Origin: Catellatospora sp. TT07R-123
GTDB lineage: Bacteria > Actinomycetota > Actinomycetes > Mycobacteriales > Micromonosporaceae
DNA length: 64,000 nucleotides
Direction of reading: 5' to 3'
Assembly: GCF_018327705.1 (NCBI RefSeq)
Contig: NZ_BNEM01000002.1
Span: 2,666,001 to 2,730,000, forward strand
Position 1 is the first letter of the stretch. Each line of letters starts with the position of its first letter. Of this stretch, positions 1-64,000 are shown one piece after another. The notes below the pieces were generated by a model, which worked only from the letters and a program-made list of their open reading frames with translations, was not told the DNA's origin and did no database searches. The position numbers and the translations under genes are program-made.

Positions 1-172
1 CATCCAATGCCTCAGTGAGGCTCTGCCCGTCGACGATCTGCCCATCGCCCAGATGCGCAGCCATGAACGCCAGATACGGGACCGCATACGGCGACCGGAG
101 CAGGGACATGGTCACATCGGCAGTCGCGTTACCACGGAACTCATGCAGCAGCGCCTCGGCCTTACTCGGCAT
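1..172 (-). CDS. jetA: N-terminus of DUF3375 protein, probable Wadjet JetA (partial, runs off left edge)
   Basis: An ATG at 172 opens a reading frame that continues to the window edge without a stop, giving 57 residues. The start follows a GGTGG-rich stretch. The visible sequence contains SLLRSPYAVPYLAFMAAHLG and then GDGQIVDGQSLTEALD. It matches the N-terminal pattern I know for DUF3375 (a leucine/arginine helix with an A-P pair, a HLGDG turn, then a helix ending in LxxALD). DUF3375 is JetA, the kleisin-like subunit of Wadjet type I, an SMC complex that cleaves circular plasmids. In Wadjet the order is jetA-jetB-jetC-jetD, so the other three genes would lie left of the window on the same strand. 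With 57 residues the assignment is inference from pattern; the protein could be another short helical protein. Confidence 0.55.
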   Translation of the reverse strand, partial: MPSKAEALLHEFRGNATADVTMSLLRSPYAVPYLAFMAAHLGDGQIVDGQSLTEALD

Positions 173-406
173 TGACCACCCCCACCCAAGGCCAGCCATG
201 CTATATCCGGTGTACGACAAGCAGCGACCGTCAGCCACATTCTGATCCCAGAACGTCACCATGCGATCGGAGGTGGGCGCTCATGGTGATCGGCTCAGCC
301 GCTATGGGCACTGCGCTCGCGGCACTGGCGTGCCGCCCGGCTGGCCGAGCCCGCCCCGCGAAGCACGGAACGGGCACCGACCTGCCGTCTTCTAGCCGCC
401 TCGAAC

Positions 407-1012
407 CTAGACCGTGGGTAGGTGATCGCGGATGAGCTCGCGCGCTTCGCCGATCCTGCGCCGCAACTGCTGCGCCGCTGCGAACTGCGCCACAGCGGCA
501 CGGCCCGCAGCGGCAAGATCGGCTTCCGCGTCAGCTGGCGCCGCCACGACCGCCGTCGCTCCGGCCGGCTGGATCCGCACCCGTGGTCCGCGGTGCGCCG
601 CGGCCGGAAACGGTCGTGCGAGCAGTTCGTCGGCGTAGTGGGCCACGCCGTCGTGGTCACGGCACAGCAGATGGCAGTCCCCCGCGGGGAAGCTGCGCGC
701 CTTGCCCTCGGCCTTATCGGCGAGCCGTTTCAGACCCATTTCAGCCAGGCGCGTGTGGCTGCACAGCTCGCGGCCTATCACGATCGCGTCGGCGATCTCC
801 TCCAGCTCGTCGAGCAAGGTGAGGGCGCCCGACAGAGCATGCTGGTGGCGTAGGCCGTATGCGCGCCGCTGAGCGCCCTGCTGCGCCTGTTCGGTCGCGG
901 CGAGCCGCTCGACGCGGCCCCGCCGGGCGTCTTTCCACTGCCAGGCAGCGAAGATGACACCGCCGACGCCCAGCGCGAGGCTGCCCACGTCGGTGTAGTC
1001 AGAGATCGTCAA
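407..1012 (-). CDS. Small membrane-anchored protein of unknown function
   Basis: I chose the TTG at 1012 because GAGGA lies about 10 bases upstream; the frame stays open further upstream but that part is arginine-rich and looks non-coding. The 201-residue product begins with a short periplasmic tail and one membrane segment (about residues 8-23, SLALGVGGVIFAAWQW). Basic residues (KDARRGR) and a mostly helical cytoplasmic part follow, with LLDELEEIADAIVIGREL around residue 60 and alanine-rich helices at the C-terminus. No family is recognised. It lies upstream of the partial JetA gene on the same strand, with a 234-base gap. Single-TM proteins of this kind often accompany defence genes, but no role can be assigned from sequence. 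Confidence 0.6.
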   Translation of the reverse strand: MTISDYTDVGSLALGVGGVIFAAWQWKDARRGRVERLAATEQAQQGAQRRAYGLRHQHALSGALTLLDELEEIADAIVIGRELCSHTRLAEMGLKRLADKAEGKARSFPAGDCHLLCRDHDGVAHYADELLARPFPAAAHRGPRVRIQPAGATAVVAAPADAEADLAAAGRAAVAQFAAAQQLRRRIGEARELIRDHLPTV

Positions 1013-1132
1013 CGTGCGCCGTCTTCCTCGGTGCCGGGCGCAGAGGTATGGGGGCACGGCCCGGAGAAAGGGTCTCCGAGCCGCGCACCGGCCTGTAGGC
1101 CATGCGCTCTCACTCCGTCTTCTGTTGGTGTA

Positions 1133-1184
1133 GCCCTGCCAGGGACTACCGGTCATAGATTGGGTCGCCACCGGGTACCAGCCG
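1133..1184. repeat. Repeated intergenic motif, copy 1
   Basis: Carries GCCCTGCCAGGGAC at 1133-1146 and CGGGTACCAGCCG at 1172-1184. Both sub-motifs recur exactly and in the same order in copy 2 at 1499-1549, with a spacer of 25 bases here and 16 there. The first sub-motif is itself an inverted repeat (CCCTG-C-CAGGG). Function is unknown. Confidence 0.6.
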
Positions 1185-1456
1185 GAACACGACCGTTTCT
1201 ATTGGACTGGACCCTCTGTCTGGGATCAAGTGTTAGCCGAGTTGAAATCGCCTACTCTGCTCGGACGTCGCCGCGAGGATGTCCGTTCGCCATAGCCGTC
1301 ACAGCCGTTCAGCCAGGCGCAGATTGTATGATCGTCGCCAGATTGGATACGCACAGGCATTGACAGGTAAGGATTAACAGCAGATTCGTGCACTTGTTAG
1401 ATGAGGGTTCTCGACATCAAACCGTTGTTCGACCCACAATGTCAGGGCAGAACTTA

Positions 1457-1473
1457 GCCCCGGTGACCGGGGC
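1457..1473. repeat. Short hairpin
   Basis: GCCCCGG-TGA-CCGGGGC forms a perfect 7-base stem with a 3-base loop. It lies 26 bases before copy 2 of the repeated motif. No T-run follows on either strand, so a terminator role is uncertain. Confidence 0.45.
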
Positions 1474-1498
1474 GAAGTGTCCGCTCCGTGTTGTGAAG

Positions 1499-1549
1499 GC
1501 CCTGCCAGGGACACGGTTGAGGGGCGTTCGGGTACCAGCCGAACGCCCC
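1499..1549. repeat. Repeated intergenic motif, copy 2, with 11-bp hairpin
   Basis: Repeats both sub-motifs of the element at 1133-1184. In this copy the second sub-motif sits in a perfect 11-bp stem: GGGGCGTTCGG at 1521-1531 pairs with CCGAACGCCCC at 1539-1549 around the loop GTACCAG. It could be a terminator-like structure or a small mobile repeat. Confidence 0.6.
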
Positions 1550-2472
1550 CGAATAAACTCAGAACAAGCGTCGCCGAACCCATGGGCTAGCCGTTTCCGA
1601 ACTAGCGCACCAATTCGTGAATCGCAATCCGGCCACCGCAATAACCGCCGCGAGCTCATGCCACGCGAATTCCCCACCGCTTCCCTACCAGGCCCGTACG
1701 CACCTGAGCAGTGAAAAGTCACCATCGCATTGAGTTCCTACAATGCGTTCCTGCCATTCGCGAAGCGGCAGCTGCAAGTTGTGAACGTCAGCGCAAGCAG
1801 CCGTCGGAGCCGGGGCACAGCCCCTAGCACTTTCACATAAACGTGACTGACCGTCAGGGCTGTCGGCGGCGTCTGCGCCGAAGGCCGCCCCCTCACCGTC
1901 GGCTGCGGTCGATACCCACGCGTGGGCCGCCAAGCTGGACCCGACCGGACCGTTCAACCACATGACCTGGCTGCCGTCACCGCAAACACGCTCAAGTCGC
2001 GACGATCGAGGCACACCGGTCGCACATGCAGCGGGACCTGCCCCCCGCCCTCGGCCGCACGTGGCTGGCCGCTTTGACCACTGGGAATATCCAACAGCAG
2101 GGGGACAGCGGAGACTACAAGGTCCCGATATGCCAGGTGCGATCCGGCGACTTGCGAGCGCCGTGAATGGGCTCGTTTACCTCGACAACGAGAGATCCAT
2201 CCACGAACGATAGTCGTCGTGCGCTGTCGCTGCTTTTACGGTCTGTCAGGCAGTACGCGCTCGCGGCTCGATCGGCTGATCGGGCAGGGTCCGCCTGGCA
2301 GGCCGTGCGTAGTCGGCTGAGGGTCACGTGTCCTGGACGCCGTGGGTCAGCAGCTGGTCTGTGTCCGCGCCAGAGCTTGGAGTAGAACGGTTAGTTCTTC
2401 CTGCCCAGCTGCACGTCGATCCGTTCGGTGAGTGCGGCCGTTGCGACGCTTGCTGTCTACAGCGTCCGATGT

Positions 2473-3192
2473 CTACCCATGGCAGGACGGTGATGCGCAC
2501 CGCTCTACGCTGAATGGCACACCTCTGATCGAGCTGAGGATGGCGCGCGATGGCGCGTAGTCGGCGTTGAGCAGCCGCCCCAGGACAAGCCCCACAACTG
2601 AAGTCGCTCCAGCCTGCTTGAGGCCGTAGGCGAAGGACTGCAGGCTCGCACCGGTGGTCCATGTGTCGTCGAAGAGCAGCACTCGCGCAGGCTGGTGCCG
2701 TGCGGCGCTCCAGTGAACGGTGAAGGTGTCGGTGCTGAAGCGCCGAGCACGGTCAGGGTTTGATCCGGTGGCTGCAATCACCTGTCGCTGTATGCCGAGG
2801 ACTTCGGCCAGCGGGTGCGGTCCCTGGCGGCGGGTGCTGGGCACGACGGCGAGGTGGGTGAGTTTGCCTCCGGCGGCTTGCGTGAGGCACTCGATGTGCC
2901 AGTCGAGGAAGGTCTCGACGAGGCTGCGTAGCCGTGCCTGCGCTAGTGGCATGATCGGGTGGTTCTTGTAGCGCTTGAGGTCTTCGTAGTGCTGACCGTC
3001 TTTGGCGCAGTAGGCGATGGGGAAGATCGCGTCGGCGAGGGTCTGTGATGCCCGTGCGTGTTGGCCGCAGGCATAGCAGAGCTGGTAGGTGGGGTCTGCC
3101 GGGCCGCGGCAGACGCCGCAGACGCCGGGTCTGGCGTGCAGCGGGTTTCGTAGGTAGTCCCCGGCGGGTCGGGGGTCGTTAGGTGAGGACAA
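2473..3192 (-). CDS. ComF-like phosphoribosyltransferase-domain protein (ShosT-like candidate toxin)
   Basis: The 239-residue protein starts with TTG at 3192, overlapping the end of the DprA-like gene by 14 bases, so translation is probably coupled. An N-terminal zinc-ribbon candidate (CGVCRG, then CYACG) precedes a PRTase fold whose PRPP-binding loop is VLLFDDTWTTGAS at about residues 170-182. Length and layout match ComF-family PRTases. ComF and DprA are competence proteins in transformable bacteria, but a stand-alone DprA/PRTase pair beside other defence genes is the make-up of ShosTA, in which the PRTase protein is the toxin and the DprA-like protein its partner. The context favours that reading; a competence role cannot be excluded. 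Confidence 0.72.
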   Translation of the reverse strand: MSSPNDPRPAGDYLRNPLHARPGVCGVCRGPADPTYQLCYACGQHARASQTLADAIFPIAYCAKDGQHYEDLKRYKNHPIMPLAQARLRSLVETFLDWHIECLTQAAGGKLTHLAVVPSTRRQGPHPLAEVLGIQRQVIAATGSNPDRARRFSTDTFTVHWSAARHQPARVLLFDDTWTTGASLQSFAYGLKQAGATSVVGLVLGRLLNADYAPSRAILSSIRGVPFSVERCASPSCHG

Positions 3193-4111
3193 GGTCGGCG
3201 AGGTCTCGGGGGGTGGGCCTGAGCTGGCGCTGGCGTTTCGCTAAGACGCCCTCGACCGTCGTGAAGAGTTCGTCGGGGCTCCCGACCACGCTTACTCCAG
3301 GCCTGCCGGCGAGTTCACGCGCCCATTGCAGGTGCAGCAGGTCCTTAAGGATGATCACGTGGCGTCCGTGTTGGACGGCAAGACGGGCCTGAATGCGGGT
3401 GCCGCTGTGTTCGCCCGCGTCGACGATGACGGTCGCTGCCGAGTATCCGCTCATGACGGCGTTGCGCATGGGAAAGTGGCTGCGGGTCGGTGCGGCGTCT
3501 GGCCAGAACTGTGAGATCACGAGGCCTTGGTCGGCGATCTGGTCCTGGAGTGCCCTGTTGGAGGCAGGGTAGTGCCTGTTGATGCCTGTGCCGATGACGG
3601 CGACGGTGCGTGCTCCTGCGGCGAGTGCTGCTGTGTGGGCTGCGGTGTCGATGCCTTCGGCCAGGCCGCTGACGACGGTGATGGCGTTGCGTGCGAACTC
3701 GGTGGCGATGGTGTTCGCGATGCGTAGACCGCGGGGGGACGCGTCGCGGCTGCCCACGACGGCTACTGCCCGCACGTCGTCGGCTAGCTGGCCTTTGGTG
3801 AAGATGATGGGGGGCCGTTCCCTGATGTCGCGTAGCAGCGCCGGGTAGGTGTCGTCGAGGACGCCGTGTACGCCGATTCCTTGGTCCTGCCAGTGCCGGA
3901 CGAGCGCGGTTGCTGCCGCCAGGCGTTCGTCGGCGTCGGCGTTGATCAGCGTCTGCTGGCCGCTGGGGTGTTGCAGCAGGTCGCGGGCGCTGCCGCGGTC
4001 GAGGACCTCTGATGCCAGGCGGGGCCACGACGCGGTGGGATGACCGCTGCCAGGGTTCAGCAGCGCGACTAGCGCTGCGCGTTCGGCGAGATCATCGGTC
4101 ATGTACGTCAT
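3179..4111 (-). CDS. DprA/Smf-like DNA-processing protein (ShosA-like candidate)
   Basis: The 310-residue product has the Rossmann-like DprA core: PPIIFTKG, then AVVGSRDASPRG at about residues 116-127, VSGLAEGIDTAAH, VIGTGINRHYPASN, FPMRNAVMSGYS, and a late VDAGEHSGTRIQARLA. DprA proteins bind single-stranded DNA and load RecA. Start choice is open: ATG at 4111 has no clear Shine-Dalgarno, while ATG at 4102 has AGGA eight bases upstream. The gene is first in a two-gene minus-strand unit with the phosphoribosyltransferase, with a good promoter at 4204-4231. Its place between a Wadjet remnant and a HerA module suggests defence (ShosTA-like) rather than competence. Confidence 0.8.
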   Translation of the reverse strand: MTYMTDDLAERAALVALLNPGSGHPTASWPRLASEVLDRGSARDLLQHPSGQQTLINADADERLAAATALVRHWQDQGIGVHGVLDDTYPALLRDIRERPPIIFTKGQLADDVRAVAVVGSRDASPRGLRIANTIATEFARNAITVVSGLAEGIDTAAHTAALAAGARTVAVIGTGINRHYPASNRALQDQIADQGLVISQFWPDAAPTRSHFPMRNAVMSGYSAATVIVDAGEHSGTRIQARLAVQHGRHVIILKDLLHLQWARELAGRPGVSVVGSPDELFTTVEGVLAKRQRQLRPTPRDLADLVLT

Positions 4112-4203
4112 CCTAGAACCTCGGCCTGCAGGTATGCCTCATCCGTGCGAGCGTTTGGCGACTCGGCGGACGGTGGATGCCGTCCGCGGATCATGTCGCT
4201 AGT

Positions 4204-4231
4204 ACATTAGTACGAATGGGCGTATTGTCAA
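4204..4231 (-). promoter_or_regulatory. Sigma-70-type promoter for the dprA-like/PRTase unit
   Basis: On the minus strand TTGACA (4231-4226) and TAATGT (4209-4204) are separated by 16 bases. The expected transcript start near 4197 leaves a leader of about 85 bases before the ATG. The direct repeat TAGTAC-AT-TAGTAC covers the -10 box and could be an operator. Confidence 0.6.
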
Positions 4232-4342
4232 GGATCGCCGGGCCGGGCCGGGTGGGACGTAGTGCCGGTGCGTCTGCGGTTGGGCGTGGCCTGCCGAGCC
4301 AGTAGGGTGTCGGCAGATGAGGATCACCCGGGGAGGGATGGC

Positions 4343-5383
4343 GTGGCAGGCGCGACGACCCCTCCAGGGCACGGTAGGCCGCCGAAACGTCGCCGTTCGC
4401 CGTGGCCGGTCGAAGCTGTGCTGGACAAGCCGGGCGACCTGGCAGATTGGGAGCTTCTGCCGCATTCTGTGGTGAGTCCTCTGCGTTATCCCGGCGCCAA
4501 GCGTCAGCTGGGTCCGGTGATCGCCGAGGTCGTCAAGGCGAATGTGCCGCCGCCGCGGCTTCTATTGGAGCCGTTCTGCGGAGGGGCATCGACGGCGCTG
4601 CGGCTGGTCGGCGCGGGCGTGGCCGAGCATGCCATCCTGGCCGACGCTGACCCGCTGGTGGCGGCGTTCTGGCATACCGCGGCGTTCGATACCCAGTGGT
4701 TGATCTCCGCGATGAGCGAGGAGCGCGAGAAGGCCACGGTCGCGCATTGGGACTGGTGGCGCGCGGCGCAGCCGCGGGGGCGGCGTGATCGTGCGCTGAA
4801 GTGCCTGTTCCTCAATCGCACGACGTTTTCGGGGATCCTGCATGGGCGTGCCGGACCGATCGGTGGACGGGCACAGACGTCTCCCTACAAGATCGATTGT
4901 CGGTTCGGGTTGGAAGGGCTGACGCGTCGGCTCAACCATGTCGGCGCACTGGCTCGCACCGGCCGGATTCTTGACGTTTGGCGGCTGGACTGGTCTGACA
5001 GCATCCGGCGGCTGCTGCGTGAGCATGGATCGCTGCTGTCGTCGGAGGAGATGCTGGTCTACTTCGACCCGCCGTACGTGGACAAGGCCGAGTTCCTGTA
5101 CGAGTGGTCATTTGACACCGGCGGTCATCAGCAGTTCGCTAGAGCGCTGCAGACCGAGTCGCGTTTTCGCTGGTTCTTGTCGTACGACGACAGCCCTCTG
5201 GTGCGTGGCCTGTATCCGACAGGGCAGGGACGTTCGGTGCTGCATGTGTCTCAGCAGTACACGGCGGCTGGCGCCAGGAGCGGCGAAAGCGCCAAGGCGC
5301 GACGCGCCAGTCGCGATGAGCTTTTGGTGACCAACTACCCCACCGTTCCCGAATCCAGCTCGTATCGAGTCCTGGGTCCCTGA
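4343..5383 (+). CDS. DNA adenine N6-methyltransferase, D12/Dam class
   Basis: I chose the GTG at 4343 because GGGGAGGG precedes it at the right distance; the frame is open upstream to 4262. The 346-residue protein has the alpha-class layout: LRYPGAKRQL near residue 46 (SAM-binding FxGxK-type motif), LLLEPFCGGASTALRLV, and the catalytic VYFDPPYVD near residue 239. It would methylate adenine N6 in double-stranded DNA; the target site cannot be read from sequence. Sixty-eight bases downstream lies a HerA gene, then a NurA-type nuclease, so it probably marks self DNA for that machinery or belongs to an epigenetically gated system. It could also be an orphan methyltransferase. Confidence 0.85.
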   Translation: MAGATTPPGHGRPPKRRRSPWPVEAVLDKPGDLADWELLPHSVVSPLRYPGAKRQLGPVIAEVVKANVPPPRLLLEPFCGGASTALRLVGAGVAEHAILADADPLVAAFWHTAAFDTQWLISAMSEEREKATVAHWDWWRAAQPRGRRDRALKCLFLNRTTFSGILHGRAGPIGGRAQTSPYKIDCRFGLEGLTRRLNHVGALARTGRILDVWRLDWSDSIRRLLREHGSLLSSEEMLVYFDPPYVDKAEFLYEWSFDTGGHQQFARALQTESRFRWFLSYDDSPLVRGLYPTGQGRSVLHVSQQYTAAGARSGESAKARRASRDELLVTNYPTVPESSSYRVLGP

Positions 5384-5451
5384 CTTCGTCGCATCCAAGT
5401 GGTAGGAAGGTTGAGCACACTCGATCTCTCTTGCTCACGAAGGGTCGCTCG

Positions 5452-7596
5452 GTGACACAGCAGCTTTCTGGTCTGGCCGCGTTGGCGGCGGCAGAGGCAA
5501 GCCCGCTGGCGAAGCTACTGCTTGACGCTAAACGCATCGGCGGCATCTACCACCTCGACTATGAGAAGGCGGTCGTCATCACCGACGACTTCGCCAAGCG
5601 TGCCGCCGGCGGTGTGCCTCGCCACAGCTTCCTGCTGGCCGCGGCGACCCGGCCCACGCGTGAGACTAGCGAGCCGCTCGACGAGGACGAGGTCATCCTT
5701 CTCAGGGTGCGCGGTGTGGCCCAGCTGCCCCACCAGCCGGAGCTCGTCGCCACACGTATGACGACGATCCGGGATGCCAACGTCCGTGACCAGCGTCCGA
5801 GTGACATCGTCGACCCGCTCACCGGGCGGGAGATCGAGACCTGCGCTTTCGAATGCGACGTGCTGGGCACGTTCTACCCGGCGACGGTGGCCGGTGACTC
5901 GACATTCATCAAGTGGGGCGCCGACATCGACAACGTCTATTCCGGCGCCCGCTACTTCGTCTACAGCCCGTCAGCACGCGTGCTGTCGTTCATCGCCTCC
6001 TACCCGGAGCGGACGGAGGACGAGGCCGCCGGCAGCGTTCTACCGAGCCTGGTGCGTATCGGCACCGTCCGCTACGCCGCCACCCGCCGCCGCGCCGAGG
6101 TGGCCGGTATGCAGGATGTGCCGGTGCGCATCCGCGTCACAGACTTCGTGTCCCGCAAGACCGCGATCCTCGGCATGACCCGGGCGGGTAAGTCGAACAC
6201 GGTCAAAACGATCTGCACGTCGGTGTTCGAACACTCCCGCCGGGCAGGCCGCCCGATCGGCCAACTGATCTTCGACCCGCAGGGCGAGTACGCCAACGTC
6301 AACAAGCAGGACAACACCGGTCTTCGGTTACTGGGCCAGGACTGGGTGACGATCTACCGGTTCGGCGCCAGCAACGACCATCAGCAGGTCAAGCCACTGA
6401 CCTTGAACTTCTACGACCCCGGTGAGCTCGCGGCGGCACGTGACCTGGTCAACGACTGCCTGGCCGGCATGGACGCCAAGTACGTGCACGCCTTCCGTGC
6501 CGCGGAAGTCAGCCCTCCGGCCGCCGAGGACTTCCCCGCAGGCGACAAGGACTCCGCTTACTGGGAGGCCAAGAGCGACGCCGAACGAGCACGGCTCGCC
6601 TTCTACGCCACCTTGGCCAAGGCCGGCTTCAAGGTGCCGCCCACATGGGCCGGCATCCGGTTCAGCATCACCGGCGAACTCGCCGACGCCATCCTGGCCG
6701 ATCATGCCGGCGTGCTGGTCAAAGGCTCCGGAAACGCCACGGTGAAGACCGGCGAAGGGCTGAAGAAAGTCATGGACTGGCTGTGCAACCGGCTCGCCGA
6801 ACACAGCCGCGGCAAGATCCCAGCGCAGTACCTGAGCCTGAACCTGTCCAGCTGGCTCAACTGCGGCCCCTTCAACGACGTGCGCGCCGCCTACGACGCC
6901 ACCGGCGGCAGCGGCGTGCTCAACTCCCTCAAAGGCTTCGTCGAGTTCCACTCCGCACACAGCAGCGGCGACGTCGCCAGCCAGGTCTACGACGACCTCA
7001 CCGAAGGCAAGGTCGTCATCGTCGACCTGTCGTTCGGCAGCGAGCGCGTTGCGACAGTCATGTCCGAGCGGATCGTCAACCGGCTGCTGGAGCGCGGCAA
7101 CCAGCGTTTCCGCCAGAACCTCGACCCCGTCGCCATCCAGATCGTGGTCGAGGAGGCACACCGGCTGTTCGACCGGCGCAACTCGACGCAGGACACCCGC
7201 GATCCGTGGGTCGCCCTGGCCAAGGAGGCGGCCAAGTACGACATCGGCCTGCTCTACGCAACGCAGGAGGTGTCAGCGATAGATCCGCGGATCCTGTCCA
7301 ACACCCACAACTGGATCATCGCGCACCTCAACTCCGATCGCGAGACGCGGGAGCTTTCCCACTATTACGACTTCGCCCAGTTCGCGGACTCGATCAAGCG
7401 TGCGGAGGAACGTGGTTTTGTCCGCATGAAGACACTGTCGGGCCAGTACATCGTGCCAGTTCAGATCGCGAAGTTCGACCACGACATGATCAACAGGGCA
7501 AGGGCGGCCGCAGGTCTCGACTCGATCGACCCGCAGACGCTCGCTGCCCACAACGGACACCTGCCGCGTCAGCCGCTGGCTGTGGGAGGCAGCTGA
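5452..7596 (+). CDS. herA: HerA-type hexameric DNA translocase ATPase
   Basis: GTG at 5452 has GAAGGG seven bases upstream; the in-frame TTG at 5431 has none, so 5452 is preferred (714 residues). The N-terminal region fits a HAS-barrel. The Walker A motif is LGMTRAGKSNT near residue 240 and FDPQGEYAN follows. Walker B is IQIVVEEAHRLFDRR near residue 561 with the double-glutamate signature. HerA forms hexamers that pump DNA to a partner nuclease. The stop overlaps the start of the nuclease gene (TGATG), so the two are translationally coupled and likely form one complex. HerA is found in several anti-phage systems (for example with Sir2 or DUF4297 partners); here the partner is NurA-like and a methyltransferase lies upstream. 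Confidence 0.87.
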   Translation: MTQQLSGLAALAAAEASPLAKLLLDAKRIGGIYHLDYEKAVVITDDFAKRAAGGVPRHSFLLAAATRPTRETSEPLDEDEVILLRVRGVAQLPHQPELVATRMTTIRDANVRDQRPSDIVDPLTGREIETCAFECDVLGTFYPATVAGDSTFIKWGADIDNVYSGARYFVYSPSARVLSFIASYPERTEDEAAGSVLPSLVRIGTVRYAATRRRAEVAGMQDVPVRIRVTDFVSRKTAILGMTRAGKSNTVKTICTSVFEHSRRAGRPIGQLIFDPQGEYANVNKQDNTGLRLLGQDWVTIYRFGASNDHQQVKPLTLNFYDPGELAAARDLVNDCLAGMDAKYVHAFRAAEVSPPAAEDFPAGDKDSAYWEAKSDAERARLAFYATLAKAGFKVPPTWAGIRFSITGELADAILADHAGVLVKGSGNATVKTGEGLKKVMDWLCNRLAEHSRGKIPAQYLSLNLSSWLNCGPFNDVRAAYDATGGSGVLNSLKGFVEFHSAHSSGDVASQVYDDLTEGKVVIVDLSFGSERVATVMSERIVNRLLERGNQRFRQNLDPVAIQIVVEEAHRLFDRRNSTQDTRDPWVALAKEAAKYDIGLLYATQEVSAIDPRILSNTHNWIIAHLNSDRETRELSHYYDFAQFADSIKRAEERGFVRMKTLSGQYIVPVQIAKFDHDMINRARAAAGLDSIDPQTLAAHNGHLPRQPLAVGGS

Positions 7597-9008
7597 TGCC
7601 CTCGCCGAACGAACGCGCGTCGCGTCTCGGGCATGTCTCCACCGTCCAGAACGCGATGATAGAGACAGCGATGACACGGTGGGTCACACCTGCCGTGGAG
7701 AAAGGAACGCCCGAAGCCGTGTCAACCCGGTGTGTCGCGGTTCAGGACCTGCCGGGTCCCACGCGCACACCACCCGCCTACGTGGTGGCCTTCGACGGCT
7801 CCGACCAGGAGATCCAGGCCCGCGCGCAATACCCGTCGATCCGGGTCGGGTTCATCCAGATCACCGGCGTGTTCGTCAACATCAACCAGTTCCTCAACAG
7901 CCGCGTTGACGGCCTGGTCGATCCCCGGCGCCTGATCGCCGCCCGTGACGCCCAGACCATCCAGGCCGCGCTGCCCGGATCGAACGTGGCCATCCAAGGC
8001 TTCAGCGGCGTGGACTCCTGGCGCGCCGAGCTGTACAACATGTTCAGCTCGCAGGGCACCCGCGACTTCTCCGCGGATCTGTTCAGCCTGACCGAAGCGC
8101 TCATGCATCTGTACGGCCGACACGGCGAGCCAGCCAAGACCATCAAACTGGGACGCTGCCCGACCTGCAAAGACACGACGCAGACCGTGCAAGTCAAGCC
8201 CACGGCGTGCACCGCCTGCGCGTCCGCCCTCTACCCCACCGACGTGCTGCGCACCCATGAGGAGTACAACCCTGACGGCAGTAATGACAAGATCCTCACG
8301 CGCACGATGAACGTGGCCGAGCGGCTGCTGATGCTGATCTACATGGGTGGCCTCTCACGGTACAAGCCGCAGGTGGCTGCGAGCGGCATGTTCATCACCG
8401 ACGGGCCTCTGGCATTCCATGGACCCACGGCACCGCTGAAGAGACGCATGGTCGGCTACTGGGGCGAGGTCTGCAGCGCCCAGGAGCAAGCCGGGTGCGC
8501 CCCGCCGCTGTTGGTCGGCGTGGAGAAGAAGGGTGTGTTCGTCGACCACGCCGCAAGCATCGCCGAGTTCATACCTCAGCGGCACGTCATGATGTTGGAT
8601 AACATCTACATCCACGACAAGATCCAGCGGAGCAGCAACAACGATATCTACGGCCACGATGAGTTCTACGGCCGCCGCTTCCTCTACAAGACGAGCACGG
8701 ACCAGATGATCGTCTTGACGGTTCCGCGCGTGCCGGCCGGTCAGCCGTATGAGGCCGCCCAGCCCGACGGCACCAACCCGTGTGAGGACTTTGCCAGCTA
8801 CCCCACGCTGCGCAGTACAGTCGAACAGCTTGATCGGTTGCAGACCAGGCTCTACCCCAACGCCATCATTCCCGTCGCGCTGGCCCACTCGGAGGCATCG
8901 CTGCCCCTCGGGACGGGCCGCAGCGTCTTGACGCTGCTGGCGCAGCATCACCTCGGCCTGGAACAAAACACTAAAGGGCTGCTCGGCCAGCACAGCCCGT
9001 TCCAATGA
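7596..9008 (+). CDS. nurA: NurA-type nuclease with inserted zinc finger, HerA partner
   Basis: The ATG at 7596 shares bases with the HerA stop and has GGGAGG at a proper distance; the frame is open upstream but overlaps HerA and is arginine-rich shadow. The 470-residue protein shows NurA features: an N-terminal acidic strand VVAFDGSDQE (Asp near residue 67), FITDGPLAF (Asp near residue 268), GVEKKG (about residue 307) and a terminal LAHSEASLPLGTG. A CPTCKD...CTAC zinc-finger insert lies near residue 190. NurA is a 5'-3' exonuclease/endonuclease that acts on DNA threaded by HerA. This copy is in a bacterial defence setting and is longer than typical archaeal NurA, partly because of the insert. 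The family call rests on motif pattern and on HerA coupling. Confidence 0.75.
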   Translation: MPSPNERASRLGHVSTVQNAMIETAMTRWVTPAVEKGTPEAVSTRCVAVQDLPGPTRTPPAYVVAFDGSDQEIQARAQYPSIRVGFIQITGVFVNINQFLNSRVDGLVDPRRLIAARDAQTIQAALPGSNVAIQGFSGVDSWRAELYNMFSSQGTRDFSADLFSLTEALMHLYGRHGEPAKTIKLGRCPTCKDTTQTVQVKPTACTACASALYPTDVLRTHEEYNPDGSNDKILTRTMNVAERLLMLIYMGGLSRYKPQVAASGMFITDGPLAFHGPTAPLKRRMVGYWGEVCSAQEQAGCAPPLLVGVEKKGVFVDHAASIAEFIPQRHVMMLDNIYIHDKIQRSSNNDIYGHDEFYGRRFLYKTSTDQMIVLTVPRVPAGQPYEAAQPDGTNPCEDFASYPTLRSTVEQLDRLQTRLYPNAIIPVALAHSEASLPLGTGRSVLTLLAQHHLGLEQNTKGLLGQHSPFQ

Positions 9009-9390
9009 AACGCACTGCGCACGGTTCGACGGGAGGCATCTGTCGGATGGCACCACGCCGGACGGGATCGACCCGAATTCTCGAGGTCTTGAGACCGCAA
9101 GCCCGTAACCGACTCGGTATCAGCCAGGCTAGTCAGCAGCGGGCGGCTGACAGAACACCGGCGGCGAGACGGCACCCGCGTAGTCAGTTTGGAAGACTGA
9201 AACTCTGCGTTCGGCTGGCGCCGGCCACAGGCCGACGGCGGCTGTCGTTCGTGAAGTCGTGAACTGAGCGCCTGACACGTACGGCTGACTACCCGTCGCG
9301 CTGACCCCCAAGAGCAGGAACGACCAACAAGACAAAGCGGGTCAGAATGGAGGAGTCACATCCCGCCGTAATGAGGGGCAGGAGGTTGTC
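9009..9390. other. Non-coding stretch upstream of recombinase A
   Basis: No credible gene is seen. It contains the short palindrome GGTCT-TG-AGACC (9085-9096) and, next to the recombinase, a good ribosome-binding site. The last attachment site of the recombinase could lie here, but no duplicated core is visible in the window. Confidence 0.35.
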
Positions 9391-10857
9391 ATGCTGCCGC
9401 CAGACGTCGATAGCCCTTTGGATTGGTGGCTTACTCAAGCTGACACACCTGGACGAGTCACGGCGCTTCGGGACACGCCAGCAGGGCCTTCGTGGCTCAA
9501 ATTCGCCTTCTACGGCCGGATGTCGACCAAGGAGTGGCAGCATCGCTTGTCGTCAGGACGTTGGCAGCGCGACTTCGCCGAGGACGTGGTCCGTGGTCAC
9601 GGCGAGATCGTGGCCGAGTACTTCGACCTCGGCCGGCGCGTGAGACCATGGCATCAACGTCCGCAGGCGTCGATGCTGCTGGCAGCGCTGACCGACCCTG
9701 ACCGCCTGTTCAACGCCGTGGTGATCGGCGAGTTCGAACGCGCGTTCTACGGCAACCATTTCAAGCAGATCCTTCCCCTGTTTGCCGAGAACGGCGTCCA
9801 GCTGTGGCTGCCTGAGATCGGCGGACCGGTCGACCCGGCCAGCCACGAACACATGGCAGTGCTGGAGCTGTTGGGGGTTCACTCAAAGAGGGAGATCCAG
9901 CGCGCCCGGTTCCGGGCCAAGGCCGCGATGCGGGCACAGGTTATCGAGCAGGGCCGCCATCAAGGCGGACGGCCACCGTTCGGCTACCGCCTGGTCCGGG
10001 CCGGCCTGCATCCGAATCCCGCTCACGCCAAATGGGGACGGCCGGCGTTTCGTCTCGATCCTGACTCGCGGACAGCGCATCACGTTCAGTGGATCTTCGC
10101 GCAGCGGATCGCCGGTCGCAGCGTAGCCAACATCGCCAAGCTGCTCAACGAGCGCGGTGTGCCGTGCCCGTCGCGTGTAGACCCCGACCGCAACCCCCAT
10201 CGCAGCGGTGAGGTGTGGGTGCAGACCACGGTCAGGTCGATCCTGGAGAATGCGCGCTACACCGGCCGGCAGGTGTGGAACCGGCAGCAGACCGAGCAAG
10301 GGCCGCTGGACGCAGCAGACGACCTGCTGGGCCGATCGGAGAACCGCCGCTGGAATCTGATCCGCGACTGGGCGATCTCGAAGGTCGCCGTTCATCCGCC
10401 GCTGGTCAGCGAGCGGGACTTCGTGATGGCTCAACTCATCCGCAGCGTACCGGCACCCAAGGACGCCACAAGCCGGATCTACGCGCTGGCGGGCCTGGTC
10501 TGGTGCCAGATGTGCGGCCGCAAGTTCGACTCCCACTGGTCTCATGGGAACCCGGCTTACCGATGCCGACACGGCCAGCGCAGCGACAAGCCCGGCGGCA
10601 CCAACGAGCCATGGCTTTACATCCGCGAAGACGACGTCGTGCGGTGGGTCGCTGAGCTGCTGCGGCTGTCGCACGAACCCGAGACGATCGCTGTACGGCT
10701 GCGGGCCGACGGCAGCCGGGTGCTGTGCGGCCCTGATCGAAAACTGAGCCTCGATGCGTCGGTCCGTAGTCCCGCCCGTATTCCGCGTCCACGATCGCCG
10801 AAAGGGCCTGCCACCCCGCCGCGCGCAGGCACCCGCGCCTTCATGGAATTCTACTGA
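9391..10857 (+). CDS. Large serine recombinase (A)
   Basis: ATG at 9391 is preceded by AGGAGG six bases upstream. The 488-residue protein begins with a resolvase catalytic domain (FAFYGRMSTKE, nucleophile Ser45; VVIGEFERAF). A recombinase domain with the helix-rich GGRPPFGYRLV and NARYTGRQVWNRQQT segments follows. A zinc ribbon near residue 370 reads WCQMCGRKFDSHWSHG with later CRHG. This is the layout of large serine integrases and transposon recombinases. It is closely related to the recombinase at 21964, with which it shares the same catalytic and zinc-ribbon phrases. It separates the HerA-NurA module from the pPIWI-RE module and may have carried one of them in. Confidence 0.88.
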   Translation: MLPPDVDSPLDWWLTQADTPGRVTALRDTPAGPSWLKFAFYGRMSTKEWQHRLSSGRWQRDFAEDVVRGHGEIVAEYFDLGRRVRPWHQRPQASMLLAALTDPDRLFNAVVIGEFERAFYGNHFKQILPLFAENGVQLWLPEIGGPVDPASHEHMAVLELLGVHSKREIQRARFRAKAAMRAQVIEQGRHQGGRPPFGYRLVRAGLHPNPAHAKWGRPAFRLDPDSRTAHHVQWIFAQRIAGRSVANIAKLLNERGVPCPSRVDPDRNPHRSGEVWVQTTVRSILENARYTGRQVWNRQQTEQGPLDAADDLLGRSENRRWNLIRDWAISKVAVHPPLVSERDFVMAQLIRSVPAPKDATSRIYALAGLVWCQMCGRKFDSHWSHGNPAYRCRHGQRSDKPGGTNEPWLYIREDDVVRWVAELLRLSHEPETIAVRLRADGSRVLCGPDRKLSLDASVRSPARIPRPRSPKGPATPPRAGTRAFMEFY

Positions 10858-10884
10858 CGGCGGATTCAGAGCAAAGAGCCACCG

Positions 10885-11151
10885 ATGTCACCCACCTCAC
10901 CCTGCACGGCCGCCAGCGGCTGGCTCGCGTACTGACCGCGCTCGTCGCACTGGTCACCGCGGCAGTCATCTCCACCCCGCGCCGCGCACACCGCCGCCTG
11001 CTCCGACAGCACCAGCATTACCGTCGTCAACTTCACCGCCTTCGGCGCCAGCATCGTCGTCGCCTGCGACCTAACCGCACTACTCGACCATCATCGTCCG
11101 AAACACCAGATCGGCGCTGGTGGACCGTCGGGGCCGGATCGGCTCGGTTGA
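10885..11151 (+). pseudogene. Frameshifted remnant of a small secreted protein
   Basis: One frame reads HLTLHGRQRLARVLTALVAL followed by VTAAVISTP, which looks like a signal peptide. From about 10980 the protein-like reading moves to another frame (AHTAACSDSTSITVVNFTAF and then ASIVVACDLTALL). A small indel near 10980 would join them. The second part is reminiscent of short secreted proteins with a TVVVDF strand. No start with a Shine-Dalgarno site is seen. The stretch up to the XRE gene (11152-11290) shows nothing else. Confidence 0.3.
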
Positions 11152-11293
11152 GGTTCGCGCGGCGCTGCTCATCGTGCGAGGCTGGCCGAAAGCGACCCTC
11201 GCGAGGGCCGACACGGTATGGCGTTGACCGGAGCCGTCGGTACACCTGTTCGAAATTTTGGTTCAGGTCCGTGAAATCCGGCCGAGTGAAGTT

Positions 11294-11308
11294 TATATTG
11301 ATGAGGTG
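11294..11308 (+). promoter_or_regulatory. Possible leaderless promoter of the XRE gene
   Basis: TATATT at 11294-11299 is followed by six bases and then the in-frame GTG at 11306, the spacing expected if transcription starts at the start codon. No convincing -35 box is seen. Confidence 0.4.
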
Positions 11309-12541
11309 TCGAGACCTGCTGAGCCGTTCGCACCGTCGGTGATGGCGCAGCTCAGGCTGTCCGCTGGACTAAGCCAGTCGCGACTCGCCCTCTTGATCAA
11401 GGTGTCGAAGCGGCAGGTCATCAACTACGAGAAGGGCCGGCATACCCCGACGCCTGCCAAACTCAAGGCGCTGGCGGAAGCACTGTCGACAACCGCGCAA
11501 CAATTGGTCGGCACTCCCCCTGGCCACGAGACGCTTAGCGATCTTCGACGCTTTGCGGGCATGGATCGCGAAGAGGCGGCAACGCGGATGGCTAGGCTTC
11601 TGCCAGGTGCCTGGGCTTGGAGGCTGCAACGTCTTGAGGTTGGAGAAGCCGTCGCAACCTGGCCGTCGTCGGCATCGCCACCCCAGGTGGTCGCGGCTCT
11701 CGCAGAGGTCTACCAAGTGCCGAAAGCTGTCGTGCTCAGCGCCTGGAAGAGAACATCGGCGACACCTTCCGACGCGGGCGAGACTCCTACAGAGGCCGGC
11801 TCGCAGGACGCGCGCAGTAAAGCCGCCCGCGACTGGGATGGGCTGAACGAGAGGCAGCGCGTATACCTGAAGATCTTCTTTCATCAGGATCGAGCCGCAG
11901 AACGTGAGGCGAAAGCGACGCATGCCGCCGGACGAAGGCCCGTTCCTCCATCGGTGTGGCGCAAGCTCCCATTCAGCATCAAGGCAGATCCCGCCTTCAC
12001 CGGCTATACGCCGATACAGCAGGCGCTGCGCACGGACGGCCAGCACGACGCCGGCGCCGGCGCCACGGTGCACGCTTTGGCCCATCGTGGTCTGGTGGAG
12101 GTCAGCGAGGACCAAGTCGAGGTCTTCCCACTGGGATTCGTGCCGCGGGTGCTCGTTGAACTGACACGCGCCGGGCGCGCATGTGCACGGTACGGCCTCG
12201 ACGAACTGCCGGAGCCACGAGACAGAGACGGCTTGCTCTCGGATTGGCTCTGGCAGAACTTGGTCAAGGTCGCAGCGGCTGGCATCAACGGGCTCGCCGA
12301 GGACGGACTTTGGGGGAAAGCGAGATTCTTTCTCGGCACAGGCTATCGCCCGAATGGTTCACCGAGCCGCGGTTATATCGATCTTGTTCCGGTCAAGCAG
12401 GCGACCGAGGCTGGAACCTATGTCCGTGCGTACCGATGGCATCTTACGGACGCCGGCCGAACCCATATTGACCAGCACTTCCCCACATACCGCCGTCTCT
12501 ACCCCGCCGTCCATGACGGCTCGGAGCCCTTGTGGTCCTGA
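11306..12541 (+). CDS. XRE-family regulator with two HTH segments
   Basis: Start is uncertain: GTG at 11306 (leaderless arrangement) or TTG at 11258; neither has a clear ribosome-binding site. With 11306 the protein has 411 residues. The first Cro/CI helix-turn-helix is at about residues 12-65 (LRLSAGLSQSRLALLIKVSK...INYEKGRHTPTPAKLKALA). A second, more degenerate HTH follows at about 72-140. The rest is unrecognised: LNERQRVYLKIFFHQDRAAE, then a winged-helix-like segment with VHALAHRGLVEVSE. The gene ends 66 bases before the pPIWI-RE nuclease gene on the same strand, so it may control that locus. Alternatively the C-terminal part may sense a signal and act directly in defence. Confidence 0.72.
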   Translation: MSRPAEPFAPSVMAQLRLSAGLSQSRLALLIKVSKRQVINYEKGRHTPTPAKLKALAEALSTTAQQLVGTPPGHETLSDLRRFAGMDREEAATRMARLLPGAWAWRLQRLEVGEAVATWPSSASPPQVVAALAEVYQVPKAVVLSAWKRTSATPSDAGETPTEAGSQDARSKAARDWDGLNERQRVYLKIFFHQDRAAEREAKATHAAGRRPVPPSVWRKLPFSIKADPAFTGYTPIQQALRTDGQHDAGAGATVHALAHRGLVEVSEDQVEVFPLGFVPRVLVELTRAGRACARYGLDELPEPRDRDGLLSDWLWQNLVKVAAAGINGLAEDGLWGKARFFLGTGYRPNGSPSRGYIDLVPVKQATEAGTYVRAYRWHLTDAGRTHIDQHFPTYRRLYPAVHDGSEPLWS

Positions 12542-12594
12542 TCCACCTCCCCTAACGGGTGAACCGCACCATCTGGATTGTCGCCGCCACCGCG

Positions 12595-12610
12595 TAGTGT
12601 GCCGCCCGTG
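12595..12610 (+). promoter_or_regulatory. Leaderless promoter -10 box of the pPIWI-RE nuclease gene
   Basis: TAGTGT (12595-12600), seven bases, then GTG at 12608. The same phrase (TAnnnT, GCCGCCC, GTG) occurs at 23663-23678. This decides the start at 12608 rather than 12578 and suggests that the pPIWI-RE genes have their own promoter, separate from the XRE gene. Confidence 0.5.
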
Positions 12611-13831
12611 ACTTTCTCCAGCCCTGCTCTAAACGCGACAGCTGCCCGCGTTCAGGTCATGACTGCGGCAGCCCGAGCAGCCCAAGCGGTCACCGATACC
12701 GAACAGCCGCCGGAGAGTAGGCTGCAGACCCTAATGGACGCCCATGCGCGGGTCCTTGCCGTCCGCGGTCCAGGAAATCCGCTCACGTTTTCCGACTTCC
12801 GTGATCTCCTCACGCAGGACCTCTCGTTGCTCCTTCCTTCGCACATCGCGGCCGAGGAATTGCAGGGTGTCTGCCTGATCACCGAAGACGGCCAGTACGA
12901 CGATGACCTCTACGACCTGGAGCAGGAGCAGATGCTCGTGCTGCGGGCCTTGGCCAAGGCAGTGCGGGGTGGGCGGACCCCCTCAGGTGAAAGCCTCGCA
13001 GAGGAAATGGATCAGGAACGGGCCTATACGGCGCTGAAGAAGCGGGGCGAGCAGGCAGTTTACGTGCAGGGCCGCCAGGCGCTCATAGACATGCCGGCCG
13101 GATCTGACAAGGATCTCAGGAAGCTTCGAATCCCGAGTTCGGTCGTCGACTTCTACCAGCCGATCGCGCACGCCGCGTTGTTCGACCGGTGGTGGTTCGC
13201 GTGCCCGGTGTGCCGATGGCCTATGAAGATCACAATTCAGAGGGGCCGAGGAACTAAAACCGGCAGCGCCAGATGCTTCCATCGCCCGCACGCTGCAATG
13301 GGTGCCTCATACATTTTCGGTATTCCTGACGGCGGCCGGCCTCCGTCTTTGATGCCTGCGGCATCCGCTCCTCCTCGTCCATCCGGCGCGGCGGCGGTCT
13401 TGTTCACTGATGTTTCGGGCCGCGTGCCTGAACCGACGCCCGCCGAAGACCACAAGGCGCTCACTCGCGGTGTCTGGCGCTGGACAACGATTCCAGGACT
13501 TGTGGAGGTCGGGCTGCACCGCGCCTTGGAGGCTCGCGGGATCAAGGTGGACCTATGGCCAGCCCTTGACGCGTACGACCTTCATGTCGAGTTGCCGGCG
13601 ATGTCATTCCGCATCGATGTAAAGGACTACAGCAACCCGCTGCTTCTTGGGAAGAAGATTCAGGCTGATGAGGGCGACGCCGGCGGCGCTCAGTGGCTGG
13701 TCGTGCCAGACTTCCGGCCATCCAGCGTCCCGGTACTGACAACGGTCTGCGCGGAGTTCGGCCTACGCGTAGCCACCGCCGGCGCCATGGGACAGATGAT
13801 CTGTGAGAAGGCTGGGATCGCATGGCAGTGA
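12608..13831 (+). CDS. pPIWI-RE-associated nuclease with zinc finger and PD-(D/E)XK-like domain
   Basis: The GTG at 12608 is chosen on leaderless spacing; it gives 407 residues. The N-terminal half is helical and unrecognised. A zinc-finger candidate is at about residues 198-225 (FACPVCRWPM with later Cys/His). The C-terminal domain looks like a restriction-endonuclease fold: PGLVEVGLHRALEARG, then DAYDLHVELP and FRIDVKDYSNPLLLGKKI, giving Glu, Asp and D-V-K in the usual order. A nuclease of this class, a DinG-like helicase and a pPIWI-RE protein are the three components of the system predicted by comparative genomics. The stop overlaps the helicase start by 10 bases. The family call depends partly on this context. 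Confidence 0.72.
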   Translation: MTFSSPALNATAARVQVMTAAARAAQAVTDTEQPPESRLQTLMDAHARVLAVRGPGNPLTFSDFRDLLTQDLSLLLPSHIAAEELQGVCLITEDGQYDDDLYDLEQEQMLVLRALAKAVRGGRTPSGESLAEEMDQERAYTALKKRGEQAVYVQGRQALIDMPAGSDKDLRKLRIPSSVVDFYQPIAHAALFDRWWFACPVCRWPMKITIQRGRGTKTGSARCFHRPHAAMGASYIFGIPDGGRPPSLMPAASAPPRPSGAAAVLFTDVSGRVPEPTPAEDHKALTRGVWRWTTIPGLVEVGLHRALEARGIKVDLWPALDAYDLHVELPAMSFRIDVKDYSNPLLLGKKIQADEGDAGGAQWLVVPDFRPSSVPVLTTVCAEFGLRVATAGAMGQMICEKAGIAWQ

Positions 13832-16800
13832 CAAACAGACTCAGCAAGAATGACGGGGCAATCCTCGCTTCTCTCGCCTTGGCGGCGCACTATTTCCCTG
13901 CTCGCGGCACCGGCGGTGTCTCATTGGCCAGGTTTACCCATGCCGCCTTTCTGATCGGTGGACACTACGACACCTGGGATAGGTGGCGGGAGATGTCGCA
14001 TCAGGAGCGTCAACGCATCGCCGCGGTGCTGGGGGCGGCACCTGAGGAACTCTGCAAGTTGGGCAAACTCAGCAGACGCGCGCGTAGGCTTCTCTCGGCA
14101 GGCCCTGAGGGCCAGAGCAGTCACCCGTTCTCTCTCTACGGCGAGGAGCCCGAGCGGGCGGACGCGGCGGTCCCGCGCGTCGGTGGTGATCTTCTCGGCT
14201 ACGCAGACAGGATCCTAGATCGACTGCGCCGGGACCATCGCCGTCGGCGGCCCCAGGAGATCGCGCGAGAAGGGACATGGCTCACCCGAACGTGGTACTC
14301 CCCAGGGATCGGGCTGGTCCAGGGGAAGGTTGTGATTCCGGACTTCGGCGAGCCGGGCGAGAACGAGGGGTCGTTCAACGTAGAGACCGTGCCCTACATG
14401 GCCGAGGTCGTCATCGACACCGACGCCCTCCTCGACCTTGCAGGAGACATCGACAAGCGTTATCGCCCCGAGGATCGCTATGTGCAGCGCGTCCTCAGCG
14501 ATCTCTTCCGGCAGATGGACACCACCGACACCATCGAGGTAGCGAAGGCTCTGAAGCTGATCGCCGGGCCGCTGGAGATCCTGAACGCACCCACGGGCAC
14601 GGGTAAGAGCGTCTTCGTCAGGGTCGCGGCATCGTGGTTCGCGCTGAACAAGTTGACGATCACGCTCGTGCTACCGACCGTTGAGGCCACGCTTTCCACG
14701 GCGTGGGACATTCAGGAGGATCTGCAACATCTTCGAGTCTTGCGGTCCCTGCCGCAGGAACTCGTCTGCACTCCGCTGATGTCGCCCTACGGCCTGTACG
14801 AGCGGGCACTCAAGGCCGGCGCCCGCGTCGAGGGCTCGTTTCTCGATCAGTCGGCCAAGTCGCGGTGGCGCATCGACCAGCTCGCCTACGGTTGCGCGCT
14901 CGGCCCGCTCACCGAGATCAATGCGCCGTTCCCGCCGGGCAGCGAATCGTGTCGCACCCTCACGCCGTTACCGCCGAAGTCGGGTAACCACGCCTGCCCG
15001 TGGATGACCACGACGTGCGGCAAGTTCGAGCAGCCGCGCAGAGCCATCGGTGCTTCCGTCATCGTCACCAACCATCACAACTTCATGGTCGGACGTTTCC
15101 CGCTGCCCGTCGTGCTGGACGGACGCAAGGTCGACGACGTGTCGATAGCCGAGTTCATCTTCAGGAGGTCTCATGCTGTCCTCATCGACGAGGTGGACCA
15201 GTTCCAGTCGACCGCCCTCGGGATGTGCGCGAGCGAGTTGGTGCTCGACACCCGACGCAACTACGCAGTCCCACTGAAAGAACTCGATGATGACAAGGCC
15301 CGGCTGCCGATCGAGGCGGCCAAAGACCTCTGCCCAACAATCAGCCACGCCCGGTACCTCTCCGAATTCCTATTGGCGGGCATCTGCACCAACGACATCC
15401 ATCTTCGGCAGTACGAGGGCAGCGGCCCGGCTCGCGACCAGCAAGGGCTGAACACCACCGGCTGGCATCTGGCCGGCGGACGGGACCGACGGCTGATCAT
15501 GCTGCTGTTCCCCGACGCAGGCATCACCAACGAACAAGAGGTACCCAACGAACTGTTCGGGCTCCTCAATGCCCTCGGCCCCGCCCATCCGGGCGCAGAC
15601 GACGGCTACACCGCCGATGAATCGATAGAGCTACCGCCGCACCTGCGCGCGGTACGGGCCAGTCTGGAGAAGGTTCTTGCACCACGGGGCGAGGATCTGC
15701 TCGCCCAGGTCAAGCTGGAGCTCTCCGATGCACTACGGGACGCGGTCAAAGACGCCCACCTGCGCAGCGAAGCGATCGAGCTGCTGCTGGTCCGCACGTG
15801 GCTGCGGGAACTCGACGCCGCGCTTGCTCTGCTACGCAACAAAACCGCTCAACTTCGATCCATCGGCCTGCCCTCGGCACGCAAACTCGCCGAACGGCTC
15901 GAATCCAGAGTCGCCGCCAACGTCCTGCCTTACGGGATGCTGGGAGGTGCGATCGTCGGATACCGCGTGACAGGGCTCGACGACCCAGACAAGTCCGCCG
16001 AGCTCACCGCACAGTGCATCTCCGGTGATCCACACACCTACACCGCGCAGCTCGGCAGCATCGTCTCCTTGGTCCTGGCCGGAGTAGAACGGCCCGTAAT
16101 GGGACTGTCGGCGACCGCCTACTTCCCTCAGGCGGTTCGCGAGCACGTGCACGCCGAGGTCAAGTGGTGGATGACCGACGCCGCCCCGGACAGCATCCGC
16201 GCACGACGGCACATGATCACCGATGCGGTCGACCAGCCCATCCGGATCTCCGGCATCCCACAGGCCCACAAACGCCGAGCATTGATCACCCTCGGCGACC
16301 AACTCTACGACAAGCAGATTCATCCAGAACTCGCCCGGATCGCGAAGACCGACCCGGCGCGGGCCCATGCTGCGGTCGTCGTCAACTCCTACGAACACTG
16401 CCGACATATCGCCCTCGGCATCCGCGGATCAAGTCTCTACACCGGGGGACTCTGCGTCGCCGTACCACCTGACAAGGAGCGACGCGACAAACTCCCCCCA
16501 CTGCCGCCCGGCATCGCGGAACTCACACCGGAAGAGTTCGAGACCTTCCCCAGCCGGGGCACCATCCTGGTCGTGCCGATGGCCCGGATCGCCCGCGGCC
16601 TGAATATCGTCATCGGCACCAAGTCGGCCATCACCCCGGTCTACCTGTGCACCCGTCCGCTCGCGCTGCTGACCGACCCGCCAGAGATGTATGCCAGCAT
16701 CAATGCTGCGGGACTGCGGGCATTGCCGGCCGGTCCGTCTGCCGACCCCGTGGCCGCGCTACAGGTAGCCCGGCAGGCTGCCTGGGAGCGACTCGGTGTG

Positions 16801-17100
16801 ATTATGCGATCGGCACCCGGATTCGTCGCGACACGGCCCGAGCTTCAAGAAGAAATCGTCGCGGGCATGATTGTCGATATGATTCAGCTTGCCGGGCGTG
16901 CCCGGCGAGGCGGGACCGACATGACCCTCCACCTGGTCGATTATGCGTTCCACGAGGACTCATGGCAATCCGACCTCGCGAACATCCTGCGCCGAATGTA
17001 CGAGCAGTGGCATCCCGACCAGCGCAAGCAGATGAACGCCATATACCGCGAAGCGCTCGCCGCCTTCCTGGCATACGCGGGCATCGACGCCAACGGCTAG
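13822..17100 (+). CDS. DinG/XPD-like Fe-S superfamily 2 helicase of the pPIWI-RE system
   Basis: The 1092-residue protein starts inside the end of the nuclease gene. Walker A is LNAPTGTGKS near residue 254 and the DEAH-like box is VLIDEVDQFQS near residue 455. Between them lies a cluster of cysteines (GCALG, ESCRTL, HACPW, TTCGKFE) matching the Fe-S domain of XPD/DinG helicases, then VTNHHNFM. Motif VI is QLAGRARRGG near residue 1020. Such helicases unwind DNA or DNA/RNA hybrids 5'-3'. The protein is longer than DinG (about 700), with an N-terminal extension of about 240 residues and a large middle insert. It lies between the nuclease and pPIWI-RE genes in one transcription unit, so it probably remodels the nucleic acid that pPIWI-RE recognises. 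Confidence 0.85.
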   Translation: MAVTNRLSKNDGAILASLALAAHYFPARGTGGVSLARFTHAAFLIGGHYDTWDRWREMSHQERQRIAAVLGAAPEELCKLGKLSRRARRLLSAGPEGQSSHPFSLYGEEPERADAAVPRVGGDLLGYADRILDRLRRDHRRRRPQEIAREGTWLTRTWYSPGIGLVQGKVVIPDFGEPGENEGSFNVETVPYMAEVVIDTDALLDLAGDIDKRYRPEDRYVQRVLSDLFRQMDTTDTIEVAKALKLIAGPLEILNAPTGTGKSVFVRVAASWFALNKLTITLVLPTVEATLSTAWDIQEDLQHLRVLRSLPQELVCTPLMSPYGLYERALKAGARVEGSFLDQSAKSRWRIDQLAYGCALGPLTEINAPFPPGSESCRTLTPLPPKSGNHACPWMTTTCGKFEQPRRAIGASVIVTNHHNFMVGRFPLPVVLDGRKVDDVSIAEFIFRRSHAVLIDEVDQFQSTALGMCASELVLDTRRNYAVPLKELDDDKARLPIEAAKDLCPTISHARYLSEFLLAGICTNDIHLRQYEGSGPARDQQGLNTTGWHLAGGRDRRLIMLLFPDAGITNEQEVPNELFGLLNALGPAHPGADDGYTADESIELPPHLRAVRASLEKVLAPRGEDLLAQVKLELSDALRDAVKDAHLRSEAIELLLVRTWLRELDAALALLRNKTAQLRSIGLPSARKLAERLESRVAANVLPYGMLGGAIVGYRVTGLDDPDKSAELTAQCISGDPHTYTAQLGSIVSLVLAGVERPVMGLSATAYFPQAVREHVHAEVKWWMTDAAPDSIRARRHMITDAVDQPIRISGIPQAHKRRALITLGDQLYDKQIHPELARIAKTDPARAHAAVVVNSYEHCRHIALGIRGSSLYTGGLCVAVPPDKERRDKLPPLPPGIAELTPEEFETFPSRGTILVVPMARIARGLNIVIGTKSAITPVYLCTRPLALLTDPPEMYASINAAGLRALPAGPSADPVAALQVARQAAWERLGVIMRSAPGFVATRPELQEEIVAGMIVDMIQLAGRARRGGTDMTLHLVDYAFHEDSWQSDLANILRRMYEQWHPDQRKQMNAIYREALAAFLAYAGIDANG

Positions 17101-17148
17101 CAGGCAACGGGCGTGTCCAATCATCGAGAGTAGGAGCAGCACAAGGGC

Positions 17149-19887
17149 ATGGCTGAGCAAAAGAACCGCCGACGGCTGGACGTGCTGGGCTACCGGTGCA
17201 CCCCAGAACTACTCGGCGACTCTACGGTCTATCTCCGGCAGTTCCCCGACGCAGTGAAGTCGCTGTGGACGCTGCTCGAACGCCGCTACAGGGACCGTAT
17301 GGGCAGAGAAGAGGTCCAGGCGCCGTACACCATCGCCACCACGGCTCTTCGATGTCTGACCGGCGGTTACGCGTTCTTCGACCCGGAGAGGCTGTTCCTG
17401 GTTTCCGGAAGATCGATCGACGACGACACGCTCTGCGACGCGTTCACCTTGATGCACGGCCTCGCCGCAGGATTGGAGATCGACGATATCCACCTCGGTA
17501 GCCCGGTGGCGCTAGCTGAGCGCATCGCCGGCACCCCGGAGGAGCCCCGCAGGCTCGCCGACTACCTCACCAGAACACCCCAGGGCCAGTCCAACGCCGA
17601 GCCGTGGGTATACCGATCTGCGACGTGGGATTTCGCCCGGCAGCTCACGCAGCGCTCGTGGAACGTCGACGGCAAGGAGATCAGTCTGCGGCCGGACAAT
17701 GTCGGCGGCTTCGTGGCCTGGGACCATCCGTGGGCGAACAAATCAGGCACCGCGTTCGCCATTGCGCGAGGTCGCATCGCCATGAAGACCATGCCCAACC
17801 TCGCTGACCCGGTGTTCCTGCTCTCCGCATCGAGCACACGAGTGAAGAGCGGCATGTTCTTCGCACGCACCGTGCTCGCCGAGACAGACGCCAAGGGGCC
17901 GGTCATCGAAGTCGAGATGGTCGGTCGGTCGCACATCAGAAACATCAGCAGAATGGCTTTGCAGGTTCTGGGCCGGCTGAAGATGGACAACTCGGTCCTC
18001 CACCAGATCCAGGCGCAAGTCGACCGCGAAGTCGCGCAAGCAGAAGAGGCAAAGGCGCGCGGCGTGAAGTGGTATCCACCCGCTGGCGACCTCGGTCCCA
18101 TCCGGCCGATCCACAGCAAGAACTACAAGTTCCCGGTCGGCCGGGGCGTCGGCATGCACTTCCTGCGTGAACTGGACAAGCACGTGCGGTCCGTCTTCGG
18201 TGATGTCGCACGAAGCCCTCAGATCTTCTTCGACACGCAGGGCTTCAAGCGCGTCGAACGCAGGGACGGGTTGTATGCGGATCCTCAGGACGTCACAAGA
18301 TCACTGACTTCCATGGGGTACGAACGCCTGACGCTGGCGTGCCTTTGGTATCGAGATGAGAACCGGATCCGGATGTTGAACGGCTTGGCCGAAGCATACG
18401 GGCTCGACGCCTCAACGCTCGACCCTGCCGAAGGCGAGCCGGTGACGCTCGTGGAAGGCGCCGTCAGTGCCACCTTCCATCGGGTCCCCGGTGTGCTGGA
18501 GCACGGACCGGAGTCCGGCAAACTCGACGACCTGCGAAGGATCGCTACCCTGCGACCCAGCCCCGGCACGCTCGTTGGAGTTTGGGCGGAAACCGACTAC
18601 GACGGCAATGAAGATGAGGTCGACGAGTCAGCGGAGCTCGCCGAGACCCAGAATCCGCCCACGCCCAGGGAAGACAGGCCGCGCAGGCCGGATGACGCCC
18701 ATGACGCCAAGCACCGCACTCGACGCAGCCTCAGCCAGCTCAGCGTCGTATCGCAGTTCATCAAGGACTTCAAACCGGGCAAGAAGCCCGGAGACCACCC
18801 TGTGCAGCTCGCCCAGCTTGACCTCAACCGCAGCCTCGGCCTGATCGATAGACGCGTCGACAACGTCATGATCGATCACGTCGGCAGTTTCGGGCCACAG
18901 GAGGTGGCGCACTGCGGCATCCATGTGCGGCGCCAGAGTAAACGGCCCGGTGAGCGTTCAGCCAAGATCTGCATCACCGCTGTCGTGCTCAAGCCACCGG
19001 CATCCGAGGGCCTTGCATGGACCCTGCACGGCTGGAGCTACACAGACCGCCGCTGGCGGCCATACCACCTGGCCCAGACCGCCTACCACAGCAAGGACTA
19101 CCCGTCCGGCAAACTCGCGATGCACGATGACGACAATGCCGGGCGCAAGCAGGTCGCCGTGGTCATCGATCAGGCACTATCGGAGTTGCACCACTATCTC
19201 GGCGGCACTCCATACACGGTCACGGTCGATGGCTTGGCCACCCGGCGACTGTGGGAAGGCCTGCACAACAAGAAGCAAGGCCAGGTCGGCAAGCCGGGAA
19301 CCACCTGGCTGCCCGGCCACACCCTTCCCCTGTCCGAGCGTCCGCTGGCCGTCATCAGGCTCAACAAGGACGACGACGAGGTGATCAGGCCGATCAGCCA
19401 CACCACGCTGAACTCCGAGGACGAGATTCTCAGGGAGGGTGGCACCACTACGCTGCTGTACCGTCTCGAGCCCGACTTCGGTGACCCGACCTGGCTACTT
19501 TCCACCGTGCCGGTGCAGCATGACGGCAGCGGTGCGGGCCGGCTCGGCGCTGACAAGACGCGGTGGACCGCCAGCTACGGCTCCAACGTCGAAGGCGAGT
19601 TGGCAAAAAACGAGATGCGCGCCAACTGGTACACGATGAACGCCACGGAGATCTTCGTGATCCCACTTCGAGAAGGCGTCGACTCCCGGGCACTCGCCGC
19701 AATGACTGCCCGGCTGTGCCATCAGTCCTTGGCCTGGACCAGCCGTACCCGCTACTCGGTTCAACTCCACGCGGCACAGCAGATGGATCTTGACCATCCG
19801 CAGTACCGGCGGTCGGCCGCCACCCAGGACCCAGAAGCAGCACCGGTGGGCGAGGCGCAGCTCGACGACCAGCCCGACGGAGAATAG
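17149..19887 (+). CDS. pPIWI-RE protein (prokaryotic PIWI family, RNase H-fold with R/E signature)
   Basis: This 912-residue protein starts at ATG 17149, 48 bases after the helicase stop, with GGAG and AAGGG upstream. The N-terminal about 400 residues match the pattern of the DUF3962 region. A charged linker rich in Asp/Pro/Arg lies at about residues 485-530. The C-terminal about 380 residues (from RRSLSQLSVVSQFIKDF) match the DUF3893 RNase H-like region, including GIHVRRQSKR, VDGLATRRLWEG and the terminal NWYTMNATEIFVIPL with later ARLCHQSLAWTSRTRYSVQLH. The family is named for invariant Arg and Glu residues that replace the usual PIWI DDE site. It is predicted to bind nucleic-acid guides or R-loops in defence against invading DNA. 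The assignment is firm mainly because the helicase and nuclease partners are adjacent. Confidence 0.78.
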   Translation: MAEQKNRRRLDVLGYRCTPELLGDSTVYLRQFPDAVKSLWTLLERRYRDRMGREEVQAPYTIATTALRCLTGGYAFFDPERLFLVSGRSIDDDTLCDAFTLMHGLAAGLEIDDIHLGSPVALAERIAGTPEEPRRLADYLTRTPQGQSNAEPWVYRSATWDFARQLTQRSWNVDGKEISLRPDNVGGFVAWDHPWANKSGTAFAIARGRIAMKTMPNLADPVFLLSASSTRVKSGMFFARTVLAETDAKGPVIEVEMVGRSHIRNISRMALQVLGRLKMDNSVLHQIQAQVDREVAQAEEAKARGVKWYPPAGDLGPIRPIHSKNYKFPVGRGVGMHFLRELDKHVRSVFGDVARSPQIFFDTQGFKRVERRDGLYADPQDVTRSLTSMGYERLTLACLWYRDENRIRMLNGLAEAYGLDASTLDPAEGEPVTLVEGAVSATFHRVPGVLEHGPESGKLDDLRRIATLRPSPGTLVGVWAETDYDGNEDEVDESAELAETQNPPTPREDRPRRPDDAHDAKHRTRRSLSQLSVVSQFIKDFKPGKKPGDHPVQLAQLDLNRSLGLIDRRVDNVMIDHVGSFGPQEVAHCGIHVRRQSKRPGERSAKICITAVVLKPPASEGLAWTLHGWSYTDRRWRPYHLAQTAYHSKDYPSGKLAMHDDDNAGRKQVAVVIDQALSELHHYLGGTPYTVTVDGLATRRLWEGLHNKKQGQVGKPGTTWLPGHTLPLSERPLAVIRLNKDDDEVIRPISHTTLNSEDEILREGGTTTLLYRLEPDFGDPTWLLSTVPVQHDGSGAGRLGADKTRWTASYGSNVEGELAKNEMRANWYTMNATEIFVIPLREGVDSRALAAMTARLCHQSLAWTSRTRYSVQLHAAQQMDLDHPQYRRSAATQDPEAAPVGEAQLDDQPDGE

Positions 19888-19894
19888 CTTTAAC

Positions 19895-19937
19895 GGCACG
19901 GCTTGTCCTCACCGTGAGGCGTCGGACAAGCCGTGCC
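19895..19937 (+). terminator. Hairpin terminator after the pPIWI-RE operon
   Basis: GGCACGGCTTGTCC (19895-19908) pairs perfectly with GGACAAGCCGTGCC (19924-19937) around a 15-base loop, eight bases after the pPIWI-RE stop. There is no T-run, as is usual for actinobacterial terminators. Confidence 0.7.
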
Positions 19938-20655
19938 ATCGGAGCCCTTCATACGCCCCGACTCAGGCCCAATTTCCATTAACATCGACGTATGATCCGG
20001 CCTTGTCCAGAAACGGTCACATACGGAGCCAATCGGCTCTACGGTGAGGCAGCGGGCACCGCTAGTCAGGGCGAGGTACATCGCGACAGAGTCGACGAAC
20101 GAAGCAGCTGCGAGCGCAGAGATCATGTCGTCCAGCACCCAGACCTGCTACCTTTGGCGCGACTGATCAACTGTGCAGTAGATGCCTGCAAACCGGCTCC
20201 AGACCACGAGCACGGCGCACCGCACTCGATCAGCCCCGGGGCAGACACCTATCCTGATCCTGAACCTTGTCGTGCGGATCGCACCTCGCCCGCACGAGGC
20301 GACCACCACCTGGTTTTGTTCCCTACGGCGCCAAATGTCGCCAAGTTTGAGCGCCAGCGAGGACCTAGCGGGTCTCGATGTTCACGAGTCTCGGCGTCAC
20401 CACAGCTGCCAGCTGGGTCGCCCGCCGATCCGCTCACGTACGGTGACGAATGCGCGGCGAGGCCCGCGCGGATGGCGGCAAATCCTGCGCACGTGATTAA
20501 CGTGTCCAGTCGTTGACCGGGACGCGCGCAGCAACAGCAACCTACTTCGTAGGCCGAGTCATCCAGCCAATCACGGGAGACTGTCGACACCGGTCGAAGT
20601 GACCGTTGGGTGTGGCTCTTGACCGAGACCAAGAGGGGGTGTGTAGTGTGTACCC
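19938..20655. other. Non-coding stretch with promoter of the following gene
   Basis: Open frames on both strands lack ribosome-binding sites and family patterns, so no gene is called. Near the right end TTGACC (20619-20624), 19 bases, and TAGTGT (20644-20649) form a promoter; the ATG at 20656 lies six bases further, so the transcript is probably leaderless. Confidence 0.45.
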
Positions 20656-21507
20656 ATGACACGCGTTGACTTTCGGTACCTTGCGGACCTCCTCACCCCG
20701 CGCCACGCTGCGATAGTCGACGACCCCGCCGAACGGAACCGCCTTGCCGGCCTGGTCGACACCGACACATCCGAGTACATCGCCGGCTTCATCTCGCAGG
20801 CCGGCCGAGTGCTCGGTGAAGCAGTAAGGTCGGGCGAGATCGTCCTATACGAGAGCGACATCACGGTGGACGCTGAAGGTGACTGGGTGCCCGGAGCCCC
20901 GTCCCGGATGTGGATGGTGCCAGCGGGAACTCGGCGAGAGGACGTTTACGACGACACCGCTCGCCTCTTCCTGGCCCAAAGCTTGCGCAACGGGGCCGCC
21001 AGTCAGTTCTGTGGATGGCAGGACCGGGTGGTCGCAATCGTGCCCGAGGAAGTCGGCCCCAAGGAGTCGAAGATCATCCGTACCCTGGCCGGCGGGGATA
21101 TCGAGGTCGTGCACACGTACAACGTTCTTGATGCGTACGGCACCTTCGCCCGATGGGTGACCGACCTTGCCCTGGAGTATGGAAGCGGTGACGAGGCAAT
21201 TGCTTCCGACACACCCCAGCCGCCCGGCATGGCGCGATCGGTCGTGAGCGCATGGCTGATGCGCGAGGCAGGCGAGGCACAGCTCCAGCAAGCCCGCTTC
21301 TCCCTGAAGTTCGGCTTAGCGGGGTACTCGCGGGTGCCGAGTGAGGAACTGCCGATCGCCGAACTCGCACGTTCCCTCTACACCGACCGCGCGAACTTGA
21401 CGAAGGTCATTAAGGACGCCGAAAAAGATGCCAGGATAACCGGGATCCTCGACGCGATCACGTCCGGGGACACCGACCGGATCATGACGACTCTTCGCAA
21501 CGGGTAG
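20656..21507 (+). CDS. Unrecognised protein with possible C-terminal HTH
   Basis: The ATG at 20656 follows a -10 box by six bases, consistent with leaderless expression. The 283-residue product starts MTRVDFRYLADLLTPRHAAI, is rich in acidic residues, and has no signal peptide or membrane segment. Residues about 240-262 (AELARSLYTDRANLTKVIKDAEKD) resemble a helix-turn-helix with a recognition helix. No family is recognised. It is monocistronic and lies between the pPIWI-RE operon and recombinase B. It may be an excision or transfer regulator of the mobile element, an island-encoded regulator, or an uncharacterised defence component. Confidence 0.75.
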   Translation: MTRVDFRYLADLLTPRHAAIVDDPAERNRLAGLVDTDTSEYIAGFISQAGRVLGEAVRSGEIVLYESDITVDAEGDWVPGAPSRMWMVPAGTRREDVYDDTARLFLAQSLRNGAASQFCGWQDRVVAIVPEEVGPKESKIIRTLAGGDIEVVHTYNVLDAYGTFARWVTDLALEYGSGDEAIASDTPQPPGMARSVVSAWLMREAGEAQLQQARFSLKFGLAGYSRVPSEELPIAELARSLYTDRANLTKVIKDAEKDARITGILDAITSGDTDRIMTTLRNG

Positions 21508-21963
21508 GACGGCCAGGCAACTGCCGACTCGGATGGCAGCCTGGGCCGGAAAGCCGCCATGGGCGGACCTGTGTGGAGCGTCCACAGACGTCGCGTACTT
21601 GGGGGTCGAGCTGCTAGTTGCCGTGCCCGCGCTCGACCAGGCACAGTCGTGCCGATGGCCAGACTGGCCGTCGACGCTGAAGGTGCCGTTCTCGCGAACA
21701 TAAACCAACCGCCTAACCTGCTCTGACCGACGCGCCGCCCATGAGTAGGGCTTTCGCCGACCGGCCATGCGCACACACCAGGAGCGCGCTTCTCGGCTGA
21801 TGGGAAACGCACGGCCGGACGCCGGAGTTCGATCATAGGGATGAACCCTCTATAACCGAGCCCAACTAGGAGGACTCGTACAACCTGCGCGTTTGTCGAA
21901 ATAGGTCGTTCGATTTAGAGTTTCCGCATATCATGACCAACCCTCACATTTCGGGAGGATTGA
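21508..21963. other. Upstream region of recombinase B
   Basis: No gene is supported. From about 21840 the sequence becomes markedly A/T-rich up to a strong GGGAGG site before the recombinase, which suggests a promoter and possibly a recombination site. No duplicated core sequence was found in the window. Confidence 0.4.
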
Positions 21964-23376
21964 TTGGAGTCGGAAACTGCAGGCGACCGTGGTGATGCAG
22001 ACCTGGCCTGGGCGTTGCGCCGGCGCAGGAAGCCGCGGGTCATCATCGAGCCGGTCATTCCAGGGCTGCGCTTTGCGTTCTACGGCCGTATGTCCACCCA
22101 TCGGCAGGACCGCCGAACGTCGCGCGGGTGGCAGCGATACAGCGCCGATGCGCTCATCGAAGGGCGCGGACGAATCGTCGAGGAGTACTTCGACGTTAAC
22201 GTGTCGCGCTTGGTCGATTGGCCGCTGCGGCCTGAGGCCGCGCGACTGCTCGCCGATCTGGTCGACCCCGGCCGCGGCTTCGATGCGATAGTGGTCGGCG
22301 AGTACGCACGCGCGTTCAGTCGCCGACAAATTCGCGAGGTCGAACCTTACCTGCGCCAGGCCGGGGTTGAGCTGTGGCTGGCGGAGCTTGAAGGACCGGT
22401 CGACTTCGACGACATCGAGCATCGGCGGATTCTTGACGAGTTGGGCAGGCACTCTGCCCGGGAGTCCCAGCAGGCGCGTTACCGCACCCTTACCGCGATG
22501 GCGCAGATCATTCGCGATGAAGGGCGGTACATGGGGGGCCGCGTTCCCTATGGGTACCAGCTCGTCGACGCAGGTCTGCATCCTGACCGCGAGGATGCGC
22601 GGTGGGGTCGCCGTTTGCAGCGGCTTGGGCCGGATCCGAACACGGCACGACATGTTCAGTGGATATTCGATCGGCGCTTGTCCGGTGCCTCCACGAGGCA
22701 AATCACCGAGGAGCTCACCTGCCGTCAGGTTCCTACGCCCTCGGATGTAGATCCACGCAGCAGTCGGCGGCGAGCCTATGGCGAGTGGTCGGAGCAGACT
22801 GTCGTGAGGATTCTGCGCAATCCTCGCTACACAGGCCGGGCCGTGTGGGGACAGCAGCGGACTGAGCACGAGGTGACCCTGTCGGAGAATCGCGTCTTGT
22901 CGGACCGGGAGGTCCGTCGGCGTGTACCGGCGTCGGAGTGGACCTTCTCTGAGAGGGTCGCCCATCCACCGCTGGTCACCATGGAGGTCTTCGTCGCAGT
23001 TCAGGATGTGATCGCGGCACCGAGGCGCGATACCGAAAAGGTAGGCAGCACGCCACGGCTGTATCGGCTGGTCGGCCACATGTACTGCGAGTTCTGCGAA
23101 CGTTCTATGGAGTCGCACTGGTCGCACGGCAAGCCTGCATACCGGTGCAAACATGGCGTCAGGAACCGCAACGCTCCTGTCCAGGAGCGCGTCAAGCAGT
23201 TCTATGTTCGCGAGGACGAGGTCTTGCGGAGGCTGGCCTGGTGCAACAGTCCCGACTTCCATGGACGTTCGCAGACCCAGATCATCGACGCGTTGCGTAG
23301 CTTGGACGCGGTGATCGTCTACGGTCCGACGAACATTGTTCTCGAATACGGGGAGGATGTCGTGACGATTCCCTGA
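21964..23376 (+). CDS. Large serine recombinase (B), tRNA-proximal
   Basis: The start is TTG at 21964, preceded by GGGAGG with five intervening bases. The 470-residue protein has the resolvase catalytic domain (LRFAFYGRMSTHRQ, nucleophile Ser44; VVGEYARAFSRRQ), a recombinase domain (GGRVPYGYQLV; NPRYTGRAVWGQQRT) and a zinc ribbon near residue 375 (YCEFCERSMESHWSHG, CKHG). It shares these segments with recombinase A at 9391 in nearly the same words, so the two are paralogous or from related elements. It ends 82 bases from the 3' end of a tRNA-Leu gene, which makes it the best candidate for the enzyme that inserted the rightmost part of the island. Serine integrases use tRNA genes less often than tyrosine integrases do. 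Confidence 0.88.
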   Translation: MESETAGDRGDADLAWALRRRRKPRVIIEPVIPGLRFAFYGRMSTHRQDRRTSRGWQRYSADALIEGRGRIVEEYFDVNVSRLVDWPLRPEAARLLADLVDPGRGFDAIVVGEYARAFSRRQIREVEPYLRQAGVELWLAELEGPVDFDDIEHRRILDELGRHSARESQQARYRTLTAMAQIIRDEGRYMGGRVPYGYQLVDAGLHPDREDARWGRRLQRLGPDPNTARHVQWIFDRRLSGASTRQITEELTCRQVPTPSDVDPRSSRRRAYGEWSEQTVVRILRNPRYTGRAVWGQQRTEHEVTLSENRVLSDREVRRRVPASEWTFSERVAHPPLVTMEVFVAVQDVIAAPRRDTEKVGSTPRLYRLVGHMYCEFCERSMESHWSHGKPAYRCKHGVRNRNAPVQERVKQFYVREDEVLRRLAWCNSPDFHGRSQTQIIDALRSLDAVIVYGPTNIVLEYGEDVVTIP

Positions 23377-23422
23377 CCCCTCGAACACATTCCTGAGCAG
23401 TCGCAATGCTTCAGACGCCCTA

Positions 23423-23448
23423 CCACGGAACGAGTCAGCGTTCCGTGG
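23423..23448. terminator. Hairpin between recombinase B and tRNA-Leu
   Basis: CCACGGAACG (23423-23432) pairs perfectly with CGTTCCGTGG (23439-23448) around AGTCAG. It lies between the plus-strand recombinase and the 3' end of the minus-strand tRNA gene and could end transcription from both sides. Confidence 0.65.
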
Positions 23449-23458
23449 GGGATTTATG

Positions 23459-23542
23459 TGTCCGAGGGGGGACTTGAACCCCCACGCCCTATACGGGCAC
23501 TAGCACCTCAAGCTAGCGCGTCTGCCATTCCGCCACCCGGAC
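23459..23542 (-). tRNA. tRNA-Leu (anticodon GAG)
   Basis: On the minus strand the sequence folds as a class II tRNA. The acceptor stem GTCCGGG/CTCGGAC includes one G-T pair. The anticodon stem CTAGC/GCTAG has loop TTGAGGT with anticodon GAG. A long variable arm and the T-stem GGGGG/CCCCC with loop TTCAAGT follow. The CCA end is not encoded in full. It marks the likely junction of the accessory island with the core chromosome. Confidence 0.93.
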
Positions 23543-23565
23543 CGGTGGTGTCCGACCCCTCCCGC

Positions 23566-23591
23566 ACACCTGCCCACATTCCCGCAGGTGT
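23566..23591. promoter_or_regulatory. Inverted repeat upstream of the tRNA gene
   Basis: ACACCTGC and GCAGGTGT form a perfect 8-bp inverted repeat around ten bases, located 24 bases before the tRNA 5' end on its strand. It may be a regulator site for the tRNA promoter or for the divergent kinase gene. Confidence 0.3.
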
Positions 23592-23675
23592 CCGGCCTCA
23601 GCCGCACGAGGCACAACGATACACGGTCCCGGTTGATCACGCACATCGGGTTACCGCCCGGGTATCGTGCCGCCC

Positions 23676-24263
23676 GTGACAGCTGACGTCTGGGTAGTCG
23701 CCGGCCCGCCTGGCGCAGGCAAGTCCACCATCTCCGACCTGCTCCTCAAGGCCCTCAACCCCACCCCCGCCCATCTAGACAAGGACGTCCTCTACGGCAG
23801 CTTCGTAGCCGCCACCCTCGCCGCCGCGGGCCGCCCGTTCACCGAGCGCGAAGGCCCCTGGTACGACGAGCACATCAAGATCCACGAGTACGGCGGCATG
23901 ACCACCACCGCGCGAGCCATCCGCTCCCACGGCTGCCCCGTCCTCCTGGACGGCCCGTTCACCACCCAGATCCACGACCCGGCCCGCTGGGCAGCCTGGG
24001 TGGAAGACCTCGGCGGCGACCCGGTCCACCTCATCTGGGTACGCACCGACCCCGCCACCCTGCACGCCCGCCTGACCACCCGCGCCCTGCCCCGCGACGC
24101 CGCCAAGCTGGCGAACTTCGACACCTACACGACCACGATCCGCGCCGGCGTCGAACCGCCCGTCCCCCACCTGACGGTCGACAACCGCCTCGGCGCCCCA
24201 CCCCTGGCCGACCAGCTCGCCGCGCTCCTGGCCGCCCGCGAGGCCCCGGCCACCGGCCCCTAG
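23676..24263 (+). CDS. P-loop kinase of the zeta-toxin/PNK-like group
   Basis: I chose the GTG at 23676 because TATCGT lies seven bases upstream, a leaderless arrangement; GTG at 23667 is the alternative. The 195-residue protein has Walker [13 protein letters not shown] within the first 20 residues, an acidic strand [13 protein letters not shown], and VLLDGPF in the middle. It ends with [16 protein letters not shown] and a lid-like RGALPRDA-type helix. This is the pattern of small kinases related to zeta toxin and polynucleotide kinase. No antitoxin gene is adjacent. It converges on the next gene with a 4-base overlap of coding ends. The substrate cannot be predicted. Confidence 0.75.
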
Positions 24264-26182
24264 GCCGCCATCTCCTCCAGGTACGCCTGCGTCTCCGGAT
24301 CAGTCGAATACATGATCACGCCGCGCATGCCCCGGGTCAGCAGCACCCGGTACGTGTTCCGGATCAGCTCGGCGAAGTGGCTGCCGTCAGCCCGCCGCAC
24401 CGCCGGGTCCTTACAGTGCTCCGGCCGCGCCACCCAGCTGCCGCCCCGCCGCACGAAGTCCGGCCCGAAGATCACCCCAGCCCAGTCATACTCGAACCCC
24501 TGAGCGGTGTACACGCACCCCACCTGCCCGAACCCGCGCTCATCCGACGCCCAGAAATACGACTCAGGCGCGTCGGGCACCTTCTGTGCCGGTTTCACGT
24601 TCCACGGCCGCGCCCAGTCCCCGATCACCACGTCGTCGACGAGCACCGTCCGCCCGCCCCGCGTCCCCGGGTCGCTCCACGGCCAGCAGTACCCGGCCGC
24701 GATCCGCGCCGTCCCCGCGTGCTCCTGCTGCCGCCCCAGCAGCCAGGCCTCCAGCTCGGCCGGGGTCCGCGCGGTACGTACCGCGAAGTGCTCGTCCTCC
24801 CGGGTGACCAGCTTCGACCACGGCATCGCCGGGTCGCGGCGCAGGCCGAGCAGCCGCGCCACCCAGGCGTCGTAGAACTCCGACCCGCCGCACCGGTACT
24901 GCCCGTCGAGCCGCACCACCTCGACCTTGCAGCCCAGCCCCTCGGCGGCGTACCGGATGGCCGATTCTGAGCCCATCTCCCCCGGCCGCACGATCTGCTT
25001 CTCGTCGAGCAGGAACACCGGCACCTGCGCCACGTTGATCAGCTCTTCGATCTGCGGCCGCGCGGCGTCGCGCTTGGCCTTCGTGGTGTACCGGTTGACG
25101 CTGGTCTCCCGCAGCCGGTGCGCCTCGTCACAGATGATCACGTCCAGCGACCGGGGCCGGGCGTCGATGCAGTTGTTGAAGTAGGTGAACATGCTCTTCA
25201 CCTGCGAGCTGCGCGCCCCTGCGATCTTGCGCATGGTGTTGGTGAACGCGCTCGACCCGGTCGCGTGCAGCACCCGCCGCCCCTGGCGGCTGAGCTCACC
25301 CAGCAGGCTCAGCGCGATCACGCTCTTGCCCGACCCGGGCCCGCCGAGCACGATCACCACCGTCTGCTGCCGCGCGTTCCGCGACCGCTCCACCGCCGCC
25401 TTCACCGTGCTGAACGCGACCTGCTGCTCGTCCAGCAGCACGAACTGCTCCCGCTCCCGGATCTCCTTGGCGGCAGCCGCCAGCAGCATCTTCGACGGCG
25501 CCAGCTCCGCGCCGAGCAGGTCCTCGGCTGCCTTCCGAGCCAGGTCGCGGTCTGCGGCCGGGTCCAGCCGCGAACGCAGCCGCTCCACCAGCGCCTGCTT
25601 CGCGTCGAGAGTGAACAGGGTGCCGTAAGCGTCCATCTGATACTGCCGGATGCTCCACACCCCGGTGTCCAGGGCGTTGTGCAGGTACGCGATGCCGTGG
25701 ACGGTGTCGGCCCGCTCCGCCAGCATCGGCGTGAAGTCGACGAGCTGCTGGCAGTAGCGCCGCACCTGCTCGACCGGGTGGAGCACCGGCTGCGCGTAGT
25801 GCTCGATGCGCACCAGGTCCTCACCGGCCGGTTCGGCCCGGCTCCACTGCTTGAGCTCGACCACCACATACGACGGCAGCGCCGTACGCGGATGGACGCC
25901 ACACAGGATCACGTCGGCGCGCTTGGGGCTGTACGGCAACTGGTGCTCCAGCAGCACCTCGACGTGCCCGAGCCCGGCGTCGACCAGGTCACCGAGGAAC
26001 GCGGGCAGGCTGCGGTCCCACGAGCGCACCTCGGCGACGGAGACGCCGCTGTTCAGCGCGATCGCGGCCTGCTCGGCGAGCACGGGGATGAGCCTTCCGG
26101 CCTGGGCGTCGTCGAGCATTGCCGCGGCGGATTTGCGGACCAGCGCCACCGAACGTTCTCCCACCTGGGCACGTGTCATCAC
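24260..26182 (-). CDS. DUF2075-type helicase/ATPase with N-terminal PD-(D/E)XK-like nuclease domain
   Basis: The 640-residue protein has an N-terminal region with [11 protein letters not shown] (Asp near residue 90) and then [10 protein letters not shown] (Glu-x-Lys near residue 110), the motif order of PD-(D/E)XK nucleases. The C-terminal DUF2075 ATPase has Walker [18 protein letters not shown] near residue 280, Walker [14 protein letters not shown] near residue 352, motif [25 protein letters not shown] and [11 protein letters not shown], as in SF1 helicases. Such fused proteins are often found near defence genes and are predicted to degrade or process nucleic acids. This one lies outside the tRNA-bounded island, beside a kinase gene with which it converges. 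Start choice between the first two Met codons is not decided by a clear ribosome-binding site. Confidence 0.82.
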
Positions 26183-26444
26183 GTGCGGGTGGGGGCAGCA
26201 ACGCGTAAAGCGGTGCCCGGCGGGCCGCCCGACCAGGTTACCGGGCGGCCGCGGCGCGCGCCGTACCCTGCCGGGCGACCCGGCTCAGTCCAGCGGACGA
26301 ATGGTGCGGCGCTCGCGGTTCCGCGACATACGCGCACCGTTCGGTACGCGTTAAGTCGTAGTTATCCCCCGTCCCGGATGCTCGACCGGGCGTGAACCGG
26401 CTGCTCGCCCGCCCCTGCCCATCCGCGAGCGGAAGGACCGCATC

Positions 26445-27833
26445 TTGCGTACCTCCTGGCGAAACACCATCCTGACCACCGCGACCGCCCTGGCCGCCCT
26501 GGCCGTCGGCATGCCCGCCGCCCCCGCGTTCGCCGCGACCCCGAGCGTGCGCGTCAACGAGGTCGAGTCCAGCGGCGGCAGCCCCGGCGACTGGGTGGAG
26601 CTGGTCAACACCGGCACCACCGCGGTCGACCTGTCCGGGTGGATCGTCCGGGACAACGACAACTCCCACGCGTACACGATCGCCTCAGGCACGTCCCTGG
26701 CCGTCGGCGCGTTCCTGGCCCTGGACGTCGAGTCGGCGTACGGCCTGGGCAGCTCCGACTCCGCCCGCCTCTACCTGGCCGACGGCTCGACGCTGGTCGA
26801 CAGCTACACCTGGACCTCGCACGCGAGCACCACCTACGGCCGCTGCGCCGACGGCACCGGCGCGTTCACCACGACCGTCGCCGCGACCAAGGGCGCCGCC
26901 AACTCGTGCCCGCCGCCCGCCCCGGTGACCTGGCCCGGCGGTTCGGCCGTCGCGGTCGCCGACGCCTCGAACGTGTTCGGCACGAACCTCAGCGGCCTGT
27001 CGTTCAGCAGCTCGACCGTGCTGTGGGCGGTCGACAACGGCCCCGGCAAGCTGTACCGCCTGATCCCGTCCGGCAGCACCTGGATCCGCGACACCGCGAC
27101 CGGCTGGTCTTCCGGCAAGACCCTTCGCTACGCGAGCGGCAGCGGCGACCCGGACGCCGAGGGCGTCGTCAGCACCCCGGACGGCCTGTTCGTGGCGACC
27201 GAGCGTGACAACGGCAGCAGCGGCACCAGCCTGCCGAAGATCCTGCGCTACGACACCACGTCGACCGCGACCACGATCAACGCGGCCGCGGAGTGGAACC
27301 TGAAGGCCGACCTGCCGTCCGTGGACGCCAACAGCGGCCTGGAGGGCATCACCTGGGTCCCGGACTCGTTCCTGACCGCGCACGGCTTCTTCGACGAGCA
27401 CACGGGCGCCGCGTACAACCCGGCCGACTACGCCGGGCACGGCAGCGGCCTGTTCTTCGTGGGCCTGGAGGCCAACGGCACCGTGTACGCGTACGCGCTG
27501 ACCCAGTCCGGCGGCTCCTTCACCCGGGTGGCGACGTTCGGCAGCGGCTTCTCGTCGGTGATGGAGCTGACGTACGACGCGGCGACCGGTCACCTGTGGT
27601 CGGTCTGCGACAACACCTGCTCGGGCCGTACGGCGATCCTCGACGTCAACGCGCAGGGCCGGTTCGCGGTGACCGCGACGTACAACCGGCCGTCGGGCAT
27701 GTCGAACTACAACAACGAGGGCTTCGCGATCTCCCCGCTCTGCTCCTCGGGCTCCAAGCAGGTGGTCTGGTCCGACGACGACAACGACGGCGGCCACGCC
27801 CTCCGCTCGGGCACCCTGAACTGCACCGCCTGA
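26445..27833 (+). CDS. Secreted lamin-tail-domain protein with beta-propeller-like C-terminus
   Basis: TTG at 26445 follows GGAAGGA with seven bases. The 462-residue product has a Sec signal peptide (cleavage near AFA-AT, residue 31). A lamin-tail domain spans about residues 35-130 (VRVNEVESSGGSPGDWVELVN, VDLSGWIVRD). A region of repeated WAVDNGPGKLYRL, GLEGITWVPD and GHLWSVCDNT strands resembles the esterase-like/phytase beta-propeller family. Lamin-tail domains occur in secreted nucleases and phosphatases. It probably acts outside the cell on phosphate esters or as an adhesive protein; the enzyme activity is uncertain. It is monocistronic, with a clear terminator downstream. Confidence 0.8.
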   Translation: MRTSWRNTILTTATALAALAVGMPAAPAFAATPSVRVNEVESSGGSPGDWVELVNTGTTAVDLSGWIVRDNDNSHAYTIASGTSLAVGAFLALDVESAYGLGSSDSARLYLADGSTLVDSYTWTSHASTTYGRCADGTGAFTTTVAATKGAANSCPPPAPVTWPGGSAVAVADASNVFGTNLSGLSFSSSTVLWAVDNGPGKLYRLIPSGSTWIRDTATGWSSGKTLRYASGSGDPDAEGVVSTPDGLFVATERDNGSSGTSLPKILRYDTTSTATTINAAAEWNLKADLPSVDANSGLEGITWVPDSFLTAHGFFDEHTGAAYNPADYAGHGSGLFFVGLEANGTVYAYALTQSGGSFTRVATFGSGFSSVMELTYDAATGHLWSVCDNTCSGRTAILDVNAQGRFAVTATYNRPSGMSNYNNEGFAISPLCSSGSKQVVWSDDDNDGGHALRSGTLNCTA

Positions 27834-27908
27834 CTGCGGTTGGCACAGCGCCACGACGAACACGAGGTGACGCCCCGCCGGCTCGGCGGGATGAGGACCT
27901 CTGACTTG

Positions 27909-27948
27909 GGTCAGGGGCATCCGCACGGTCGTGCTGATGCCCCTGACC
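27909..27948 (+). terminator. Intrinsic terminator of the lamin-tail gene
   Basis: GGTCAGGGGCATC (27909-27921) pairs perfectly with GATGCCCCTGACC (27936-27948), followed by TTCTCGTTCGTT. Confidence 0.75.
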
Positions 27949-28029
27949 TTCTCGTTCGTTCAGAGCGGGACGCCCGTTCAGGTGCCGCACGGCCCGGACG
28001 TGCCGGGGCGGCACCAGGCAGGTCACGCA

Positions 28030-28737
28030 TCACGTCGTGCCGCTGCCTCCGAGAACGTCCAGACCCAGGACCGAGAGTGTCGCCACGCCCGTGGAGGGCG
28101 GCGCGGCACCATGCCTCGGCCGATCGTCACCGACGCCGAGCAGCCGACACACGGCCGCGTCAACGTCGGTGTCAGCGGCGATCGACAATTCGAGAACACC
28201 CGGTACGACGATCTCCGTGGCGAGCCGGCCGTCCTTGACCGACGCGACGACCGATATCTCCGCAGTGTCGTCCTGCCGAGCGTGAGCCGCCGGTGTGTAT
28301 ACCCGCGGCTGGTCGTCCAGCACCGCCTCGGTCGGAGGCTCTTCGTATGCCGAGATCGGCTCCGATGTCTCCTCGGCGGGTTGGTCTGCGAACTTCACGG
28401 GAAGCTCGGCCGCCGCCGCCTCGGCGAGGGGTAGGACCATTTCCACACCCCACACCGCTGCAGCAACGCCCAGGACCAGCACTCCGCTGACGAGCCCTAC
28501 CGCCGTGACGCCATAGGGATTGACCAGGGGCGTGCCGCTCGCCTGGAGTTCGAGATACCTGCGCCGCACCGCCGTCCGCGCTCGAAGCATGAACAGCGGG
28601 CCGCGCAGGAACCGAGCATCCTGGTCAGCGTGGGCGATGATGAGGTGGAGATCCTGATCGACGCGCCGCATCTCGATGTCGCGATCCGCGTTCCTCCCGG
28701 GTTCGGGCGTGCGGCGCGGGTAGGGACGAGGGGGCAT
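28030..28737 (-). CDS. Single-pass membrane protein of unknown function
   Basis: The 235-residue protein has an arginine/proline-rich N-terminus and a helical part (DLHLIIAHADQDARFLRG). One membrane segment lies at about residues 78-100 (VTAVGLVSGVLVLGVAAAVWGV), with an acidic, probably extracellular C-terminal part. No family is recognised. It follows the gene at 28742 with a 4-base gap and is surely co-transcribed with it. Confidence 0.65.
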   Translation of the reverse strand: MPPRPYPRRTPEPGRNADRDIEMRRVDQDLHLIIAHADQDARFLRGPLFMLRARTAVRRRYLELQASGTPLVNPYGVTAVGLVSGVLVLGVAAAVWGVEMVLPLAEAAAAELPVKFADQPAEETSEPISAYEEPPTEAVLDDQPRVYTPAAHARQDDTAEISVVASVKDGRLATEIVVPGVLELSIAADTDVDAAVCRLLGVGDDRPRHGAAPPSTGVATLSVLGLDVLGGSGTT

Positions 28738-28741
28738 CAGA

Positions 28742-29179
28742 TCACCACTCCGGCGAGTCCGGAACAGGGCTGCCGTCGACTCCCGGACCTCCCCTTCCGC
28801 CCCTGAAGTCTATGATCTGCATGATGGTCTGCTGCTGGAGGATCTGCTCCCATTCCTCGGTGGACTTGTCGTCACGGGTCACGTATCTCGCCGACGCAAG
28901 GTACGTGTTGGCGATGATCTTGCAGGCGTCCCGGTGCCTGATGGCCGGTGGCCCGTCCAGCTGCCGCTCGACATCCTCCACGCGCACGGCGTGAGTGGTC
29001 GAGAAGTGCATCCGAGTGTTCGACGACAGGTGCGCGAGGCCGGAAACCCGCCCGCCCACGACGCCGTTCAGAGTCTCCTCGACTCTTTTGCGGCGCTCCA
29101 GCACCGCACGGTACTTCAAGTCGATCACGGTGACGACGAGTGTCGCCGCCGTGATACCGATCGCGAGCTCCGCATTCAT
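28742..29179 (-). CDS. Small membrane-anchored protein, first gene of a two-gene unit
   Basis: I chose the ATG at 29179 because the 14 residues added by the longer frame are arginine-rich and precede the natural hydrophobic N-terminus; AGG lies about seven bases upstream. The 145-residue product starts MNAELAIGITAATLVVTVID (one membrane segment), then a basic and helical cytoplasmic part (LERRKRVEETLNGVVGGRV) and a C-terminus with QQQTIMQIIDFRGGRGGPG. Its layout resembles that of the protein at 407-1012, although no sequence similarity is claimed. Function is unknown. Confidence 0.6.
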   Translation of the reverse strand: MNAELAIGITAATLVVTVIDLKYRAVLERRKRVEETLNGVVGGRVSGLAHLSSNTRMHFSTTHAVRVEDVERQLDGPPAIRHRDACKIIANTYLASARYVTRDDKSTEEWEQILQQQTIMQIIDFRGGRGGPGVDGSPVPDSPEW

Positions 29180-29373
29180 CGCAAACCTATCTAATGTGGG
29201 CGTCCGCTTCCGCCATCGCACGCCCGTACCTGATCCATTACCCGTGTGAACGACACCATCGAGGAATAGTCACGCAGCGATTTGTCAATGAATGATGCTT
29301 TAGTTGTTTATGCGCAATTCCTGGGAGGTGCTCATCGAACTCCCTGCAGGAAACGGAAGGAAGGGGCCGCAGG

Positions 29374-32451
<3,078 letters not shown>

Positions 32452-32485
32452 CAGTCCCCGGGACCGGCATCGGGCTTGCGCCGGA

Positions 32486-33478
32486 TCAGGCGCGCGGCCC
32501 CCGGTCGGCGAGCTGCTTGGTGAGCTCGTAGGCGACCGCGTCGGGGCTGCTCGGGTCCAGGCACATCGGGTCGGTGGTCTGGTAGACGGGGCTGATCTCG
32601 TACGCCCGCTGCTCCAGCTTCAGCGCTTCCAGGTCGGCCGCCAGCCGGTCCGCCAGGTCCAGCTTGCGCACGCGGGTCAGCGCGAGGGTCTCGCCCTCCG
32701 GGTCGTCCACCGCCGTGATCTTGATGTTGCCGACGCCGGGGGCGTAGAACTTGCGCTGCACGCCGCCGTCGGGGTCCAGCGGGCTGGTCTCGTCGATGAC
32801 GAGCACGTCGTCGTAGCAGCCGGTCGGCACGCACACGCCGTCCTCGTGGGTGCGGTGCACCTTCCCGCAGTCCAGGAAGTCGATCTCGGGCGCGGACCCT
32901 TCCAGGAACGACACGCCCTTCTTCGGCTTGCCGGGCACCAGCACCCCGCCCTGGGCGTCCTCCTGCCCGGTGATCCAGGTGTTCGGGGCGCCGGTGAAGT
33001 CCCCGTTCTCGTCGAACTCCTCCGGGTACTCCCCCAGCACCCACACGTTGCCGTGCTTGTCCTGGGCCTGGAACGCGAGCTCCGATTCGGCCACGACGCC
33101 GGAGTCGCTGTCGACGTCCCACAGCACCCGGGTCTTGACTCCGGCGATCTCCTTGACGAAGTCGGTGACGAAGAACGTGACCGTGTGCGGCTGCGGGGCG
33201 CCGCCGGTGTTGGCGAACCCCTGGAGCGTGTATTCGAAGCCCGAGCGCAGCGGGTAGAACTTGTTGTCGACGTCGGCGCCGTCGGGGAAGTTCTTGGGCT
33301 TGAACTTCGTCAGCGGCTCGCAGCCTTTCACGGCCGCGGCGGTTCCCGTGTCGGCGCCGGTGTCGTGGGCCGGGTGGGCCACTGCCGGGCCGGCGAGCGC
33401 CAGCATCGCGGCCAGTGCCGCCCCCGTGGCCGACCAGGCTGCCGCCGGCCGCCGCGATACCCCCGTGAACCCCGTCAT
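32486..33478 (-). CDS. Secreted protein of unknown function
   Basis: I chose the ATG at 33478 because GGAGG precedes it by seven bases; the frame is open upstream. The 330-residue product has a Sec signal peptide (AAMLALAGPAVAHPAHD). The mature region contains NKFYPLRSGFEYTLQGFANT and VTFFVTDFVKEIAGVKTRVL, then DVLVIDETSPLDPDGG, with four cysteines. No family is named with confidence; proteins with this FYPL-G-Y pattern are widespread secreted proteins in actinobacteria. The context gives no clue. Confidence 0.72.
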   Translation of the reverse strand: MTGFTGVSRRPAAAWSATGAALAAMLALAGPAVAHPAHDTGADTGTAAAVKGCEPLTKFKPKNFPDGADVDNKFYPLRSGFEYTLQGFANTGGAPQPHTVTFFVTDFVKEIAGVKTRVLWDVDSDSGVVAESELAFQAQDKHGNVWVLGEYPEEFDENGDFTGAPNTWITGQEDAQGGVLVPGKPKKGVSFLEGSAPEIDFLDCGKVHRTHEDGVCVPTGCYDDVLVIDETSPLDPDGGVQRKFYAPGVGNIKITAVDDPEGETLALTRVRKLDLADRLAADLEALKLEQRAYEISPVYQTTDPMCLDPSSPDAVAYELTKQLADRGPRA

Positions 33479-33568
33479 GTGCTGGTCCTCCGCGTGCTGT
33501 CGTGCGCGCCGACCGTCCCGGCACGCGCCGTTTCGCACCATATAGGGGCTCGCGAGCTCAGCGAGGCT

Positions 33569-34711
33569 TTATGTCCTGTTTTCCACCAGCTGGGGGCCGA
33601 GCACGCCGGCCGGGTCGCGGTAGGCGCGGGCCAGCATCGTCACCCAGTCGTAGATCGCCGTCTCGTTCGGGGCGAGCGGTCCCGGGGTGTAGTGCGGCGA
33701 GGACATGCCGCGCTGCACCGACTCGCACGCCGCCCAGTCCTGCCGGTTGGTCACGTCCCAGAAGTCCACCGCGTACGCCGGGTCGGCGACCTTGTCGTCG
33801 AACAGCCAGCTGCACTCCACGAACGTCCGGTCGGCCGCCAGCGGCACCATCCGGTGCGCCATCACGTAGTCGGGGTGCAGCGACAGCAGCAGGTTCGGGA
33901 ACAGTCCCAGGTAGCGGACCTCGCGCGGGTCGACGCCGGGCAGCATGACGCCGCGCGAACGCCCGTCCAGCGACATCGTCTCGGCGTGCTCGCGCAGCTG
34001 CATCGACCCGCCGAGCCAGTTGCCGGGCTCGTGCCAGTTGTCGCCGGAGGTCGGCGGGGTGACCGCGCACAGCTCAGGGTGGATGAGCGGGCAGTGGTAG
34101 CACTCGTGGTAGTTCTCGGCGATGATCTTCCAGTTCGCGCCGACCTCGTACCGGTGCACCGCCTTGACCGTCAGGTGCTCGGCCGCGTACGGCGCGACCA
34201 GGTCGTCCAGCGTGCCCAGGTGCTGCTCGAACGGCATCGCCGCGGCGCCCGCGTTGACGAACACCCAGCCGTGCCAGTCCACCGCGGGCAGCTCGACCAG
34301 GCCGAACGCGCGTGCCTCGAAGTCGTCGCCCATCCGGGGCGCGGTCCGCAGCGCCCCGTCCAGGTCGTAGGACCAGCCGTGGTACGGGCACACCAGCGCC
34401 CGCCGCTCGCACCGCTGCCCCGCGCCGAGCAGCTCGTGGCCGCGGTGGCGGCAGGCGTTGGCGAACGCCCGCACCTGCTCCCCCACGGTCACCACGACCG
34501 ACACGTCCCCGACGGTGACCTGGTGCTGGTTGCCGTCGGCGGCCAGCTGCGCCGTACGGCCCAGGCAGGTCCACGATCCGGCGAACAGGTGCCGCCGCTC
34601 CCACGCCAGGACCCGCTCGTCGGTGTACGCGGCCACGGGCAGCATCCGCGACTGCCCGAACGGCCGCAGCGCGGCGGCCAGGCCGTCGGCGGCCAGCGGC
34701 GCCGGGCTCAC
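33569..34711 (-). CDS. Rieske [2Fe-2S] aromatic-ring-hydroxylating/monooxygenase-type protein
   Basis: The GTG at 34711 overlaps the stop of the upstream oxidoreductase by four bases, with CGGAG upstream, so the genes are translationally coupled (380 residues). The Rieske motif CRHRGH...CPYHGW lies at about residues 74-96. The C-terminal catalytic domain has NWKIIAENYHECYHCPLIHP, the mononuclear-iron signature with N-x-E-NYHE-C-H. The length and layout match the alpha subunits of Rieske oxygenases (choline monooxygenase and stachydrine demethylase-like). It would oxidise an organic substrate with electrons from a reductase that is not in this operon. The paired FAD oxidoreductase suggests a two-step oxidation. 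Substrate unknown. Confidence 0.9.
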   Translation of the reverse strand: MSPAPLAADGLAAALRPFGQSRMLPVAAYTDERVLAWERRHLFAGSWTCLGRTAQLAADGNQHQVTVGDVSVVVTVGEQVRAFANACRHRGHELLGAGQRCERRALVCPYHGWSYDLDGALRTAPRMGDDFEARAFGLVELPAVDWHGWVFVNAGAAAMPFEQHLGTLDDLVAPYAAEHLTVKAVHRYEVGANWKIIAENYHECYHCPLIHPELCAVTPPTSGDNWHEPGNWLGGSMQLREHAETMSLDGRSRGVMLPGVDPREVRYLGLFPNLLLSLHPDYVMAHRMVPLAADRTFVECSWLFDDKVADPAYAVDFWDVTNRQDWAACESVQRGMSSPHYTPGPLAPNETAIYDWVTMLARAYRDPAGVLGPQLVENRT

Positions 34712-36303
34712 CGCCGGGCTCCGGACTTCGTGTCGTGCAGCACCTGCCGGACCACGTTGCGGCCCGGGATGCCGGTGACCCCGCCGCCGCCGTGGGTGGC
34801 CGATCCGGCCTGGTACAGGCCCCGGATCGGGGTGCGCAGGTCGGCGTAGCCGGCCGCCGGGCGGCAGTGGAACATCTGCCCCGGGGTCAGCTCGCCGTGG
34901 AAGATGTTGCCGCCGACCAGGCCGTACTCGGTCTGCATCTGGTGCGGACCGATGACCTGGCGGCCGAGGATCGAGCCGGTGAAGCCGGGGGCGACGGCCT
35001 CCATCCGCGCGACCAGGCGGTCGGCGTAGGCGTCGAGCTCGGCGGTGTGCGGCTCGGCGGCCCAGGTGTGCGGGACGTACTGGGTGAACATGCTGACCAC
35101 GTGCTTTCCCTCGGGAGCGAGGGTGGGGTCGAACACGGACGGGATGCAGACGTCGGCGAACGGCAGCGTCGCGGCGCGCCCGGCGGCGGCCTCCTGGAAC
35201 GCGGTCTCGACGTCGTCGAGGGACTCCGACAGCACGATGGTGCCGCCGTGCACGTCGGGGTCGAAGTCGGGGTGGCTGGTGAACACCGGCAGCCGGTCGA
35301 CGGCGAAGTTGACCTTCACGGTGCCGGAGCGGGTCTGCCAGGCCTCGATGTCGTCGATGAAGTCGGCGGGCAGCTCGGCGCGGTCGACCAGGTCCAGGAA
35401 CGAGATCTTCGGGTGCGCGGTGGTGATCACCGTGGCCGCCGCGATCTGCTCCCCGGAGTCCAGGGTGACCCCGGTGACGCGGCCGCCGCGCACGTCGATG
35501 CGGGCCACGGAGGCGTTCGTGCGGATCTCGGCGCCGAACGCGCGGGCCGAGGCGGCCATCGCGGCGGTGACCGCGCCCATACCGCCGCGCGGGAAGCCCC
35601 AGGCGGCGGCTTGGCCGCCGGTCTGGTCCAGGTGGTGGTGCAGGGTGACGAACGCGGTCCCGGCGCTGCGCGGCCCGCCCCAGGTGCCGATGACGCCCGA
35701 CACCGACAGCAGCCCCCGCATGGCGTCGGATGCGAACCGGTGCTCGACCAGGTCGGCGACGCTGGCGGTGAACAGCCGGGTCAGGTCGAACACCGCCCGG
35801 GTGTCCATGCCCCGCACCTTGGCCAGCAGGCCCGCCTGCGCGAGCAGGTCGCCGGGCCGCTTGGAACCGAGCTTCGGGGGTATGGCGTCCAGCAGCGGCC
35901 CAACCTTGGCGCCCAGCGCGCCCAGCCACGCCTCCCACCGCTCGTAGGCGTCGGCGTCGGCCTTGGAGAACTTGGCGATCTCGGCGTGGCGGCGGCCGGG
36001 GTCGGCCAGCAGGTGCAGGTGGCGGCCGTCGCGGCGGGGTGCGAAGTAGGGGCCCTGCGGGTAGACGTGGTAGCCGTGCTCGGCCAGCCTCAGGTCGGCG
36101 ACCATGTCCGGCGGCAGCAGGCTCACCACATAGGACAGGGAGGTAACCAGGAAGTCGGGGCCGAACGGGCGTTCGGAGACGGCGGCGCCGCCGACGATCT
36201 CGCGGCGTTCCAGCACCAGCACCCGGCGCCCGGACCGGGCGAGGTAGGCGGCGGCCACCAGACCGTTGTGGCCGCCACCGACGATGATCACGTCGTACGT
36301 CAC
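34708..36303 (-). CDS. FAD-dependent oxidoreductase, phytoene-desaturase/PYROXD2-like
   Basis: I chose the GTG at 36303 because the family starts a few residues before the FAD motif; ATG at 36354 is the alternative and would add 17 residues. No Shine-Dalgarno is seen at either. The 531-residue protein has the dinucleotide-binding motif YDVIIVGGGHNGLVAAAYLA, then LERREIVGGAAVSE, a central GGMGAVTAAMA segment, and the C-terminal FAD-binding GLYQAGSATHGGGGVTGIPG. It oxidises a hydrophobic or amine substrate. Its stop overlaps the Rieske oxygenase start, so the two make one operon. Confidence 0.88.
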   Translation of the reverse strand: MTYDVIIVGGGHNGLVAAAYLARSGRRVLVLERREIVGGAAVSERPFGPDFLVTSLSYVVSLLPPDMVADLRLAEHGYHVYPQGPYFAPRRDGRHLHLLADPGRRHAEIAKFSKADADAYERWEAWLGALGAKVGPLLDAIPPKLGSKRPGDLLAQAGLLAKVRGMDTRAVFDLTRLFTASVADLVEHRFASDAMRGLLSVSGVIGTWGGPRSAGTAFVTLHHHLDQTGGQAAAWGFPRGGMGAVTAAMAASARAFGAEIRTNASVARIDVRGGRVTGVTLDSGEQIAAATVITTAHPKISFLDLVDRAELPADFIDDIEAWQTRSGTVKVNFAVDRLPVFTSHPDFDPDVHGGTIVLSESLDDVETAFQEAAAGRAATLPFADVCIPSVFDPTLAPEGKHVVSMFTQYVPHTWAAEPHTAELDAYADRLVARMEAVAPGFTGSILGRQVIGPHQMQTEYGLVGGNIFHGELTPGQMFHCRPAAGYADLRTPIRGLYQAGSATHGGGGVTGIPGRNVVRQVLHDTKSGARR

Positions 36304-36319
36304 CCGGAGAGTGTGCCTG

Positions 36320-36333
36320 ACTGACCACTCAGT
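36320..36333 (-). promoter_or_regulatory. Possible TetR-type operator upstream of the oxidoreductase pair
   Basis: ACTGA-CCAC-TCAGT is a perfect 5-bp inverted repeat 17 bases before the chosen start, near an A/T-rich stretch at 36355-36381. It resembles TetR-family boxes. No TetR gene is adjacent. Confidence 0.3.
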
Positions 36334-36481
36334 TGGGAAGAGCACGTTCGACATGCGTAATATTTATGCTGATGATTTAAACTGGCGCACTCCCGCCACC
36401 GCGGCGCCCCCACCCGGATCGGCGTTTCGCACCTCATCCGGCCCCGCCGCCCGGTTGAATGGGCAGGGTGAGGGGCCGCCG

Positions 36482-37690
36482 ATGCTCGCCGTACTGATGC
36501 TGGGCCTGGTGCTGGTCGCCTGGGCGGTCATCGCCCGCCCCGCCCAGCGCTACAGCGTCACCGTCCCCATCGCCATGGCCGCCTCCGGCATGATCCTCAC
36601 CAGCGGCACCCACCCGCTCGTCGACGTCGAGCTCACCGGCGCCACCGTGCGCCACCTGGTCGAGCTCACCCTCGCCGTCGTCCTGTTCACCGACGCCACC
36701 GACATCAGCACCACCTGGCTGCGCGCCCACGCCGGCGTCACCGTCCGGATGCTGTTCATCGCGTTCCCGCTGACCGTGCTGCTCGGCTTCCTCGCCGCGA
36801 TACCGCTGCTGGCCGGTGCCGGCTGGTGGGTCTGCGCCATCACCGCCGTCGTCCTGTCGGCCACCGACTCGACCCCGATCACCCCGCTGCTGCACGACCA
36901 GCGCCTGCCCGGCGACCTGCGCCAGACCATCACCGTCGTCAGCGGCCTCGACGACGGCCTGGCCGCGCCCCTGCTGCTCATCGTGCTCGCCGGGGCCGTC
37001 GGCGGCGAGACCATCCCCGAGGTCCTGCTCGAACTGCTCATCGCCCTGGTCGTCGGCCTGGCTCTCGGCTACGCCGGCGCCCGGCTGCTGCACCTGGCCC
37101 GCCACCGCGGCTGGAGCACCCCCGACGCCGAGCGCGTCGGCCTGCTCGCCCTGGCCATCGCCAGCTTCGCGCTGGCCTTCGTGCTGCACGGCAACGGCTT
37201 CGTCGCCGCGTTCGCCGCCGGGCTGACCGCCCGCGCGACAGCACCCGACCTGCCCCGTGCCGCCCTGCAGACGTGCGAGGACACCGTGTCGGTGCTGTCG
37301 GCGGCGGTCTGGTTCGTGTTCGGGTCGCTGGTCGTGCCCGCGTTCACCGACGGCCTGGACTGGCGGGTGTTCCTCTACGCCTTCGCCAGCCTCACCGTGA
37401 TCCGGATGGTCCCGGTCGCGCTGGCGCTGATCGGCACCCGCCTGCCCCGCCGCGAGGTCCTCGCCCTGGGGTTCTGGGGACCGCGCGGCCTGGACAGCAT
37501 GGTGCTGGGCATCATCGCCCTGGAGCAGCTGCGCGGCCTGGACGCCGACTGGGTCGCCGACATGGTCGTCGTCGTGATCGGGCTCAGCATCCTCGTGCAC
37601 GGGCTCAGCACCCGGCTGTTCGCCGACCGGTGGGCGCGCCGCGAGGCCGCGGTGCTCAGCCCCGCGCCTGCAGCGCCACCGTCGCGATAG
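36482..37690 (+). CDS. CPA1-type cation:proton antiporter
   Basis: ATG at 36482 is preceded by GTGAGGGG; the frame runs open further upstream but that part overlaps the divergent promoter region. The 402-residue protein has about twelve hydrophobic segments. It has the conserved LSATDSTPITPLL (Asp pair of CPA1 antiporters) and VSGLDDGLAAPLLLI. It exchanges Na+ or K+ for H+ at the inner membrane. The C-terminus overlaps the convergent GPP34 gene by 35 bases. It is monocistronic. Confidence 0.88.
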   Translation: MLAVLMLGLVLVAWAVIARPAQRYSVTVPIAMAASGMILTSGTHPLVDVELTGATVRHLVELTLAVVLFTDATDISTTWLRAHAGVTVRMLFIAFPLTVLLGFLAAIPLLAGAGWWVCAITAVVLSATDSTPITPLLHDQRLPGDLRQTITVVSGLDDGLAAPLLLIVLAGAVGGETIPEVLLELLIALVVGLALGYAGARLLHLARHRGWSTPDAERVGLLALAIASFALAFVLHGNGFVAAFAAGLTARATAPDLPRAALQTCEDTVSVLSAAVWFVFGSLVVPAFTDGLDWRVFLYAFASLTVIRMVPVALALIGTRLPRREVLALGFWGPRGLDSMVLGIIALEQLRGLDADWVADMVVVVIGLSILVHGLSTRLFADRWARREAAVLSPAPAAPPSR

Positions 37691-38294
37691 CCGACTCGAC
37701 CCCCTTGACCAGGTCCCGCAGGTCCTGCGGCATCCCGGTGCGGACCTGCTCCAGCCGGTCGCGGGTGGCCGGGTTCGACAGCATCGGCACCACGATCGAC
37801 ACCCCGATCGCCGTGGTCAGCGAGCACAGCAGGGACGCCGGGGTGTCCAGCGTCTCGCTGGGGCGGCCCAGCAGGAAGCCCAGCCGCACGACCGAGCGGG
37901 TCGCCTCGGTCGGGTCGGTGGCCGGGTAGCGGATCTGGGTGCGGCCGGTGAGGCTGCGCGCGGTCTCGCGCCGGACCACCCCGCGCAGGCCCAGGCGGTG
38001 CGCCACGACCTCCTTGATGTCGGTACGCAGATGCTGGATCCAGTTCTGCACCGGATGCCCCGTGCCGACCCGCTGGAGCTCGGCGACCACCTGGTCGTTG
38101 ACGGCGTCGCCGTTCTGGCGCGCGGTCCACGCCGCGACGCGGCCCGACTCGATGACCAGCGTCCCGCCGAGCACCAGCTCCGCCAGCGCGGCGGCGGCCA
38201 GCCCGCAGGACAGCACATCATTGTTGATCTTTGTTTTGCCGCTGTACTCGTCGTGGCCGATGAGGAAGAGCTCGTCGGCGAGCGCCAGGTCCAT
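37656..38294 (-). CDS. GPP34 (Golgi phosphoprotein 3-like) domain protein
   Basis: ATG at 38294 follows GGGAGGACC. The 212-residue protein has the GPP34 pattern: ADELFLIGHDEYSGK at the N-terminus, ALAELVLGGTLVIE, then WIQHLRTDIKEVVAHRLGLRG. In eukaryotes the family binds PI4P; its bacterial role is unknown and it is abundant in actinobacteria. It overlaps the convergent antiporter gene. Confidence 0.85.
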   Translation of the reverse strand: MDLALADELFLIGHDEYSGKTKINNDVLSCGLAAAALAELVLGGTLVIESGRVAAWTARQNGDAVNDQVVAELQRVGTGHPVQNWIQHLRTDIKEVVAHRLGLRGVVRRETARSLTGRTQIRYPATDPTEATRSVVRLGFLLGRPSETLDTPASLLCSLTTAIGVSIVVPMLSNPATRDRLEQVRTGMPQDLRDLVKGVESAIATVALQARG

Positions 38295-38314
38295 GCGGTC
38301 CTCCCGAAACGGGT

Positions 38315-38347
38315 GTGGTGTGGCCGGGTCCGACCCGGCCACACCAC
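38315..38347 (-). terminator. Terminator after the amidase gene
   Basis: GTGGTGTGGCCGGGT (38315-38329) pairs perfectly with ACCCGGCCACACCAC (38333-38347) around CCG, between the amidase stop and the GPP34 start on the minus strand. Confidence 0.75.
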
Positions 38348-38360
38348 GGTGATGATGGTG

Positions 38361-39365
38361 TCAGCGGTACTGCGCGCCCAGCGCCCGCAGCCGCGCGTGC
38401 ACGCCCTCGTACACGCTGGTCCGCCCGAGGTAATCCTTGGCCAGCTTGGCGACCATCGTGTAGTTGGTGTCGACCACGTTGCCGACCGGGGCCTCACCGG
38501 CCTGGGTGACCAGCTGGAGCGAGTCCAGCAGGTCCAGCCCCGTCAGCTCCGACACCCAGGTCACCAGGTCGTGCTGGCTGATCCGGTACGCGTCCTCCAG
38601 CGGCCGCGCCGACCCCGTGGAGATCAGGTGCGTGTCGGACTCGATGCGCGGCCACGCCGTGGCCACACCCTTGATCAGCTCGACCGCCACGACGGTCTCC
38701 ATCGCGGCCTCGACCGCGACCCCGGAGACCTCGCCCTGGCCCTGCCGGGCGTGGCCGTCGCCGACGCCGAACAGCGCGCCCTCGACGTTCACGCCGAAGT
38801 ACACGGTCGTCCCGGCCCGCAGCTCCGGGGTGTCCATGTTGCCGCCGTGGGCGTCGGGCGTGATCGTCATCCGGGACTCGAACGCCCCCGGGGCCACGCC
38901 GACGGTCCCGTGCATCGGGTCCAGCGGCAGGTCCACGGTGAAGTCCGAGTTGCGCGCCGAGTAGCGCACGATCCCGGCGGCCTTGTCGATCTCGTACACC
39001 CAGACCCGCTCCTCCAGCGGCGGGTGCAGCATCGCCGTGTGCGAGGTCGCCGTCAGCGCGCCGAAGTGCGGGAAGGTGCTCGACACGGCCCAGTCGCGGG
39101 CCGGGGTGATGGAGACGAAGTGCAGGGCGAGGGTGTCGCCCGGCTCCGCCCCCTCCACGTAGAACGGCCCGGTGACCGGGTTGAGGTACGGGAAGGTGCA
39201 CACCTGGGAGGGCAGGTCGCCGAAGCCCCGCACCAGGCCGCCGAAGCAGTCCTCGGTGCGGATCTTCAGCACGTCCCCGGGGCGTACGCGGGCCAGCGGC
39301 TTGTTCGGGCCGAAGGTGTACGCGTACTGCTCCGGAGTCGGGTTGAACTCGTAGAACTCGCTCAC
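38361..39365 (-). CDS. Acetamidase/formamidase family hydrolase
   Basis: The GTG at 39365 overlaps the permease stop by four bases. The 334-residue protein has the FmdA/AmdA pattern: RVRPGDVLKIRTEDCFGG, NPVTGPFYVEGAEPGDTLALHF, and GVGDGHARQGQGEVSG with the catalytic acidic residues. The family hydrolyses short amides (formamide, acetamide) to ammonia and acid. Coupling to an APC permease suggests that an imported nitrogen compound is broken down in the cytoplasm. Confidence 0.87.
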   Translation of the reverse strand: MSEFYEFNPTPEQYAYTFGPNKPLARVRPGDVLKIRTEDCFGGLVRGFGDLPSQVCTFPYLNPVTGPFYVEGAEPGDTLALHFVSITPARDWAVSSTFPHFGALTATSHTAMLHPPLEERVWVYEIDKAAGIVRYSARNSDFTVDLPLDPMHGTVGVAPGAFESRMTITPDAHGGNMDTPELRAGTTVYFGVNVEGALFGVGDGHARQGQGEVSGVAVEAAMETVVAVELIKGVATAWPRIESDTHLISTGSARPLEDAYRISQHDLVTWVSELTGLDLLDSLQLVTQAGEAPVGNVVDTNYTMVAKLAKDYLGRTSVYEGVHARLRALGAQYR

Positions 39366-40822
39366 GCGGCGTCCGCTTCGTCGCCACCCATACCGGACAG
39401 CTTCGGCCGGCGGCCGACGACGTACAGACCCACCAGGACGATCAGGCCGAGCAGGACCCAGATGCTGCCCCAGATCTGCGTGTAGACCTTCATGTTGATC
39501 AGGACGGCGACCAGCAGGGCGATGCCGGCGATCGGCACGACCAGGTGCAGGAAGTAGTTCTTGCTGCCGTTGCGGACCACGTAGTGCCAGATGACCGAGG
39601 TGTGCAGCAGCAGCCAGGCGAACATGGCACCGAAGTTGACCATGGTGCCGAGCAGCGTGATGCTGTCGTACTCCTTCTCGGTCAGCGCGTACAGCGCGGT
39701 GCCGGAGATGGCCAGGGAGACCACGGCGGTGAGCAGCACCGCGTTGACCGGCGAGGCGTGCTTGGTGGAGACCTTGGCCAGGAACTTCGGCAGCTGCTTG
39801 TCACGCGCCATGGCGAACAGCAGGCGCGACAGCGCGGTCTGGGCCACCATCGAGTCCGGCAGGCCCCACGCGATCGCGGTCGCGGCCAGGCACAGCGTGG
39901 CCAGCCACGGCGCGCCCGCGGCGGCCGCGGCGGCGTCGTAGAAGGCGGAGCCGACGACACCGGCGTCGGTGGTCTCCAGCAGCGCCTTGGAGTCGGTGAA
40001 CAGCGACGCGACCCAGGTCTGCGCGATGAAGATGAGGCCGGCCAGCATCAGCACGACCGACATGGCCCGGCCGACGGTGCGCGAGCCGCCCTTGCTCTCC
40101 TCCGACAGCATCGAGATGCCGTCGAAGCCCAGGAAGCTCAGCGCCGCCACCGACACCGCGCCCAGCACCAGCGAGAAGCTGAAGTTGTCGCCGTTGAAGA
40201 ACGCGCCCGTCCAGTCGCCGTTGCCGCGGCCCGAGGCCAGGCCCGCGATGCCCGCGACCAGGAAGATGCCGAGCACGATCAGCTCACCGGCGATCATGAT
40301 GTTGATCGCGACGGCGGTCAGGCGGATGCCGAAGTAGTTGACGATCGCGTTGATGGCCACGAACGCGACCAGCCACACCCACGGCGACACCGACGGGATC
40401 GCGCCCTCCATGGTCACCGACGCGACCAGGTACAGCAGGCCGGGGACCAGGAAGTAGTCCAGCATGATCGCCCAGCCGGCGAGGAAGCCCGCCGACGGGT
40501 GGATGCCGCGGCCGGCGTAGTTGTACACCGAGCCCGCGATCGGGAACGCCTTGACCATCTGCGCGTACGACGAGGCGGTGAACAGCATGACGACCAGGCC
40601 CGCCAGGTACGCCAGCGCCACCATGCCGCCGGAGGCCTGAAACACCTGGCCGAAGATGGCGAACGGCGCGATCGGCACCATGTAGATGAGGCCGTAGAAC
40701 AGCAGGTCGGTGAAGCTCAGCGACCGGCGCAGCTGCGGGGTGTACCCGAACTTGCTGAGCTCAGGGTCGCCGGGCGGCGTGGTCGGCAGCGACCCCTCCG
40801 CTTGCGGCGTCAGGACAGACAT
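39362..40822 (-). CDS. APC-superfamily amino-acid/amine permease
   Basis: ATG at 40822 follows an AGGAGG site. The 486-residue protein has about twelve membrane segments and the APC features GLIYMVPIAPFAIFGQVF in the first helix pair, ALSFLGFDGISMLSEE, and SRLLFAMARDKQLPKFL. It imports an amino acid, amine or related amide by proton symport. It is translationally coupled to the amidase, which probably uses the imported compound. Confidence 0.88.
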   Translation of the reverse strand: MSVLTPQAEGSLPTTPPGDPELSKFGYTPQLRRSLSFTDLLFYGLIYMVPIAPFAIFGQVFQASGGMVALAYLAGLVVMLFTASSYAQMVKAFPIAGSVYNYAGRGIHPSAGFLAGWAIMLDYFLVPGLLYLVASVTMEGAIPSVSPWVWLVAFVAINAIVNYFGIRLTAVAINIMIAGELIVLGIFLVAGIAGLASGRGNGDWTGAFFNGDNFSFSLVLGAVSVAALSFLGFDGISMLSEESKGGSRTVGRAMSVVLMLAGLIFIAQTWVASLFTDSKALLETTDAGVVGSAFYDAAAAAAGAPWLATLCLAATAIAWGLPDSMVAQTALSRLLFAMARDKQLPKFLAKVSTKHASPVNAVLLTAVVSLAISGTALYALTEKEYDSITLLGTMVNFGAMFAWLLLHTSVIWHYVVRNGSKNYFLHLVVPIAGIALLVAVLINMKVYTQIWGSIWVLLGLIVLVGLYVVGRRPKLSGMGGDEADAA

Positions 40823-40937
40823 GGCAGTGCCTCCTGTGGTATTCGGATGTCTGATGTTCGACGTTTGTGTGGCGCGGCGCGCGCGCCTGCGATCCCATTT
40901 GCAAGTACGCCGAGCTGGTCGGGTAGATCTCCGATCC

Positions 40938-40966
40938 GGACAACTAGTCGGTACGGCTAGTTGTCC
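40938..40966. promoter_or_regulatory. Perfect inverted repeat between XRE gene and permease
   Basis: GGACAACTAG and CTAGTTGTCC are 10-bp arms around nine bases. The right arm overlaps the XRE stop codon, so the structure could end the XRE transcript or be an operator for the permease-amidase operon. Confidence 0.5.
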
Positions 40967-41397
40967 GTGGCCTCCAAAGCGGCCAAAGCATCACGTACGA
41001 ACGGATGAGTCTGCGCCGCTGAAGCGTCCGCCAGCACCATGGCCAGCAACTGCCGCGCATCCGCCGGTGGAAGTCCATCGGCGTCCTTGCGCCTGCGCCG
41101 CCGCCCGTCGCTGGCCTGCTGCTCGGCCCGCACCCGCGGCCACAGCACCGCCAGCACCCCGCCGGTCTCCAGCGCCTCGTCGCACCGGCGCGCCAGATCC
41201 TCCGTCGGCCACCGCTCCCCCGACTCGACCTTGGCGATCATGGCCTCGCTGTGCGGCATCGCCTGCGCCAGCTTGCCCTGTGACAGCCCGCGCACACCGC
41301 GCCACCAGCGCAGCTGGTCGGCGAAGTCGCGCGCCGCGGAGATGGTCTCCACGCGGGCGGAGGTCTGTGTCACTTCGTCCTCCAAGGCCATGTCCAT
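40957..41397 (-). CDS. XRE-family transcriptional regulator
   Basis: The 146-residue protein has a Cro/CI helix-turn-helix at about residues 25-80 (FADQLRWWRGVRGLSQGKLA...MIAKVESGERWPTEDLARRC) and a short helical C-terminus, with basic RRRRRKD. It is next upstream of the permease on the same strand, so it likely controls the permease-amidase operon. Start may be ATG at 41397 or the one at residue 3. Confidence 0.82.
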   Translation of the reverse strand: MDMALEDEVTQTSARVETISAARDFADQLRWWRGVRGLSQGKLAQAMPHSEAMIAKVESGERWPTEDLARRCDEALETGGVLAVLWPRVRAEQQASDGRRRRRKDADGLPPADARQLLAMVLADASAAQTHPFVRDALAALEATDN

Positions 41398-41488
41398 GCC
41401 AGACAGCTCGGCCCCACGTGATCAATCCGAGAATCGTCTGACAGTAAACAACACCCACCGGACCTCGGCCAAGGCGACGGAGAGACAA

Positions 41489-41527
41489 AAGATCAGGGCA
41501 GCTGGGTTAACCAGCTGCCCTGATCTT
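41489..41527 (-). terminator. Intrinsic terminator after the carboxypeptidase gene
   Basis: A perfect 17-bp inverted repeat (41489-41505 and 41511-41527) with loop GTTAA. On the minus strand it lies 48 bases after the carboxypeptidase stop and is followed by TTTTGTCTCT. Confidence 0.85.
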
Positions 41528-41574
41528 CTTAACCGCAGGTTACCGCCGAGTGATCACGGCCGATGCCGCACGCC

Positions 41575-42870
41575 TCAGGAGCAGTACTGCGCCTGCTTGT
41601 TGATCACCTTGTACGGGCAGTCGGCCGCCTCGGCGAACATCAGCACAGCCTCCTTGTTGCGGCTGGTCTGCGCCGGGATGACCTCATCCGGCGGGTAGAA
41701 GCCGCCACCGGAGCCCGACGAGCCCGGGTACATCTCGAACGTGAACGCGAAGATCTTGTGCGTGCCCCACATCCAGTCGATCGAGGTGCCGTCGGCGATG
41801 TAGAGGTCGCTGGACTGCTCCGGGGTGTACCCGTTGGTCGCCGCCATCTGCTGGCCCAGCGTGGCGAACGTGTTGTACTGGTCGGCCGTCATCCCGCTCG
41901 GGTTGTTGGCCGTGGTGTAGCCGAACGGCCACAGCACCAGCTGCGAGTACGTGTGGAAGTCGATGTTGGCCTTGATCTGCTGCACCCCGCCGACGACCCG
42001 GCTGTTGACGAAGTTGCGCAGGTTCGTCGTCTCCGGCGCGGAGAACGACGACGGGCCGCGGTAGGTCTCGCTCGACGTGGAGCCGCTGGAGCCGCCGCAG
42101 CAGCCCCACTGGTAGGACCAGTTGCGGTTGAGGTCGGTGCCGACGTTGCTCGACCCGCTGTTGGGCTGGCGGTTCTTGCGCCACGACCGGTAGGAGCCGG
42201 TCGCGATGTCGTACTCGCCGCCGTCGGGGTTCATGTCCGGCACGATCCAGATCTCGCGGCTGTTGACGATGTTGGTGATCCGCGTGTCGGTGCCGTAGTT
42301 GTCGGCGAACAGGTGCAGCACGTAGAGCGCCATCTCGACGGTCAGGTGCTCGCGCGCGTGCTGATGCGCGTTGATGAGGATCTCGGGCTCGTTCTCGTCG
42401 GTGGCGACGTTGTCCGAGATCTTGATCAGCGGCATCGCCCGGCCCTGGTACGAGTTGCCGATGGTCGACTTCGACATGATCGTGGGGTGCGCCGCGACCA
42501 GCGAGTTGATCTCAGTGGTCATCTCGCTGTAGTCGTGGTAGTTCGAGTCGGCGGACGGGAACGCCTGCGCGACCGCATCGGGCGCCTTCGGCAGCGCCAG
42601 CTCGGTCAGCGTGAAGCCCAGCGCCTTGATGGCCTTGGCCTCGGCGGTGGTCGCCGTGATCTCGATCTTGCCGTCGACGACGGCGTCGATCGAGGCACCG
42701 GTACGGGCGATGGCGTTGCGGTCGGCCAGGGTCTTGGGACCGTTGACCACATACTGCGCCGAGCTGACGATCGGCTCGGCGCTGAACGGGGCGCCCTCGG
42801 CCGGCCCGGTCAGGACCAGGGAACCGAGCAGCGCCGCAGCGGATACGAGGACGGTCAACCGTCGTCGCAT
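41575..42870 (-). CDS. Secreted M14 zinc carboxypeptidase
   Basis: ATG at 42870 follows AGGAGG with five bases. The 431-residue protein has a signal peptide ([16 protein letters not shown]) and a propeptide. The M14 domain has zinc ligands in [14 protein letters not shown] and [12 protein letters not shown], substrate-binding [13 protein letters not shown], and catalytic Glu in [11 protein letters not shown]. It releases C-terminal residues from peptides outside the cell. It is monocistronic, with a strong terminator. Confidence 0.9.
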
Positions 42871-43053
42871 GAATGCCTCCTGTAGGGGGTTGAGGAGGCT
42901 CCCAGCAGACCATCAGGAACATGGTCATTGCAATATGTCGATCATTAAATGTGATTGACGGCGGTCCCGGCTGCCGCGACATCACCGGCCCGGCGACAGC
43001 AAACGGGAATACCGCCCGGCAGCCGGACCGCCGAGCGGGTAGGCTCGGCGACG

Positions 43054-43323
43054 ATGAAACTGGTACTGGACCTGCACGAGATCTTCAACAAAGGACGCGA
43101 CATCGAGCGCGCCCTGAACGACATCATGGCCGAGGCGGTCGCCAAGAAGGCGCCGATGATCGAGATCATCCCCGGCAAGGGCTCCGGCGCGCTCAAGAAG
43201 ACCGTGCTGCGGTTCCTGGAGCAGAAGGAGATCAAGGCCATGTACCACCGGGTCGAGAAGGACTCCAAGAACTTCGGCCGCCTGTTCGTGCACTTCAAGC
43301 ACACCAAACCCGGCCGCAAGTAG
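43054..43323 (+). CDS. Small Smr-domain protein
   Basis: ATG at 43054 follows TAGGCT by eight bases, a leaderless arrangement; the longer frame from 42955 lacks a start signal. The 89-residue protein is a stand-alone Smr domain: LVLDLHEIFNKGRDI, then IEIIPGKGSGALKKTVLRFL. Smr domains are nucleases or RNA-binding modules; in MutS2 they nick DNA or act on collided ribosomes. Substrate unknown. Confidence 0.78.
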   Translation: MKLVLDLHEIFNKGRDIERALNDIMAEAVAKKAPMIEIIPGKGSGALKKTVLRFLEQKEIKAMYHRVEKDSKNFGRLFVHFKHTKPGRK

Positions 43324-43374
43324 GCCCACCGCCCCGATCTTGCGGGGTGGCGCCCGCGCCGGGCGTACGGCAGC

Positions 43375-44985
43375 ATGGGGCGCGTGCCGTCGCCGACCTC
43401 ACTGTCCGACATCCGCGCCGAAGCGCTCGCCCGCCGCGACCGCGGCGACCTCAGCAGCGCCCGCGCCCTGCTGGAACAGGCCCTCGACGCCGCCACCATG
43501 ACCGCCGGCGAGGACCACCCCGAGGTGCTGGCCACCGGCCACCTGCTCGCGGGCCTGCACCGGCAGTCCGGCGACCTGTCGGCAGCCCGCCGCGTCCTGG
43601 AGAACGCCCTCTACGCGGGCGCGCACCGGCACGGCGACGACCACCCGGTGCTGCTGGCGATGTCGTACGACCTGGCCGAGATCGCCGACGAGCTCGGCAA
43701 CCGGCACGAGGCCCGCCGCCACTACGCCCGCATCGCCGCGTACGGCACCGCCGCCGGGTTCGACCCGCAGCGCATCGCCGCCGCCCAGGCCTGGCTCGGC
43801 CCCGGCTCGGCCGAGACACCCCGCCCGGTCGCACCCGCTGCCCCCGCCACTGCGGCCACGCCGCCGCCCGCCGAGCGTGACGAGCCCCGCGAACTTCCCA
43901 GCGCCCCGCCGGCGTGGCCGCCGCTGCCCGCCGCCGAGCCCCGGCCCGAACCGGAGCTGCCCGCGCTGCCCCAGCAGCCCCCGGCCCCGCAGCTGCCCGC
44001 CGCGACCGAGCCGGTGCTCGCCACGCCGCCCGCGCCGGTCCACCACCCAGTGGAGCAGGACGAGCCGGTGCCGCCGCGGCTGCTGCAACCACTGCCCGAT
44101 CTGGACCTGCCGCACCTGCGCCGCCCCGGTCAGCCCACCGTCCCGGCGCCGCGCCAGCCCGCCGACGACCATGTCCACCAGCTCCCGCCACCGGCCCCGG
44201 CCACCGACGAGCCGCAGCACCGGCGACCACTGCCACCGGTCCACCCGGCCGATCCGCAGCCGCGCCAGCTGCCGCCGGTGCAGCCGGTCGATCCGCAGGC
44301 GCGCCAGCTGCCGCAGCCGGTCCAGCCGACCGAGCAGCCGCAGCGTCAACTGCCGCCGCCGGTCCAGCCCGTCGATCAGCCGCGGCGCCAGGTGCCGCAG
44401 CCGGTCCAGCCCGTCGAGCCGCAGTACCGGCAGCAGCCGCAGGCGGTCCAGCCGGTCGAGCGGCCGGAATACCGCCAGCCTCAGCAGCCCGCGGCCGTGC
44501 CCACGGCCATGCCCGCGCCGGTGGTGCTGGCCCCGGCCGGGCCGACCGCCGCGCCGCCGCCGGCGCCGCGCGGACGCGGACCGGTGATCGCGGCGGTCAC
44601 CGCGGCGGTGGTCGCGATCCTCGCCGCGGCCGTCACCCTGGTCATGGTCGTGCTGCCGCGCCAGGACGACCCGCAGTCGCCCGGCACCGGCGTCCAGGGA
44701 CCGGCCACCGACCTGTTCCTCACCGAGCACAGCGACAAGATCACCCTCAGCTGGTCCGACCCGTCCCACGGCATCGCCGCACAGTGGATCCTGGTCGGCC
44801 GCCCCGGCGAGGAGCTGCAACGGTGGGCGTCGCCGCAGAACGGGGTGACCGAGTTCACCTTCGACGGCCTGAACCCGAAGTTCGACTACTGCTTCGCGGT
44901 GATGAGCATCTACTCGACAGACGACCTCCGCCGTTCGGCTCCAGTCTGTACAAATCGTACGGACAAACCCTCACCGACCAGTTGA
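43375..44985 (+). CDS. TPR/proline-glutamine-rich membrane protein with FN3-like C-terminus
   Basis: Start is ATG at 43375 or GTG at 43384; neither has a clear Shine-Dalgarno. The 536-residue product has N-terminal tetratricopeptide repeats (RGDLSSARALLEQAL; SGDLSAARRVLENAL). A long Pro/Gln-rich region at about residues 150-390 carries repeated QPVQPV units. One membrane segment is near residue 410 (AAVTAAVVAILAAAVTLVMVVL). An extracellular fibronectin-III-like domain (ITLSWSDPSHGIAAQWILVG) ends the protein. It lies 119 bases upstream of the FN3-repeat operon and may belong to it functionally. The cell-surface role is inferred. Confidence 0.72.
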   Translation: MGRVPSPTSLSDIRAEALARRDRGDLSSARALLEQALDAATMTAGEDHPEVLATGHLLAGLHRQSGDLSAARRVLENALYAGAHRHGDDHPVLLAMSYDLAEIADELGNRHEARRHYARIAAYGTAAGFDPQRIAAAQAWLGPGSAETPRPVAPAAPATAATPPPAERDEPRELPSAPPAWPPLPAAEPRPEPELPALPQQPPAPQLPAATEPVLATPPAPVHHPVEQDEPVPPRLLQPLPDLDLPHLRRPGQPTVPAPRQPADDHVHQLPPPAPATDEPQHRRPLPPVHPADPQPRQLPPVQPVDPQARQLPQPVQPTEQPQRQLPPPVQPVDQPRRQVPQPVQPVEPQYRQQPQAVQPVERPEYRQPQQPAAVPTAMPAPVVLAPAGPTAAPPPAPRGRGPVIAAVTAAVVAILAAAVTLVMVVLPRQDDPQSPGTGVQGPATDLFLTEHSDKITLSWSDPSHGIAAQWILVGRPGEELQRWASPQNGVTEFTFDGLNPKFDYCFAVMSIYSTDDLRRSAPVCTNRTDKPSPTS

Positions 44986-45104
44986 CCAGCTCCGCCTGAA
45001 CTTTCCCCCGTCACATGCAGCGCCTAGGATGACGGCGGCTTCATGGACGAACGCCAGTCAGCGGGGTCTCCAGTGCCCTGCGCTCTAGGGGGAGGGGCCG
45101 GTCC

Positions 45105-47750
45105 ATGGCGGATCTGTCACCAGGCGCGATCACACGAAAAGCACGGACAAAGGGCGGCATCGTCACCATCGTGACGGTGCTCGCGCTCGTGGCAGGGATA
45201 GGCGTGACCTGGTTCGGGCTCAGCGCCAACGACCAGGTGTCGGCCAACTACGACGCCAGCGCGTGGCTGTGGAGCCTGACCAAGGGCGAGCTCGCCCGGG
45301 TCAACGGCCTGACCGGCAAGGTGGACACCCGCACGCAGGCGCTGACCGCGTCGTCGGGCCACTTCGTCCAGGTCAACCAGTCCGACCGCTACCTGATCGT
45401 GCGCGACGAGTCGACGGGGCGCATCAGCGCCATCGACCCGGCCACGCTGCAGATCACGGCGGCGCAGGAGTCGCAGCAGGGCCTGGGCGTGACCATCGCG
45501 CTACAGGGGGCGTACGCGTTCATCATCGACCCGGTGCAGGGCGTGGTGAGCCAGCTCGACCCGGCGACGCTCCAGCCGATCGGCGAGGAGCTGCACTACC
45601 CGCCGGGCATCACCGGCGGCGTGTTCGACGGCGAGGGTCGGTTGTGGATCGCGGTGCCGAGCCAGGGCACCGTGTCGGCGATCACCCCGGCGAAGTCGGT
45701 GGGCACGGCCGGGGCGGGCGGTGCCGGCGGCGGCAGCCCGTCGCTGGTGCGCACCGAGGCCGTCGCGTCGCCGTCGCACGACCTGGCGCTGTCGGTGCTG
45801 GACAACGGCGTGGCCGTGCTGGACCAGACCACCGGCACGCTGACCACGCTGCGCGGCGCCGACGATCTGCACAAGGTGACCGTCGACCAGGCCGCGGGCG
45901 GTGTCCTCCCCGGCACCAGCACCGGCCCGGACGTCGCGGTGACCGTGGGCGAGGGCCGGCATGTGTACGTCATCACCGGCGACCAGGTCCGCGAGTTCAC
46001 CGTGCCCGGCACCGGCGACCGGCTGCGCGCGGCGGTGCCGTGGGCGGGCCGGTTCTACATCGCCGACGACGCGGCGGGCACCGTGTACGTGCTGGACGGC
46101 AACGGCAACCCGGTCGACGCGATCGCGTTCAAGGACCCGAACGGCCCGCTGGAGCTGGAGGTGCGCGAGAACCACCTGTTCATCAACGCGCCCGGCTCCT
46201 CGACCGCCCGGGTCGTCGACGAGAACAACCACGTCAAGGTGGTGGAGAAGTTCGCCCGCGACGTACTGGGGGCCGAGCCGCCGCCGGCGCCGGTGACCCC
46301 GCCGCCGACGAAGCCGACGGTCGGCAAGCCGGGCATGCCGCGCAGCGTGACGGCGGCCGCCGGTGACAAGCAGGTCCGGTTGAGCTGGGGCAAGGCTCCG
46401 GACAACGGCTCGAAGGTGACCAAGTACGTGATCTCGTGGCCGGGCGCGCCCAAGCCGGTCGAGGTCGGCGCCAACCAGCGGACGTTCGTGGTGCCGGGGC
46501 TGGTCAACGGGCAGACGTACGTGTTCAGCGTGCACGCGGTCAACGGCAAGGGCGCGGGCCAGGACCGGCGCAGCAACCCGGTCATGCCGACCGGTGAGGT
46601 GCCCGACGCGCCGACCGCCGTCACCGCCAAGGCGCAGAACGACGGCACCGTCGACCTGAGCTGGCCCGCCGCCAACGGCCAGGGCCGCAAGATCACCCGG
46701 TACGAGGTCACCGCCGTGTCCGGCGGCTCGTCGGTCGCGATCGGCACCACCAGCGGCGCCGTCAAGCTCACCATCGCCGACGGCGAGCTCGACTACGGCA
46801 CGCAGTACGCGTTCACGGTCGTGGCCGTCAACGACAAGGGCGCGGGCTCGCAGCCGTCCCCGGCCAGCGACACCGTGGTGCCGTTCACCAAGCCCGGCCA
46901 GGTCAAGTCCCTGGCCGCCAGCACGGTCGGCACCGCCAAGGGCACCATCCACGTGACCTGGGGCGCCCCGGCCGACAACGGCCGCCCGATCGACGGCTAC
47001 AAGGTGACGGCGGGCGGCAAGACCCAGACCGTGACCGGCACCAGCGTGAACCTCAACGGGTTCGGCGACGGCGAGGTCGTGACGGTCGACGTCGCCGCGG
47101 TCAACGAGGCGGGCACCGGCGCCAAGGACACCACCAGCGCCAAGACCATCACCGCGCCGGCCGTGTCCGGTCCCAGCACCAGCGACCTCGGCTACAACTC
47201 GATGGTCGTCCACTTCGCCTACGACGACGGCGGCGGCAGCGCCACCTGCACCCTGACCCTCAACGGCAGCAACCGGGGCATCGGCTGCAACACCGGCTCG
47301 GGCGGCTACACCGTCTCCGGGCTGTGGCCGGGCAACACCTACAACTGGACCGTCACCATCACCAACGACGCGGGCAGCGCCACCACGCCCAACCAGGCGC
47401 CCAAGACGCCTGACCTGGCGGCGTGGGCCAAGTGCGCGGGCTGCTCCGACGGTGTGTGGGCGTACAAGCCGAACGGGTCCGGGGTGCTGGCGCAGGACAA
47501 CAACTGCTGCGCGATGAACAAGTACTACAGCAACAACACGCCGGTCACGCCGATCTGCTGGTACCAGGGCGGGGTGACGGCCAACTCGCAGAACCGGGCG
47601 GCCACCCTGAACGCGGCCGGCAACAACGGCAACAAGAAGAGCGACAAGTGGATTAAGGTCAGCAGCACCAACTACCTGCCGTTCGCCTTCGTGAACCTGG
47701 AGAGTTCGGGCAACACCAGCAGCAACTACGACCTGCTGCCGCAGTGTTGA
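45105..47750 (+). CDS. Membrane-anchored beta-propeller/FN3-repeat surface protein
   Basis: ATG at 45105 follows GGGGGAGGGG. The 881-residue protein has one N-terminal membrane segment (VTIVTVLALVAGIGVTWFGL). A seven-bladed propeller-like region lies at about residues 55-390 (RVNGLTGKVDTRTQAL, HVYVITGDQVREF). Four to five fibronectin-III repeats follow (PRSVTAAAGDKQVRLSWG; APTAVTAKAQNDGTVDLSW; KSLAASTVGTAKGTIHVTWG). A cysteine-rich SH3-like end contains CAGCSDGVWAYKPN and ICWYQGG. It heads the conserved actinobacterial group FN3-MoxR-DUF58-TgpA-like, which is thought to assemble or mature surface protein complexes. Confidence 0.82.
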   Translation: MADLSPGAITRKARTKGGIVTIVTVLALVAGIGVTWFGLSANDQVSANYDASAWLWSLTKGELARVNGLTGKVDTRTQALTASSGHFVQVNQSDRYLIVRDESTGRISAIDPATLQITAAQESQQGLGVTIALQGAYAFIIDPVQGVVSQLDPATLQPIGEELHYPPGITGGVFDGEGRLWIAVPSQGTVSAITPAKSVGTAGAGGAGGGSPSLVRTEAVASPSHDLALSVLDNGVAVLDQTTGTLTTLRGADDLHKVTVDQAAGGVLPGTSTGPDVAVTVGEGRHVYVITGDQVREFTVPGTGDRLRAAVPWAGRFYIADDAAGTVYVLDGNGNPVDAIAFKDPNGPLELEVRENHLFINAPGSSTARVVDENNHVKVVEKFARDVLGAEPPPAPVTPPPTKPTVGKPGMPRSVTAAAGDKQVRLSWGKAPDNGSKVTKYVISWPGAPKPVEVGANQRTFVVPGLVNGQTYVFSVHAVNGKGAGQDRRSNPVMPTGEVPDAPTAVTAKAQNDGTVDLSWPAANGQGRKITRYEVTAVSGGSSVAIGTTSGAVKLTIADGELDYGTQYAFTVVAVNDKGAGSQPSPASDTVVPFTKPGQVKSLAASTVGTAKGTIHVTWGAPADNGRPIDGYKVTAGGKTQTVTGTSVNLNGFGDGEVVTVDVAAVNEAGTGAKDTTSAKTITAPAVSGPSTSDLGYNSMVVHFAYDDGGGSATCTLTLNGSNRGIGCNTGSGGYTVSGLWPGNTYNWTVTITNDAGSATTPNQAPKTPDLAAWAKCAGCSDGVWAYKPNGSGVLAQDNNCCAMNKYYSNNTPVTPICWYQGGVTANSQNRAATLNAAGNNGNKKSDKWIKVSSTNYLPFAFVNLESSGNTSSNYDLLPQC

Positions 47751-47806
47751 CAGAGCACCGACGCTGATCGAACGACCGTACTGACCAGACAAAAAGGATA
47801 TAGCTC

Positions 47807-48814
47807 GTGAACCAGCCCCAGCCGCTCACCTCGGCGCAGGTCCGCGCCTTCGCCGACCTGACCGCGAAGCTCAGCGGTGCCATCAGCGCCGTCGTGCTCG
47901 GCAAGCCGGAAGTGGTGCGGCTGGGGCTGGTCGCCATGTTCGCCCAGGGCCACGTCCTGCTCGAGGACGTGCCCGGGGTCGGCAAGACCACCCTGGCCCG
48001 CGCCATCGCCGCATCCGTGCAGGGTGCCTGGCGGCGCATCCAGTTCACCCCCGACCTGCTGCCCTCCGACGTCAGCGGCGTCACGATCTTCAACCAGGCC
48101 AACCGCGGGTTCGAGTTCCACCCGGGCCCGATCTTCGCCAACATCGTCATCGCCGACGAGATCAACCGGGCCTCGCCCAAGACCCAGTCGGCGCTGCTGG
48201 AGGTCATGGAGGAGCGGTACGTCACCGTCGACGGCGTACGCCACGCCGTCCCCCGCCCCTTCCTCGTCGTGGCCACCCAGAACCCCGTCGAGATGGACGG
48301 CACCTACCGGCTGCCCGAAGCCCAGCTCGACCGCTTCCTGATGAAGCTGTCGGTCGGCTACCCCGACGAGGCCGTCGAGATCGAGGTGCTGCGCGGCGCC
48401 GCGCTGCGCTCCCCCGAGGCGATCACCCCGGTCACCGACACCACCACCATCGGCGAGGCCGTCGCCCTGGCCAACCGGGTCCACATCGCCGACCAGCTCT
48501 ACGCCTACGCCGTCCGGCTCGCCACGGCCACCCGCGAGCACAAGCACGTCCGCGTCGGCGTCAGCCCCCGCGGCGTCATCGCGCTGACCCGCGCCGCCTC
48601 GGCGTACGCGCTGACCGAAGGCCGCGGCCACGTGCTGCCCGAGGACGTCAAGGTGCTGCTGGAGCCCGTGTTCGCCCACCGCATCCTGCTGACCCCCGAC
48701 GCCCAGCTGCGCGGCGTCACCGCCCACGAGGTGCTGCGCGACGCCGTCGAGTCGGTGCCCGTGCCGCTGCCCGGCCAGGACGCCGCCCGCCCCGCCGGGG
48801 CCCGGCCGGCCTGA
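47807..48814 (+). CDS. MoxR-family AAA+ ATPase
   Basis: GTG at 47807 has AAGGA upstream. The 335-residue protein has Walker A DVPGVGKTTLARAIA near residue 50, sensor IADEINRASPKTQSALLEVM and arginine finger YRLPEAQLDRFLMK. MoxR ATPases act as chaperones that load cofactors or mature complexes, often with DUF58/von Willebrand partners. It is followed one base later by a DUF58 gene. Confidence 0.9.
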   Translation: MNQPQPLTSAQVRAFADLTAKLSGAISAVVLGKPEVVRLGLVAMFAQGHVLLEDVPGVGKTTLARAIAASVQGAWRRIQFTPDLLPSDVSGVTIFNQANRGFEFHPGPIFANIVIADEINRASPKTQSALLEVMEERYVTVDGVRHAVPRPFLVVATQNPVEMDGTYRLPEAQLDRFLMKLSVGYPDEAVEIEVLRGAALRSPEAITPVTDTTTIGEAVALANRVHIADQLYAYAVRLATATREHKHVRVGVSPRGVIALTRAASAYALTEGRGHVLPEDVKVLLEPVFAHRILLTPDAQLRGVTAHEVLRDAVESVPVPLPGQDAARPAGARPA

Positions 48815-48815
48815 A

Positions 48816-50003
48816 ATGCGCATCACGCTTCGGGGGGCCGGCCTGGCGGCCGGCGGTGCGGCACTGCTCGGCGCGGGGTACCGGTTCGGATACCCCGACC
48901 TCGCCGTGCTCGGCTCCACCGCCCTGGCCGCGCTCGGCTACGCCCTCGGCCACGCCGCGCTGCGGCCCCGCCTGTCGGTGACCCGCTCCGTCGAACCCGA
49001 CCGGGTCGCCCGCGGCGAGAGCAGCACCGTCACGCTGACCGTACGCAACAACGGCCGCCTCGGCGCCGCAACCCTCATCGCCCACGACCGCTGCGGCCGC
49101 CCCGACCAGCCCGCCCGGACCGTTCCCGTGCCGCTGCTGCGCCTGCGCCCCGGCCACGACACCGACGTCACGTACCCGGTCCCCACCGACCGGCGCGGCA
49201 TCGTCGAGGTCGGCCCGCTCCAGGTGGTCCGCCGCGACCCGCTCGGCCTGCTCACCGCCACCCGCAGCCACGGCGGCACCAACCGCATCTGGGTGTACCC
49301 CCGCACCCACCCGATCCGCGCCGTGCCCGCCGGCATCTCCCGCAGCCTCGACGGCCGCCTCGACCGCGTCCCGCACGGCGCCATCACCTTCGACACCCTG
49401 CGCGAATACGTCATCGGGGACGAGCTGCGCCACGTCCACTGGCGCACCAGCGCCAAGGTCGGCGAGCTCATGGTCCGCGAACACCTCGACACCAGCCTCC
49501 CGCAACTGGTGGTGCTGCTCGACGACCGCGCGGCCTCCTGGCCCGACCGCAGCGGCGCCCAGTCCGAGGCGTTCGAAGCCGCCTGCGAGGCCGCCGCCTC
49601 GATCGTCACCGCCGCCACCCGCGAAGACCTGCCGATCGCCCTCCAGCTGACCAGCGGCCAGGCCGCGGGCGGCGGGCGGATCCGCGGCTCCGCCCGCGCC
49701 CTGCTGGACCTGCTCGCCGAGGCCGAACCCCAGCCCGCGACCGGCGATGACACCCGCCTGCTCGACGCCACCCGGCGGCTGCGCCAGCACCGCCCCGGCG
49801 ACACCCTGATCTACCTCACCGGCCTCGGCGGCGCCGCCGACCTCGGCCTGGTCAGCGGCCTGCGCGGCCCGTTCCCCGCCGTCGCCGTGGGCCTGCTCGG
49901 CCCCCGCGTGCTGGAGGAACCGCAGGCCGCCGGAGTGCTGCTGCTGCGCGCGCACGACGGCGAGGACTTCGCCGCCGTCTGGGATGGAGTGACCCGGTGG
50001 TGA
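48816..50003 (+). CDS. DUF58 membrane protein
   Basis: The 395-residue protein starts at ATG 48816, one base after the MoxR stop. It has two N-terminal membrane segments, an extended beta domain, and the DUF58 signature YVIGDELRHVHWRTSAKVGELMVREH near residue 205, then a von Willebrand-like part. DUF58 proteins are partners of MoxR ATPases. Confidence 0.88.
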   Translation: MRITLRGAGLAAGGAALLGAGYRFGYPDLAVLGSTALAALGYALGHAALRPRLSVTRSVEPDRVARGESSTVTLTVRNNGRLGAATLIAHDRCGRPDQPARTVPVPLLRLRPGHDTDVTYPVPTDRRGIVEVGPLQVVRRDPLGLLTATRSHGGTNRIWVYPRTHPIRAVPAGISRSLDGRLDRVPHGAITFDTLREYVIGDELRHVHWRTSAKVGELMVREHLDTSLPQLVVLLDDRAASWPDRSGAQSEAFEAACEAAASIVTAATREDLPIALQLTSGQAAGGGRIRGSARALLDLLAEAEPQPATGDDTRLLDATRRLRQHRPGDTLIYLTGLGGAADLGLVSGLRGPFPAVAVGLLGPRVLEEPQAAGVLLLRAHDGEDFAAVWDGVTRW

Positions 50004-52219
50004 TCCGAGCGCTGCGGGCGCTGACCCTGCCGCTGCTGATCCTGGCGATGCTGGTGCTCAGCGGCACCGTCGCCGGACGCATCTACTCCGGCACCCTGTT
50101 CGTCCAGCTCGTCGCCGGTGCGGCCGCCGGATCGGTGCTGGTCAGCGTCGCCTGCACCCGGCTGCGCGCCTGGCTGGTCGCCCCGCTGTCCGTGCTAGGC
50201 CTGGCCGCCTACCTCGCCTTCGCCCTGCACCTGTCCGCCCAGCGGGCCGGGATCGACGGGCCCCTGGCCCAGCTCGCCACCGACGCCCTGCGCGACGGCA
50301 TCCCCCGCCTCATCGCCGTCCTGCTGCCGGTCGAGCCCCAGCCCGACACCGTCGCCGTCCCGATCGTGGTGACCTGGCTGGCCGGGCTCGCCGCCACCGA
50401 GCTGGCCACCCGCACCCGCCGCACCCTGATCGGCCTCGCCCCGCCCGTGCTGCTGTTCGCGGGCGCCCTCTGGTTGGTCGGCCCCTCCGCACCCCGGCTC
50501 ACGTGGCCTGTGCTCGCGTTCGCGGCCCTGGCCGTGGCCGCGCTGGCGTTCACCGGCCGGGTCCGCACCCCCGACACCGGCGTGGACGCCGCCACCCGCC
50601 GCGCCCTGCGCCTGCGCACCGCCCTCGCGGGCGCCGTCGGCCTGCTGCTGATCGTCGGCCTGACCGCCGCGCTCGAACGCCCCGTCGCCCACCAGGTCAG
50701 CACCGCGCCGCTGGACCCGCGCTCGCTCATCGACCCGCCCGACCTCGACGCCCTGGACGAGAACCCGCTGATCCGGCTGTCCGGCTGGGCCCTGCAACCC
50801 CAGCAGCAGCTGCTCGACGTCCAGACCGACAAGGACGCCCGGATCCGGCTGGCCGTGCTGTCGGACTACGACGGCGTCACCTGGCGCGTCGGCGCCACCT
50901 ACCGGCCCGCCGGGCGCACCCTGCCGCTGCCGCCCGACGGGCAGGGCACCCGGCAGGTCACCCAGCGCATCACCGTCTCCGGGCTCACCGGCAAGCTCCT
51001 GCCCGCCGCCGCCACCCCCCGCCGCGTCGACGGCGTACGCGTCTCCTACGACCAGCTGACCGGCACGATCCTGTTCCCGGGCGGACTCACCCCCGGGCTG
51101 ACGTACACGGTGCAGTCGCAGCAGACCGACCCCGACGTCAACCTGCTGCCCGGCGCCGAGGTCCCCACCGGCTCGCAGATGGCCCGCTACCTGGCCCTCG
51201 GACCCGGGGCACCCGACCACCTGACCCGGCTGGCCCAGCAGCTCGGCGCCGACAACGGCGCCCCCTACCAGCGGGCGCTGGCGATCGAGCAGTTCCTGGC
51301 CGACCACTACAAGCTCGACCCGCAGGCCCCCAGCGGCCACGCCTACCCCAACCTGGACTTCTTCCTGTTCGGGCCGCCCAACGGCGGCGGCCAGCGCGGC
51401 ACCTCCGAGCAGTTCGCGGCCGTGTTCGCGGTGCTGGCCCGGCTGCTGAACCTGCCCAGCCGCGTCGTGGTCGGGTTCGAGGCCCACGCCGGGCAGCGGG
51501 CGCTGACCGCCGGGGACGCGCTGGCCTGGCCCGAGGTGTACTTCACCGACCTGGGCTGGATCCCGTTCCACCCGCTGCCGCAGCCCAACCAGGACGTCAA
51601 GCCGCTGGAGAACGAGTTCAAGCCGCTGCCGGAGACCTCGTCGCCGCCGCCGCAGTCGCCCGACCCGGTCCCCACGTACGACACCGCGGCGCCGACCGGC
51701 ACCGACTCCGGGCCCAGCCCCACCACCGAGGCGGCCGGGACACCGGTCGGCCTGATCGCCGGGGCCGGGGGCGGCGGCCTGCTGCTGCTCATCCTGATCG
51801 GGTCGGCTGCGTTCGTGCTGCTGGCCCGTGCCGGGCTGCGCCGCAGGCGCCTGGACCAGGGCACCCCCGCCGAGCGGGTCGCCGGGGCCTGGCTGGAGGT
51901 CGGCGACGCCCTGCGGCTGGCCGGGCACCCGGCGGGCGGGCACCTCAGTGCCGAGGAGGTCGCCGCGCACGCCGCCGACGCGGCCTCGCTGGTGCGCGGC
52001 AAGCACACGGTACGGCTGCGCGCCCCCGCCCTAGACGACGTCGCCGGCACCGTCAACGCCAGCGTGTTCGGGCCGGACACCACCACCGACGCCCAGGCCG
52101 AGGCCGCCCGCAGCGGGGCGCTGGCCTACATCGACGAGCTCAAGGCCCGCCGCTCCTGGTGGCGCCGCCTGCTGTGGACCATCCACCCGGGCCCGCTCCG
52201 CTGGCGCCGCCGCCCCTGA
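49997..52219 (+). CDS. TgpA-like membrane protein with degenerate transglutaminase domain
   Basis: GTG at 49997 overlaps the DUF58 end by seven bases. The 740-residue protein has several N-terminal membrane segments (to about residue 215) and an extracytoplasmic transglutaminase-like core. One late membrane segment is near residue 595, and a cytoplasmic DUF4129-type tail follows. The core reads RGTSEQFAAVFAVLARLLNLPSRV where active members have Cys before the Glu, and DALAWPEVYFTDLGWIPF where they have His. Both catalytic residues are therefore replaced (Ser and Leu). It may have a structural or scaffolding role in the MoxR-dependent surface system. Confidence 0.85.
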   Translation: MVIRALRALTLPLLILAMLVLSGTVAGRIYSGTLFVQLVAGAAAGSVLVSVACTRLRAWLVAPLSVLGLAAYLAFALHLSAQRAGIDGPLAQLATDALRDGIPRLIAVLLPVEPQPDTVAVPIVVTWLAGLAATELATRTRRTLIGLAPPVLLFAGALWLVGPSAPRLTWPVLAFAALAVAALAFTGRVRTPDTGVDAATRRALRLRTALAGAVGLLLIVGLTAALERPVAHQVSTAPLDPRSLIDPPDLDALDENPLIRLSGWALQPQQQLLDVQTDKDARIRLAVLSDYDGVTWRVGATYRPAGRTLPLPPDGQGTRQVTQRITVSGLTGKLLPAAATPRRVDGVRVSYDQLTGTILFPGGLTPGLTYTVQSQQTDPDVNLLPGAEVPTGSQMARYLALGPGAPDHLTRLAQQLGADNGAPYQRALAIEQFLADHYKLDPQAPSGHAYPNLDFFLFGPPNGGGQRGTSEQFAAVFAVLARLLNLPSRVVVGFEAHAGQRALTAGDALAWPEVYFTDLGWIPFHPLPQPNQDVKPLENEFKPLPETSSPPPQSPDPVPTYDTAAPTGTDSGPSPTTEAAGTPVGLIAGAGGGGLLLLILIGSAAFVLLARAGLRRRRLDQGTPAERVAGAWLEVGDALRLAGHPAGGHLSAEEVAAHAADAASLVRGKHTVRLRAPALDDVAGTVNASVFGPDTTTDAQAEAARSGALAYIDELKARRSWWRRLLWTIHPGPLRWRRRP

Positions 52220-52229
52220 GCGGGACCGC

Positions 52230-53120
52230 TCAGGCGGCGCGGTTGTGCGGGATGCCCTTCATCGTCAGCGTCCGCACCTGGCGCCAGATGTCGTCCGGGC
52301 AGTACGCCGCGTCCTGGCGCCGCAGGTCGACCCGGTCCAGTTGCCGCACCCGCAGCTCCAGCCAGCCGCCCTCGACGGCGTACGGGTCGTCGCTGGTGGT
52401 CCGGAACTCCAGGTGGTCGTCGCGGTGCGACTTGTCCTGCGACGTGATCTGCAGGACCTCCAGGTGGCTCTCGAACGTCCGCAGGATGACGAACGGCCGG
52501 TCCTTGGACCCCTCGCCCTCGCGGAACTCCACCTCGCCCCACCAGATCTCCTTCGGCCGCGGCTCGGGCGGCGTCCAGGTGCTGGTGCCGGTGCTGCGCT
52601 GCGGCCGCGGCACGACCGGCTGGCGCATCGCGACCTTGCGGTCGAGCAGCCTGAGCACGCCGTAGCACAGCAGCGCCGTCAGCGCGGCCGCAGCCGGGCC
52701 GATCAGCGGCAGCGAGTAGCTCAGCTGCTTCAACCGCTCCTCAGGCGCCGCCGTCGGGGCTGGCGGGGTCGCGGTGCCGCCCAGGTACTTCTGGTCCAGC
52801 AGCAGCGTCGTCAGCGCCACGGCGGTGCACAGGACGGTCAGGATTCCGGCGCGGATCAGGTGGATGCGCTGCCCGGCATGGGCTCTGCCGCGGGCGGCCA
52901 GGCGGACCACCAGGTACGCCACCAGCGGCGCCAGCGCCACCCCGATCCACCACGACGGGTATGCCGCGATCTGGTCCGGCTGGCGCACCAGCAGATACGC
53001 CACGATCGCCGGGGAGGCCAGGATGGTGCCGGGCACCGCGATCAGCACGCTCAGCACGAACGGCCCCAGCAGCAGGAACAACAGGCAGCCGCACCCGGAC
53101 CGACCGCTTCGCTGTGCCAT
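52230..53120 (-). CDS. Membrane protein with C-terminal PemK/MazF-like domain
   Basis: The 296-residue protein has four to five N-terminal membrane segments (CLLFLLLGPFVLSVLIAV onward to about residue 160). A cytoplasmic domain starts KEIWWGEVEFREGEGSKDRPFVIL near residue 187, which is the opening of PemK/MazF-like toxins (strand, G-S-K-R-P-v-v-v). Later strands LEVLQITSQDKSH support that fold. PemK/MazF proteins cut mRNA. Membrane tethering is unusual; no antitoxin gene is adjacent. It is convergent to the TgpA-like gene with ten bases between. Confidence 0.72.
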   Translation of the reverse strand: MAQRSGRSGCGCLLFLLLGPFVLSVLIAVPGTILASPAIVAYLLVRQPDQIAAYPSWWIGVALAPLVAYLVVRLAARGRAHAGQRIHLIRAGILTVLCTAVALTTLLLDQKYLGGTATPPAPTAAPEERLKQLSYSLPLIGPAAAALTALLCYGVLRLLDRKVAMRQPVVPRPQRSTGTSTWTPPEPRPKEIWWGEVEFREGEGSKDRPFVILRTFESHLEVLQITSQDKSHRDDHLEFRTTSDDPYAVEGGWLELRVRQLDRVDLRRQDAAYCPDDIWRQVRTLTMKGIPHNRAA

Positions 53121-53347
53121 CCGAGTTCCTCCACATTGGCTGGAGGAGCGATTCTATCGACGCCGTACGCCACGGCCCGCACCGACTCGTGATCCTTTCG
53201 CGTTCAGCCGACCGGCGTGCACGCCTGACCGATCTTCTCTCCAAGATCGCGCCCTGCGGCCATTTCCGGAGGCCACGGCGCATGATCCGACCGGAAACCG
53301 CGATCACGGGCCGGAAACGGCGATCGGGCCGGGCACCGTACAGAAAA

Positions 53348-53381
53348 GGAGAGCCGGACGCCCTGCGGCACCCGGCTCTCC
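53348..53381 (-). terminator. Intrinsic terminator after the secreted nuclease gene
   Basis: GGAGAGCCGG (53348-53357) pairs perfectly with CCGGCTCTCC (53372-53381); on the minus strand TTTTC follows the hairpin directly. Confidence 0.75.
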
Positions 53382-53413
53382 GATGTGATCGCCCATCTAC
53401 CTCACGCGGACGG

Positions 53414-56400
53414 TCAGGTCAGCGTGATCGTCGTGGTCACCTGCTGCGCCGGGGCGTCCGGGTAGGTCACCGTGACCGTGATCGTCACCGGGCCGGTCGG
53501 ACGCTTGGCGGTCGGCCACAGCACGGCGAAGTTACGCGTGATCGGCTCGAACACCGGCGTCGTCGCCCCCAGCGACTGCGCCCCCGCGACCGACACCTTC
53601 ACCCGCCCGCTCAGCAGCAGGCAGACCGACTCCAGCAGCGGGATCGGCGCACCCGACGCATCCGTGAGCTGGAACACGATCGGCACCACCGAGCCAGCCC
53701 GCACGGAACCACCCGCCGCGGGAGTGACCACCCGGACCCCGGACCGGACGACCTGAGTGGCCGTGCCGGTGCTGGCCAGGTAGGACCCGTCCCCGAGGTA
53801 AGCGGCCGTCACCTGGTGCGACCCCGTGCCCAGGCTCGCGATCGGGCTGCTCGTCGCCCTGCCGCCGGACAGCGCGACCGGACCGCCGACCGCCGCCCCG
53901 TCGACACGGAACTGCACGAACCCGGTCGGGGTCGTCCCCGCCGGACCGGTCACGGTGGCCGTGAACGTCACCGGCGCGCCGAGCACCGACGGGCTGGCCG
54001 AGGAGGTGACCGCCGTGGTGGTCGCCGCGGCGGCGACGGTGATCGTGTAGTCCCGGGCGACCGTGCTGACCGGGTTGGTGACGGTGACCGTGAAGGTGTA
54101 GCCACCACCGGCGGTCGGCGTGCCGGAGACGACACCCGACGCCGACAGCGACAGGCCCGGCGGCAGCGCCCCGCTGCTCAGCGCGAACGTGACCGGGCCA
54201 CCGCCGCCGTACGAGACGGCCGCCGAGTACGCCGACCCGACCGTGCCGCCCGGCAGCGTGCCGTCGAGCGTCACCGGGTCGACCACGGCCACCGCGAGCG
54301 GGCCCGACGACGACCCGACCAGGTCGGCGCTGCCCGAGTACGAGGCCGTGACCGCGTGGTCGCCACCCGTCAGGGCCGAGGTGACCAGCGTCGCCGTGCC
54401 ACCGCTGAGCACGGCCGTGCCGATCGTGGCGGCTCCGTCGTGGAAGGTCACCGTGCCCGTCGGCGGGACGGCCGCGGTGACGGTCGCGGTCAGGGTGAGC
54501 CCGCTGCCGGTCGCGACCGGGTTCGGCGCCGCGGTGACCACCGTGGCGCTGGTGCCCGGACCGACGTGGATCGAGGCCGGCAGCTCGGCCTGGCCGTACG
54601 CGCTGGACACCCGGACGGTGAAGGCGAAGTCGCCCGCGGCCGCCGGAGCGCCGGTGAGCTGGCCGTCCGGCGTGAGGGACACGCCCGGCGGCAGGCTGCC
54701 GGCCGAGACGCTCGCCGCCACCAGGCCCGAGCCGGTCACGGTGAAGGCGAAGCCGTACGGCTCGCCGACCGTGCCCGAAGGCGCGGTGCCGGTGACCGCC
54801 GGTGCGACACCGAGGTCGAGACCGACCACGACCGGGTCGTGGTCGCTGGTCCGGAAGCGGTCGGGCGCGTACAGCGACGCGACCTGCCCGGCGGTCTTGA
54901 AGTCGGTGTTGTAGTCCAGCACCGACGGCTCGTCGGCGTTGTGGTGCGCGTCCCCGGCCCCGGTGACCTGGCCGACCGCCGCAGCGCTGGCCAGCACGTA
55001 GTCAAGGTAGCCCCACTGGCCGTCGAAGACGTACGAGTAGGCGTCGTCGCCGTGGAAGGCCTTGATCAGGTTCACGTACCCGGCCGCCTCCAGCGCCGCG
55101 ATCGGGTCCTCGCCCGCGTACGAGTTGAGGTCACCGACGATCAGCACGTCCGGGTCGCCCGCGCCCGGCACGACCGTCGTGGAGATCCAGCTCGCCAGCT
55201 CGTTGGCCTGCGCGGTGCGGCGGACGTTCCAGCAGCTCTGGCCGTCGCCCTGGTCGGTGTCCGGACCCGAGGTCGGGCAGGAGCCCTTGGACTTGAAGTG
55301 GTTGGCGATGACGGTGAACCGCGCCCCGGCCGGGGTCTGGAACGTCTGCGCCACCGGGCGCCGCTCGAAGACCGGGTTGACGTCGATGAACGTGGCACCG
55401 GCGACCGGCTGCACCTTGGCGGTGCGGTAGAGCAGGCCCGCCTTGATCGCGTCGGTACCGGCGACGTCGGTGATGCCGGTGGCCGCGTCAGCGTCGACGA
55501 AGGCCCAGGTGCCGGGCCCGTCGGCGGCGTTCAGCGCGTTCACCAGCGCCTGCACCGCACTGTCGGTGCCGTAGCCGTCGTTCTCCATCTCCATGTAGCC
55601 GATGACGTCGGCGTCGAGGAAGCGCAGCGACGCGACCTCCTTGGCCAGCTGCCGCTGGTACTCGGTGTCGCTGGTGGCACCCCGGCAGTCGGTCACCGCA
55701 CCGAGCGTGCCCAGGTGGCAGCCGGTGTAGGTGTTGAAGAAGTTCAGCAGGTTCGCGCTGGCCGCCTTGAGCGAGCCGCCGACCACCGGTGCCGCCGACG
55801 GCCGCGGGTTGGCGGCCTCGAACACGGCGGTGCCGCTGAGCGCACCGAGCGGACGCAGCCGGTACGCGTTGCCGCTGGCCGAGTTGCCCGCCCACGTGTA
55901 GGTCAGCACCCCGACCGGGTCGGTGACCGTGTCACCGCCGCGCAGGGTGTTGCTCGCCGACAGGGGCTGTCCGCCCCGGCCGAACACGATCGGGTCGGGG
56001 TTCTGCGCCTGGTCGGCGTCGTCGATGAGCAGCCGGTTGAGATTGTTGGCCGCCTGGGCCGCCGCGACGGCGGCGGTGTCGGTGGCCCGGATGTCGGCCG
56101 TCGGCTGGCGCAGCCGGCCGCCCGACGAGACCACGACCTGCCCGAACCGGCCGATCTGGAAGTGCTCGGTGACGGTCAGCGTCTGGTGGAACCGCACCAG
56201 CATGCCCTCGTACGGCTCCAGGTCGGCGGCGCTCGCGCGGGGCAGCGTGACGTCGGCCGGGGTGACGGTGCCCTGCGCGCCGCAGGAGACCACCGTCGTC
56301 GCGGAGGCGGTGAGCTGGGTCTGGCCCTGGAACTCCGAGACCGGGCCGGTCACCTCGACCACGTCGCCGAGGCTGACGAGGTTGGCGCCGTTGTCGAAGA

Positions 56401-57952
56401 CGAACACACCGTCGGAGGTGGCGGTGTCGCCGTCGCCGGAGTCCTGGAGGTAGAAGCCCCGCAGCGCCGGGCTCGGGCCCTCGCTGTCGCCGACGACCGT
56501 GCCGCGGACCGTGACGGTCTGCCCGGCCAGCGGGCTGATGTCGCCGGTGCCCTGCACCGCGCCGATCGCCGTCACGGCCCCGGTGCACGCCGGGGTGACG
56601 GGGTTGACGGTGACGGTCGCGGTCACGCTGTCGGCCTGGCCGCCCGTTCCGGTGACGCGCACCCAGTAGGCGGCGGTGGCGGTCAGGGCCGGGGTGGTGT
56701 ACGACGCGCCGGTGCCCACCGGCGTCGACGTGTCACCGGCGGTGCCCGCATACCACTGGAAGCTCAGCGGGCCGGTGCCGGTCGCGGCGACGGTCAGCGT
56801 CGCCGTGGCACCGGAGGTGACGGCCACGTCCTGCGGCTGCGTCGTGATCACCGGAGCCGTCGGCACCGAGCCGCCCGCCGGGGCGAAGGCGACGCCGCGC
56901 AGCGCGGTGTTGGTGCCCGCGGTCTGCAGCACGACGGCCGTGGCGCTGATCGGCGCGTCATACGCGGCCGTGTCCTCCACCTTGACCAGCTGCGCCGATC
57001 CCGCGCTCGTCGTGGCGAACAGCGTCGCCGTGGCGCCGGTGACCGAACCCGTGATGCCCCGGGCACCGCTGCCGCTCGGCCGGAAGTTGCCGCGCGCGGT
57101 CCACGCCGACCCGTTGAACGAGTACTTCACGATGCCGCCGTTGGGGCTGCCCGAGTCGTCGGCGAGGTAGAGCGTGTCGATGCCCGGCACGCCGGGGTCG
57201 CGGTCCAGCGCGACGATGCCGTACGGGCTGGGCGCGGCGGTGACCAGCGCCGGGGTCTGCCCCCCGGTCGTCGGCAGCCCCGCGCCGACGGCGTAGACGC
57301 CGGTCGGGGCGCTGCCGGTGGAGACGTAGAGACGGCCGCCGGCGATGGCGGCGGCCCGCAGGTTCGTCGGCGTGGCGCTGTTGATCTGCGTCGTCGTGCC
57401 CGCGCCGACGGTGGCCAGGCGCACGCCGCCGGAGGAGCCGACGGCCCAGACCCGCGAGCCGTCGTCGGAGACGACACCGCGGATGTTGGCGCCGCTGAAG
57501 GCATCGGTGATCGCCGTCGTGGTGTCGACCGCGCCCGCGCCGTCGACCCGCGCGGCCACCCGCGCCACCGTCGCCGTGGAGCTCGTGGCGACACCGGCCA
57601 GGCCGGGGTCGGCGTCGTATCCGCCCAGCGTCAGATAGCGGCCGTCAGCCGAGAGCGCGAGCGCCCCCTCCGAGGTCGCGCTGCCGCTCACGGTGAAGCG
57701 GCGGTTGCTTCCCGAGACCGAGGTCGGCAGCGCGACCGTGCGCACCAGCGCACCAGCGGGCGTGTACTCGTCGAGGAAGACCGGTGCGGCCGCGCTGCTC
57801 AACGCAGCGGCTCCGTCACCGACCCGTACCACCACGAGGTTGCCGGAGCTGGTTTCTGCTGCGGCGCCGGACGCGGTCAGCGTGGCCGCGCCGGGGATCA
57901 CCAGTAACGCGACGGCGAGACGGGCGAGGTTGCGTCGAAAATGGAGACGCAC
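53414..57952 (-). CDS. ExeM/NucH-type secreted nuclease with Ig-like repeats
   Basis: GTG at 57952 follows GAGAGG. The 1512-residue protein has a signal peptide (LAVALLVIPGAATLTASGAAA), an N-terminal propeller-like part (ALSADGRYLTLGGYD) and an Ig domain. The ExeM/NucH core comprises an OB-like domain (YEGMLVRFHQTLTVTEH) and an endonuclease/exonuclease/phosphatase domain with ANHFKSKGSCPTSG, VLIVGDLNSYAGEDPI and RFRTSDHDPVVVGLDL. Several bacterial Ig repeats follow at the C-terminus (FTVTVTNPVSTVARDYTI; TVTGPAGTTPTGFVQFRV). It degrades extracellular DNA, which may serve nutrient supply or biofilm turnover. Confidence 0.9.
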   Translation of the reverse strand: MRLHFRRNLARLAVALLVIPGAATLTASGAAAETSSGNLVVVRVGDGAAALSSAAAPVFLDEYTPAGALVRTVALPTSVSGSNRRFTVSGSATSEGALALSADGRYLTLGGYDADPGLAGVATSSTATVARVAARVDGAGAVDTTTAITDAFSGANIRGVVSDDGSRVWAVGSSGGVRLATVGAGTTTQINSATPTNLRAAAIAGGRLYVSTGSAPTGVYAVGAGLPTTGGQTPALVTAAPSPYGIVALDRDPGVPGIDTLYLADDSGSPNGGIVKYSFNGSAWTARGNFRPSGSGARGITGSVTGATATLFATTSAGSAQLVKVEDTAAYDAPISATAVVLQTAGTNTALRGVAFAPAGGSVPTAPVITTQPQDVAVTSGATATLTVAATGTGPLSFQWYAGTAGDTSTPVGTGASYTTPALTATAAYWVRVTGTGGQADSVTATVTVNPVTPACTGAVTAIGAVQGTGDISPLAGQTVTVRGTVVGDSEGPSPALRGFYLQDSGDGDTATSDGVFVFDNGANLVSLGDVVEVTGPVSEFQGQTQLTASATTVVSCGAQGTVTPADVTLPRASAADLEPYEGMLVRFHQTLTVTEHFQIGRFGQVVVSSGGRLRQPTADIRATDTAAVAAAQAANNLNRLLIDDADQAQNPDPIVFGRGGQPLSASNTLRGGDTVTDPVGVLTYTWAGNSASGNAYRLRPLGALSGTAVFEAANPRPSAAPVVGGSLKAASANLLNFFNTYTGCHLGTLGAVTDCRGATSDTEYQRQLAKEVASLRFLDADVIGYMEMENDGYGTDSAVQALVNALNAADGPGTWAFVDADAATGITDVAGTDAIKAGLLYRTAKVQPVAGATFIDVNPVFERRPVAQTFQTPAGARFTVIANHFKSKGSCPTSGPDTDQGDGQSCWNVRRTAQANELASWISTTVVPGAGDPDVLIVGDLNSYAGEDPIAALEAAGYVNLIKAFHGDDAYSYVFDGQWGYLDYVLASAAAVGQVTGAGDAHHNADEPSVLDYNTDFKTAGQVASLYAPDRFRTSDHDPVVVGLDLGVAPAVTGTAPSGTVGEPYGFAFTVTGSGLVAASVSAGSLPPGVSLTPDGQLTGAPAAAGDFAFTVRVSSAYGQAELPASIHVGPGTSATVVTAAPNPVATGSGLTLTATVTAAVPPTGTVTFHDGAATIGTAVLSGGTATLVTSALTGGDHAVTASYSGSADLVGSSSGPLAVAVVDPVTLDGTLPGGTVGSAYSAAVSYGGGGPVTFALSSGALPPGLSLSASGVVSGTPTAGGGYTFTVTVTNPVSTVARDYTITVAAAATTTAVTSSASPSVLGAPVTFTATVTGPAGTTPTGFVQFRVDGAAVGGPVALSGGRATSSPIASLGTGSHQVTAAYLGDGSYLASTGTATQVVRSGVRVVTPAAGGSVRAGSVVPIVFQLTDASGAPIPLLESVCLLLSGRVKVSVAGAQSLGATTPVFEPITRNFAVLWPTAKRPTGPVTITVTVTYPDAPAQQVTTTITLT

Positions 57953-57998
57953 AGGGATACCTCTCTGCGCAGGGGACGGGGATGGTAGTCACCGTATG

Positions 57999-58018
57999 TG
58001 TGAAGTCATGCCTTCACA
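57999..58018 (-). promoter_or_regulatory. Operator-like inverted repeat upstream of the nuclease gene
   Basis: TGTGAAG-TCATGC-CTTCACA is a perfect 7-bp inverted repeat 47 bases before the start codon. It may control the nuclease gene; the regulator is unknown. Confidence 0.4.
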
Positions 58019-58138
58019 AGAGCAGTGTCGATGGTTCGCGAAACCGCAACTGCTCCGTCAGCCGAGCGTAACTCCACACCCACCCGTCCACAGATCCACT
58101 ATGGACCTGTTCGCCATCGCGTGCCCGCCGGCGGCCGC

Positions 58139-59641
58139 TCAGTCCGTCCGGCGCCACCGGCGGGGCGCAAGCGCCACGGCCAGCGCCTTCGCCTCGGCCA
58201 GCCCGCTCACATCCACCAGGCAGCCGTGCCGGATGTTACCGAGAAACACCTGCTTGCCCTGTTCCACCAGGATCGCGTCGTTGGTGGGGAACGGATGCAC
58301 CGAACCGTCGCGCCGGACATGGTGGATTCCGTCGATCGCCAGCACCAGCCGCTCCTGCGCCCCGCCGCCGAGCCTGCGCCACAGCGACGGCCCCAGCACC
58401 GTGCCCTGCGGCACGAACGTGCCGGTCGGACAGTCCAGCCGGGCCAGCCCGGCCAGGTCCGCCACCGTGCCGACCGGCACCACCACCAGCGCCGTGTGCA
58501 GCCACGACGCGACCGCCGACCGCACGTCGGCCGGGGTCAGCCGCGCCGCCTCGGCCACCTCCGCCGGGGCGGCGCCGTCGAACACGCCGAGCAGCTCCGC
58601 CCGTGCCTGGCCGCCCACCTGCTCCAGCGCCGCCGCGTCCCGCAGCAGGTCGCCCTTGCCCTGCCGCTCCAGCAGCAGGCGCACCTCCTCGGGGACCTCG
58701 GCGGCGTCCCCGTCATGCCAGTGCACCGCCCACTCCAGGTCGGCCGCCGGCACCGGCTGCTCGGCCAGCGACCGCAGCGCCTGCCACAGGACCTCGGCCG
58801 CCCCGGCCGCGTCGCGGCCGCGCTTGCCGGAGAACTCCAGCCCGAGCCCGAGCTGCACCGTCAGCGCGCCGACCGGCGTGTACCAGGGCGTGCCCCAGGC
58901 GTCGATCCCGGCCGCCTTCAGCGCCTCGGACACCCGTCGGTGCAGCAGCGCGAACACCAGGTGCGCGTGCGGGCCGGCGGTGGCGGTCACCGCGATCCCG
59001 GGTGCGGCGACCTCGTCGGCATACCAGCCGCCGCCGGGGCGGACCGGGACGGTGTCGGCACGCGCCGGGCGCTCGCCTGACGGCAGCGGCAGCCGCAGGT
59101 CCGGCCACGGGCCGCGGGTCAGCGCCAGGGCCGCGTTGCCGCCGGTGAAGTAGCGCGCCACATGCGCGCGCACCTCCGCGGCGGTGAAGTCGGTGTAGTC
59201 GATCGGCGGCCAGCGCAGCACCCCGGCCCCGGCCGAACCCAGCCGCCGCGCCAGCAGCGACCCCCACGGGTCCCGGTGCGGGGAGTCCATGAGCAGGTCC
59301 AGCGAGATCACCCGGTCGGACGCGTCGGCCTGCGCCGCGACCTCCGCCAGGTCCTCCAGGTCGTCGACGAGCAGCTCGGCCAGCGCGGTGCAGCACTCGG
59401 CCAGGTGCTCGGCGACCTCGGCCGCGGTGCCGGAGGCGGTGAACGAGGTGTCGACCACGGTCGTCGCCTGGTCGGCCTCGGTGCTGACCGACTCGTACAC
59501 CAGCAGCTGCACCAGGTGGTTCAACCCGACCTGGTCGACGCCCTCATCCCGGGCGCCCGCCCCGAACACCAGCGACGCCCGGACGTCACCGTCCAGTTCC
59601 TGCCAAGCGACAGGCACCCCGTCAACCTCGCCCGCATCCAT
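58139..59641 (-). CDS. M16 peptidase-like protein with degenerate metal site
   Basis: I chose the ATG at 59641 because TACGCT lies seven bases upstream (leaderless spacing); the longer frame from 59755 adds 38 unlikely residues. The 500-residue protein has the two-lobed M16 layout: the first lobe with GLNHLVQLLVYES where active members have HxxEH, and the second from about residue 210 onward (ALALTRGPWPDLRLPL...HAHLVFALLHRRVSEAL). The zinc ligands are missing, so it is probably inactive. It may be a partner or receptor-like subunit. Confidence 0.6.
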   Translation of the reverse strand: MDAGEVDGVPVAWQELDGDVRASLVFGAGARDEGVDQVGLNHLVQLLVYESVSTEADQATTVVDTSFTASGTAAEVAEHLAECCTALAELLVDDLEDLAEVAAQADASDRVISLDLLMDSPHRDPWGSLLARRLGSAGAGVLRWPPIDYTDFTAAEVRAHVARYFTGGNAALALTRGPWPDLRLPLPSGERPARADTVPVRPGGGWYADEVAAPGIAVTATAGPHAHLVFALLHRRVSEALKAAGIDAWGTPWYTPVGALTVQLGLGLEFSGKRGRDAAGAAEVLWQALRSLAEQPVPAADLEWAVHWHDGDAAEVPEEVRLLLERQGKGDLLRDAAALEQVGGQARAELLGVFDGAAPAEVAEAARLTPADVRSAVASWLHTALVVVPVGTVADLAGLARLDCPTGTFVPQGTVLGPSLWRRLGGGAQERLVLAIDGIHHVRRDGSVHPFPTNDAILVEQGKQVFLGNIRHGCLVDVSGLAEAKALAVALAPRRWRRTD

Positions 59642-59814
59642 GCCCGCGAGCGTAAGCCCCCACGACAACGCACTCCCCCGCGTGTTCTGCGCCGCACTTT
59701 CGGGGAAACTGCCGCAGTCTTGCCCGGTATTCGTGCGCTTTCCCCGGAACTGCACGGATCTCCGGCAGGATTACGTGGCCCGGCCAGGGGATATGGACGG
59801 CGCATGCCGACGCC

Positions 59815-59830
59815 TATCCTGTCCGCCATG
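59815..59830 (+). promoter_or_regulatory. Leaderless promoter -10 box
   Basis: TATCCT (59815-59820), seven bases, then ATG at 59828. It supports that start over the in-frame ATG at 59804. Confidence 0.5.
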
Positions 59831-60418
59831 CGTAATCCCCTGCGCGCGCTGCACCCCCGCCAGTTCCGGGGCGTCCGCCTGCTCCTGCTGGTCACCGCGC
59901 TGGCGCTGGCGGCGGCGGTCAGCGGCACGACGGTCGTCGACGCCGAGCTGCGGGGATTGGTGATCGGCCTGCTGCTGGCGGCCGGGCTGATCGGCGGCTG
60001 GTTCGCCGTCACCGGCTACCGTCCGCTGTGGACGACGGCGGCGGGACTCGTCGGCTTCGTGCTGGTGGTGAGCGTACTGGTCGAGACCGGGCCGACGCTG
60101 CTGCAACTGCGCGGCGGCCGGGCCGAGTCGCGGGTCACCGCCGTACGCGAGGCGGGCAGCCGCGCCGACCGCTACCACTACACCCTGACCACCGGCGGTT
60201 GGCGCCCCATCGCGGGCGAGCTGACCCTCGGCGAGGCCCGCTACGGGGTCGGCGACCCGGTGACCGTGGTCGAGGACCCCAGCGGGCTGGCCGACCCGAT
60301 GCTGCCCGCCGACCTGACCGAGCACCGCGACAGCTGGCTCGCCCTGATCGTGCTGTACCTGACGACCGCCGCCCTGTGCCTGCTCGCGGGCCGCCCCCGG
60401 CGCACCGCCGACGAGTGA
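59828..60418 (+). CDS. Small membrane protein of unknown function
   Basis: The 196-residue protein has about four membrane segments (VRLLLLVTALALAAAVSGTT; GLVIGLLLAAGLIGGWFAV; AAGLVGFVLVVSVLVE; SWLALIVLYLTTAALCLLAG). A soluble loop between the third and fourth has YHYTLTTGGWRPIAGELTLG. No family is recognised. It is divergent from the M16-like gene. Confidence 0.7.
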   Translation: MRNPLRALHPRQFRGVRLLLLVTALALAAAVSGTTVVDAELRGLVIGLLLAAGLIGGWFAVTGYRPLWTTAAGLVGFVLVVSVLVETGPTLLQLRGGRAESRVTAVREAGSRADRYHYTLTTGGWRPIAGELTLGEARYGVGDPVTVVEDPSGLADPMLPADLTEHRDSWLALIVLYLTTAALCLLAGRPRRTADE

Positions 60419-60423
60419 CCCGC

Positions 60424-60455
60424 GCTCCGGCGCCCGGGAGAGCGGGCGCCGGAGC
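60424..60455. terminator. Bidirectional hairpin terminator
   Basis: GCTCCGGCGCCCG (60424-60436) pairs perfectly with CGGGCGCCGGAGC (60443-60455) between two convergent genes. Confidence 0.75.
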
Positions 60456-60467
60456 ACAGCAGCCGTA

Positions 60468-61967
60468 TCAGTAGGTGGTCTCGCCGTTCAGGCCGAAGAA
60501 GTCGTGCCACTTGGCGCCGCCGAGGAACCCGGTGCCGGTGGACAGCCCGACGAACACGTCGTTGGTACTGCCCTTGCTGAACACGACGATGTCGTCCTTG
60601 CCGTCGCCGTTGTAGTCACCGGTGTACGGGAACTCCCCGCCGACGCAGAAGAAGTCGTTCCACTTCACCGTGGTGCCGACGAAGCTGCTGCCGTTGGACA
60701 GGGCCGCGTACACGTCGGCGTCGGCGTTGCAGGTGAACGTCGCGATGTCGTCCTTGCCGTCGCCGTTGAAGTCGCCGACGCGCGGCAGCTCCGAGCCGAC
60801 CGCGAACAGGTCGTGCCACTTCACGCCCGGCCCGAACGACGAGCCGTTGGACAGCGCCACGTACACGTCGGCCGCGGTCGCCGCGCCCTGGGTGAAGGTG
60901 GCGATGTCGTCCTTGCCGTCGCCGTCGAAGTCGCCGACCGCCGGGTACTCCCCGGCCGGGGCGAAGAACTCGTGCCACTTCACGCCCGCGCCGAACGAGC
61001 TGCCGTTCGACAGCGCCACGAACACGTCGCCCTGGGCGTCGTGGGTGAACGTCGCGATGTCGTCCTTGCCGTCGCCGTTGAAGTCGCCGACGGCCGGGAT
61101 CTCGCCCCCCGGGGAGAACCAGTCGTGCCACTTGGCGCCGCCCAGGAACCCGGTGCCGGTGGACAGGCCGACGTAGACGTCGCCGAGGGTGCCGCCGGTG
61201 AACGTGACGACGTCGTCCTTGCCGTCGCCGTTGAAGTCGCCGGTGAGCAGCTTCTCGCCGTTGAGGCCGAAGAAGTCGTTCCACTTCACCGAGGTGCCCG
61301 CGAACGCCGAACCGGTCGAGGTCGCCACGTACACGTCGTTGAGGTTGCCCAGGTTGAACGTGACGATGTCGTCCTTGCCGTCACCGTTGAAGTCCGTCGG
61401 CGACCCGGCCGGGAGCAGCGAGCCCGCGGTGCCGCAGTTGTCGCTGGTCAGGTAGCGCTGGTTGTAGACGCCCGGGTACGGCGCCAGCGACGCTCCGTTG
61501 ATGGCGATGTTCTGGCCGACGCCGTTGAGCAGCTGCTCGTAGTGCAGGTGCGGGCCGCTGGAGTTGCCGGTGCTGCCGGTCACGCCGATCTGCTGGCCCT
61601 GCGCGACCACGGCGCCGTCGGGCACCGAATAGGCGCTGAGGTGGAAGTAGTACGTCTTCCAGCCGCCGCCGTGCTCGATGGCGATGTAGTTGCCCGCGCC
61701 ACTGGGCTGCGAGAACCGGTACGCGGTGCCCGCGGCGGAGGCGATGACGGGGGTGCCGTTGGTGACGCCGCCGTCGGAGCGGACGAAGTCCAGCGCCAGC
61801 CGGACCTCGCCGTCGTGGTGGCTGTAAGTCCAGGTCTGGCCGCACGGGAAGGGGGCCTTGAAGTTCGGTGCCGCGAGTGCGGGCGCCTGGCTCGCCACGG
61901 TGAGACCCGAGGTGGCCAGGAGCGTGACGAGGAGGGTTCTGAGGGCGAGACGGGCTCTGCGGCCCAT
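60468..61967 (-). CDS. Secreted M23 metallopeptidase with FG-GAP repeats
   Basis: ATG at 61967 follows GAGAGGAG; the frame continues upstream but the signal peptide begins here. The 499-residue protein has a signal peptide ([20 protein letters not shown]). The beta-lytic-type M23 domain has [16 protein letters not shown] with LALDF, and GPHLHYEQ carrying the HxH zinc ligands. Then come about seven FG-GAP/VCBS repeats with [13 protein letters not shown] units. It cuts peptidoglycan cross-links; the repeats probably bind cell wall or sugar. It is a close relative in its C-terminal half to the next gene. Confidence 0.88.
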
Positions 61968-62230
61968 GGCATCTCCTCTCGACCGCGGGGGGTGCGGTCG
62001 GACGGGGTGTGGGAAATCGATCTCCCGAGTTTGGGCACGACCGTCATCTCTGTCAATGGTCGGCATGACCGACGATCCGTACAGGACTGTCGCGTCACGA
62101 CCTTCAAACCATGTCAGTACAGGTGGAAGGCATCACGCGATCGAAGCGGGAGCATCCTCCGCAGCGAGCGGCCGCCGACTCTTGTCGGCAATCGATTTCC
62201 GACGTATGGTATCCGGCGTGCCGGACGGCG

Positions 62231-62259
62231 CGGCCTTTCCGACCGGAACGGGAAGGCCG
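62231..62259 (-). terminator. Hairpin terminator after the amidase gene
   Basis: CGGCCTTTCC and GGGAAGGCCG pair with one G-T wobble around nine bases, downstream of the minus-strand amidase. Confidence 0.5.
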
Positions 62260-62354
62260 CCCTGTGGACGGCGCGGGTCGGCGTCTCCCAAGTGCGCCGG
62301 CCCGCGCTCACCCCCGTCCGGGTCGTCGAGCGCGGGCCGGTCTCCACCGTCGAA

Positions 62355-62413
62355 GTTGCCGGGCACCTGTGCGTATCTTGGGCCGCCACCTGCCCGATTG
62401 CCCGGCAACTCGG
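62355..62413. repeat. Palindromic repeat element, second copy
   Basis: GTTGCCGGGCA (62355-62365) and TGCCCGGCAAC (62399-62409) form the arms. The right side shares GCCCGATTGCCCGGCAACTC and the next bases exactly with the copy in the beta-galactosidase gene (30283-30347). The centres differ. Confidence 0.7.
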
Positions 62414-62461
62414 ACGATCAACGGCCGATCGACGAGCAGGGCGCGTGGCGGCGGGTCAGGG

Positions 62462-64000
62462 TCAGAGCATGGCCTCGCCGTTGAGGCCGAAGTAGTCGTG
62501 CCACTTGGCTCCGCCGCCGAACGACGAGCCGTTGGACAGGCCGACGTAGACGTCGTTGGTGCCGCCCTTGGTGAACACGACGATGTCGTCCTTGCCGTCA
62601 CCGTTGAAGTCGCCCGTGTACGGGTACTCCCCGGCCAGGCAGAACCAGTCGTTCCACTTCACCGTCGTGCCGACGAAGCTGCTCCCGTTGGACAGCGCCA
62701 CATACACGTCGGCGTCGCCGTTGCAGGTGAACGTGACGATGTCGGCCTTGCCGTCGCCGTTGAAGTCACCCACCCGCGGCTGCTCGTTGCCGACCGCGAA
62801 CAGGTCGTGCCACTTCTGCCCCGGCCCGAACGAACTGCCGTTGGACAGGGCCACGTAGACGTCGGAGGCACTCGACGGGCCCTGCGTGAACGTGATGATG
62901 TCGGCCTTGCCGTCACCGTTGACGTCACCGACCGCCGGGAACTCCCCGGTCGGGGCGAAGAAGTCGTGCCACTTCACGCCGGGGCCGAACGAGCTGCCGT
63001 TGGACAGGGCCACGTACACGTCGCCGTTGCCGTCGTGGGTGAACGTGACGATGTCGTCCTTGCCGTCACCGTTGAAGTCGCCCACCCCGGGCACCTCGGC
63101 ATTCGGCGCGAACCAGTCGTGCCACTTCGCCCCGCCGCCGAACGACGAGCCGTTGGACAACCCGACGTACACGTCGCCCAGCGACCCGCCCGTGAACGTG
63201 ATCGCGTCGTCGCGGCCGTCGCCGTTGAAGTCACCCGACAGCAGCTTCTCGCCGTTGAGGCCGAAGTAGTCGTTCCACTTCACCGACGTGCCCGTGAACG
63301 AGCCGCCGTTCGAGGTGGCCACGTACGCATCGTTGAGCGAGCCCAGGGTGAACGTGACGATGTCGTCCCTGCCGTCGCCGTTGAAGTCTGTCGGCGCACC
63401 GGCCGCGGTCAGGCCGCCGCCGTCACCACCGCCACCGCCGCCGCCACCGGCGTTGACCAGCGACATGTAGTAGTTCCAGTTCCAGTTCGGGCCCGGGTCG
63501 GTGTGGTCGTTGCCCGGCATCTCGTTGTGGCCCTTGATGTAGCCGCGGGTCTTCGGGATGCCCCACTTGTCGCACAGGTAGCGGGTCAGGTTCGCCGACG
63601 AGCGGTACATGACGTCGGTGAACCAGGACGGGTTGTCGATGTAGCCCTCGTGCTCGATGCCCAGGGCGTACGAGTTGGCCGACCGCACGTGGTAGGCGGT
63701 GTCCTCCTCGCGCACCATCTGCGTGATGTCGCCGTCGTTGGAGCGCACCAGGTAATGCGCGCTGACCTGCGCCGACGGGTTCTGGAACCAGCTGATCGAA
63801 CCGGCGTAGGAACCCTGCATCACGTGGATGACGACGGTGGTGATCTTCGCCGACCGCCCCGGGGAGTAGTTGTTGCCGTTGGCGGCGACCCAGTGCGCGC
63901 CGGAGTACTGCGGCACCGCTGCCGCTGCCGCGGCCGCCGCCGCCTGCGGACCGGCGGTCTTCGGCGCCGCGGCCGGCTGCGTCCCGGCGGGCCGGATCGC
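62462..64000 (-). CDS. Peptidoglycan amidase with FG-GAP repeats (partial at right edge)
   Basis: The frame is open to the window edge, so the start and probably a signal peptide lie outside; 512 residues are visible. An alanine/proline-rich linker precedes an amidase_2 domain ([46 protein letters not shown], giving the His/Glu/His zinc and catalytic residues). A poly-glycine linker and about seven FG-GAP repeats follow, nearly the same as in the M23 gene. It cleaves N-acetylmuramoyl-L-alanine bonds in peptidoglycan. Confidence 0.9.

Follow-up and report, generated by a model that had tools for sequence, protein, structure and literature searches.

Burroughs, Iyer and Aravind raised a question when they described the pPIWI-RE system in 2013: how is the host spared by a nuclease that leads the operon and has no methylase beside it? 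We return to that question with a locus of Catellatospora sp. TT07R-123, analysed within a stretch of 64,000 nucleotides (the window) in which an earlier note had seen a complete three-gene pPIWI-RE locus in a defence island.

A fourth gene precedes the pPIWI-RE triad

Four neighbours on the same strand follow one another with small gaps or overlaps, in the order HTH protein, REase, DinG-like helicase and pPIWI-RE protein:

11258..12541, + strand: fourth gene, HTH; 427 aa from TTG 11258; tandem HTH (PF01381, Pfam, 6.6e-12) and C-terminal winged-helix-like region
11287..11299, + strand: TGAAGTTTATATT element of putative function, 19 bases before GTG 11306
12578..13831, + strand: REase gene; 417 aa; PF18154 pPIWI_RE_REase (Pfam) E 4.6e-26, PprRE 1.1e-12
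13822..17100, + strand: DinG-like Fe-S helicase; 1092 aa; PADLOC PprDinG 2.2e-91
17149..19887, + strand: pPIWI-RE protein; 912 aa; X domain, MID, RNase H-like PIWI; PprPIWI 4.6e-103
19882..19950, + strand: strong hairpin at the PIWI stop codon, 27-nt arms; candidate terminator of the unit

The presence of a pPIWI-RE triad in a defence island is confirmed. The three reading frames, the 10-base overlap of the REase and helicase frames and the 48-base gap between helicase and PIWI were all recovered where the earlier note had placed them, and its naming of the products as nuclease, DinG-like Fe-S helicase and pPIWI-RE protein is borne out by the profile search that it had called for, in which all three match family profiles. 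The REase frame, which ends at 13831, starts at TTG 12578 or GTG 12608. For the fourth protein homology favours GTG 11306 (411 aa), a conserved start column with M in 30 of 33 members. The hairpin folds at -40.2 kcal/mol (19875-19965, z -4.4).

With the 2013 three-gene system (Burroughs, Iyer and Aravind; PADLOC Ppr models) the window shares the same proteins, tight spacing and order, with REase first, DinG second and pPIWI-RE third, overlapping or close, an order that is identical in most relatives fetched. It also shares the Arg and Glu, the zinc-ribbon cysteines and REase fold, and the Fe-S helicase. It differs in having a separate HTH-protein gene directly upstream and in leaving the Pfam Y and Z models unmatched: PF18156 (Y) and PF18155 (Z) gave no match to the window REase or helicase, nor in loci L147 and L112, even at E<=10, and both do match a Nostoc triad (L179). 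The triad is a kind already described from comparative genomics, as the earlier note had said, and what seems to be added in the window's clade is the upstream HTH gene. The triad is complete, but calling it a three-gene locus is an undercount, because a fourth gene, conserved in that clade, adjoins it on the upstream side.

The operon lies in a mobile island

The operon is inside a 37.9-kb island in tRNA-Leu, which upholds the proposed defence island and sets its boundaries. Wadjet genes are in the same island. Its landmarks in the window are:

9391..10857, + strand: second serine recombinase, on the opposite side of the pPIWI-RE unit; PF07508 9.4e-17
21964..23376, + strand: serine recombinase, candidate integrase beside the tRNA end; PF07508 4e-20, PF00239 6.2e-7
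23458..23473, no strand: right 16-bp island repeat, at the 3' end of tRNA-Leu(gag) 23458-23542 (- strand)

The left copy of the repeat falls outside the window (L090 5522-5537). Among relatives the pPIWI-RE genes are also plasmid-borne, and from the island, plasmid carriage and the family we infer a role in anti-phage or anti-plasmid defence. Phage carriage was sought in 50,697 phage records and in viral contigs, with no match. A guide RNA gene in the island was considered and rejected, Rfam returning the tRNA as its sole match over window positions 1-24000. A 283-aa ORF (20656-21507) was likewise rejected as a fifth, downstream gene, having no relative near other triads.

An Argonaute relative without the first aspartate, beside an intact nuclease

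The window PIWI protein matches PF13032 RNaseH_pPIWI_RE (1.7e-65) over the full profile (1-288) and, in its N-terminal X domain, PF13111 pPIWI_RE_X (8.6e-34). PF18157 MID_pPIWI_RE reached 1.6e-4 and 22.4 bits, below the cut-off of 26.6; MID residues are conserved across the alignment. The structure prediction proposed earlier gave an Argonaute fold (pTM 0.88), and the PIWI identity of the 912-residue protein stands on this fold and the PF13032 match. Of the 97 PDB matches that Foldseek gave at E<=0.001, the best 50 are all Argonaute or Piwi proteins aligned across the model's length, and the matches include RsAgo, an RNA-guided DNA binder as cited in PMC10991935. Sequence searches for solved structures of PIWI and DinG found none. 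Across 89 aligned proteins R737 and E834 are each kept in 87, and the window has both. In the column of the first catalytic Asp, this residue occurs in 0 of 89 rows (H592 in the window) and in 0 of 93 once four cyanobacterial proteins are added, alignments of which PsPIWI-RE itself is not part. The second catalytic Asp, D694, is kept.

The partners keep their motifs. Three ligands of the REase zinc ribbon (C209, C212, C233) and R166 in its N-terminal region are kept in 34 of 34 alignment rows; its PD-(D/E)XK domain keeps E310 in 31, D334 in 32, D347 in 30 and K349 in 30 of these rows, so that the D...(D/E)xK site is present by alignment. In the helicase all 33 rows keep C358, C377, C392 and C399, the Walker A K262 with D456/E457, and motif VI (Q1022, G1025, R1026, R1029). 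Nuclease site and helicase motifs are thus intact in the alignments. Since they are, while the first catalytic PIWI column is without Asp, the REase is the likely cutter. Pfam has no match for the helicase, which PADLOC PprDinG does match, and NCBIfam has nothing for REase, helicase or pPIWI-RE protein at E<=0.01.

Three features pointed out in the earlier note were set aside as signs of novelty, being family-typical or within range. In the helicase, a long N-terminal region and a middle insert are indeed present but not unusual: both are described in Burroughs 2013, and relatives are about equal in length. The acidic PIWI linker is real, with 36 residues between T482 and D519 (485-507 modelled at pLDDT <50), and long but not unique among 89 proteins that range from 0 to 39.

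The earlier note knew of little direct functional work, which needs correction. According to the sections of PMC10991935 drawn on here, PsPIWI-RE of Pseudomonas stutzeri DSM4166, which like the window protein is encoded with adjoining DinG and nuclease genes, was studied in 2022 as a nuclease that cuts DNA under RNA guidance and RNA under DNA guidance, and a ciprofloxacin phenotype is described for it. It has D525 and D610 and cleaves, whereas in the window protein the first position is H592 and the second Asp, D694, remains; mutants of its conserved Arg and Glu showed that cleavage needed neither. Those sections report no phage phenotype.

The HTH gene marks one clade

A contig scan with a single protein found nothing and one with an alignment found 80 loci. 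In all, 115 loci with a PIWI frame, the window included, were reduced to 103 by dropping 12 partial frames, to 89 by dropping 14 near-copies (>95% identical over the last 350 residues), and to 84 by dropping five that lack either a complete triad or upstream DNA (L059, L061, L130, L142, L143). One locus with DinG split over frames (L121) was kept, and the L133 fusion stands outside the count. The gene upstream of these 84 non-redundant triads encodes the HTH protein in 39, the PADLOC PprPDDEXK nuclease in 20 and neither in 25; the 39 of 84 is not a prevalence, because the patterns that retrieved those 80 loci derive from the part of the family to which the window belongs. In the tree (FastTree, local support, midpoint-rooted for drawing) the 39, from seven named families, form one clade together with one decayed member, L130, which has no HTH gene, no REase that could be found and a DinG piece of only 278 aa.

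PprPDDEXK loci resemble the window in having a triad with a fourth gene directly upstream, and differ in that this gene encodes a PD-(D/E)XK nuclease rather than a DNA-binding HTH protein. The PprPDDEXK model matches 20 of 20 of the upstream nucleases, and that nuclease was rejected as a new fourth gene because PADLOC already has the model. Upstream of the window triad there is no PprPDDEXK or PF12705 nuclease; the HTH gene occupies its place.

The structure model of the fourth protein has a pLDDT of 84.8, and its invariant residues extend beyond the N-terminal HTH, many lying in the C-terminal half. In PADLOC the 33 HTH proteins matched 18 families, mostly HTH-type and none a Ppr model, with RmrA first in 33 of 33. 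HTH domains are fused to the REase in other pPIWI-RE branches (Burroughs 2013), and one Nostoc gene joins MerR, PF18156 and PF18154.

A palindrome before the HTH gene

A palindrome precedes the HTH gene in 27 of 47 HTH loci (20 of the 39 non-redundant ones). All 27 occurrences in the 1,054,398 bases of HTH loci sit before that gene, and 68 other loci (1,329,343 bases) have none. That the palindrome stands before the protein's own gene in 20 of 39 loci is a sign of autoregulation. The window's TGAAGTTTATATT element falls short of the full palindrome of its sister loci; a similar stretch, TGAAGT(T/C)TAT, occurs in L147, L093 and L117.

A proposed controller for a nuclease operon

We favour, at a probability of roughly 60%, reading the locus as a pPIWI-RE operon that is mobile, restricts DNA under the direction of a guide and carries a controller gene of its own. 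In its MID pocket the PIWI protein would take up a short guide, by which it would recognise, without cutting, a DNA target or R-loop of an invading plasmid, conjugative element or phage. It would then recruit DinG for unwinding or translocation and the REase for cleavage. The HTH protein would act much as a restriction-modification controller, binding the operon's own promoter and restraining nuclease expression, for instance on arrival of the island in a new cell. Controllers such as C.AhdI and C.BclI likewise have an HTH_3-type domain and a gene adjoining a nuclease gene. The likeness has its bounds: the fold match is weak (best E listed 1.1e-2), the palindrome precedes the gene in sister loci only, and the matched C-protein chains have 66-77 residues against ~411-427 aa, with an additional half, in the fourth protein. 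Against the controller, the full palindrome is missing in the window and its three closest relatives, as well as in 15 of the 35 other non-redundant HTH loci. Against the wider operon model stand PsPIWI-RE, which also sits beside DinG and nuclease genes and yet cleaves, and whose loss gives a ciprofloxacin phenotype (PMC10991935), and the unmatched Pfam Y and Z models.

Also against the controller, the invariant residues outside the N-terminal HTH exceed the needs of a plain repressor, and the C-terminal half, rich in such residues, stays beside the triad in the four of 39 loci where the HTH half is absent or encoded by an ORF of its own. It is possible, if on balance unlikely, that the fourth protein is a part of the machine, its tandem HTH and two winged-helix-like units binding or bridging target DNA and passing it to PIWI, DinG and REase. 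All 39 clade loci with upstream DNA and triad keep the HTH protein or its C-terminal half, and in Catenulispora rubra (L133) the HTH protein and the MID-PIWI half share a single open frame (PF01381, PF18157, PF13032). That fusion comes from a single draft genome in which REase and DinG were not found, and may be a deletion scar; triads of other clades do without the HTH protein, and the palindrome speaks for autoregulation. Could the HTH gene instead be a chance neighbour of a plain 2013-kind triad, carried by descent? Closely related loci share neighbours anyway, 45 of 84 triads lack the gene, and so does the decayed L130. We nevertheless regard this as highly improbable: the clade spans seven named families, 32 aligned members are 34-55% identical to the window protein (33-member alignment), no other flanking family occurs in more than 7 of the 39 loci (shadow ORFs on the HTH gene aside), and the full-length HTH protein turned up in 2 of 397 genomes, each of which also has the triad (best four candidates per genome scored). 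A role in replicating or repairing DNA, in which DinG and PIWI would resolve RNA-DNA hybrids, would fit the ciprofloxacin sensitivity of the PsPIWI-RE knockout reported in PMC10991935. It is improbable given carriage on island and plasmids, Wadjet neighbours and the patchy spread of PF13032 (none of 10 further genomes in the genus; 27 of 397 in the order, its own genome included).

Returning to the restriction operon with its controller, an extended form of it would be a four-component class, in which a dedicated promoter-bound controller governs an Argonaute relative that does not cut, a helicase and a nuclease; the controller would regulate its own expression and also help to recognise the target. 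We consider this form speculative and rather unlikely. If true, it would explain how a nuclease operon moves between genomes without a protective methylase.

In summary, the clade pairs an Argonaute relative that has no Asp at its first catalytic position with a separate, apparently intact nuclease, a pairing found in many Streptomyces and other actinobacteria. The conserved upstream DNA-binding gene and its palindrome offer a concrete, testable answer to the question of host protection posed in 2013.

The pPIWI-RE triad and its clade

The core of the locus is an already known system; what is new is a fourth gene with an operator-like site before it, and the mapping of the island around them. 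The earlier note had reported a complete three-gene pPIWI-RE unit with a 10-base overlap and a 48-base gap, and its three genes are real and complete, with the coordinates right, the overlap lying at 13822-13831 and the gap at 17101-17148. On the profile check it had suggested, all three proteins match models of the pPIWI-RE family. The genes, with the one directly upstream, are:

11258-12541 (+): fourth gene, same strand as the triad, with an HTH_3 domain
12578-13831 (+): nuclease (REase)
13822-17100 (+): DinG-like helicase
17149-19887 (+): pPIWI-RE protein, 912 residues

The nuclease matches PF18154 (pPIWI_RE_REase, 4.6e-26) and the helicase matches PADLOC PprDinG (2.2e-91), with no Pfam family found for the latter. 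The 912-residue protein matches PF13032 (1.7e-65), PF13111 (8.6e-34) and PADLOC PprPIWI (4.6e-103), and the MID model PF18157 falls below threshold on it, scoring 22.4 bits where the cut-off is 26.6. An AlphaFold2 model of this protein, built with 47 relatives as further input, reached a mean pLDDT of 85.5 and a pTM of 0.88, dropping below pLDDT 50 at residues 485-507 (the linker) and 889-912 (the tail). Foldseek returned 97 PDB matches at E<=0.001, the best being the yeast Argonaute 4f1n (8.7e-14), with RsAgo 6d8p at 2.5e-12.

Pfam's Y-domain (nuclease protein, PF18156) and Z-domain (helicase, PF18155) models of the three-gene island both match the Nostoc triad L179, but neither gave a match at E<=10 in the window or in its clade members L147 and L112, which marks this clade as a diverged branch of the family.

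A fourth gene upstream of the triad

An HMM search of 115 fetched loci and the window placed the HTH gene upstream throughout the window's clade except at L130; in L045, for example, a relative occupies the same place. For counting, 103 full-length PIWI frames were reduced to 89 by removing 14 near-copies, and 84 of these had both the triad and upstream DNA. The upstream gene is an HTH gene in 39, a PD-(D/E)XK nuclease in 20 and neither in 25; all 20 nucleases match PADLOC PprPDDEXK, and six also match a Cas4 model weakly. The 39 HTH loci lie on one side of a single branch with support 100 (FastTree; 0 of 500 shuffles as low), together with L130, a decayed locus with a 278-residue DinG piece in which neither REase nor HTH gene was found. 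They span Streptomycetaceae, Streptosporangiaceae, Micromonosporaceae, Pseudonocardiaceae, Thermomonosporaceae, Nocardiopsidaceae and Promicromonosporaceae. At four of the 39 the adjacent frame holds only the C-terminal half, and L118, one of the four, has the N-terminal half on a separate upstream frame. No other flanking gene comes near this frequency, the next cluster reaching 7/39 loci; larger clusters made of HTH loci proved to be shadow ORFs on the HTH gene itself.

Among 397 genomes of the order, two encode the full-length protein, each alongside such a locus, and one more has only the C-terminal part (E<=1e-30, best four candidates scored per genome). Plasmids of Nocardia, Streptomyces, Deinococcus and cyanobacteria also carry this part, either standing alone or joined to other N-termini. 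Six plasmid stretches (L173-L178; Actinomycetota, Deinococcota, Cyanobacteriota) encode hypothetical proteins with this half; no gene on them is annotated as pPIWI-RE, and most are annotated as hypothetical. In Catenulispora rubra (L133:8723-11353), an 876-residue frame fuses the HTH protein, nearly complete, with the MID-PIWI half of pPIWI-RE, and neither REase nor DinG was found in this 19.6-kb locus; the fusion may be a deletion scar or an assembly error.

In the model of the fourth protein (pLDDT 84.8, pTM 0.47), residues of about 26-84 and 93-167 form helical, HTH-like units and residues 198-223 a long helix. Two alpha-beta units also appear; these have paired strands (280-302 and 374-396) and can be read as winged-helix-like. 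Foldseek gave no match at E<=0.001; those listed are mostly short HTH-sized alignments at 1.1e-2 or weaker, among them DdrO, SinR and the restriction controllers C.AhdI and C.BclI. The PADLOC matches are mostly to HTH-type models, RmrA first, and cover the N-terminal part of the window protein.

A gene with caspase and DEAD-helicase domains, often accompanied by a SEFIR/TIR gene, lies near triads of other branches in L058, L064, L131, L138, L139, L155, L158, L159, L171 and others; purpose-built HMMs found the caspase-helicase in 13/84 loci, ten of them with SEFIR, calls checked against Pfam for two caspase and two SEFIR genes.

A candidate operator and the transcription unit

The palindrome TGAAG(A/T)CTTCA precedes the fourth gene in 20 of 33 aligned members, 25 to 30 bases upstream of the aligned start codon. 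It is present in 27/47 HTH loci (20/39 when non-redundant); these 27 are its sole occurrences in 1,054,398 bases of HTH loci, and there are none in the 68 loci lacking the HTH gene (1,329,343 bases). It is likely to be an operator. Its placement ahead of the HTH gene, and not of the REase gene, would fit a single transcription unit that begins with the HTH gene. The full palindrome is missing from the window and its three nearest relatives, which share a TGAAGT(T/C)TAT stretch some 19 bases upstream of the start, a candidate operator. At the PIWI stop, a strong hairpin (-40.2 kcal/mol, z -4.4) could mark the end of the unit.

The island and its distribution

Right-hand homology begins at window 23431-23458 and reaches the 3' end of tRNA-Leu(gag) in all ten other genomes of the genus. 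In L085 and L082 this homology is joined directly by the DNA that flanks the island on the left (up to window coordinate -14463); as aligned, the two represent the site without this island. The direct junction was not found in the fetched stretches of the other eight. The 16-base repeat GTGTCCGAGGGGGGAC lies at both island ends (window 23458; 5522 in L090, the DNA left of the window), bounding an island of about 37.94 kb. A further serine recombinase gene carries the left repeat at its end, and it seems from this that the tRNA has acquired more than one element of the kind. The recombinase at the left repeat and other genes of the island are:

L090 3832-5547: further serine recombinase (PF07508, 4.3e-20), 41% identical to the recombinase at window 9391
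L090 13363-19959 (-): Wadjet type I JetA, JetB, JetC and JetD
window 3182-4111: ShosA-like DprA
window 4262-5383: D12-type adenine methylase (PADLOC PD-Lambda-5_B)
window 5431-7596: HerA-type ATPase

An island helicase also matches the PADLOC models PDC-M23B and HamB. A 787-residue ORF (6645-9008) overlaps the HerA frame by about 950 bases and matched no family; a real gene there may start close to where HerA ends. The stretch over the Wadjet genes up to window 258 matches, at 88%, an island at the same tRNA in L081, of the same genus. Three related serine recombinases (window 9391-10857 and 21964-23376; L090 3832-5547) are associated with one tRNA-Leu 3' end and a 16-bp repeat, and DNA resembling the window recombinases lies near the same tRNA in 4/10 other genus genomes (L080, L083, L084, L086). 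Serine integrases at tRNA genes are unusual.

PF13032 was found in none of the ten other genomes of the genus and, counting the source genome, in 5/101 relatives, 27/397 genomes of the order and 6/396 of the phylum. Triads or their remains also occur on Streptomyces and cyanobacterial plasmids; in the Streptomyces sp. NBC_00826 plasmid triad (L061:9943-11998), an annotated IS3 transposase splits the helicase region.

Catalytic sites and a possible division of labor

The nuclease keeps the zinc-ribbon residues C209, C212 and C233 in 34/34 aligned rows (the window and 33 relatives) and E310, D334, D347 and K349 in 30 to 32 of them; the helicase has four cysteines, Walker A GK, motif II DE and motif VI invariant in 33 rows. 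R737 and E834 of the PIWI protein are each kept in 87/89 rows, and the MID residues D519, K521, Q536, D558, R561 and G564 in 85 to 88 of 89. H592 occupies the first catalytic Asp position in the window; in this column, assigned from an alignment that does not include the Pseudomonas stutzeri protein (PsPIWI-RE), from model strand 587-596 and from the G-I-x-V context, Asp appears in 0/89 rows and in 0/93 once four cyanobacterial proteins are added. D694, likely the second catalytic Asp, is kept in the window and in 38/39 of its clade.

Burroughs 2013 proposes that pPIWI-RE senses RNA-DNA hybrids and then calls DinG and the REase; the passages of PMC7641849 that were covered deal with Piwi-related Argonautes only. 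PsPIWI-RE, as described in PMC10991935, binds guides and cuts when both Asp residues are present, whereas the window combines an incomplete PIWI site with an intact REase site. For this reason we favor, with a probability of about 0.6, a division of labor in which the PIWI protein would carry out guided recognition and the REase would then cut.

Open-licence texts on pPIWI-RE, supplements aside, yielded no separate HTH gene before the triad in the portions covered, which, given that scope, is no proof of absence. Recurrent HTH-REase fusions are described in Burroughs 2013, and Nostoc L179 has one such fusion, a single gene that encodes MerR, Y and REase domains. From these fusions, together with the position of the gene, the fold of its product and the palindrome, we infer that the HTH protein would serve as the controller of the system.
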